In this document: one piece after another, positions 1 to 34,092 of the stretch
How positions within the stretch are numbered: position 1 is the first letter of the stretch
Layout: each line of letters starts with the position of its first letter
Assembly: GCA_903847335.1 (NCBI GenBank)
Contig: CAINDI010000144.1
Span: 1 to 34,092 of the forward strand
Length of the DNA: 34,092 bases
Reading direction: 5' to 3'
DNA from: an uncultured Verrucomicrobiota bacterium
GTDB lineage: Bacteria > Verrucomicrobiota > Verrucomicrobiia > Palsa-1439
Translations under genes and position numbers: made by a program
Notes under the pieces: model-generated
Database searches by the model: none
What the model was told of the DNA's origin: nothing
The model's input: the letters and a program-made list of their open reading frames with translations, nothing else

Positions 1-1
1 G

Positions 2-1867
2 ACCGGTGAGCCGGTATTGGATTACGACGAGATGGTGGTGTCAGAGCGGGACGCGCAAAAATCGTCAATCCTGACAATTATTCTAATCGCCGTGGTGATT
101 GTGTTTGGATTCCGAGATTGGTTGCGAATGTTACTTTCGATTTGCTGTCTGGCGTTAGTGATTACAATTACGATGGGTTATACGACGCTTGTCATCGGCC
201 ATCTGAACATTATCACGATTACGTTTGCGGTGATGATTTTGGGATTAGGTGAAGACCTTGGCGTGCAGTTTATTTCGCGGTACGAGGAGGAGTTAACGCG
301 CGGAAAAGACCGGGCGAATGCGATTCGCGGGGCACTGGAATCGACTGGACCGAGCATCATCACTGCCGGTGTGACAAACGCGGCGGCGTTTTTCGCGATG
401 GCATTGAGTGGATTTCGCGGTGTGATGGAATTGGGGGTTATCGCCGGTGGCGGAATGTTATTGGCGACGGCGGGAATGATGATTTTGTTACCGGCGTTGC
501 TGTTGAGTGTGCGCCGGCGGAATGAGCGGACGCATTTGCCGGTGCAGGTAAAAGCGACGGCGTGTGAACGATTTATTTTAGGAAGACCGTGGTTCACGGT
601 TTCAATTTGCGCCGGTATCACGCTAGTGGCACTTGTTCTTGGTTGGCGGGCGCAGTTTGATTACAACGTTCTCAAGCTCCAGTCGCGCGGCCTCGAGTCG
701 GTGGACACGGAAATGCGCTTACTCAAAGCCGATGCCGAGTCCACGATTTTTGCATCGGTGGTGTGTGATACTTTTGAGGAAACGTGCCGGTTGCAACACA
801 GCTTAACCGGTTTACCGACAGTAGCGACGGTTCATAGTATTGCCGAATTAATTCCAGATGATCAAGAGGCGAAAGCACCGTTAATTCGACAAGTGGTGCA
901 GCGTGTAGGGAAGGTGGCGTTTGCAGTGCCGACCTTTCAGCCGAGTGATGCTGACGAGGTGGTAAAATCGCTTGGCTCGCTGCGGTTGCGCGCAAGTAAG
1001 CTGGCGCGGGATGCTGCGGCGCGTGGCGACCGGCAGGCGGAAAAAGTTTTACTGCCGTTGACTGAGGCGGTGAAAGATGTGCGCACGAAATTACAGTCGG
1101 CGGAATCCAATCAGTTGACGCAACGCCTAGGTGCATATGAAAAGCGGTTTTATGAGGATTTGCAAACGCAACTGGCGTTGCTAGCCAAGCAGTCTGACCG
1201 GCCAATGACGGTGGCCGATGTGACGCCGGATTTACGACGTGTTTTGGTGGGAAAGACCGGTAAGTTTCTGGTGCGAGTTTTCCCAAAGGAGAATATCTGG
1301 GAACGTCAGCCGCTGATGAATTTTGTCCGGGAAGTCCAGACGGTCGCGCCGAATGTGACCGGTACGCCGCTGGGGTTATTCGAGTTCGTCGAGATTTTGC
1401 AGAAAGGTTACATCAAGGCGGCATTGTGGGCGTTTCTGGTAATTGCGATCATGGTGTTTGTAGATTTGCGCGGAGGGTTAGCGACGCTGTTGACGTTGGT
1501 TCCACTGGTGACCGGGACGGTTTGGATGATGGGCGCGATGGCGGTGTTCCGGATTCAGTTTAATCCGGCAAACATTCTCGCCTTGCCGCTAATGGTTGGG
1601 ATTGGTGTGGCGTATGGCGTTTATATCATTCAACGATTCCGGGAAGATGGCGAGGCATCGTTCTACGGCAAGAGCACGGGGCGAGCGGTGATGCTATCAG
1701 CGCTCACTTCGGTCATTGCGTTTAGCAGTTTGTTGACTGGTGCTCATCATGGGATTTACAGCCTCGGTTTGGTCATGACAATCGGCGTGGTGGCGTGTCT
1801 GGTAAGTTCGCTGACGTTGCTTCCGGCGCTGCTTGAAATTGCCAAACGGAAAAATTGGAAAGTGTAA
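2..1867 (+). CDS. RND/MMPL-family exporter, HpnN-like (5' end outside window)
   Basis: This is the C-terminal part of an inner-membrane RND-superfamily (MMPL-type) lipid or hydrophobe exporter. The frame is open from base 2, so the gene begins upstream; the TTG at 17 is internal. Two helix bundles flank a periplasmic domain of roughly 220 residues. The first bundle has the sterol-sensing-domain-like sequence GLGEDLGVQF, whose Asp (codon 254-256) matches the proton-relay acid of the family. The matching helix of the second bundle reads GIGVAYGVYI, with Ala (codon 1610-1612) where an acidic or polar residue is usual. The overall pattern resembles the hopanoid exporter HpnN, but hopanoid transport is an inference and no hopanoid gene lies in view. 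The stop is 5 nt before the ATG of the next gene, so the two are probably co-transcribed. Confidence 0.85.
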   Translation, partial: TGEPVLDYDEMVVSERDAQKSSILTIILIAVVIVFGFRDWLRMLLSICCLALVITITMGYTTLVIGHLNIITITFAVMILGLGEDLGVQFISRYEEELTRGKDRANAIRGALESTGPSIITAGVTNAAAFFAMALSGFRGVMELGVIAGGGMLLATAGMMILLPALLLSVRRRNERTHLPVQVKATACERFILGRPWFTVSICAGITLVALVLGWRAQFDYNVLKLQSRGLESVDTEMRLLKADAESTIFASVVCDTFEETCRLQHSLTGLPTVATVHSIAELIPDDQEAKAPLIRQVVQRVGKVAFAVPTFQPSDADEVVKSLGSLRLRASKLARDAAARGDRQAEKVLLPLTEAVKDVRTKLQSAESNQLTQRLGAYEKRFYEDLQTQLALLAKQSDRPMTVADVTPDLRRVLVGKTGKFLVRVFPKENIWERQPLMNFVREVQTVAPNVTGTPLGLFEFVEILQKGYIKAALWAFLVIAIMVFVDLRGGLATLLTLVPLVTGTVWMMGAMAVFRIQFNPANILALPLMVGIGVAYGVYIIQRFREDGEASFYGKSTGRAVMLSALTSVIAFSSLLTGAHHGIYSLGLVMTIGVVACLVSSLTLLPALLEIAKRKNWKV

Positions 1868-1872
1868 TCTTT

Positions 1873-2727
1873 ATGCGCGTGAATTCTTTCATACTCTCCG
1901 GTATCGCCGACGAAGCAGGTAAAGACTTGCCAACGCAAATTCGCGCGCATCAAGAACTCGGCTGGCATTTCATTGAGCCGCGCCTGGTAGATGGTGTGCA
2001 GTTTACTGATTTACCGGAGGAACAGTTTGACGCAGCGTGCGCAGCATTGGCGACCGCGCAAATTCAAGTTTCCAGTTTTGCCTCCGGTATTGCCAACTGG
2101 GCGTGCAAGATTACCGACCCGTTTGAAAAATCCACCATTACACTTACTCGTGCGACTCAGCGGATGCAGCGGTTGGGGACAAAGTTCATTCGTGTGATGA
2201 GTTATCCGAACGACGGCTTACCGGAATCGCAGTGGCGCGACGAGGTGATTCGCCGGTTCCGGGTGTTGGCTAAAATGGCCGAAGACGCCGGGATTGTTTT
2301 ATTGGTAGAAAATTGTGATGGCTGGGCGAGTCAATCACCAGTGACGTACCGGGAATTCTTTGAGACAATTAATTCTCCAGCGATTAAGACTGTGTACGAT
2401 ACCGGTAATCCCGCATCGCACGGTCACTCGAACACATGGGATTGGTATCAGGCGGCTAAGCCACACATCGCCTACATTCACATTAAAGCGCACACCGGCC
2501 TCGGCGGCGCATACGTCTGGCCGGATGCCGGTGCGAGCATGATTCGCGAGACATTGAGTGATTTGCTGGCGACTGGTTATCGAGGCTTTATCTCTATCGA
2601 GCCACATGTCAAATCTGTGATTCACGAGGCCAAAGATAACAACAATACAGAAGTCGCCTACCGGTCCTACGTAGAATACGGTCAGCGGTTGATGCGACTG
2701 CTGGAACAGCTAGCAATTAACCGGTAA
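1873..2727 (+). CDS. Sugar phosphate isomerase/epimerase-like TIM-barrel protein
   Basis: The 284-residue product belongs to the xylose-isomerase-like TIM-barrel superfamily (AP endonuclease 2 family). Typical strand ends with acidic or His metal ligands can be seen: LLVENCDGW, TVYDTGNP, YIHIKAH and FISIEPH, in the order expected for a divalent-metal isomerase or epimerase. No signal peptide is visible, so it should be cytoplasmic. I chose the ATG at 1873; an in-frame TTG at 1855 would overlap the upstream transporter gene. Its 3' end overlaps the 3' end of the convergent tadA by 11 nt. The substrate cannot be told from sequence; members act on keto-sugars, inositol derivatives or hydroxypyruvate. 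Confidence 0.8.
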   Translation: MRVNSFILSGIADEAGKDLPTQIRAHQELGWHFIEPRLVDGVQFTDLPEEQFDAACAALATAQIQVSSFASGIANWACKITDPFEKSTITLTRATQRMQRLGTKFIRVMSYPNDGLPESQWRDEVIRRFRVLAKMAEDAGIVLLVENCDGWASQSPVTYREFFETINSPAIKTVYDTGNPASHGHSNTWDWYQAAKPHIAYIHIKAHTGLGGAYVWPDAGASMIRETLSDLLATGYRGFISIEPHVKSVIHEAKDNNNTEVAYRSYVEYGQRLMRLLEQLAINR

Positions 2728-3202
2728 CGCGTTTCGCGCGAAAGAATTCTTGAAGAAGTTGCCGGCTTGCAGATTCTTGAATGCCGGCGCGTACTTCGAC
2801 CTTGTGATTTAATCCGCCGTGACCGGTAATATCGAATACCGAACCGGCGCCACCGCTTTTAGGGTCCGCGACGCCAAAAACTACGCGCTTGATTCGCGAT
2901 AACACAATTGCGCCGGCGCACATTGGACAAGGTTCCTTGGTGACATAGAGTGTCGCGCCATCCAGCCGCCAGTTGCCAAGCGCATGCGCGGCTTGCGTGA
3001 GCGTGAGGATTTCTGCGTGAGCGGTCGCATTTTTGAGGAGTTCCACTTGATTGAAAGCGCGAGCGATGACGCGGCCTGCCTGAACAATCACCGCGCCTAC
3101 CGGCACTTCATCGGCGTCAAACGCGAGCCGGGCTTGCCGGAGCGCATCACTCATGAAATGCTCGTCACTCGTTAGATCAATTACCTGGTTCGACTCAGTC
3201 AT
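2717..3202 (-). CDS. tadA: tRNA-specific adenosine-34 deaminase
   Basis: TadA deaminates adenosine to inosine at the wobble position of tRNA-Arg(ACG). The 161-residue protein has the zinc-dependent cytidine/adenosine deaminase signature: HAE (His62, Glu64) and PCPMC (Cys92, Cys95), giving the His-Cys-Cys zinc site and the catalytic Glu. Downstream, the conserved block following RIKRVVFG and the GGLNH segment also fit TadA rather than a cytidine deaminase. The first ATG gives a 16-residue N-terminal extension before a second Met at residue 17, where many TadA proteins begin, so the start could be at 3154. It is divergent from the cyclophilin gene, with a 77-nt shared upstream region. Confidence 0.93.
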   Translation of the reverse strand: MTESNQVIDLTSDEHFMSDALRQARLAFDADEVPVGAVIVQAGRVIARAFNQVELLKNATAHAEILTLTQAAHALGNWRLDGATLYVTKEPCPMCAGAIVLSRIKRVVFGVADPKSGGAGSVFDITGHGGLNHKVEVRAGIQESASRQLLQEFFRAKRVTG

Positions 3203-3239
3203 ACCGTCAAATTAGCGAGTGAACTCTTCACCGGCAAGC

Positions 3240-3267
3240 TTGCAATCTTACCGGTGCACGCTAGAAT
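3240..3267 (+). promoter_or_regulatory. Putative sigma70-type promoter of the cyclophilin gene
   Basis: TTGCAA (3240-3245) and TAGAAT (3262-3267) are separated by 16 nt, matching the -35 and -10 consensus at 4 and 5 of 6 positions. A transcript starting about 7 nt downstream would begin near 3274, only about 6 nt before the ATG at 3280, leaving no room for a ribosome binding site there. Confidence 0.45.
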
Positions 3268-3279
3268 TATGGAAATACA

Positions 3280-3864
3280 ATGAAAACTCTCACAACAATC
3301 GCGGCAGTTCTTCTGCTGCTAAAAGGAGCAACAGTTATGGCAGCTGACACAGACACAGTGGCGGTAATTGAAACGAAATTCGGCAAGATGGTCGTAGAGT
3401 TTTATGACGTCGATGCGCCGAAGACGGTGGCGAATTTTCAGAAGCTGACGAAAGAAGGCTTTTATAACGGCACGGCGTTTCACCGTGTGATTCCGAATTT
3501 TATGATTCAAGGTGGCGATCCGTTGAGTAAGCAAGACCCGCAAGGCGGTAGCGTCGGCACCGGTGGTCCTGGTTACACGGTTCCGGCGGAAATTAAACGC
3601 GATCATAAACGCAGCACACTTGCGACGGCGCGGTTAGGTGGGCCGTCCAATCCACAGAAGAATTCCAGTGGTAGTCAGTTTTTTATTAACGTGAAGGATA
3701 ACGATTTCTTGAACGGCGATTACACCGTGTTTGGCAACGTGATTGCCGGGATGGATGTGGCCGACAAAATCGTCGCCGTCCCACGCGATGGCCGCGACAA
3801 TCCGAATGATCCGGTCGTGATGACTAAGGTGACGCTCGTCACTCGCGCTGCTGCCTTAAAGTAA
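3280..3864 (+). CDS. Cyclophilin-type peptidyl-prolyl cis-trans isomerase
   Basis: The product catalyses cis-trans isomerisation of Xaa-Pro bonds. The cyclophilin core is complete: FHRVIPNFMIQGGD with the catalytic Arg, then the SGSQFFI block and the DYTVFGNVIAGMDV segment. From the ATG at 3280 it is 194 residues with a hydrophobic leader ending in a plausible signal peptidase site (VMA before ADT), which would send it to the periplasm. However, a Lys sits at the end of the hydrophobic stretch, and a perfect AAGGAG (3323-3328) stands 8 nt before an internal ATG at 3337. Starting there gives a 175-residue cytoplasmic form. The 5' gene boundary is therefore ambiguous, and both forms may be made. 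Confidence 0.92.
   Translation: MKTLTTIAAVLLLLKGATVMAADTDTVAVIETKFGKMVVEFYDVDAPKTVANFQKLTKEGFYNGTAFHRVIPNFMIQGGDPLSKQDPQGGSVGTGGPGYTVPAEIKRDHKRSTLATARLGGPSNPQKNSSGSQFFINVKDNDFLNGDYTVFGNVIAGMDVADKIVAVPRDGRDNPNDPVVMTKVTLVTRAAALK
3323..3328 (+). promoter_or_regulatory. Strong internal Shine-Dalgarno before ATG 3337
   Basis: AAGGAG lies 8 nt upstream of the in-frame ATG at 3337, inside the predicted signal-peptide coding region of the cyclophilin gene. The annotated ATG at 3280 has only a weak GGAAA upstream. Confidence 0.55.
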
Positions 3865-3881
3865 GCCCGGCGGTCATCAAG

Positions 3882-5432
3882 ATGAAATCGCGGCTGCTGC
3901 TGTTATGGCTAGTTCTGCCTGCCATTGCGGTAGCGCGTGAAGTGCCGATTACCATTCTGCATACCTGCGATTTACACGGCAACATCTTACCGGTCGAAAG
4001 TTACGAAGGTCAGACGAACCTCGGTGGTTTCGCTCGGTGCGCAACGGCAATCCGTCAAGTGCGCGCCGAACACCCTAACGCATTGCTCATTGATGCCGGC
4101 GACACGTTCCAAGGCGCAGCGGTTAGCTATCTTTCCGATGGCAAGGTGATGGTACGCTTGCTGAACCAACTCCGGTATGACGCGTGGGTCTGGGGGAATC
4201 ACGAGTTTGACTGGGGTTTGGTAAAACTTACCGCCTGTGCGGAATTAGCGGAAATGCCGATTTTGGCCGCCAACCTGCACGGCACCAGTTCGATAGCGGC
4301 ACAGGTCAGGCCTTACCGGATTGTGGAAGTAGATGGTGTTAAAGTTGGCATCATTGGCCTTACCACTCCCGGTATTCCATCATGGAGTCGACCACAGTTA
4401 ATTACCGGATTGCGGTTTGAAGATTCAGTTGAAACACTCCGCAATGTTGTGCCAATAATTCGTCAAGCCGGTGCAAAAGTAATTGTGCTCGTTGTTCATC
4501 AAGGCTATCGCGAAGATGGTGACGACCATGCAAACCAAATCAACGCTATCGCCGGACACTTCCCGGAGATTGATGTCATTATCGGTGCGCACACGCATCG
4601 GAACTTTTCGGAGTTCAAAATTAAAAACGTGCTTTATACGCAAGCGGCTTATCACGGAATTCGCTTAGGTCGAGTGGATTTGGTCTATGACACAACCGCC
4701 GGTCAGTTGACACGCCGAGAAACAAAAACTGTTTTGCTGGACGAAAGTTTACCACTGGATCCGGTGGTACTTACGGCGTGTGCTCCGGAACTTGAGCAAT
4801 CTAAAAAGCTACTTTGCAGCGTTATCGGCGAAGCGACTGGCGACTTTGATATCCGCAATGCCCCAAAGCGCGAGACAACGATGCATAATTTAATTTTCGA
4901 ATCGATTGTAGCTGCTTTGAGTAATCGTAATATCAAGGTGGATGCTGTTATTCATGGCGTTTTGGAAAAGCTTATGATGCTAAAATCTGGTCCGGTTACG
5001 GTCGGTGACATCTGGCGTGCAGTGCCATACGAAAACACACTTGGCGTCTGTTATCTAAATGAGACAGAGTTACGCGAGATTCTCGACGAGAATGCGGGAG
5101 CGTACAACAATCCGTCATTCCGTGGTATTTGGGGTTTGCACTGGGAGTTTAATCCAAAAGCTGTAGCTGGTCAGCACACTGTTAAGTTGACGAGACCGGA
5201 TGGAACTCCGTTTTGCACCGGTGAGCGGCTAGCGGTCGTATTTAATAGTTATGATCTTGCCGGTGGCGGATTACGTTGGCCGAAGCTCCGTGAAATTGCT
5301 AACCGACCCGCGTGCCAGCTGCTCGAAACCGAGGTGCAAACCCGGCAAGCTGTGTTGGATTACATCCGGCAACAAGGCAAAATCTCACCTGTTATTCACG
5401 GCTGGTGGAAAGCGGTTACCGATAGTCGCTAA
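3882..5432 (+). CDS. Secreted bifunctional metallophosphatase/5'-nucleotidase (UshA-like)
   Basis: The 516-residue protein hydrolyses nucleotides or related phosphoesters outside the cytoplasm. A short signal peptide (MKSRLLLLWLVLPAIAVA) precedes the calcineurin-like phosphoesterase domain with its dinuclear metal ligands: Asp30 and His32 (DLH), Asp74 (DAGD), Asn106-His107 (GNHEFDWG), a His in VLVVHQGY and two in GAHTHRNF. The C-terminal 5'-nucleotidase domain follows from about residue 310, with the substrate-stacking region around NSYDLAGGG. Length is typical of UshA. It starts 17 nt after the cyclophilin stop, so the two may share a transcript. Its stop lies only 3 nt from the stop of the convergent GHMP kinase gene. 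The exact substrate is not predictable. Confidence 0.9.
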   Translation: MKSRLLLLWLVLPAIAVAREVPITILHTCDLHGNILPVESYEGQTNLGGFARCATAIRQVRAEHPNALLIDAGDTFQGAAVSYLSDGKVMVRLLNQLRYDAWVWGNHEFDWGLVKLTACAELAEMPILAANLHGTSSIAAQVRPYRIVEVDGVKVGIIGLTTPGIPSWSRPQLITGLRFEDSVETLRNVVPIIRQAGAKVIVLVVHQGYREDGDDHANQINAIAGHFPEIDVIIGAHTHRNFSEFKIKNVLYTQAAYHGIRLGRVDLVYDTTAGQLTRRETKTVLLDESLPLDPVVLTACAPELEQSKKLLCSVIGEATGDFDIRNAPKRETTMHNLIFESIVAALSNRNIKVDAVIHGVLEKLMMLKSGPVTVGDIWRAVPYENTLGVCYLNETELREILDENAGAYNNPSFRGIWGLHWEFNPKAVAGQHTVKLTRPDGTPFCTGERLAVVFNSYDLAGGGLRWPKLREIANRPACQLLETEVQTRQAVLDYIRQQGKISPVIHGWWKAVTDSR

Positions 5433-5435
5433 GAC

Positions 5436-6632
5436 TCAAAGCCCCGGCAGAACCGTAACTCCATCGACAAGACTGCAAACGTGCATTGCAAACTTACCGG
5501 CAAATTCGGGATGGCTGCGCGGATAGCCAATCTGAACCGCATTCCGTAATTCTTCGACGGCATCGGCACGCACCAGTGCACCGGCGGCACCTTTATCACC
5601 GCCGCCGAGCATTCGTTCGCCGAGAACGCCGGAAACAGTGCGAGCAATATCACACATGGTTTCGAGTTCTGGCCCGGAAATTTGGTAGTCATCGCGCAAA
5701 CCAACACCGTCTCGCCGGAATATCGCGCCAACTTCTTCAAGATTACCGGCCTTCCAAGCGGTGAGCATTTTTTGAAACCGATGCTGCGCGTGGTAAATAT
5801 AATTCAACCGGGGAGCCAGCACTGGGAAACGACTGATAATCTGCCGGTAAAGATTTTCATCGCGGACATCGGCCAAGCAAGTGAGACCGGCAAGCTTGGC
5901 GAGTTCGTCGCACTCGGCTCGACGGATTTTGTAGGTGGACTTTTCTAAACCAGGACGAACAGTGCCGGTATCGAGGCTGACAATCCGGAAATCAATCGCG
6001 CCTTTACCAAGAGGAATATAGTTGATGGCGAGAGTTTTTGGATTGTAATGCGTACCGGTACCGGCTTTCGCAAAGTAAATCATGATTTGGTCGAGCTTGC
6101 CGCACGGCGAGCCGATGTAATCGTTCTCGACGGCTTGCGCGAGATCAATGATTTGCATGTCGTCTTTAACTGGAGTGCCGTTAACTTCTAAAAAGGTAAG
6201 AATCAGATTCAGCGTCAATGACGCCGAGCGGGACATTCCGCCACCGGGGATGTTGCTATGTAGTACGGCGTCGAAGCCGTGCGTTACTGGAAAGCCAGCG
6301 CGGTGAAGAATGAAACTCGCACCGTAAGCAAACCGCGCCCATGAATCGGTTACGGTTTTGGCAGAAGGAACTTTACCGGGTGTGAAATCGATAATCCCGT
6401 CACCGGGAAAATTATCGCTGAATAGACGGATACGACCGGAGTCGTTCGGTCGGTAGGCAAGCCAGATAAATCGATCGGTGCCAACGCCGAAAAGTTCGGT
6501 GCCGTTATAGTCACCGTGCTCGACACCAAAACAGAAACGCGAGGATGTACGACGGATTTTACCACCGGTAACATTCAGACCATGTTGCCGGGCGAGCGAT
6601 GCAAGTTTTGAGCGAATATTGGCGTCCTGCAT
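5436..6632 (-). CDS. GHMP-family sugar kinase, galactokinase-like
   Basis: This GHMP-superfamily kinase phosphorylates a sugar or sugar-like hydroxyl using ATP. It shows FGVEHGDYNG (counterpart of the galactokinase GEHxDYNGG motif, with VEH for GEH), an ATP-binding loop IPGGGMSRSASL, CGKLDQ carrying the presumed catalytic Asp, and a C-terminal LGGGDKGAAGALV loop. I start it at the ATG at 6632 (398 residues); the frame is open further up to 6719, but that would overlap actF. No clear ribosome binding site precedes 6632. It follows actF by 37 nt as the last gene of the respiratory unit, an odd place for a sugar kinase. Departures from the canonical N-terminal motif mean the substrate may not be galactose. 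Confidence 0.8.
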   Translation of the reverse strand: MQDANIRSKLASLARQHGLNVTGGKIRRTSSRFCFGVEHGDYNGTELFGVGTDRFIWLAYRPNDSGRIRLFSDNFPGDGIIDFTPGKVPSAKTVTDSWARFAYGASFILHRAGFPVTHGFDAVLHSNIPGGGMSRSASLTLNLILTFLEVNGTPVKDDMQIIDLAQAVENDYIGSPCGKLDQIMIYFAKAGTGTHYNPKTLAINYIPLGKGAIDFRIVSLDTGTVRPGLEKSTYKIRRAECDELAKLAGLTCLADVRDENLYRQIISRFPVLAPRLNYIYHAQHRFQKMLTAWKAGNLEEVGAIFRRDGVGLRDDYQISGPELETMCDIARTVSGVLGERMLGGGDKGAAGALVRADAVEELRNAVQIGYPRSHPEFAGKFAMHVCSLVDGVTVLPGL

Positions 6633-6669
6633 GGACTCAAAAATAGGCGAAGTTGGACGACAAGCCAAA

Positions 6670-7644
6670 CTAAATTGACGGACGGCAGGCGCGATAAACC
6701 ACAACCGCAATGATTCCAAGCATCGCGACTAATTCAGCAACGAATAAGACGGGGTTCTGCTGGACGTAAGGAAGGATGTGAAATAGGCGTTCAACCAACA
6801 AGCCCACCAGAATTAAAAACGCTAGCCCAGCCGACTTCGGCGCACTTTTCCGAGCGTGATGAATCAAGAAAACGATGAATGGAATACCAAATAGTAAGAT
6901 GATACTGGTGATAAATAAGTAGGTTCCGCCGGGGAGAGCAAATCTTCGAGTGAAGAACAGGACTTCTTCGGGGATGTTGCCGTACCAGATTGTTAAATAT
7001 TGGGCGAAGGTTAAGCCGCCCCAGAACAACGCAAAACCAAATAATAAGCTGGCGGTGTCGTACACGGCTCCACCGGTGCTACCGGGTATCTGGCGTTCTT
7101 GAACAAAACAGATGATCGCGGCTAAAGCTAACCCGGCGTACAAACATTCAATCATATAGATGGCCGGAAACATTGTGGAGGTCCATGGATACTCAAAGCT
7201 CATTACCCAATCCATTGCCACTAAAGTTTTTACAACCGCAAAGGTGAGAATATAGGCAACCGCCCACTGACGTGTGGATGGTTTGTCAGTTACGGCGGCA
7301 CTTTGGAAGCAAATACCGATTGTTGCTAACACAAATAATGCAACCACACCTCGAATTATAAAATCAATATGGTTCAGGTATGCCGTTTCTCGTAATAGCC
7401 ACGGATAGGGCGCAAGGGTGACAAGGAATGGGAAAAGAAATAAAAGTGGAGTAAGCGCTAAGAGTGGCCGTTTGATTAGCTCAATCCATTTTGCATTCGA
7501 AAGCGTTGCCGCCGCCACAAGCAATACCGCACCCTGGACGAGCGCCATGCCAAGCAAGACTACCGGCAGGCTTGTTCCAGATTGATCTAGATGAACTAAA
7601 AAAGTAAGCACTACTATTGGGATGAGTAGAAAAATATGTTTCAT
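6670..7644 (-). CDS. actF: Alternative complex III membrane subunit ActF
   Basis: ActF is an integral membrane subunit of alternative complex III (quinol:cytochrome c/electron acceptor oxidoreductase), a relative of the NrfD/PsrC-type subunit ActC. The 324-residue protein is almost entirely hydrophobic, with about nine or ten predicted helices. Helix-rich segments such as AMDWVMSFEYPWTST and the ARKSAPKSAG loop fit the family. Its start overlaps the actD stop by 4 nt (7641-7644), and it follows the canonical order actC-actD-actF. It is somewhat shorter than many ActF proteins. The assignment rests on family pattern plus position in the act cluster. Confidence 0.85.
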   Translation of the reverse strand: MKHIFLLIPIVVLTFLVHLDQSGTSLPVVLLGMALVQGAVLLVAAATLSNAKWIELIKRPLLALTPLLFLFPFLVTLAPYPWLLRETAYLNHIDFIIRGVVALFVLATIGICFQSAAVTDKPSTRQWAVAYILTFAVVKTLVAMDWVMSFEYPWTSTMFPAIYMIECLYAGLALAAIICFVQERQIPGSTGGAVYDTASLLFGFALFWGGLTFAQYLTIWYGNIPEEVLFFTRRFALPGGTYLFITSIILLFGIPFIVFLIHHARKSAPKSAGLAFLILVGLLVERLFHILPYVQQNPVLFVAELVAMLGIIAVVVYRACRPSI

Positions 7645-8066
7645 AATTCCTCAACAAAAATTGCGAATTTTCCATCGGCTTCGATTGACGTCAGGATGTA
7701 TTTTGGTGCCGGTACGCGTGCCAAATATAAAAAACCCAGTAGCGAGGCAACAGCGCCAAGTAGAATCGTTAGCTCAAAGGCAATAATCATAAATGGCGGC
7801 AGTGATACGATTGGTTTACCGCCGTGACTCATGGGCCAGGATGTCGCGGAATAAATTGTCAGAGCAAACCCGGCGCAAAATCCGGTTAGCGCGCCGGTGA
7901 AGGTAAAGAACTTCAGCCGACTGACCGGTGTCTTAAGTAGCAGTAAGGCTTCGTGCACTGGGAAAGGGGTGGCAACTTCAATACGCTCGACCGGCGTACC
8001 GGTGGCAAGTAGTTCGCGCAACTTGGCAAGAAATGGCTCGGTGTCGTCAAATGTGAAGCGTTTCAT
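7641..8066 (-). CDS. actD: Alternative complex III subunit ActD (DUF3341)
   Basis: ActD is the small two-helix subunit of alternative complex III that helps anchor the complex. The 141-residue protein has an N-terminal cytoplasmic segment with the family-typical start (FDDTEPFLAKLRELLATG and VEVATPFPVHEAL-like residues), two helices at about 50-77 and 89-117 separated by a short GGKP loop, and a short polar C-terminus. It is a little shorter than the common 170-180 residues. Its start lies inside the 3' end of actC (20-nt overlap) and its stop overlaps the actF start by 4 nt, suggesting tight translational coupling. Confidence 0.87.
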   Translation of the reverse strand: MKRFTFDDTEPFLAKLRELLATGTPVERIEVATPFPVHEALLLLKTPVSRLKFFTFTGALTGFCAGFALTIYSATSWPMSHGGKPIVSLPPFMIIAFELTILLGAVASLLGFLYLARVPAPKYILTSIEADGKFAIFVEEL

Positions 8067-9378
8067 GGGCGCGTTCCTCTTTGAGTTCGGTGACGGACAA
8101 GACCGGCAAGACTTTGACGAAAATTAGGAAAAATGTGAAAAACATTCCGAAGGATCCGACGGTGATTCCAATCGCAACCCAACTCCAATTCGGATTACCC
8201 CATGCATACGGATCGAAGTCGTGCGCGAGCGATGTAACAATAATGACGAAGCGTTCGAGCCACATGCCCACATTGACAAACAATGAGAGTACAAACAGGT
8301 AGACAAGATTGCGTCGCAGTTTGCGGATAAACAGCGTCAACGGCAGTAAGACATTGCAAAAGCACATCAACCAATATGGTTTACGGAAATCGCCAAGCAT
8401 CCGAAACATAAAATGCGCCGTCTCAAACACGTTGCCACCGTAGAAGGCCATTGCATATTCGAGAATATACGCATAGCCGACAATCATCGATGTAAACAAG
8501 AGGAGCTTCGCGATCGATTCAAAATGATCCACCGTGATGTATTGCTCAATTCCAAGAATTTTTCGCATAGGTACGACCAATGTAATGACCATTGCACAGC
8601 CCGAAAAAATCGCACCGGCAACAAAGTACGGCGCGAAAATTGTGGTGTGCCAGCCTGGAATCACGCTCATTGCGAAATCCCACGACACAACAGAGTGCAC
8701 TGAAATCACCAACGGCGTCGCAAAGGCGGCGAGAAATCCGTACAGTTTTTCATAATGCGACCATTGCTTCGCTGTGCCGCGCCAGCCGATTGAAAGTATG
8801 CGATAGAACCATTGCCGAATACCGGTGATCCGCCGGCGGGCGATTGCTAAATCCGGCAAGAGTCCGATGTAAAAAAATACGGCACTTACCGTAAAATAAG
8901 TCGAAACTGCAAAAACGTCCCACACCAATGGCGACCGGAAGTTCACCCACAATAAGCGTTGATTCGGATATGGCATGAGCCAATAGAAAAACCAAACACG
9001 TCCTAAATGGATGAGGGGAAATAAGCCAGCCGTCATCACCGCGATAACTGTCATCGCTTCTGCTGATCGATTAAACGCCTTGCGGAACTTTGCGCGGAAC
9101 AGGAACAGTACGGCTGAAATCAAAGTCCCGGAGTGCGCGATGCCCACCCAAAACACGAAGTCGGTAATATACATGTACCAGCCGACTGGATTGTTCTTAC
9201 CGGAGACGTGCATCCCGCTAAAAATCTGCCAACCCCAGCACGCCAGTCCGATTCCAAAGCAGGTAAGCGATATCGCCAATGCCAGCCAATAGGTCGCTCG
9301 CGGTTTCTGCATTGCGGCAAACACATCCGCTTCAACTTGCTCGTAATATGCCGCGTTGTTGACTGGTTCTGTCTTCAT
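8047..9378 (-). CDS. actC: Alternative complex III quinol-site subunit ActC (NrfD/PsrC family)
   Basis: ActC is the polytopic membrane subunit thought to carry the quinol-oxidation site of alternative complex III. The 443-residue product has about ten helices and family-typical segments: FWVGIAHSGTLISAVLFLFRAKFR, AEAMTVIAVMTAGLFPLIHLGR-like residues around the first helices (His in GIAHSGT), SVHSVVSWDFA and PYFVAGAIFSG. These match the NrfD-like membrane subunits of alternative complex III. The ATG overlaps the actB stop by 4 nt (9375-9378), so it is probably translated coupled to the iron-sulphur subunit with which it interacts. Confidence 0.92.
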   Translation of the reverse strand: MKTEPVNNAAYYEQVEADVFAAMQKPRATYWLALAISLTCFGIGLACWGWQIFSGMHVSGKNNPVGWYMYITDFVFWVGIAHSGTLISAVLFLFRAKFRKAFNRSAEAMTVIAVMTAGLFPLIHLGRVWFFYWLMPYPNQRLLWVNFRSPLVWDVFAVSTYFTVSAVFFYIGLLPDLAIARRRITGIRQWFYRILSIGWRGTAKQWSHYEKLYGFLAAFATPLVISVHSVVSWDFAMSVIPGWHTTIFAPYFVAGAIFSGCAMVITLVVPMRKILGIEQYITVDHFESIAKLLLFTSMIVGYAYILEYAMAFYGGNVFETAHFMFRMLGDFRKPYWLMCFCNVLLPLTLFIRKLRRNLVYLFVLSLFVNVGMWLERFVIIVTSLAHDFDPYAWGNPNWSWVAIGITVGSFGMFFTFFLIFVKVLPVLSVTELKEERAHETLHI

Positions 9379-11918
9379 GACTCACTTCGCGATGTTAGAT
9401 AATACACCGCCGGTTCCACACCTAATTCCTCAAGCACCCGGTATGTTCGATCCGATTTTGCTTGTTGATGAACGTGCGATTGCTCGTCGAGTATGTTGCC
9501 AAACACAATCGCCTGCGCCGGGCAGGTCTGCGCACACGCCGTCGTCACTTCGCCATCGTGTACCAATCGCTTCTCATCTTTGGCGTGGTCTTTTGCGCGC
9601 ACAATCCGGTGGACGCAGAAGGTGCATTTTTCCATCACGCCTTTCGGTCGTTTGGAAACATCTGGGTTGAACATTAAGTCCAACGGTTGTGCGACCGGAT
9701 GATCAATCCAGTTAAAACGCCGGACCTTATAGGGACAATTGTTCGAGCAATAACGAGTGCCAACGCATCGGTTATAAACCTGTGCGTTCAATCCTTCCGG
9801 ATTGTGGTATGTCGCATTCACCGGACAAACCGGTTCACACGGTGCGTTATCGCATTGCTGACACATCATTGGCAGCATCTCAAAATCACCGGCGTCGTTC
9901 ACAAATGGCTCGATTCGGAGCCACGACATTTCGCGCCCGGCCACATGTTCATCGCGTCCGACAAGTGGAATATTATTTTCAACGTAACAGGCCGCGACAC
10001 ACGCTCCGCAACCGGTGCAACGATCCAAATCAATCGCCATCGCCCACCGGTAATTCTTGTATTCATGCGGCGGATATAAAGTTTTATTGACGTGTTCAGC
10101 CTTGTGTTCGTGCTCGTGTTTGTGTTCCAGCCCCGGCACGATACCGCGTCCCTCGGCGTGCATTCCGCCGGACAAAAACGGCAGTGCTACCGCCGGAACC
10201 GCCGGGACTGCAATTGCATCGAGTGGCCACACGGAGATTTCTTCGCCGGTCACTGTAAGTGGTAATGAAGCGCCGTTTAAGAATGGCCGTTGCACCGTGA
10301 ACACGCCAACCGGTTGCGCCGGCATTACTCGTACCGGTAGATTAAAACTCCTTCCGCCGACTGCAAATCCCACAATCCCGCCATCTTTCAAACTCAAAGT
10401 TTCGGCGTCTTGTTCAGAAATCGTTACCCACGGCCCATACGTCACCGTCGTCAACGGGTCCGGTATTTCACTCAGCAACGGCAAGCATTCACCACGACCA
10501 TCAAATGTACGAATCGAAGGTGTGATCACCAATGTCCGCCCCGCACGTACCGGCGTGGGTTTGATGTTCGCTAGAAATTTCCGCACGTCGCCGGGTGGTT
10601 GTATGACCGGTGCTTGCTTCGGTCGTGCTTCTGCACCAAGTTTTTGCAAAATCCCCGCTAGACTTTGCGTGTCGCCGAACGGTTTGACTGCGCCATCTTC
10701 TTCCAGCGCGTGTGATAACGGCAAAACCAAATCGCAACCGGCGAGCGTCGGATTAAGCATATCGCCAAATCCAACTCGGAAACTTGCCTTACCAAGCACC
10801 GCACCGAAACTCGGTCGATAAGTGACTGGATCGGTGTTGTGAAAGAACGCCACTGAAACCTTGCCATCGGCAAGCTGTTGCTCTAATTCCACAACGTCCG
10901 CCAACGAGCCAACACGGTCATCGTCCGCCCAAGTGAGCGGTGCATGGTGTTTTTCTTGCAGAACTGCACTGAGCACGGCAGCCAATAATCCATTTTCGGT
11001 GGCGGTTGTAACACCACCGGCGATAACTAGCGGATTCTTTGCTTTCTTCAACCGCTCTGCCAATTCGGTAATTCGTGAAAGTTTTAAGCCGGTTTGTTCG
11101 GCGGCTTGTGCGGCGGTTACACCGAGTTCACCGGCGAGAAATGCCAGTAGCCATGCTTCGCTACCGGCACGGACAACGAGGCGTTCGTCGGCGTTGACAC
11201 CGGTGAGCGAAAGATGTGGTTCGAGGTGAATCCATTTCAATTTCGTTGCCGCTAAATCTTGCGCGAACTGCACCGGATTAAGAAAAGTCTCGATGACATC
11301 TGCGCCAAACGTGATCAGCAAATCAGCCTGCTTCACGTCGTAAACCGGCAAGGCGTGGCGACCGAATACAAGCGCATTGGCTTGCCGGAGCGCAGCGTGC
11401 GAATACAACTCAAGCTCTGGCCGACGCTCGATATTTCGTTTCTGACAAAAATCCTCAATAAACCCACTGACGCTACCGGTGGTGCGTTCAGACAAAAAGA
11501 TATGCCGGCGACCGGTGATATTTTTACCGAGTGCGCCATTGAGAATCGCGAAAGCTTCATCCCATGAAATTGTTTGGAATTCACCGGTCGTTCCGCGCAA
11601 TTGCGGAGCACGTAAACGGTTCGGGTGATACAGCCGCGATAATCCCGCCTGACCGCGCATGCAAAGTGCACCACGGTTCACTGGATTGTCGGGATCGCCT
11701 TCCAATTTTACCGGCCGGCCATCGCGAACTTTGGCGAGCACGCCGCAACCGGCTGAACATTCCCGGCAGGTGGAGCGTACAAACTCTGCTTCACCAGGCA
11801 AGAGGCGAGGCGTAGTTAATTGCGACACAAGTTTCGATGCAACTTTCTGATCGCATGCAGTCGCCACCGCGGCGCCGGTGCTGGCTCCAAGAATTCTAAA
11901 AAAATCTCTCCGGTTCAT
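9375..11918 (-). CDS. actB: Alternative complex III iron-sulphur subunit ActB
   Basis: ActB fuses a molybdopterin-oxidoreductase-like domain to a PsrB-like four-cluster ferredoxin domain and relays electrons from quinol to the haems. The 847-residue protein starts with a twin-arginine leader (RRDFF) followed by ATAC at 19-22, a possible lipobox that would anchor Cys22. The N-terminal domain retains Cys51, Cys54, Cys58 and Cys86 in the C-x2-C-x3-C-x27-C spacing of a [4Fe-4S] site of molybdoenzymes. From about residue 630 come the ferredoxin motifs: CTGCGACVAAC, CQQCDNAPCEPVCP, CVGTRYCSNNCP and CTFCVHRI with a later CAQTCP. It lies 14 nt after actA and overlaps actC by 4 nt. It is shorter than many characterised ActB proteins. 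Confidence 0.93.
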   Translation of the reverse strand: MNRRDFFRILGASTGAAVATACDQKVASKLVSQLTTPRLLPGEAEFVRSTCRECSAGCGVLAKVRDGRPVKLEGDPDNPVNRGALCMRGQAGLSRLYHPNRLRAPQLRGTTGEFQTISWDEAFAILNGALGKNITGRRHIFLSERTTGSVSGFIEDFCQKRNIERRPELELYSHAALRQANALVFGRHALPVYDVKQADLLITFGADVIETFLNPVQFAQDLAATKLKWIHLEPHLSLTGVNADERLVVRAGSEAWLLAFLAGELGVTAAQAAEQTGLKLSRITELAERLKKAKNPLVIAGGVTTATENGLLAAVLSAVLQEKHHAPLTWADDDRVGSLADVVELEQQLADGKVSVAFFHNTDPVTYRPSFGAVLGKASFRVGFGDMLNPTLAGCDLVLPLSHALEEDGAVKPFGDTQSLAGILQKLGAEARPKQAPVIQPPGDVRKFLANIKPTPVRAGRTLVITPSIRTFDGRGECLPLLSEIPDPLTTVTYGPWVTISEQDAETLSLKDGGIVGFAVGGRSFNLPVRVMPAQPVGVFTVQRPFLNGASLPLTVTGEEISVWPLDAIAVPAVPAVALPFLSGGMHAEGRGIVPGLEHKHEHEHKAEHVNKTLYPPHEYKNYRWAMAIDLDRCTGCGACVAACYVENNIPLVGRDEHVAGREMSWLRIEPFVNDAGDFEMLPMMCQQCDNAPCEPVCPVNATYHNPEGLNAQVYNRCVGTRYCSNNCPYKVRRFNWIDHPVAQPLDLMFNPDVSKRPKGVMEKCTFCVHRIVRAKDHAKDEKRLVHDGEVTTACAQTCPAQAIVFGNILDEQSHVHQQAKSDRTYRVLEELGVEPAVYYLTSRSES

Positions 11919-11932
11919 TGTAAAATCTCAAG

Positions 11933-12442
11933 TTACTTATGACACGTCCAACAATCCGTCGGTGCATTGTTTTCCCGGTGGCAGCTCACGCACCAACCCA
12001 TTTCGAGCGACCGGACCTGATGGACTTGCGTCATCGTGTTGACTTCGCCGTGGCAAACGGTGCAATCCACGCCGGCGGCGATGTGGCGTTTGTGGGTAAA
12101 GCGAACATGCCACGGTAGCTGATGAATCTTCGACCACTCGATTGGTTCCTGTTTCGTCCAGTGTTCCGTCAGAATCTTAATTTCCGGACTCTCGGTTTTA
12201 ACTTTGGTATGACATTCCATACACACCGCCAGCGGCGGCGCACTGGCTGCCGGTGAGTTAGTAACGGTGATATGGCATTTCGTACAGGCGAGGCCGACCT
12301 TGTTAATGTGAGTGGCGTGCGGAAAATGAATTGGCTGGAGGAGTCGTTTCGTAAAAACTCCGTAATGGAAATGCAATCCAAACACAAGCAAACCAGCGAG
12401 CGCGAAATAACCGGTCACAGCGGCGAAGAGCAGCTTCTTCAT
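11933..12442 (-). CDS. actA: Alternative complex III pentahaem cytochrome c ActA
   Basis: ActA is the multihaem cytochrome c subunit that takes electrons from ActB. The 169-residue protein has an N-terminal membrane helix (about 5-27) and exactly five CxxCH haem sites with His at 57, 78, 131, 155 and 168. The last, CWTCHK, is at the extreme C-terminus. Additional His residues (for example HFPHATH and FTHKRH) can serve as distal ligands. The start overlaps the stop of the upstream membrane cytochrome gene by 4 nt (12439-12442). Five haems with an N-terminal anchor and direct linkage to actB make the assignment firm. Confidence 0.93.
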   Translation of the reverse strand: MKKLLFAAVTGYFALAGLLVFGLHFHYGVFTKRLLQPIHFPHATHINKVGLACTKCHITVTNSPAASAPPLAVCMECHTKVKTESPEIKILTEHWTKQEPIEWSKIHQLPWHVRFTHKRHIAAGVDCTVCHGEVNTMTQVHQVRSLEMGWCVSCHRENNAPTDCWTCHK

Positions 12443-13716
12443 TGCGCACCGCCTTTCGTCTCGGTCTCAAGTCGTGTTAGCAGGTAATCCGCCACCGCCC
12501 GCGCTTCGCGTCGTGATAAACCTTGTGCCGGCATTGCGGGAAACGCCGGGTCAACCTTTTGCGGCGCGAGAATGAAGGCCTGTAATTTATCGGATTGCCC
12601 CCGGTATTTCGGCAACACATCTTTGTGGGCCGGACCGACCACTTTGCGGTCAAACGCATGACACGCCGAACATTTTTCCGCGTAAATCTTTTCGCCGGCC
12701 TTTGGATCAAACGGTGTGTTGCTGGAGTATCGGACTTCTTGATCCATCTGCAATTTCGAAAATTGCGTATCGGCTTTCATCCGGAGCGCGATTAACTTGT
12801 CAGCTAAGGCGGTTGTCTGAATTAGGTTTTCACGCGTCGTTTCAAATGCCAACCCGGCAAATGCGAGAAATGCGATTATCGCAGCTCGGCAAAGATTCGG
12901 ATTCCATAACATCGCGAGCGCTAGCAACGCCGACAGCCACAACGTCACCAATAGCGGTGCGCTGACCACCAGTGCCGGAACTGACTGCGCACCGACCGGT
13001 AGAATTGCAGAATCCCAAACGACCAGTGCCGGTAATGCGACCGCGCCGAGAACCGTCAGGCTGAGAGCCCAGATGCGAATTACATTGCGCTCCGGTGCGT
13101 CTGCGGTCATTCGACTTTCGCTCCAGACAAATCCGCGAAATAATAATGCGCCACCGGTGGCGAGGATTGCACCGGCGAGGAAAATCAACGCTCGCACAAC
13201 GCCCTGCACGTCGTAAATATTCGGCAGGAGTGGATTCAAGAACGGCCAGCGCTCTGGCCAATGCAGCATTTCTAGTAGATTCACAAACGGCAACGCAAAT
13301 CCGAGTGTTGCGAGCACGCCAAGAGTTCCGGCAACGCGGCACTCACATCGGCGATACTTCCAGAGCGCGAGCAATCCAAATACCGCCAACGGTGAGAGCT
13401 TAACGATTGCCGGTAGGATTCCAAACCGGCTGCCATAGACGAGTTGTCCGAGTAGAATTGCCAGTGTCAATAGCGGCAATAAACCGAATGTAATCCACAC
13501 GCCGAGCTTACCAGAGATCGCCAATGCAAACCGGCGCGCCAAAACCGGGTTTGATCGTTGGTGCGCCAGTGCAAGCACCGTGCTAATTATCGCGATGCCG
13601 AGAAAGGCGAGGAAGATAAATTCCAGCGCGCCGGCCATCGGTTGAATCATCTCCAAGTGATGCGCGTCCGGCAAAACCATGATTTTCTGCAACAGCAATC
13701 GCGGAGTCAGATTCAT
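12439..13716 (-). CDS. Eight-helix membrane protein with C-terminal cytochrome c domain
   Basis: This 425-residue protein is not one I recognise as a named family. Residues 30-297 form about eight membrane helices. A linker with a possible amphipathic stretch leads to a class I cytochrome c domain at about 335-415, with haem motif CSACH (Cys349, Cys352, His353) and a candidate axial Met395 in FPAMPAQG. It lies between ctaB and actA and overlaps both by 4 nt. The act cluster lacks a separate ActE (the usual monohaem lipoprotein), so this protein could supply that haem in membrane-tethered form, or carry electrons from the complex to the caa3 oxidase. That role is inferred from context only. 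Confidence 0.78.
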   Translation of the reverse strand: MNLTPRLLLQKIMVLPDAHHLEMIQPMAGALEFIFLAFLGIAIISTVLALAHQRSNPVLARRFALAISGKLGVWITFGLLPLLTLAILLGQLVYGSRFGILPAIVKLSPLAVFGLLALWKYRRCECRVAGTLGVLATLGFALPFVNLLEMLHWPERWPFLNPLLPNIYDVQGVVRALIFLAGAILATGGALLFRGFVWSESRMTADAPERNVIRIWALSLTVLGAVALPALVVWDSAILPVGAQSVPALVVSAPLLVTLWLSALLALAMLWNPNLCRAAIIAFLAFAGLAFETTRENLIQTTALADKLIALRMKADTQFSKLQMDQEVRYSSNTPFDPKAGEKIYAEKCSACHAFDRKVVGPAHKDVLPKYRGQSDKLQAFILAPQKVDPAFPAMPAQGLSRREARAVADYLLTRLETETKGGAQ

Positions 13717-14567
13717 GATCTTGACCTCCAGACTTGCTCAAAAATAATTGCTCCCAGCAACGTCACAGCAAATGCATTGATTGCCGCGAACGCCTGACGA
13801 TCTGCTCGCGGTGCCGGACTGAGAATTCCGCGCGTACTCCATGCGAGCCAAACCGCCACCACTGCCAGCGTAATCGCGACGGCCAGATGTTGAATCGCGC
13901 CGAAGAGCGGTAACAGTAAACCCAGTGTTGCAGTCGCTAAAATCCAAACGACCGTCACGCGCTTGAGGCGCGTTAGATTTAGTTTATCGGTCAGCACCGG
14001 TAAGCCGGCCGCGGCATATTCGCGTTCGGTCCGGAAAAATAGTAGCCAAAAATGCGGCACTTGCCAGACGACAAAAAAGATGATGAGCGCAAACAGCGCC
14101 GGGCCGTTCGCCGCGCCGCCGCAGCCGGTCCAGCCGATTGACGGCGCAAACACACCGACCACTGCGCCAATCACCGGCGCCCACGGTGTGATTCGTTTCA
14201 GCGGTGTATAAAGTGCGTTATAGGAAAGCACGGCACCGACGCCAAGAATAACGGTCAGCATATTCCCAGTCAGCACGAGCGCACCGAGGCCGGTCAGCAG
14301 GAATCCGCCGGTAATAATTTTTGCAACTGTCAGAGTCATTTCACCAGAGGGTAGGGGACGGAGATGAGTGCGCGGCATTTGAGCATCGAGATGGCGTTCT
14401 TGGATTTGGTTTAATGCCGCTGCGCCACAGGCGAGGAAGTAGGTGCCGATTAGCGGTAAGCTAATCTTCCAGATGGTCACCGGCGATGCCAATAATGCGC
14501 CGGCGGTCGCGGAAATCGCACTCAGCAGTGCGATGCGCCATTTGATTAATGTCAGAATCTGTTTCAC
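13713..14567 (-). CDS. ctaB: Protohaem IX farnesyltransferase (haem O synthase)
   Basis: CtaB converts haem B to haem O with farnesyl diphosphate, the first step towards the haem A of the adjacent oxidase. The 284-residue UbiA-superfamily protein has the first prenyl-diphosphate motif as NQIQERHLDAQMPRTHLRPL and the second around YTPLKRITPW, with about nine helices. The segment after TPW departs from the usual CtaB consensus, but the two active-site loops are intact. It overlaps ctaC and the downstream membrane cytochrome gene by 4 nt each. No haem A synthase (ctaA) is in the window, so it must be elsewhere if haem A is used. Confidence 0.93.
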   Translation of the reverse strand: MKQILTLIKWRIALLSAISATAGALLASPVTIWKISLPLIGTYFLACGAAALNQIQERHLDAQMPRTHLRPLPSGEMTLTVAKIITGGFLLTGLGALVLTGNMLTVILGVGAVLSYNALYTPLKRITPWAPVIGAVVGVFAPSIGWTGCGGAANGPALFALIIFFVVWQVPHFWLLFFRTEREYAAAGLPVLTDKLNLTRLKRVTVVWILATATLGLLLPLFGAIQHLAVAITLAVVAVWLAWSTRGILSPAPRADRQAFAAINAFAVTLLGAIIFEQVWRSRS

Positions 14568-15487
14568 TTCAATTGCTTTAATGTGGCGACGATGGTTTCT
14601 AAATCTTGTTCGGTCAGATTGGGCACCGGTGGCATTACGTCGGCATAACCTTTGACGATTTCAGCACTCGGTTCCTTGAGCGCGCGACGTAAATAGGCGT
14701 CATCTACGACAACGGATTTTTCTTTACCATTTTCAATCACGGTTTCAGTGCGGCCGAAAATTCCGAGCAAACTCGGACCAGTGCCGCGTGTGCCGTCGAG
14801 TCGGTGACAAATGAGACAGCCTTTGGATTGCATGAGCGGAATACCGGGGAGTGCGCTGAGATTAAGGGTACCGGCGACGGTGGTGTTGGTGCTGGTGTAC
14901 CACGCCGTAAAGTCGGCTTCGCTTAAAACTTCCACGCGCGACATCATGTAAGCGTGTTTGAGGCCACAGAATTGCGAACAGTAAATATCCGCCGCGCCCA
15001 TGCCTTGCGGCTGAAACCAAAGATAGTTGTCCTTACCGGGGACGACGTCTTCTTTGAGACGGAATGCGGGAATGTAAAAACCGTGGATGACATCGACCGA
15101 TTTGAGATTGAGGCGAACGGGTTTGTTGAGTGGAACAAAAAGCACTTCAGTTTTTTTACCGTTTGGATATTCAAACCCCCATTTCCACATCATGCCGGTC
15201 ACTTTGACGGTGAGCGCGTCCGCCGGTACATTGCGCATCGTGAGAAACGCCCGGTAGCCGTACCAAAACATCACCATTACGAGCGCGGTCGGAATAAGTG
15301 TCCAGGTGATTTCGAGCAATGTGCTTTCGTAGGTTTCTTGAGCTTGAGGATGCCGGGAGCGATGATATTTGATGGCAAAGAAAACCATTAACCCGGTCAC
15401 GAGAAGTAATAAAAGCGCCGACGCACCGGCGATGAACCAGAAAACAGAATCGACGGCGACAGTGGTGTTGGCGTAGGCGCGGTTCAT
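14564..15487 (-). CDS. ctaC: Cytochrome c oxidase subunit II with fused cytochrome c (caa3 type)
   Basis: Subunit II receives electrons and passes them to subunit I through CuA. The 307-residue protein has two N-terminal helices (about 14-40 and 57-80) and a cupredoxin domain with CuA ligands His135, Cys170, Cys174, His178 and Met181. The usual Glu of the CSE.CG motif is Gln (CSQFCG), which should be tolerated because its backbone carbonyl is the ligand. A C-terminal cytochrome c domain has CLICH (Cys224, Cys227, His228), making this a caa3-type oxidase. No cleaved signal or lipobox is evident. It overlaps the genes on both sides by 4 nt. Confidence 0.94.
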   Translation of the reverse strand: MNRAYANTTVAVDSVFWFIAGASALLLLLVTGLMVFFAIKYHRSRHPQAQETYESTLLEITWTLIPTALVMVMFWYGYRAFLTMRNVPADALTVKVTGMMWKWGFEYPNGKKTEVLFVPLNKPVRLNLKSVDVIHGFYIPAFRLKEDVVPGKDNYLWFQPQGMGAADIYCSQFCGLKHAYMMSRVEVLSEADFTAWYTSTNTTVAGTLNLSALPGIPLMQSKGCLICHRLDGTRGTGPSLLGIFGRTETVIENGKEKSVVVDDAYLRRALKEPSAEIVKGYADVMPPVPNLTEQDLETIVATLKQLK

Positions 15488-15768
15488 CGGAGAAGTACAT
15501 CCACAAAGGTTAAGAGCATGATTACCGCCAACGTGAACAAGGTCAGCAGTAGCATGATCCGAAACATCCGGTCTTCGTAGCGCAGGTGCATGAAGTAGAG
15601 CAGCACCAAAGTTCCTTTAATCGTCGCGATGACAATCGCCGCCAAAACACTCCACGCACCAAAATGCATACTCGCCACGGCAATCGTCAGCGCGGTTAAC
15701 GCCAACAACGCCAACCACACCATTAAATAGGTGCCGAGCGATACCGGTGGATGTTTTTCAGCGTTCAT
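15484..15768 (-). CDS. ctaF: Cytochrome c oxidase subunit IV
   Basis: This small accessory subunit stabilises the caa3-type oxidase. The 94-residue product has three predicted helices and the family pattern: a polar start with PVSLGTYLMVWLALLALT, then ATIKGTLVLLYFMHLRYEDR, and a C-terminal helix. It lies 3 nt after the ctaE stop and overlaps ctaC by 4 nt, in the usual cta order for this oxidase class. Naming varies between lineages (coxD, cyoD-like), but family membership is clear. Confidence 0.88.
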   Translation of the reverse strand: MNAEKHPPVSLGTYLMVWLALLALTALTIAVASMHFGAWSVLAAIVIATIKGTLVLLYFMHLRYEDRMFRIMLLLTLFTLAVIMLLTFVDVLLR

Positions 15769-15771
15769 CGT

Positions 15772-16470
15772 TTATGAAATCAGATAGAACAACGGAAATA
15801 GAAAAATCCAAATCACGTCCACCAAATGCCAATACAGCCCGGCGTTTTCGAGGCGAATTAGCTTTTGCTGATCAAGCTTCGCGTCTTCGCTGTATTCAAC
15901 AGTCACCGAGACTGCGTGGGCTTGCGCATCGACCGGTAGCGTGGTCACCGGTAAGACTCGATGGTGCGGTTTTCCGATCATCCAGACCATTACTCCCAGC
16001 ACAACCATGCCAGCAACAACGTGAATTCCATGCAGGCCGGTCATGAGAAAGTAGAGACTGTAGAATAAATTCTCACCGGCGGTGCGGCCAGTCAGTTCTT
16101 CGGAGCCGGGATAAATTCCATGATGAATCTTGTGCGACCATTCGAGGTATTTGTTAACAAGAAACCAAACGCCGAACCCGATGGTAATAATCAGAAACCA
16201 CAGACTCGCTTTTCGGTGGCGCCGCTCTAGCATTCCGATGGAAAGCACCATTGTCAGACTGCTTGTGAGGAGAATCGCGGTGTTAATCGCGCCGGTTTTC
16301 GTGTCGAGATTGAGCGAAGCATAATGAAAGTCGGCGGGGTTTTTCACTCGGTAAACCGCGTAGAGCAGGAACATTCCGCCAAACAACAATAGTTCGGTGA
16401 ACAGGAATAACCACATTCCAATTTTCGAGCCGGTGGAGTCTGGATGATATTCGTGAGTCGGAGTGCTCAA
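15772..16470 (-). CDS. ctaE: Cytochrome c oxidase subunit III
   Basis: Subunit III is a membrane subunit that stabilises subunit I of haem-copper oxidases. I place the start at TTG 16470, whose last two bases overlap the ctaD stop in TTGA; AAGGA lies about 12 nt upstream. This gives 232 residues. The open frame extends upstream to 16668 but lies inside ctaD and lacks family similarity there. Typical sequences include KIGMWLFLFTELLLFGGMF, NTAILLTSSLTMVLS, FYSLYFLMTGLHGIHVVAGM with the conserved His, and the C-terminal YWHLVDVIWIFLFPLFY. It has about five helices. Confidence 0.92.
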   Translation of the reverse strand: MSTPTHEYHPDSTGSKIGMWLFLFTELLLFGGMFLLYAVYRVKNPADFHYASLNLDTKTGAINTAILLTSSLTMVLSIGMLERRHRKASLWFLIITIGFGVWFLVNKYLEWSHKIHHGIYPGSEELTGRTAGENLFYSLYFLMTGLHGIHVVAGMVVLGVMVWMIGKPHHRVLPVTTLPVDAQAHAVSVTVEYSEDAKLDQQKLIRLENAGLYWHLVDVIWIFLFPLFYLIS

Positions 16471-18077
16471 GCCGGGTGCCCATCCTTGAATTCGTACGGT
16501 CCACCGGTGACGGTTGGAATTGTTTGGAAATTTTCCGTTGGCGGTGGTGATGCGGTTTTCCATTCGAGAGTCGTGGCGTCCCACGGATTGGCGGCGACTT
16601 TTGTGCCTTTCTTCAGCGCGACCAGAAATGCGCCGAGGAACATAAATACTCCGGTGGCTAAAATCCACGAGCCGACCGTCGCGACGACATGGTAGGTGTG
16701 GTATTGCGGCGGATAGCTGTAGTACCGGCGCGGCATTCCGAGCCAGCCCATAATCATCATTGTGAAATAGAGAAGATTAAATCCGACAAAGATATGCGCC
16801 CACGCCACGACAATTGTCCGTTTATTGTACATCTTACCGGTCATTTTCGGAAACCAATAGAGTAACGCCGCGAAGAATCCCATTCCGGTCCCGCCGAACA
16901 TCGTGTAATGAAAATGGCCGACGACATAATAGGTTTCGTGGACATTAATATCCGTGGCCAGTGCGCCGTTGAGCAATCCGGTCAAACCACCGATGGCAAA
17001 CAAAAAAAGAAATGTCATCGCAAAAAGCATCGGCGGTTCAATTTTGATTGAGGCTTTGTACATCGTGGCAATCCAGTTAAACACCTTCACGCCGCTGGGA
17101 ATTGCCACGAGAAATGTCAGCAACGAAAACACCATTCGCGCCGTATTACTCATTCCGCTGGTGAACATGTGATGCGCCCAGACGAGATAACCGACAAATG
17201 CAATGGCTAAACTCGAAAACGCAATCGCTTTATAACCGTAGATATTCTTCCGACAAAACGCCGGAATCACATCCGAAACCACGCCCATCGCCGGTAGAAT
17301 CATGATGTACACCGCCGGATGCGAGTAAATCCAAAATAGATGTTGATACAAGAGCGGATCACCGCCGCGACCCGGATCAAATAAGCCGAGATTTAGAATC
17401 CGTTCCGCCATCACCATAATCAAAGTAACGGCCAGAATCGGTGTCGCCAGAATTTGAATCCACGCCGTTGCATAAAGCGACCAAGTGAACAGCGGCATCC
17501 GAAACCATGACATCCCCGGACAACGCATCCGGTGGATGGTTGTGATAAAATTTAACCCGGTTAAAATCGAGGAGAAACCAAGAATGAACGCCGCAAAAAC
17601 TGCCAGCGTCACGTTTGTGTTCGTTCGTAAGCTATACGGCACATAAAAACTCCAGCCGGTATCCGGTGGGCCGTTACCGGAAAACAACGCGGTCAATGCC
17701 AATAATGCTCCGATTACATACACCCACCACGACAATAAATTTAATCGCGGAAACGCCACATCCTTTGCGCCGATTTGAAGCGGCAAAATAAAATTGCCGA
17801 ACGCCGCCGGAATGCCGGGAATGATAAACAGGAAAATCTGAATCACGCCGTGGACGGTAAAAAATGCGTTGTAGGCCGCCGCGCTGTAGAGGTGCGTACC
17901 CGGCCAGAGCATTTTTAGACGCATCACGACACCGATTAATACGCCGACGCTGAAAAATATCAGAATCGAAATCAGATAAAGTACGCCAATGCGTTTGTGG
18001 TCGGTGGAAAAAATCCAACTGGCTAACCCTTTTCGGTGGCTTTGGTTTTCGAGGTAACTTGGTTCGGTGGTGGTCAC
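16467..18077 (-). CDS. ctaD: Cytochrome c oxidase subunit I (A2-type haem-copper oxidase)
   Basis: The catalytic subunit reduces O2 to water at the haem a3-CuB site and pumps protons. I start at GTG 18077, which overlaps the sco stop as GTGA, with AAAGGA about 12 nt upstream (536 residues); an ATG at 18125 is possible but overlaps sco by 52 nt. Numbered from the GTG: His76 and His389 bind the low-spin haem, His387 haem a3, His253 with Tyr257 form the CuB-linked pair, and His301-302 complete CuB. Asp106 marks the D-channel entrance and Lys330 (PSGVKVFNW) the K-channel. YSHP at 251-254 replaces the HPE motif, so this is an A2-type enzyme. Confidence 0.96.
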   Translation of the reverse strand: MTTTEPSYLENQSHRKGLASWIFSTDHKRIGVLYLISILIFFSVGVLIGVVMRLKMLWPGTHLYSAAAYNAFFTVHGVIQIFLFIIPGIPAAFGNFILPLQIGAKDVAFPRLNLLSWWVYVIGALLALTALFSGNGPPDTGWSFYVPYSLRTNTNVTLAVFAAFILGFSSILTGLNFITTIHRMRCPGMSWFRMPLFTWSLYATAWIQILATPILAVTLIMVMAERILNLGLFDPGRGGDPLLYQHLFWIYSHPAVYIMILPAMGVVSDVIPAFCRKNIYGYKAIAFSSLAIAFVGYLVWAHHMFTSGMSNTARMVFSLLTFLVAIPSGVKVFNWIATMYKASIKIEPPMLFAMTFLFLFAIGGLTGLLNGALATDINVHETYYVVGHFHYTMFGGTGMGFFAALLYWFPKMTGKMYNKRTIVVAWAHIFVGFNLLYFTMMIMGWLGMPRRYYSYPPQYHTYHVVATVGSWILATGVFMFLGAFLVALKKGTKVAANPWDATTLEWKTASPPPTENFQTIPTVTGGPYEFKDGHPA

Positions 18078-18913
18078 TGTAGTGCAAATTCCTTTCGATG
18101 TCGGCGCGTTGAAATTACCAACCAAGCAACAAAGAGTCCTAGCAGGAAAAGCATTCCACTACCAGCGACCTTCAACGTAGCAAATACATACCGGCGACCT
18201 TCGGGATCATACGAATAGCAAAATGATAGCGCACGGTTGATTGCCGGCATCGGTTGCCCTTTCGCGGCTTCAAGCACGGCCATCTTTATATCAAACGGCA
18301 TAAAACTGACACCGTATAAATACCGCATTACCCGCCCGTCGGGTGAAAGAATGGTGAGGACTCCGGGATGGTTAAAATCTTTACCGGCAGTGGTGTACCG
18401 GAACCCGACCGCATCAGTCACTTGGTCAATTGCCGTTTGTGTTCCGGTGAGAAAGCGCCAAGCCTCCGGAGGGAATGGTTTGTGAAATTGCTTGAGATAA
18501 TTGGCGCGCTTCTTGGCGGCAGTTGCCGGTGTATCGTTGGAATCGAATGAAATTGTAATGACTTGGTAATCGGTGCCGGGAACCAAATCTGACCGGTCGA
18601 GTGAATCTACAAGATTATTCAGCAGCGGCGTGCAAATGCCGGGGCATTCATAATAGACCAATGCGAGAATTGTCGGCTTGCCGAGTAACGATTGCAACGG
18701 AACTGGATTTCCTTGTTCGTCGCTGAAAGACACTGCCCCCGGAAGATTTTTTCCTAAATGCTCATCAATTCCAACTGTGCCGCCGAATGTCAGAGTGGGC
18801 AAAAGCAAAACGCCACACACCAACCACGACGCAACTGAGGGAATTGTGAACTTCCGATTTGATCCGTTCACGAGAACTACTGGTAAACCACTTTTTTCAA
18901 AATGCAAGCGCAA
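18074..18913 (-). CDS. Sco1/SenC-family copper chaperone for CuA assembly
   Basis: Sco proteins deliver copper to, or reduce the cysteines of, the CuA site of subunit II. The thioredoxin-fold protein has the copper-binding CPGIC (Cys90, Cys94) and His182 in FNHPGVLT. It has an N-terminal hydrophobic leader and a C-terminal membrane helix at about 251-270, so the domain faces the periplasm with two anchors or a cleaved signal. The start is uncertain: the longest frame begins at TTG 18913 (279 residues), 10 nt from the tRNA CCA end, while GTG 18871 is an alternative; neither has a clear ribosome binding site. It heads the oxidase genes and overlaps ctaD by 4 nt. Confidence 0.9.
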   Translation of the reverse strand: MRLHFEKSGLPVVLVNGSNRKFTIPSVASWLVCGVLLLPTLTFGGTVGIDEHLGKNLPGAVSFSDEQGNPVPLQSLLGKPTILALVYYECPGICTPLLNNLVDSLDRSDLVPGTDYQVITISFDSNDTPATAAKKRANYLKQFHKPFPPEAWRFLTGTQTAIDQVTDAVGFRYTTAGKDFNHPGVLTILSPDGRVMRYLYGVSFMPFDIKMAVLEAAKGQPMPAINRALSFCYSYDPEGRRYVFATLKVAGSGMLFLLGLFVAWLVISTRRHRKEFALQ

Positions 18914-18923
18914 CCTGTAAATT

Positions 18924-18999
18924 TGGTGGGCCCGGTAGGATTTGAACCTACGACCAAAGGATTATGAGTCCTCCGCTCTAACCACTGAGCTACGGGCCC
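18924..18999 (-). tRNA. tRNA-Ile2, anticodon CAT (lysidine type)
   Basis: Read on the minus strand, a full cloverleaf is present: 7-bp acceptor stem GGGCCCG/CGGGCCC, D arm with GCTC AGTGGTTAGA GC, anticodon stem GAGGA/TCCTT (last position G-T or mismatch tolerated), loop CTCATAA with anticodon CAT at 18964-18966, variable TGGTC, and T arm GTAGG TTCAAAT CCTAC. CCA is encoded (18924-18926). The body closely resembles Escherichia coli tRNA-Ile2 (ileX), whose CAT is modified by TilS to read AUA, rather than an initiator or elongator Met tRNA. It lies immediately upstream of sco on the same strand. Confidence 0.93.
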
Positions 19000-19018
19000 G
19001 ATTGTTTTCAATGCTGAA

Positions 19019-19047
19019 ATACTATGCATCCTCACGCAGACTGGCAA
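19019..19047 (-). promoter_or_regulatory. Putative promoter for tRNA-Ile2 and the downstream respiratory genes
   Basis: On the minus strand TTGCCA (19042-19047) and TAGTAT (19019-19024) are spaced by 17 nt, matching the sigma70 -35 and -10 hexamers at 5 and 4 of 6 positions. Transcription would start about 12 nt before the mature tRNA 5' end. The rest of 19000-19114 shows no other clear signal. Confidence 0.5.
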
Positions 19048-19114
19048 GCAAATCAACTTACGCCGGTAGTGACGAGCTTGCCGGGTGGGATTGATTCTGA
19101 TTATAATGCCGGCA

Positions 19115-21586
19115 ATGAAACGTTTCGTGCCGCTTTTGGCTTTGCTGTTGATTGCCGCGACTTCGCTGGAGGAAAACCGCCAATTCCAAGTCGCCAGCGC
19201 CGCCTTCAACGACAAACTCTACGATGTCGCCACGCGCCAGATTCAGGAGTTCCTCGAAAAATATCCGCAATCACCACGCACCGGTCATGCGCTTTTCTTA
19301 CTCGGCCGCGCTCAGCTCAACTTGAACGAGTGGGAAACCGCCATTCATACTTTAGAATCAGCGCTGGCGAAATGGCCGGACAAGCGTACGGACGAAGTCA
19401 TCTTTTGGATTGGTGAAGCACACGGTTGGGGTGGTGAATTTGCCGCCGCCGAAACCCGGTATGCGGAGCTGATTGAAAAATATCCACGGAGCACATTCGT
19501 TCCACCGGCATGGTATGCGCTCGCTACCGCACAATTCCGGCAAGGCCATTATGAAGCGGCGACTACTTCTCTGAATAAAATCCATGCCACCGGTGATCTC
19601 GCGCTCGACGCCGAATTGCTGCGCTGCCAACTCCTTCTCGCCGGGCAAGATTTTACCAAAGCCAATGCGGCCCTCGAAGTTGTCGCTCGCAAGGCCGGTA
19701 ACACTAACCGTGCTTTTTACCGGGCAAATTTCTGGCTGGGCGAATCGCTCGCGCGCCGGCAGCAATTTTCCGATGCACTCCTCCGGTACGCCGTGGTAAC
19801 CGATGCGTTCAAGGCGAAACCCAACGAACCGGTGGATGCGCAGCTAGCCGGTGAGGCTTGGTTTGCGGCCGGCTGGGCGCATTGGAATGCCGGCGAGTTT
19901 GCTACAGCCAGTGAAGCGTTCAGCACGGCCTTGGCGACTGCAACGAGCCGGAAGTTGAAACGCGATGCAATGTTAAAGGTAGCCGAGTGCGCCGCGCGCA
20001 CCGGCAAGACTGCTGATAGCGTGGCCGGATTAAAAGAATTTTTAGCAAAACAACCGCGCGATCCGTTAGCCGATGCCGCGCAGTTGGCTATCGGCGATTT
20101 GACGTTCAGTGGCGGCGCGAGTGGTGCGGTATTGGCGGAATACAATCGTTTCATCAGTACCTACACCAATAGCTCGCTTCTGGTACGCGCCTACACGCAA
20201 GCTGGTTGGTGTGCCTGGCAGTTGCAACAATTACCGGCCGCGCTGAGCTACTTCCAAAATGCATTGCCGCTACTCAAGGAAGAGGAAGCGCTCACTGCTG
20301 TGCAATTCAAAATTGCCGACATTCATTTTGTACTCGGACAATTTCCAGAAGCGATCAGTAACTTACAGCAACTCATCCGCGCTCATCCGCGGGTCGGCAT
20401 CGTTGACCGGGCTTACTTTCAACTCGGTGAAGCTCAACGCCGCGCCGGTGATGTGAAAGCCGCGATGGCGATATTCACGACTATCGCGAAAGAATATCCG
20501 GCCAGCCATTGGGCGCCGGGCGCACAATATAGCCTTGGTCAATTACTCGCCGGTGAACGCCGGGAAGAAGAGGCGCGCGCCGCATTTGCTGTCGTTCATA
20601 ATTTCCTAACCAATGAATGGGAATCGAATGCCGCCTTGGCCATCGGCGAATCATTTGCCCGCGAAGGTCAAACGGAACTAGCCATCGCGGAGTTTGATAA
20701 ACTTACTGCCGCTGGATTGGAAACAGAATTAGCGCAGCAGGCATTTTACGATCGGGGTTGGATTCTTCCGCGCGAAAAAACTTTGGCGGAATTTTCTGAA
20801 TTTCTCAAAACACATTCCCAAGCAAAACTCGCGCCCGATATCCAATACTGGATTGCCGACGAATACCTCCGGCAGCGTGATTACCTGAAAGCGCAGGCGC
20901 AATTCCAGTCGTTAGCGGAAAATTATCCGGCGAGTCGCATGGCGGATACCGCGCAGTATTTTGCCGGGCGCGCCGCGTATGGCCGGCAAGATTTCGAGGC
21001 GGCGATTAAGCTTTATGAAACTTTATTGAAAAAGTTTCCGCAATCAAATTGGCGGTGCGACGCGCGATTTGGTCAGGGCGATGCGCTGAGTGAGCTTGGC
21101 AAATTTGATGACGCACTGTTGGTGTTTGAGTCGTTGACAAAGGAGTTTCCGGATTGTTCGCTGACCGGTGAAGCGTGGGGGAGGAAAGGGGATTGCCAAT
21201 ACTCGTTGAGCCGGCACGACGATGCGCTGGCAAGCTACCGGAAGGCACTCGATCTCGCAAAAGATTCCGGCACGCGGAATCAGGCGTTGTTCAAACTCGG
21301 ACAGACGTTTGAGGTGCAGAAGAAATTTGATGATGCGATTCAGCAATACACGAAGGCGCTGTATGAAACGACTGCGGCGCTGACTCCGGATGTACCGGTT
21401 GAGCGATTCTGGTCGTGCAAAGCGGCTCGCGCTGCTGCCGGTCTGAAAGAACAGCAGAATCAATGGGCTGACGCCATTACGTTATACATCCGGCTTGGTG
21501 AACTCTGTCCGGACTTGAAAGAACTCGCCGATGATCATATTCGGAAACTTAAAACTCCGCATCCCGAAGCTTTACTGGTTCGATAA
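19115..21586 (+). CDS. Large periplasmic tetratricopeptide-repeat protein
   Basis: The product is a TPR scaffold predicted to lie in the periplasm or be attached to the outer membrane. From ATG 19115 it has 823 residues: a signal peptide (MKRFVPLLALLLIAATS) then TPR-like helix pairs over almost the full length, with recurring patterns such as A.....Y......P.S......Y.LG and FDDAIQQYTKAL. Several repeats match the YbgF/CpoB or BamD-like sub-type (YPxSxxAxxAQYxxG). An upstream in-frame GTG (19085) would add ten residues. It precedes exbB-, exbD- and tonB-like genes by 55 nt, so it may be the periplasmic partner of that complex. No catalytic domain is seen. Confidence 0.85.
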   Translation: MKRFVPLLALLLIAATSLEENRQFQVASAAFNDKLYDVATRQIQEFLEKYPQSPRTGHALFLLGRAQLNLNEWETAIHTLESALAKWPDKRTDEVIFWIGEAHGWGGEFAAAETRYAELIEKYPRSTFVPPAWYALATAQFRQGHYEAATTSLNKIHATGDLALDAELLRCQLLLAGQDFTKANAALEVVARKAGNTNRAFYRANFWLGESLARRQQFSDALLRYAVVTDAFKAKPNEPVDAQLAGEAWFAAGWAHWNAGEFATASEAFSTALATATSRKLKRDAMLKVAECAARTGKTADSVAGLKEFLAKQPRDPLADAAQLAIGDLTFSGGASGAVLAEYNRFISTYTNSSLLVRAYTQAGWCAWQLQQLPAALSYFQNALPLLKEEEALTAVQFKIADIHFVLGQFPEAISNLQQLIRAHPRVGIVDRAYFQLGEAQRRAGDVKAAMAIFTTIAKEYPASHWAPGAQYSLGQLLAGERREEEARAAFAVVHNFLTNEWESNAALAIGESFAREGQTELAIAEFDKLTAAGLETELAQQAFYDRGWILPREKTLAEFSEFLKTHSQAKLAPDIQYWIADEYLRQRDYLKAQAQFQSLAENYPASRMADTAQYFAGRAAYGRQDFEAAIKLYETLLKKFPQSNWRCDARFGQGDALSELGKFDDALLVFESLTKEFPDCSLTGEAWGRKGDCQYSLSRHDDALASYRKALDLAKDSGTRNQALFKLGQTFEVQKKFDDAIQQYTKALYETTAALTPDVPVERFWSCKAARAAAGLKEQQNQWADAITLYIRLGELCPDLKELADDHIRKLKTPHPEALLVR

Positions 21587-21631
21587 AAATGGGAATGCAT
21601 TCTTGCCAAAAGATTGCCAGTTGGATTAAAC

Positions 21632-21636
21632 AGGAG
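21632..21636 (+). promoter_or_regulatory. Ribosome binding site of the exbB-like gene
   Basis: AGGAG stands 5 nt before the ATG at 21642 and fixes that start. The short gap 21587-21641 shows no terminator hairpin after the TPR gene, consistent with read-through. Confidence 0.7.
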
Positions 21637-21641
21637 TCATT

Positions 21642-22247
21642 ATGCTGATGCTAATGCAACAAGGCGGACCGTTGATGTGGTTGATTCTATTGAGCGCGGT
21701 GGTCGCGTTCGTGATTTTTAGCGAACGATTTTTGTACTACCACCGGGCGCATATTAATACCGGTGATTTTGTGAACGGCATCCGCAATGCGCTGAAGCGC
21801 GGCAATGTTTCCGAGGCGCTTGCGTTGTGTGACGAAGCGCCGGGTCCGGTGGCGCAGGTTGTGAAAGCCGGTATCGAAAATCGTGAGCTCCACCGAGAAG
21901 ACCTCCGCGAAGCAATGGAAGACGCCGCACGTATTGAGATTGCCCGACTTGAACGCCGGTTGGTGGTGCTGGCCACCATCGCCCAGATCGCGCCACTGCT
22001 TGGCTTTCTCGGCACGGTCGCCGGTATGATTAGCACTTTCAAAGTCATGCAGGCGACAATGCAGTCCGCGCCCGGCCAATTAGCCGGTGGTGTTTGGCAG
22101 GCACTCTTAACGACTGCAGGTGGACTAGTCGTCGCCATCCCGGCGTATGTCGGCTACAATTACCTCGTCAGCCGGATGCGGAGCATTGTGCTGGATATGG
22201 AAAAAGCCGCAAACGAAATCATCAACTTCCTGACGCGCCGTCCATGA
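21642..22247 (+). CDS. MotA/TolQ/ExbB-family motor subunit with Glu-to-Gln change
   Basis: ExbB/TolQ proteins form the pentameric inner-membrane stator that uses proton flow to energise TonB or TolA. The 201-residue product has three helices: about 12-30, 112-135 and 150-175. The conserved LLGFLGTVAGMISTF block carries Thr125, and LLTTAGGLVVAIPA carries Thr158, matching the pore Thr residues of ExbB. The position equivalent to E. coli ExbB Glu176 is Gln153 (GVWQALLTT, codon CAG). The gene overlaps the exbD-like start by 4 nt (ATGA). Family membership is clear; whether it conducts protons is doubtful, given the parallel change in its partner. Confidence 0.93.
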   Translation: MLMLMQQGGPLMWLILLSAVVAFVIFSERFLYYHRAHINTGDFVNGIRNALKRGNVSEALALCDEAPGPVAQVVKAGIENRELHREDLREAMEDAARIEIARLERRLVVLATIAQIAPLLGFLGTVAGMISTFKVMQATMQSAPGQLAGGVWQALLTTAGGLVVAIPAYVGYNYLVSRMRSIVLDMEKAANEIINFLTRRP

Positions 22248-22669
22248 CTTTCAAAACTCACGTCACCATCGCCAACGGTCGCATTGATGCCGCGCCGATG
22301 ATTAACGTGGTGCTTTTGCTTTTGGTATTTTTACTCCTGAGTTCGCCGTTTGTTTTGCAATCCGGGTTTGGCCTCGTGGAAATGCCGACTGCGCGCGGAC
22401 CGAAGAATGTTTCACTGCAAGAACTGGTGATTACCATCTCGCGCGACAATCTGCTGTTCTTCAAAAATCAGCCGACGACATTGGCAAAGTTACCGGAGCT
22501 TTTACGGAGTGCCGCCGGTGAAACGCGCAATCCCGAACTCATCATCAAAGCCGACCGGCAAGTCGGCTACGATACTTTAATCAAAGTCATCGACAGCGCG
22601 TTTGATGCCGGGATTTCGGCCATCAACCTCGCCACGCGAACCGAAACACCGGTCGCGCCGTCAAAATGA
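22244..22669 (+). CDS. ExbD/TolR-family protein with Asp-to-Asn change in its helix
   Basis: ExbD/TolR subunits sit in the ExbB pore, and their single helix carries the essential protonatable Asp. This 141-residue protein has the usual architecture: short cytoplasmic N-terminus, helix 19-40, and a periplasmic domain with the LIIKADRQVGYDTLIKVID segment typical of the family. The motif normally written P-x-I-D-V reads APMINVV: Asn21 (codon AAC) replaces the Asp equivalent to E. coli ExbD Asp25. Its ATG 22244 overlaps the exbB stop, and its stop overlaps the tonB-like ATG, both by 4 nt. The upstream open frame to 22094 is only exbB read in another frame. Confidence 0.92.
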   Translation: MTFKTHVTIANGRIDAAPMINVVLLLLVFLLLSSPFVLQSGFGLVEMPTARGPKNVSLQELVITISRDNLLFFKNQPTTLAKLPELLRSAAGETRNPELIIKADRQVGYDTLIKVIDSAFDAGISAINLATRTETPVAPSK

Positions 22670-23388
22670 TTCCGCGCATTCGTGTTCACGAACGCCACGT
22701 TTTGATGTGGTTATTGATTGCATCCATGGCGGCGATGGCAATGGTTGCCATCTGGCTGTTTTGGAGCCATCAAGCTAGTCACACTCTTGCACCGGGCGGC
22801 GCCGCGCATGTTCATTGGTTGCGGCCAACGCAGCAGCCAATCATTGCTGAGTACTTTGATCCGAGCGTGATGTCGCTCCCGAATCCGCGCGGTTTTTCCG
22901 GCAATGCTTGGCGGCATCTTGCGCCGGCGATCCAAACGGCATACAAGCCAGAACAACCACCGGCGTTTCTCGCTTTACCGGCAAGTGCGCCATTGCCGGT
23001 TTTATTACCGGAGCCTTCCCTCGGTGAATTGACGCAAACACAAATCACGCCGACTGCAATTGAATCCGAATCCGTTACCACGGCAACGATTGTCCCGGTC
23101 ACAAATTCGATAATTGAAATCACCGGTGCATTAAGCGGGCGGCAGATTTTACAGTCACCGGTGTTGCCGCTGGCGAGCGTGCCGGTGCGAACCACGCGAG
23201 TCTTAATTGCCGTGACCGGTGATGGCCGAGTTCGGTATGCGGTGCTGGAACGCTCGTCCGGAAATGAAGTGCTGGACGGCGCGGTGGTGGAGATTGCCCG
23301 GCAGGTGTGGTTTGCGCCGGAACCAAATATAAATCCATTGGCGTTGACGTGGGGCACGCTGCGATTAGTTTGGGCAGCGCGCATTTGA
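22666..23388 (+). CDS. TonB-like energy-transducer protein
   Basis: The 240-residue protein has a cytoplasmic start, one membrane helix (about 14-33), a modestly proline-rich periplasmic linker (about 50-130), and a C-terminal domain with the TonB pattern GDGRVRYAVLERSSGNEVLDGAVVE (split across about 185-210). This resembles the fold of TonB carboxy-terminal domains that contact outer-membrane partners. The helix lacks the His of the canonical TonB S-x3-H motif needed for coupling to ExbB/D. It overlaps the exbD-like stop by 4 nt and is the last gene of the cassette. Function as a TonB is inferred; it could be a structural linker in a modified complex. Confidence 0.8.
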   Translation: MIPRIRVHERHVLMWLLIASMAAMAMVAIWLFWSHQASHTLAPGGAAHVHWLRPTQQPIIAEYFDPSVMSLPNPRGFSGNAWRHLAPAIQTAYKPEQPPAFLALPASAPLPVLLPEPSLGELTQTQITPTAIESESVTTATIVPVTNSIIEITGALSGRQILQSPVLPLASVPVRTTRVLIAVTGDGRVRYAVLERSSGNEVLDGAVVEIARQVWFAPEPNINPLALTWGTLRLVWAARI

Positions 23389-23391
23389 GAG

Positions 23392-23423
23392 TTGTCATGC
23401 GGCACACAAGCCGGTAAGAATAA
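23392..23423 (+). promoter_or_regulatory. Possible promoter of guaB3-guaA
   Basis: TTGTCA (23392-23397) is followed after 17-18 nt by TAAGAAT, an imperfect -10. It lies in the 92-nt gap before guaB3. No purine riboswitch aptamer is recognisable in this leader. Confidence 0.35.
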
Positions 23424-23464
23424 CGGAGTTCGCGGCAGGCGAGTGAAAACCATTTTGAAAAACT

Positions 23465-23470
23465 GAGGAG
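23465..23470 (+). promoter_or_regulatory. Ribosome binding site of guaB3
   Basis: GAGGAG stands 10 nt before ATG 23481 and decides the start. Confidence 0.6.
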
Positions 23471-23480
23471 AATCGTAATC

Positions 23481-24644
23481 ATGGGAATGTGGATTGGAAG
23501 AAATCGAAAAGCACGAGTGACCTACGGGTTTGACGACATTGCGTTGGTGCCCGGCGATATTACAATTAATCCGAACGAAGTGGACACGACATTCCAGCTC
23601 GGGGCACACAAAATTCGCGTGCCGATTTTGGCGAGTGCGATGGACGGCGTGGTGGATGTAAAATTTGCGATCGCCATGGGTAAACTCGGCGGCGTCGCGG
23701 TGCTAAATCTCGAAGGCGTGCAGACCCGGTACAAAGATCCGGCGGAAATTCTCGACAAGATTGCGAGCGCGACCAAAGAAGAAGCTACGCATCTGACGCA
23801 GCAAGTTTATACCGAACCAATCAAAGAAGAACTCGTTGCTCAGCGCGTCAAGGAAATCAAAGCGGCTGGCGTTCTTTGTGCTGTTAGCGCGATTCCGCAA
23901 CGCGCAGAACGTTTCGGTGCAATTGCCCAAGAAGCCGGTGCGGATATTTTTGTGGTGCAATCTACCGTTTCCACCGTTCGTCATATCTCCAGCGAATATG
24001 CGACGTTCAATGTTGCTGAGTTCTGCAAAGCGATGAAAATTCCGGTGGTCATCGGTAACACGGTGACATATTCCGCGACGCTCGAACTGATGCAAAGCGG
24101 TCCGGCGGCGATTCTTGTCGGTGTTGGTCCCGGTGCGGCTTGCACCACGCGCGGCGTTCTTGGTCTCGGCGTGCCACAGGTCACGGCGACGGTGGATTGC
24201 GCAGCCGCTCGCGACCATTATTTCAAACAGACCGGCCGGTATGTTCCGATTATTACCGATGGCGGAATGAATAAAGGTGGCGATATTTGCAAAGCATTCG
24301 CTTGCGGTGCGGATGCGGTAATGATTGGCAGCGCGTTTGCGCGAACGAAGGAAGCGCCGGGACGTGGTTATCACTGGGGTATGGCGACTCCACACGCGAA
24401 TTTACCACGCGGCACTCGCGTCCGTGTCGGTGTCACCGGCACAGTGAAGCAGATTCTTTTTGGCCCGGCTGAACTTGATGACGGTTCGCAGAATTTAATG
24501 GGTGCGCTGATGACCTGTATGGGCAACGTCGGGAAAAAGAATATTCGTGAATTCCAAGAAACCGACATCATTATTGCTCCGGCGATCAAGACCGAAGGCA
24601 AAATCTTCCAGACCGTCCAAGGCGTTGGCATGGGCAGCAAGTAG
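23481..24644 (+). CDS. guaB3: GuaB3-family IMP dehydrogenase-related protein
   Basis: The 387-residue TIM barrel belongs to the IMP dehydrogenase/GMP reductase superfamily and lacks the CBS (Bateman) insert of canonical GuaB; the barrel runs straight through residues 80-130. The catalytic loop is GPGAACTTR with Cys221. The phosphate and nucleotide regions [20 protein letters not shown] and VMIGSAFA are intact. It could oxidise IMP to XMP for the adjacent GMP synthase. A GuaB3 from cyanobacteria has been reported with GMP reductase activity, so the reaction is open. The Met1 context ([20 protein letters not shown]) matches the family start. It overlaps a possible guaA GTG by 1 nt. Confidence 0.9.
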
Positions 24645-24646
24645 TG

Positions 24647-26182
24647 ATGGAACAAATCATCATCCTCGACTTCGGGTCGCAATACACGCAAGTCATCGCG
24701 CGGCGGATTCGCGAATGTCAGGTATTTTCGCAAATTCTCCGGTACGATACGCTGGCGGAAAAGCTGGCGGAGTTAAAACCGAGCGGCATTATTCTCAGCG
24801 GTGGACCGTGCAGTGTTTACGATAAGAAAGCACCACATTGCGATACCGGCATCTGGAAACTTGGCGTGCCGATTCTTGGTATCTGCTACGGAATGCAGTT
24901 AATGGCGCATCAGCTCGGTGGCAAAGTTCAACCAGGTGGAAAGCGCGAGTACGGGCCGGCGGAAATTGACATCGCAAAAGATACGACGCTATTCCGCGAG
25001 ATGGCTTATGAGCAACAAGTCTGGATGAGCCACGGTGACAAGGTTACTAAACTACCGGCGGGATTTATTACCGTTGCCAAGAGTCAGAACTCACCGTATG
25101 CGGCGATTGCGAATAATAAACGGCGGCTGTACGGCTTACAATTTCATCCAGAAGTTCACCACACGCCGAATGGCAAACAAATCATTTCCAATTTTGTTCA
25201 CGGTATCTGCGGTTGCGGCCGGAACTGGACAATGAAATCGTTCATCGAAAATTCCATTGAGGAGATTCGAGCGAGAGTTGGTAAAGACAAAGTGGTACTC
25301 GGCCTCTCCGGTGGTGTGGATTCTAGCGTCGCAGCGGCTTTGATTCACAAAGCTATCGGCGATCAACTCATCTGCGTGTTTGTCAATAACGGCGTACTTC
25401 GCAAAGGCGAAGCCGAGAGTGTTCAGCGAGTTTTTGGTGAACATCTGAAAATGAAACTGGTGTACACCGATGCAACGCGGATTTTCTTGTCAAAGTTGCG
25501 CGGCGTCACCAATCCGGAACGGAAGCGCAAAATTATCGGTCGCACCTTTGTCGAAGTTTTCGATAAAGCGGCTCACAAAGCCGGTAAGGCAAAGTTTCTC
25601 GCGCAAGGAACGACTTATCCCGATGTAATCGAAAGCGTTCCGATTGCTGGCAACCCGGCGGCAATGATTAAGAGCCATCACAATGTTGGTGGTTTGCCGA
25701 AACGGATGAAACTTGAATTACTCGAACCACTCCGGCAGCTATTCAAGGATGAAGTTCGCGAAGTCGGTACACAACTCGGCTTGCCGAAAGAAATCGTCTG
25801 GCGTCAGCCGTTCCCTGGCCCCGGTCTCGCGGTGCGAATTCTGGGCGAGGTCAACCGCGAGCATATTACCGTGTTGCAAAATGCCGACTGGATTGTCATC
25901 GAGGAAATGAAAAAAGCAGATTTGTATTACAAAATTTGGCAGACATTTGCCGTGTTGTTACCGGTGAAGAGTGTCGGAGTGATGGGCGACGAACGCACTT
26001 ACGAAAATGCAATTGCCATCCGCGCGGTAGATAGCGTGGACGGCATGACCGCCGACTGGGTGCGATTGCCGTATGATTTACTCGCCCGGCTTTCGACGCG
26101 GATCATCAATGAAGTCAAGGGTGTCAACCGCGTTTGTCTCGACATCTCCAGTAAGCCACCGGCGACGATTGAGTGGGAATAA
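24647..26182 (+). CDS. guaA: GMP synthase (glutamine-hydrolysing)
   Basis: GuaA aminates XMP to GMP with glutamine and ATP. The N-terminal class I glutamine amidotransferase has LDFGSQYTQ, the nucleophile Cys80 in GICYGMQ, and the His-Glu of [10 protein letters not shown]. The ATP pyrophosphatase domain has the P-loop LSGGVDSS, and the C-terminal dimerisation domain ends in the family signature [13 protein letters not shown]. From ATG 24647 it is 511 residues; the GTG at 24644, which overlaps the guaB3 stop, would add one. It is only 2 nt from guaB3, so the two form an operon for guanine nucleotide synthesis. It converges with the UroD-family gene 14 nt away. Confidence 0.97.
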
Positions 26183-26196
26183 TCGCCGCCGGTACG

Positions 26197-27261
26197 TTAA
26201 GCGTACGAGCCTAATTCTTTTGTGAGTGCGATGAATTGACGGAATTGCTCAAGACTCACACTGTCGGGTACGGAATGGTCGGAACCACCGATGTAGCCGC
26301 CGTTTTTCTTCATCACCGGTATTACCTCACGCATGTGAGCTTCAAGCTTAGCCGGTTCCCAATATAACGCGGCGTTTAGACCGCCGTGGAAAGTGAGTTG
26401 CTGGCCGTATTTCTGCTTTAGTTCGACTGGATTCATCCCGGCTTTCACTTCAATTGGGTTAAGAATTTGAACGCCGATATCGATAAAGTCAGGAATGAGC
26501 GGCAGCACGTTGCCACAGGAGTGAAGCTCGACGACGACACCATGGGCGTGCGCCCATTCGCAAGCGCGCCGGTGGACTGGCTTGAGTAGCTCTCGGTACA
26601 TTGGTAACGAGAAAAACTGATGTCCTTTATAACCGAGATCATCCGGCCACTGAATGGCATCGAAATGAAAGCCTTGGTCCCAGACCCAATCGAGTAAGGC
26701 CAATTGCGTACTGAGTTGCGTATTCCACATGTCCACAATCCAAGCAGGGTCTTCCGCCAGCGCCATGAGAACCGTCTCCGTACCCACCATCCATGAATGC
26801 GTTACATCGAAACCGAACCAGAGGTAGACATAAATCCACCGGCCTTCGGAACGCCACCGGGGAAAGTTATCCTGTAGTCGCTTGATGTCCACCCGGTCGT
26901 ACGTTGGCGTGATGCGCTGTTTGGCGACACGCCAAGCGTCGGGATCGGTGATTGTAAAATTAAGAAACTCCGGCACGCCGCCGTGTTTTTTCCAGTCTTT
27001 TATCGTCGCACCCCATGAAGTGGTGCGGATGCGGTAGTCATTGGTTTCTTCAAGAACTTTCGTGGGATACTGCGGGCTGTTATCCACTTCAAATTGAACG
27101 AACCGGTCAACCTCAAAATACTCATCCCAGTCAACATTGGACGGCAAGCCTTCATTGTGCCAGCGTTCCAAGGTAGAAGGCCATGGGATGTCAGTAATCG
27201 GAATGCGGTCGGCTTCTTGGTGTTGAAGGATGCGGCGCATTCGTTCTTGAGTAGTCATCAT
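26197..27261 (-). CDS. Uroporphyrinogen decarboxylase-family protein (not HemE)
   Basis: The 354-residue protein has the UroD/methyltransferase TIM-barrel fold. It lacks the N-terminal R-x-P-V-W-x-M-R-Q-A-G-R signature of HemE, reading instead ADRIPITDIPWP. It does have HSCGN (His247, Cys249), resembling the zinc site of corrinoid-linked methyltransferases such as MtaA and related proteins. Such paralogues are numerous in Verrucomicrobia, Lentisphaerae and Planctomycetes, with mostly unknown substrates. No corrinoid protein or methyltransferase partner lies next to it, so it stands alone. Tandem ATGs open the frame (27261 and 27258). Methyl transfer is a possibility, not a prediction. Confidence 0.82.
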   Translation of the reverse strand: MMTTQERMRRILQHQEADRIPITDIPWPSTLERWHNEGLPSNVDWDEYFEVDRFVQFEVDNSPQYPTKVLEETNDYRIRTTSWGATIKDWKKHGGVPEFLNFTITDPDAWRVAKQRITPTYDRVDIKRLQDNFPRWRSEGRWIYVYLWFGFDVTHSWMVGTETVLMALAEDPAWIVDMWNTQLSTQLALLDWVWDQGFHFDAIQWPDDLGYKGHQFFSLPMYRELLKPVHRRACEWAHAHGVVVELHSCGNVLPLIPDFIDIGVQILNPIEVKAGMNPVELKQKYGQQLTFHGGLNAALYWEPAKLEAHMREVIPVMKKNGGYIGGSDHSVPDSVSLEQFRQFIALTKELGSYA

Positions 27262-27308
27262 GTCGTTATCGCTAGCACAATCGGAACTCGACAGTCAAGG
27301 GTGCGGGC

Positions 27309-27339
27309 TTGACGTTGGGGTAGGGTGGTAGGCTATGCT
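27309..27339 (+). promoter_or_regulatory. Possible promoter of the glycosyltransferase-exosortase genes
   Basis: TTGACG (27309-27314) and TATGCT (27334-27339) flank a 19-nt spacer, slightly long for sigma70. The pair lies 15 nt before ATG 27354, in the 92-nt divergent gap shared with the UroD-family gene. Confidence 0.35.
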
Positions 27340-27353
27340 GATGATTACGGACG

Positions 27354-29195
27354 ATGTCTTCAGAATACGATAATATATCTGACCTGAACCAACCTGTTCG
27401 CTACCGGCGTCCGCTTTTCGAGCGCCTGCAAGATTTAACTTTCAAGTTCGACCGTGGAATGGGCGTGCGCTGGTTCCGGTTAGGATTCTTTCTTCTGGCA
27501 GTGCTCCTGGTAATCTTGATCTATACCGGCACTCAGTTTCATGGATTGCGCAGTCGCGAATCAATGGATTTAGGACAGTTGGGTCGGAACTTGGCGCTGG
27601 GACGCGGGTATGTGACGAGAAATATTCGGCCGGTCGATCTCGCATATTTGGGTTCGATTGGAAAACCGTCATTACGCGAAGACCGGGAAGTTATCCCTGA
27701 GCTGTGGACGCCACCGGTGTATCCCATGATTTTGGCGGGTTGGTTTCGGATTGTAAAACCACAAACGCGAATCGGTTTTGTCAAACATGAATTGCAGATT
27801 TCAGCGCAGCAGTTGCCGGCGGACTTAGGAAAACTCCAGTCACTTTATGCCGGCGCGCGTGGGGAGGCGATGCGCATTGACCGGATGATGGTAATTTTGG
27901 CTTGGATATTTTTCCTCGCGGATTTGGGAATGGTGTTTTTAGTTGCCCGCGAGTTGTTTGACCGGCGGATTGCACTGATCAGTGTGGTGCTGTGCTTACT
28001 CTGCGATTCATTACTAGATTCGTGCGTTGACGGCGGGATGTTGCCGTTTTTAGCACTATTAGTTTTAGGGCTGGTATGGCTGTTGATGAAAGCACAACGC
28101 TGGGCGGCGACGAAGATTTCAGTCTATTGGGTGACCGGTGCGCTAGTTGGTTGCGGCTTACTGGTTGGGGTGGCGACGCTCACGCGTTACACGATGGTGT
28201 GCCTGCTGGTGCCGGTGGCGCTACTCTTGAAGATGACGATGCGTGTGGGATGGCGTGTGAAATTCGGCTTTTGTTTCGGCGCGTTTTTGCTGGTGCTGAC
28301 GCCGTGGATGATGCGCAATTTCAAGGTGGCGGATTCACCATTTGGATTGGCGCGCTGGTCGGCAACTCGAATTGCGCCGGATGAACGCGGAGAAAACACC
28401 GCCCGGTTGGAGTTAGAACGCCAGTTCAACGTTAAGCAAGATTTGGGCTGGAAACGATTAGCGGTTCACGCGTTGACCAACTGGAAAAAACTTTATCGCG
28501 AGACAGTGAAAGATACCGGAGCAGGCTACTTGATTGCATTTTTTTTAGTGGGACTGCTCTACCGGTTCCGTCGGGATGAAACCGGACGCCTCCAGTGGTT
28601 GATTGCAGGGGCGCTAATCGTTACTGGAATCTGGTTGGGATTCGCGGGGCTACCGGAGAAAAACTTCTTTACAGTTTTCGTTCCGGTAATTGCGATGTAC
28701 AGCGCGGCGTTTTTCTTTGTGATGTTCGAGCGACTGCAATTGCGAAAACGCTGGGCACGACGCGGGGTTGTGGGATTGTTTGTAGGGATGAATGTCTTAC
28801 CGGCGGTGATGACGCTTTTACCACCGCGTCCGCTATCACCATATCCGCCCTATGACGGTGGAGTGGTGACGGCAATGGGGGAGACGTTTCGCGAACATGA
28901 CTTATTGGCGAGTGATATTCCGTGGGCGGTGGCGTGGTATAGCGACCGGTCGGCGGTGTTGATTCCGGTGGAGGAAAAAACATACATGGAATTTATCAAT
29001 GATCCGTTGCACGTAATTTCCGGTATCTATCTAACAACGCGGAGTGAGTGGCGTTTGGATGCGATTCAGAATTATAAATTTTGGTTGAGCAAATATGACT
29101 TTGTTCATCCGCCGCCGGAATCGTTTCCATTGAAGTACCGGCGGCAGTTAACGCCGGATGGTGAACAAGTTTTGTGGAGCGATCAACCGAAGTGA
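27354..29195 (+). CDS. GT39/ArnT-like polytopic membrane glycosyltransferase
   Basis: The 613-residue integral membrane protein has a cytoplasmic N-terminus, a first helix at about 46-62, then a periplasmic loop with RESMDLGQLGRNLALGRGYVT, the pattern seen in GT-C polyprenyl-phosphate-dependent glycosyltransferases of the GT39/GT83 type (acidic residue after the first helix, then LA.G.GY). About ten further helices follow, then a soluble C-terminal tail of about 110 residues. Such enzymes move a sugar from a lipid-linked donor to protein, lipid A or polysaccharide on the outer face of the inner membrane. It is 35 nt upstream of the exosortase gene, suggesting a role in exopolysaccharide or surface-protein glycosylation. 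Acceptor unknown. Confidence 0.75.
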   Translation: MSSEYDNISDLNQPVRYRRPLFERLQDLTFKFDRGMGVRWFRLGFFLLAVLLVILIYTGTQFHGLRSRESMDLGQLGRNLALGRGYVTRNIRPVDLAYLGSIGKPSLREDREVIPELWTPPVYPMILAGWFRIVKPQTRIGFVKHELQISAQQLPADLGKLQSLYAGARGEAMRIDRMMVILAWIFFLADLGMVFLVARELFDRRIALISVVLCLLCDSLLDSCVDGGMLPFLALLVLGLVWLLMKAQRWAATKISVYWVTGALVGCGLLVGVATLTRYTMVCLLVPVALLLKMTMRVGWRVKFGFCFGAFLLVLTPWMMRNFKVADSPFGLARWSATRIAPDERGENTARLELERQFNVKQDLGWKRLAVHALTNWKKLYRETVKDTGAGYLIAFFLVGLLYRFRRDETGRLQWLIAGALIVTGIWLGFAGLPEKNFFTVFVPVIAMYSAAFFFVMFERLQLRKRWARRGVVGLFVGMNVLPAVMTLLPPRPLSPYPPYDGGVVTAMGETFREHDLLASDIPWAVAWYSDRSAVLIPVEEKTYMEFINDPLHVISGIYLTTRSEWRLDAIQNYKFWLSKYDFVHPPPESFPLKYRRQLTPDGEQVLWSDQPK

Positions 29196-29230
29196 GCAAT
29201 TGACATTGCTGGAGGTCTGTTCCAAGTTTA

Positions 29231-30214
29231 ATGAGTCTTATGGAAGGTAAAAGTTTTAGGCAAATATTAGCGGGGATTACCGGCAATCGCGACTCTTTGC
29301 GCCGGTGGATGCTAGGAATCGTCGCGTTCGGCTTGATTGTGTATGCATACGGAATTAGCCGGGTCTGTATGTTTCAAATCACGCCATTATCGATGTTTGG
29401 TTGGTTGGCGGTGTTCTGGGGGCGCGGCGGTGATTATGCGCATGGATATCTTGTACCGGTCGCGTCTGTTGGTTTTTTTGTTTGGAAGTGGCGGACGACT
29501 TTGCAGAAATTACCGGTGGCATCGTCAGTGTGGGGATTAGGATTTATTGCGTTGGCAATGTTGTTGTACGTGGCCGGTGTTCGTGGTCAAGTTCCGCGAT
29601 TGGTTGCCGGTTCATTGATAGTGTTAGTTTTTGGAATGGTGTTGTACTTAGGTGGTTGGCTATGGGCAAAAGAGCTTTGGTTTGCATGCGCCTTTTTGCT
29701 TTTCATGATTCCGCTGAATGTGATTGATCCGTATGTGTCGTTTCCGTTACGGATGTTCGTGGCAAACATTTCCTGCGGGCTATTAAATCTATTGGGATTG
29801 GGAGTGTACAGTCAGGGCACGGGAATCTATTCACAAGCTGGAAGATTCATGCCGCTGGATGTCGCGGATCCGTGTAGCGGGATTCGCTCACTGATGGCAT
29901 TGATGGCGTTGACGGCGTTGTACGGCCAACTGGCGATGGATCAAGGCTGGAAAAAGTTAGTCCTATTTCTTTCCAGCGTACCGTTGGCGGTATTGGGCAA
30001 TTTAGCGCGCATTACAACAGTGGCCTTGGTGGCGCAAGGATTTGGTTACGATCCGGCGATGAAGATTTATCACGAGTTTTCTGGATACATTGTCTTCAGT
30101 CTGGCAATTTTATGCATGCTCGGTCTCGGTACATTATTGAATGTTCGTTACCGGGAGTTGATTGAGCATTGGTTGCAGGAAGAGACTCCGACAAATAATC
30201 TTAAGTCAGGTTAA
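29231..30214 (+). CDS. Exosortase/archaeosortase-family transpeptidase
   Basis: Exosortases are membrane proteases/transpeptidases that process PEP-CTERM-type sorting signals. The 327-residue protein has about eight helices and the full catalytic triad: Cys215 in DPCSGIRSL, Arg260 in GNLARITTVAL, and His281 in YHEFSGYIVFS. The N-terminal half has the family's DYAHGYLVPV segment. GGAGG-like purines (GGAGG at about 29211-29216) lie about 14 nt before ATG 29231, a rather long spacing; the second Met (29240) is an alternative. It sits between a glycosyltransferase and large secreted proteins, the usual exosortase-linked envelope setting. No PEP-CTERM tail can be seen on any protein in the window. 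Confidence 0.93.
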   Translation: MSLMEGKSFRQILAGITGNRDSLRRWMLGIVAFGLIVYAYGISRVCMFQITPLSMFGWLAVFWGRGGDYAHGYLVPVASVGFFVWKWRTTLQKLPVASSVWGLGFIALAMLLYVAGVRGQVPRLVAGSLIVLVFGMVLYLGGWLWAKELWFACAFLLFMIPLNVIDPYVSFPLRMFVANISCGLLNLLGLGVYSQGTGIYSQAGRFMPLDVADPCSGIRSLMALMALTALYGQLAMDQGWKKLVLFLSSVPLAVLGNLARITTVALVAQGFGYDPAMKIYHEFSGYIVFSLAILCMLGLGTLLNVRYRELIEHWLQEETPTNNLKSG

Positions 30215-30242
30215 TTAGTAGATTATTAGCATTGTTAAAAAC

Positions 30243-30273
30243 TTGACCGACGGGCGATGTTTTGACATATAAG
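30243..30273 (+). promoter_or_regulatory. Weak promoter candidate before the repeat-protein gene
   Basis: TTGACC (30243-30248) is followed after 18-19 nt by ATATAAG (30267-30273) in the 67-nt AT-rich gap after the exosortase gene. A second TTGACA at 30262 has no suitably placed -10. Confidence 0.25.
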
Positions 30274-30281
30274 CATTCATT

Positions 30282-32822
30282 ATGAATCTCCGAGCCACGT
30301 TTTTTCTCCTATTAGCGATTACATTACAACAGGTAGGTTCTTGGACAACTCTTTTAGCCAGCGACACTAATGTCTTTCTGGCTAATGACGGATTGCAGAG
30401 CGCAATTTACACCGCCACCGGTGTAAAGGTTATTGGTTCGTCTGATAATGCGAATTATTTGTTAGGGGCTAATAGTAGCAATAGTGTTTTAGCAATTGCG
30501 GTTCACCACATGGAATATGTTCTTGATCCAACCTTGCGCCCAGTAATTCGGCTGGTTGCCTACAAGAAACCGACAAAAACCACTCCCGGAGTTATCACTG
30601 CGACGCTTGTTGAATTCACTGAATTTGAGCATGTTTTTAATCTAAACAATCTGCTCGTTATGCGTGCCTATGGTACTGGGCTGACTGGGGTTAACGGTGC
30701 AAGTCTGGATGCCATCATCAATCTAACTTATATCGGCAATACAAACGGCGCTCCTGCGCAGCCGACGCAAGTTTCAATCCAACCGCTTGGTTTAGTTAAG
30801 CCCAACAACAAGCCAAGTTTTAAGACTCCAAGCACTATGGACGAGGGAACGGTATTGTTAACCACCGATGATCCTGCCCATCCAATATTGCAAGTAGATG
30901 TGACTGGAATCGGGACTCGACCGGTTTCAAATTGCAATGTTAACCTCAGTTCAACTCTGATTGACTTCGGCACGCTTACTGTCGGCACCACGAATACTCA
31001 GCCTCTAATCTTGCGCAATAATGGTTCGCTTCCTTGCACCGTTAGCGGAATTTTACTCAATGGCGGCTCGGCGTTTTCTGTGATTGCGCCAACAACGCCA
31101 TTCACGCTTGCCACCAATAATGCAATCACGCTTTTGGTTCGATACATTCCAATCACTAATGCTAATGACAGTGCGGTATTACGGATTAGCAGCACCGATC
31201 CGTCAGCTCCGCAGCAATATGTTAACTTAAGTGGCGACGGCACTACGGCATCACCTGTAAACATTACGGTTAGTCCGGGATTGTTAAATTTTGGCTCGGT
31301 TCAAATCGGAAGTAACCGGTCACTGAATGTCACAATCATAAATAGTGGCGGAACCACTGGCGCGGTAACAGCACTTGCCTTGGCAACATACAGCACCAAT
31401 TTTACTTATGCACCGCCGGCGCCGTTTAATCTTCCGCCATCTTCCACACAAACCGTGGCGGTGACTTATCAACCGCTTGACACTTCAGCCTCGACCGGTG
31501 CCTTGCAAGTTCAAGATACCGACCCTAACAATCCATTTGCCTCTGTCAGTTTAATTGCAACGGGTATTACGCCGGTCTGTTCCTTACAAATCGGGCCGAC
31601 CAGCCTGAACTTTGGCGCGGTGACTAATGGTGGAATTCTGAGCCTGCCTGTCAGCGTGACCAATAATGGTTTGGCGAATTGTTCCATTACCTCCATTGGT
31701 TACACCGGTAGTCCGGATTTTACAAACCTGCCGGCGGTGACATTACCAATCGTACTCCCTCCCGGTGCCACGACAAATCTGAGCTTCAGCTTTATGCCGA
31801 CCGGTGGGCTTGAAACTGGGAGCGCGTCGATTAACGACAGCGCTGGTTCTACCACAATTACATTCTCCGGTCTTGGTGCAATAATTTCTTCAAACTGCGC
31901 TGTGAATGTGAGCCCAACCAATCTTGCCTTTGGCAATGTTGCAATCGGTGCAACGAATACATTAACTTTCGTTGTTAGCAATACGAGTGCCACTAACTGC
32001 AGTGTGAATGGGCTTATCCTCAGTGGCAGCACAGCTTTTTCAACCAATACGCTGGCTCTCCCCATTCAATTACCACCGGGATCGCAGGTGGAAATCGGCG
32101 TTCGGTATAAGCCGTCTGCAATTGGAGCCGACACAGGAACTTTACAGGTTGTCACCGGTGATCCAGTAAATCCAATTGTCGCAGTTGGACTAACCGGCAA
32201 CGGCCTAGAGCCCTCAATTAGCCTTAGCACAAACAACCTTCAGTTCGGTCAACTGCCCGCCGGTAGTAATGTCACTTTGAATGTGTGGCTGACTAACTCC
32301 GGTGAGGTGATTGCTACGATTTATTCGATCTCACTCAGTGGTAGTCTTAATTTTACACTTGATCCCATTGTACCACGCTCGCAGTTTGAGTTGACCAACA
32401 ACGCTTCTGTGCTAATACCGGTGACGTATATTGCACCGCCTTATCCTTCTGCCGATGTGGGTGCGATTATCATCAGTAATAACTCACCGGTCTCACCGCA
32501 AATTGTTTTACTAAACGGTACTAGCTTGCAAAGCCTTCTGTCGATTTCGCTAAATAGTTGGTCGTTTGGAAATGTCGTTATTGGCAACACAAATTCTGCG
32601 GCGGTTACAATCCGGAACACCGGCAACACAAATGGAACAGTTGAAGCTGTAGAGGTGGATGGTAGTGGTCAGTTTATCGCTAGTCCAACCGCTCCGATTT
32701 TGATTGGGCCAGGATCATCAACTAACCTCAATATCCGGTACATTCCAGCCAATTTGCAGACACTAATCCTCTTCGGCGGTGCCGTAACAAGCTCTGGTAA
32801 ACCAACCAAAGTGAGTCCCTAA
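30282..32822 (+). CDS. Secreted choice-of-anchor D repeat protein
   Basis: The 846-residue protein has a signal peptide (about 1-26), an unrecognised N-terminal domain (about 30-170), and a tandem array of immunoglobulin-like ASH/choice-of-anchor D modules. The diagnostic x-F-G turn recurs at Gly230, 338, 445, 551, 656 and 763, a period of 105-108 residues, each followed by V..G....... and then the repeat end xxDP..P...V.L.G.G. Residues 186-214 look like the end of an additional degenerate module. The last module stops early, and the C-terminus (SSGKPTKVSP) has no sorting tail. Low-charge, Asn/Thr/Ser-rich composition suits a surface or matrix protein. Function unknown. Confidence 0.8.
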   Translation: MNLRATFFLLLAITLQQVGSWTTLLASDTNVFLANDGLQSAIYTATGVKVIGSSDNANYLLGANSSNSVLAIAVHHMEYVLDPTLRPVIRLVAYKKPTKTTPGVITATLVEFTEFEHVFNLNNLLVMRAYGTGLTGVNGASLDAIINLTYIGNTNGAPAQPTQVSIQPLGLVKPNNKPSFKTPSTMDEGTVLLTTDDPAHPILQVDVTGIGTRPVSNCNVNLSSTLIDFGTLTVGTTNTQPLILRNNGSLPCTVSGILLNGGSAFSVIAPTTPFTLATNNAITLLVRYIPITNANDSAVLRISSTDPSAPQQYVNLSGDGTTASPVNITVSPGLLNFGSVQIGSNRSLNVTIINSGGTTGAVTALALATYSTNFTYAPPAPFNLPPSSTQTVAVTYQPLDTSASTGALQVQDTDPNNPFASVSLIATGITPVCSLQIGPTSLNFGAVTNGGILSLPVSVTNNGLANCSITSIGYTGSPDFTNLPAVTLPIVLPPGATTNLSFSFMPTGGLETGSASINDSAGSTTITFSGLGAIISSNCAVNVSPTNLAFGNVAIGATNTLTFVVSNTSATNCSVNGLILSGSTAFSTNTLALPIQLPPGSQVEIGVRYKPSAIGADTGTLQVVTGDPVNPIVAVGLTGNGLEPSISLSTNNLQFGQLPAGSNVTLNVWLTNSGEVIATIYSISLSGSLNFTLDPIVPRSQFELTNNASVLIPVTYIAPPYPSADVGAIIISNNSPVSPQIVLLNGTSLQSLLSISLNSWSFGNVVIGNTNSAAVTIRNTGNTNGTVEAVEVDGSGQFIASPTAPILIGPGSSTNLNIRYIPANLQTLILFGGAVTSSGKPTKVSP

Positions 32823-32824
32823 CC

Positions 32825-33460
32825 ATGCACAAACTACAGCAAAAAATGAATATTCCCTTAGGTCGATCCATTGCGAGCGTAGTCGTTGTATTTATTATGC
32901 TACTCTTGTGCTTTACTCCACCGGCGGCACAAGCGGGTATTACAAATGTTATTTGGCAGGCGACTCTCGCCGGTCAGTTGGCGATTCAGCAATACAACGG
33001 CAAGCTGCAACCGAGAGAGCAGATCGCCAATTTTAAAAATAGCGACTTCCTGGCAATGGTCATTGGCGGCGCAAGTTCAACAAATGCAGTTTTAGGAGTT
33101 AACTTCGTGATGGCTGGTGGGCAAACTAACTTCTATCTAAGTGTGTATGATAAAACTAATCGTCAAAACTTCCTGCGAATTACCACAAATGAAACTATGG
33201 CGCTGATTTCCGATGGTAAAAATTTGACGTTCACGATTGAAGCCCCCATGTTAACAACAAATAGCACCTGGGGTGGCGGTTTTCTACGGATTGCCGGTAC
33301 AGGCAAGATTGTGAGCGGCGTGCCAGGACAATTAAATGCGGCCGTCAATGGGGTTTTTATTGATAACCGTCCAAGCGACTTGAATGGAACAACCGGACTG
33401 GTAATCAAGGCGACGCTGAGTACGCTGAGTACACCTCTTCGTGTTCAACCATCCAATTAA
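32825..33460 (+). CDS. Secreted protein of unknown function
   Basis: I do not recognise a family. The 211-residue product has a clear signal peptide ending in PPAAQA before GITNV, followed by about 170 residues rich in Asn, Thr and Gly with alternating hydrophobic residues, suggesting beta structure. No Cys motif, lipobox or C-terminal sorting signal is present. Two starts are possible, ATG 32825 and ATG 32846, neither with a ribosome binding site; both leave the signal peptide intact. It begins 2 nt after the choice-of-anchor D gene stop and is followed by an outer-membrane-like protein, so it is probably part of the same envelope operon. Confidence 0.7.
   Translation: MHKLQQKMNIPLGRSIASVVVVFIMLLLCFTPPAAQAGITNVIWQATLAGQLAIQQYNGKLQPREQIANFKNSDFLAMVIGGASSTNAVLGVNFVMAGGQTNFYLSVYDKTNRQNFLRITTNETMALISDGKNLTFTIEAPMLTTNSTWGGGFLRIAGTGKIVSGVPGQLNAAVNGVFIDNRPSDLNGTTGLVIKATLSTLSTPLRVQPSN
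33413..33430 (+). repeat. In-frame 9-nt tandem duplication (ACGCTGAGT x2)
   Basis: Two perfect adjacent copies of ACGCTGAGT encode TLS-TLS near the C-terminus of the secreted unknown protein. The length is a multiple of three, so the frame is kept. Confidence 0.75.
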
Positions 33461-34061
33461 ACCATTGGATGTGGCATTCTTTGTGTTGGGTTACCTCCAG
33501 GCAATTAAGATAGCAACTTCTCGGCGTCAGTCTGGTATCAGACTACTGGCGATGCTGAGTTTGGTTCTGTTTTTTACCCTCCCAGCTCGCGCCCAACAAA
33601 CCATTGTTCTGGGGCCTTTACATGGCGATTTAGGTGTTCAGGCTGGATTTCAGTATACCGACAACATTAGTAATACTAGCTCAAACAAACAAAGCGACCT
33701 TTCGTTATTGGTCGGTCCAACTTTTAATGGTGGCCTAACACTACCGGTCCACTTTGGAAGCTCTATGAGCGACGAGATGACGCTTGGCGCTGGTGTTTCA
33801 TATCAAGAACAATTCTCGGTGACTTCTAATTACATGAAGCAGACGTTCAACTCACCGGTAAACGTGAATCTGATGATTCCGGTGCGGGTTTATGAATGGA
33901 AGATAACGATTAGCGATACATTCTCCTTTGATAATACATCACTTGATAGTGCTGTTTTAGCTGGGCAGCAACAGGTTGAACAATACAACAACATTGTATC
34001 AATCAACGCTGATCGTAGCTATGGCAAGGCAGGGATCATGGGGACTGTCATTCTAGCATAG
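33441..34061 (+). CDS. Probable outer-membrane beta-barrel protein, N-terminal part
   Basis: The 206-residue frame has a hydrophobic leader (around MLSLVLFFTLPARAQQ) and then alternating patterns such as GDLGVQAGFQYTDNIS, LSLLVGPTFNGGLTLPV and MTLGAGVSYQEQF, which look like transmembrane beta strands of an outer-membrane protein. Start is uncertain: the GTG at 33441 overlaps the previous gene by 20 nt, and GTG 33471, GTG 33483 or ATG 33552 are alternatives. Relatives of this kind are usually much longer. Here the frame stops at TAG 34059-34061, and the same frame stays open from there to the window end, so the gene may be truncated by mutation or a sequence error. Confidence 0.55.
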   Translation: MFNHPIKPLDVAFFVLGYLQAIKIATSRRQSGIRLLAMLSLVLFFTLPARAQQTIVLGPLHGDLGVQAGFQYTDNISNTSSNKQSDLSLLVGPTFNGGLTLPVHFGSSMSDEMTLGAGVSYQEQFSVTSNYMKQTFNSPVNVNLMIPVRVYEWKITISDTFSFDNTSLDSAVLAGQQQVEQYNNIVSINADRSYGKAGIMGTVILA

Positions 34062-34092
34062 GGCCGGGCCATCGGTGAGACCATGGCGGTTA

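Follow-up and report, generated by a model that had tools for sequence, protein, structure and literature searches.

In all 5:2 motors (MotB, TolR, ExbD), the Asp residue in the helix of the axle is generally regarded as the part that defines the engine. Older mutant work points to a role of Glu176 of E. coli ExbB as well. In the Ton system of E. coli, Asp25 of ExbD as well as Thr148 and Thr181 of ExbB were called essential (PMC6778125, PMC12905483), His20 of TonB touches Ser34 of ExbB, and a Ser16/His20-Ser34/Trp38-Pro190 network connects TonB to the channel (PMC12215075). The motors specified by the TPR-TolQ-TolR-TolR-vWA clusters of the PVC group were described as proton-driven (PMC12204202). 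A report of a naturally Asp-less ExbD or TolR was not found in the freely accessible literature that was searched. Here, we describe a conserved copy of the Ton motor, present in Verrucomicrobiia and their relatives, from which the acidic residue that is thought to carry the protons has disappeared repeatedly and, as it appears, irreversibly.

The window, i.e. the whole stretch of 34,092 nucleotides that was analysed, corresponds to contig C144 of a 2.35-Mb assembly of an uncultured Verrucomicrobiota bacterium (completeness 99.6%, contamination 4.45%). Its forward strand carries the genes for a TPR protein, ExbB, ExbD and a TonB-like protein, followed by two genes that we take to be guaB and guaA, as recognised from the sequence alone (Table 1). 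In many families of the class, one or both of the latter genes lie 3' of the cassette (window positions 23481-26182 and relatives). A four-base overlap (ATGA) joins exbB to exbD and likewise exbD to the tonB-like gene. The TPR protein starts with a probable Sec signal, MKRFVPLLALLLIAATS, judged by eye, and matches many further TPR models, with tol_pal_ybgF as the top NCBIfam model. A plasmid search yielded zero matches. The scores of ExbB and ExbD do not reach the NCBIfam equivalog cut-offs for exbB and exbD (62.0 versus 206.2 bits and 39.9 versus 153.0 bits) or those for TolQ and TolR (96.1 versus 221 bits and 50.8 versus 127.3 bits). The TonB-like protein comprises an N-terminal membrane helix, a linker with a DPSxxSLP motif and a C-terminal domain of the TonB fold, and its score is above the NCBIfam cut-off for the TonB C-terminal domain and under the Pfam TonB cut-off. 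In the AlphaFold2 model this C-terminal domain has a pLDDT of about 95, and its top hits in the PDB are exclusively C-terminal domains of TonB (E 3e-3 to 8e-2, probability about 0.99). The AlphaFold2 model of ExbD contains a helix of residues 17-33 that includes position 21 and a periplasmic domain resembling that of E. coli ExbD (Foldseek E 2.6e-7, TM 0.86).

Table 1. Features of the cassette and its neighbourhood in the window, with the residues discussed in the text.
Feature	Position	Strand	Evidence or remark
Periplasmic TPR protein, 823 aa, YbgF/BamD-like repeats	19115..21586	+	Pfam TPR_16, E 2e-53
ExbB/TolQ-like channel-ring subunit, 201 aa	21642..22247	+	PF01618 (MotA_ExbB), 115.9 bits, cut-off 22.9
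ExbB Ala19, position of E. coli ExbB Ser34 (TonB contact)	21696..21698	+	Register to E. coli set by hand
ExbB Thr125 (E. coli Thr148), kept	22014..22016	+	
ExbB Gln153 (CAG), position of E. coli Glu176	22098..22100	+	ExbB family profile aligned with E. coli TolQ
ExbB Thr158 (E. coli Thr181), kept in the window, eroded in many Asp-less relatives	22113..22115	+	
ExbD-like axle subunit, 141 aa, with a single membrane helix plus ExbD periplasmic domain	22244..22669	+	PF02472, 86.1 bits, above cut-off
ExbD Asn21 (AAC), position of E. coli Asp25	22304..22306	+	Ungapped alignment to E. coli ExbD in PDB
TonB-like transducer, 240 aa	22666..23388	+	TIGR01352, 30.3 bits, cut-off 27.1
Ala23 of the TonB-like helix, in the column of the conserved His (His20 in E. 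coli TonB)	22732..22734	+	Alignment with relatives
guaB-like gene, IMP dehydrogenase family	23481..24644	+	Conserved downstream neighbour, orthology marker
guaA-like gene, GMP synthase	24644..26182	+	Second conserved downstream neighbour

The original prediction had placed amides at both key positions of the motor, and these assignments were borne out by the gapless alignment of Asn21 with Asp25 of E. coli ExbD and by the profile alignment, in which Gln153 falls on the Glu of the TolQ motif GIAEALIATA that corresponds to ExbB Glu176. The predicted retention of both pore Thr residues in the window ExbB and the lack of the conserved His in the TonB-like helix, where Ala23 occupies the respective column, hold equally. 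The description of the genes as intact and translationally coupled agrees with the ATGA overlaps, with Pfam scores well above the cut-offs and with the purifying selection reported below.

Further sets were detected in the same genome (G000), which contains six ExbB and eight ExbD copies, and all seven other ExbD proteins carry the Asp (7/7). The Glu176 position is occupied by Glu in three of the other ExbB proteins and by Ala in two ExbB/TolQ copies, so that this position alone is not diagnostic. Two of the loci, L018 (contig C84, positions 1-3402) and L017 (contig C176), comprise one ExbB gene followed by two different ExbD genes, all with Asp, an arrangement resembling the paired heterologous tolR genes that were described for the PVC group (PMC12204202). 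Locus L015 (contig C136, positions 8176-12852) encodes an ExbB with Ala at the Glu176 position and a long N-terminal extension, LamG-like by eye, together with an ExbD and a TonB-like protein, and adjoins genes resembling a two-partner secretion transporter and an outer-membrane porin. Additionally, L019 (contig C113, positions 5146-9073) represents a canonical-looking Tol-Pal locus with genes for TolQ, TolR with Asp, a TolA-like protein, TolB and Pal, followed by tatA/tatC-like genes; its TolQ has Ala at the Glu176 position.

Orthologs of the cassette were searched in 57 relatives, then in 384 genomes of the class and in named contigs of GTDB species, and were called by the ExbB score and in many cases also by shared guaB/guaA and TonB-like neighbours. 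The search yielded 203 distinct ExbB-ExbD pairs, a sample of the best matches to the window that ends near an E value of 5e-53 and favours close sequences; 125 of the 384 class genomes gave no match at 1e-44. In the tree set of 146 cassette pairs the Asp25 position is occupied by Asp in 43 and by another residue in 103. With respect to the 47 family codes, ten contain only Asp, 34 only other residues and three both, and Asp is consequently missing in 37 of the 47. The replacing residue is Asn, Gly, Ala, Ser, Cys, Thr or Met, and the occurrence of the six others besides Asn indicates that carboxylate chemistry is not kept. According to the names as deposited, the members that have lost the Asp (termed Asp-less in the following) include Opitutia, Spartobacteria, Verrucomicrobiales and Lentisphaeria MAGs and one Hydrogenedentota MAG, and the Asp-bearing ones include Pontiella, Omnitrophota and other Spartobacteria. 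Close homologues with Asp and Glu had been regarded as a possible sign of a sequencing error, and such a homologue does exist in the window's own genus, but the change is genuine: Asn and Gln also occupy these positions in the three species of the sister genus, and the Asp is absent from many other genomes, some of them single-contig, by which a sequencing or assembly error was rejected. An identity of the cassette with an Akkermansia locus was rejected as well, since the complete small genomes taken as Akkermansia, which is a guess, contain no ortholog at E 1e-44 and their ExbB and ExbD carry Glu and Asp.

The main tree was calculated from 153 concatenated pairs with the Asp, Glu and Thr181 columns left out. 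It requires 13 changes of the Asp state, counted as 13 independent losses, and 14-15 are required on trees from ExbB only, from FastTree or from alignments free of the pore columns, with several nodes weakly supported and a support of 65 for a clade of 71 Asp-less members. A two-state model, for which the root was assumed to be fixed on Asp, gave a loss rate of 0.38 and a regain rate of effectively 0, and an irreversible-loss model reached the same likelihood as the free two-state model. As a control, a Pfam ExbD search of 22 genomes with an Asp-less cassette gave two to 11 matches each, and the Asp is present in all of the 70 non-cassette copies that were aligned from the top and bottom of the score range. 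These data clearly indicate that the constraint on the Asp was lifted only in this cassette, where its loss is recurrent and, in the best-fitting model, unreversed.

The presence of at least one other ExbD match in each of the 22 genomes searched, with Asp in every copy examined, is compatible with an Asp-less ExbD whose action depends on mixed assembly with an Asp-bearing ExbD encoded elsewhere in the genome, where one Asp per ring would be enough, and current models include an asymmetric use of two Asp residues (PMC12215075). We nevertheless regard such a mixed complex as distinctly unlikely, given that the cassette brings an ExbB-ExbD-TonB set of its own, with translational coupling in the window, that the ring residue meant to serve the Asp (Thr181) erodes too and that the other ExbD genes adjoin their own ExbB genes and have diverged (identity of about 24-31% in the matched copies of the same genome).

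A parsimony scan of 337 columns was used to detect changes that are concentrated on Asp-less branches. Among the sites named beforehand, ExbB 153 (Glu176) has 34 of its 43 changes on these branches (p = 0.0037) and Thr158 (Thr181) 14 of 16 (p 0.014), and Thr125 gave a p value of 0.068. Additionally, changes are concentrated at ExbD Phe29 (10/10, p 0.0047), ExbB 19 (Ser34; 17/20, p 0.011) and ExbB Thr157 (p 0.021). All of these ExbB and ExbD positions apart from Thr125, together with ExbB Met12, rank within the first fifteen of the scan, and only Met12 and ExbD 21 itself survive the correction for 337 tests. Met12, which is located in the first helix, shows the strongest shift in the scan after the Asp itself (p 4.5e-5). 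The proposal of a specifically matched pair of amides was not upheld by these data, as the co-occurrence of Asn and Gln has a median p of 0.69 and the joint loss of Asp and Glu one of 0.38 on independent pairs; moreover, Asp25-bearing pairs also occur with Lys, Gln, Val, Thr, Met or Arg at the Glu176 position, and Asn is often combined with Glu. What stands is a weaker form of the connection, in that the changes at the Glu176 position fall mainly on Asp-less branches.

Among the Asp-bearing cassettes, 27 of 31 encode the His in the TonB-like helix, versus 46 of 92 Asp-less ones, and 29 of the latter have Gln instead. Position 19 of ExbB is Ser in 45 of the 50 Asp-bearing pairs and in none of the 21 pairs in which TonB has neither His nor Gln, and the overall association of His and Ser19 on independent pairs is not significant. 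Considering the His20-Ser34 contact in E. coli, the matching losses fit a TonB-like protein that docks on ExbB at the same place.

Protons might still drive the complex via another residue or a water wire, for instance via Asp15 of the window ExbD, six residues before position 21, or via an acid in ExbB. Such a route is unlikely: the Asp15 column contains Asp in 71 of the 104 Asp-less members, these members more often have an acid at ExbB column 105 and Thr125 is almost always retained, but the Asp15 column is equally free to change on both kinds of branches (19 and 19 changes, p 0.89), its Asp is found alongside Asp25 too and 20 of the 104 Asp-less helices contain not one acid between -8 and +17. 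A compensation by Asp15 was rejected on the basis of the equal rate of column change and the acid-free helices. Furthermore, Thr181, Glu176, Ser34 and His20 erode along with Asp25, which is the reverse of compensation. With regard to ExbB column 105 at the cytoplasmic helix end (Arg105 in the window, positions 21954-21956), an acid occurs in about 41% of the Asp-less and 0% of the Asp-bearing members, which could reflect a lineage effect or compensation.

Among close Asp-less pairs, dN/dS ranges from 0.03 to 0.17 for ExbB and from 0.09 to 0.35 for ExbD, with dS near saturation in some pairs. The residues Pro118, Gly121, Gly124, Thr125, Glu104 and Pro167 of ExbB and Asp104 of ExbD are conserved as in Asp-bearing members. 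The Asp-less cassette accordingly consists of intact genes under purifying selection, the products of which keep the fold and the core residues while other coupling positions erode. A neutral, functionless decay toward pseudogenes would agree with the many losses of the Asp and with the faster evolution of ExbD in Asp-less pairs (dN/dS up to 0.35 versus 0.06-0.17). It is highly improbable in view of the low ExbB ratios, the core residues and the preservation of reading frames and gene order across dozens of families, and the clade of 71 Asp-less members spans many families, so that the genes have long outlived the loss of the Asp.

Within the window's family, L025 has Asp, Glu, the TonB His and ExbB Ser19; L021, which belongs to the window's genus, has Asp and Glu without His and Ser19; L022 and L023 have Asp, Val153, no His and Gly19; and Asn, Gln and Ala19 in the absence of the His are shared by the window and a second genus (L024, L026, L027). 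Read on the tree, this distribution suggests a stepwise loss that would have affected the TonB-ExbB contact first and the Asp last, the order being drawn from few tips.

Two receptor plug domains were detected in the window genome. The cassette is kept in Asp-less genomes without a detectable plug domain (G134, G068, G082, G287 and G024), and no tie to the number of TonB-dependent receptors was seen across Asp-less genomes, which contain from 0 to over 40 plug domains. The cassette is therefore probably not a receptor energiser in general. An adaptor function, in which the TonB arm of the Asp-less complex still opens outer-membrane receptors by diffusion or by the force of another motor, would agree with the TonB fold retained by the C-terminal domain and with the two plug domains of the window genome. 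Since the persistence of the cassette in genomes without a detectable plug domain argues against receptors as the general client, this explanation appears very unlikely.

Intact genes under selection that have lost residues of the proton path are probably best read in the way originally suggested, as a motor that departs from the usual use of protons or as a static scaffold. On the basis of these sequence comparisons, we lean towards a Ton-like complex that descended from a proton-driven ancestor, would no longer be driven by protons via the usual route and would now serve as a fixed trans-envelope anchor. The ExbB ring, the ExbD axle and the periplasmic arm of the TonB-like protein would form a Ton-like inner-membrane complex, in which, in the case of the window, the putative proton-carrying Asp and the residue at the Glu176 position have become amides and the Ser-His coupling contact between TonB and ExbB is lost. 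The ExbBD core would then act as a fixed anchor or platform for the TonB-like protein, and for the TPR protein where present, across the periplasm and would not be an engine pulling outer-membrane receptors. We infer from the residue losses that proton flux and rotation may be absent from Asp-less complexes and that these may have a static-tether role; a static tether between the two membranes is probably the end state of a motor that has lost its Asp. Counterpoints to uncoupling are the intact Thr125 and Thr158 of the window and the failure of most single-site shifts to pass the correction for 337 tests. The D-box pattern, i.e. the TonB segment binding ExbD, was not enriched (nine matches versus 11.6 expected in Asp-less members and seven versus 4.1 in Asp-bearing ones), and the linkage between the arm and ExbD is therefore putative. 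The linker of the TonB-like protein contains a conserved DPSLxSLPxxxGFS motif (window positions 22855-22905 and relatives), a candidate partner-binding site that is at least as well conserved in Asp-less members as in Asp-bearing ones.

The suggested new TPR-containing complex was upheld in part: a TPR gene (about 830-900 aa) is adjacent to the cassette in six of the eight family members checked and also in distant PVC relatives, but it is not beside the cassette in the genus mate. This neighbour was also seen in Opitutia-like genomes. The TPR gene is an ancestral but optional neighbour of the cassette.

On a wider scale, the chances appear evenly balanced that these Ton-like 5:2 complexes, which are widespread in Verrucomicrobiota and relatives, gave up their coupling to protons on 13 or more separate occasions while the complex was kept, thereby providing a series from motor to non-motor. 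Along this natural series, the coupling to TonB, the polarity of the pore and, last, the proton-carrying Asp could be lost one by one. The repeated loss of the Asp in genomes in which the other ExbD copies examined keep it suggests that selection maintains ExbBD-TonB for a function other than proton-driven force. Close pairs, such as the two species of the window's genus with Asp and Glu versus Asn and Gln, would allow the roles of motor and scaffold to be separated. Moreover, these genes are labelled by annotation pipelines as proton channels or biopolymer transporters, which would be incorrect for the majority of the cassettes in this sample.

A comparison with the E. coli Ton system revealed that the cassette shares the three subunits, the order of their parts, the Pfam families of ExbB and ExbD, the folds of the ExbD periplasmic and TonB C-terminal domains and the ring positions Thr148 and Pro190. 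The cassette differs by the lack of Asp25, Glu176, TonB His20 and ExbB Ser34, by scores below the equivalog cut-offs for ExbB and ExbD and by its persistence in some genomes without a detectable plug domain of TonB-dependent receptors. With the TolQ-TolR-TolA proteins of the Tol-Pal system it has in common that TolQ is the best named model for its ExbB and that a YbgF-like TPR protein is encoded adjacently, whereas TolB and Pal are not adjacent, the neighbours are TPR and guaBA-like genes, and a Tol-Pal locus that encodes an Asp-bearing TolR exists elsewhere in the genome, on contig C113. The TPR-TolQ-TolR-TolR-vWA clusters of the PVC group (PMC12204202) likewise combine a TPR gene with a TolQ/TolR-like motor in Verrucomicrobia, but the cassette contains a single ExbD instead of two and an arm of the TonB fold instead of a vWA protein. 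Finally, the amide at the proton site is shared with MotAB carrying the Asp-to-Asn exchange in MotB (D22N of C. jejuni), where it mimics a permanently protonated state. The C. jejuni protein is a laboratory mutant that traps this state, whereas the change in the cassette is natural and recurrent and also leads to Gly, Ala, Ser or Cys.
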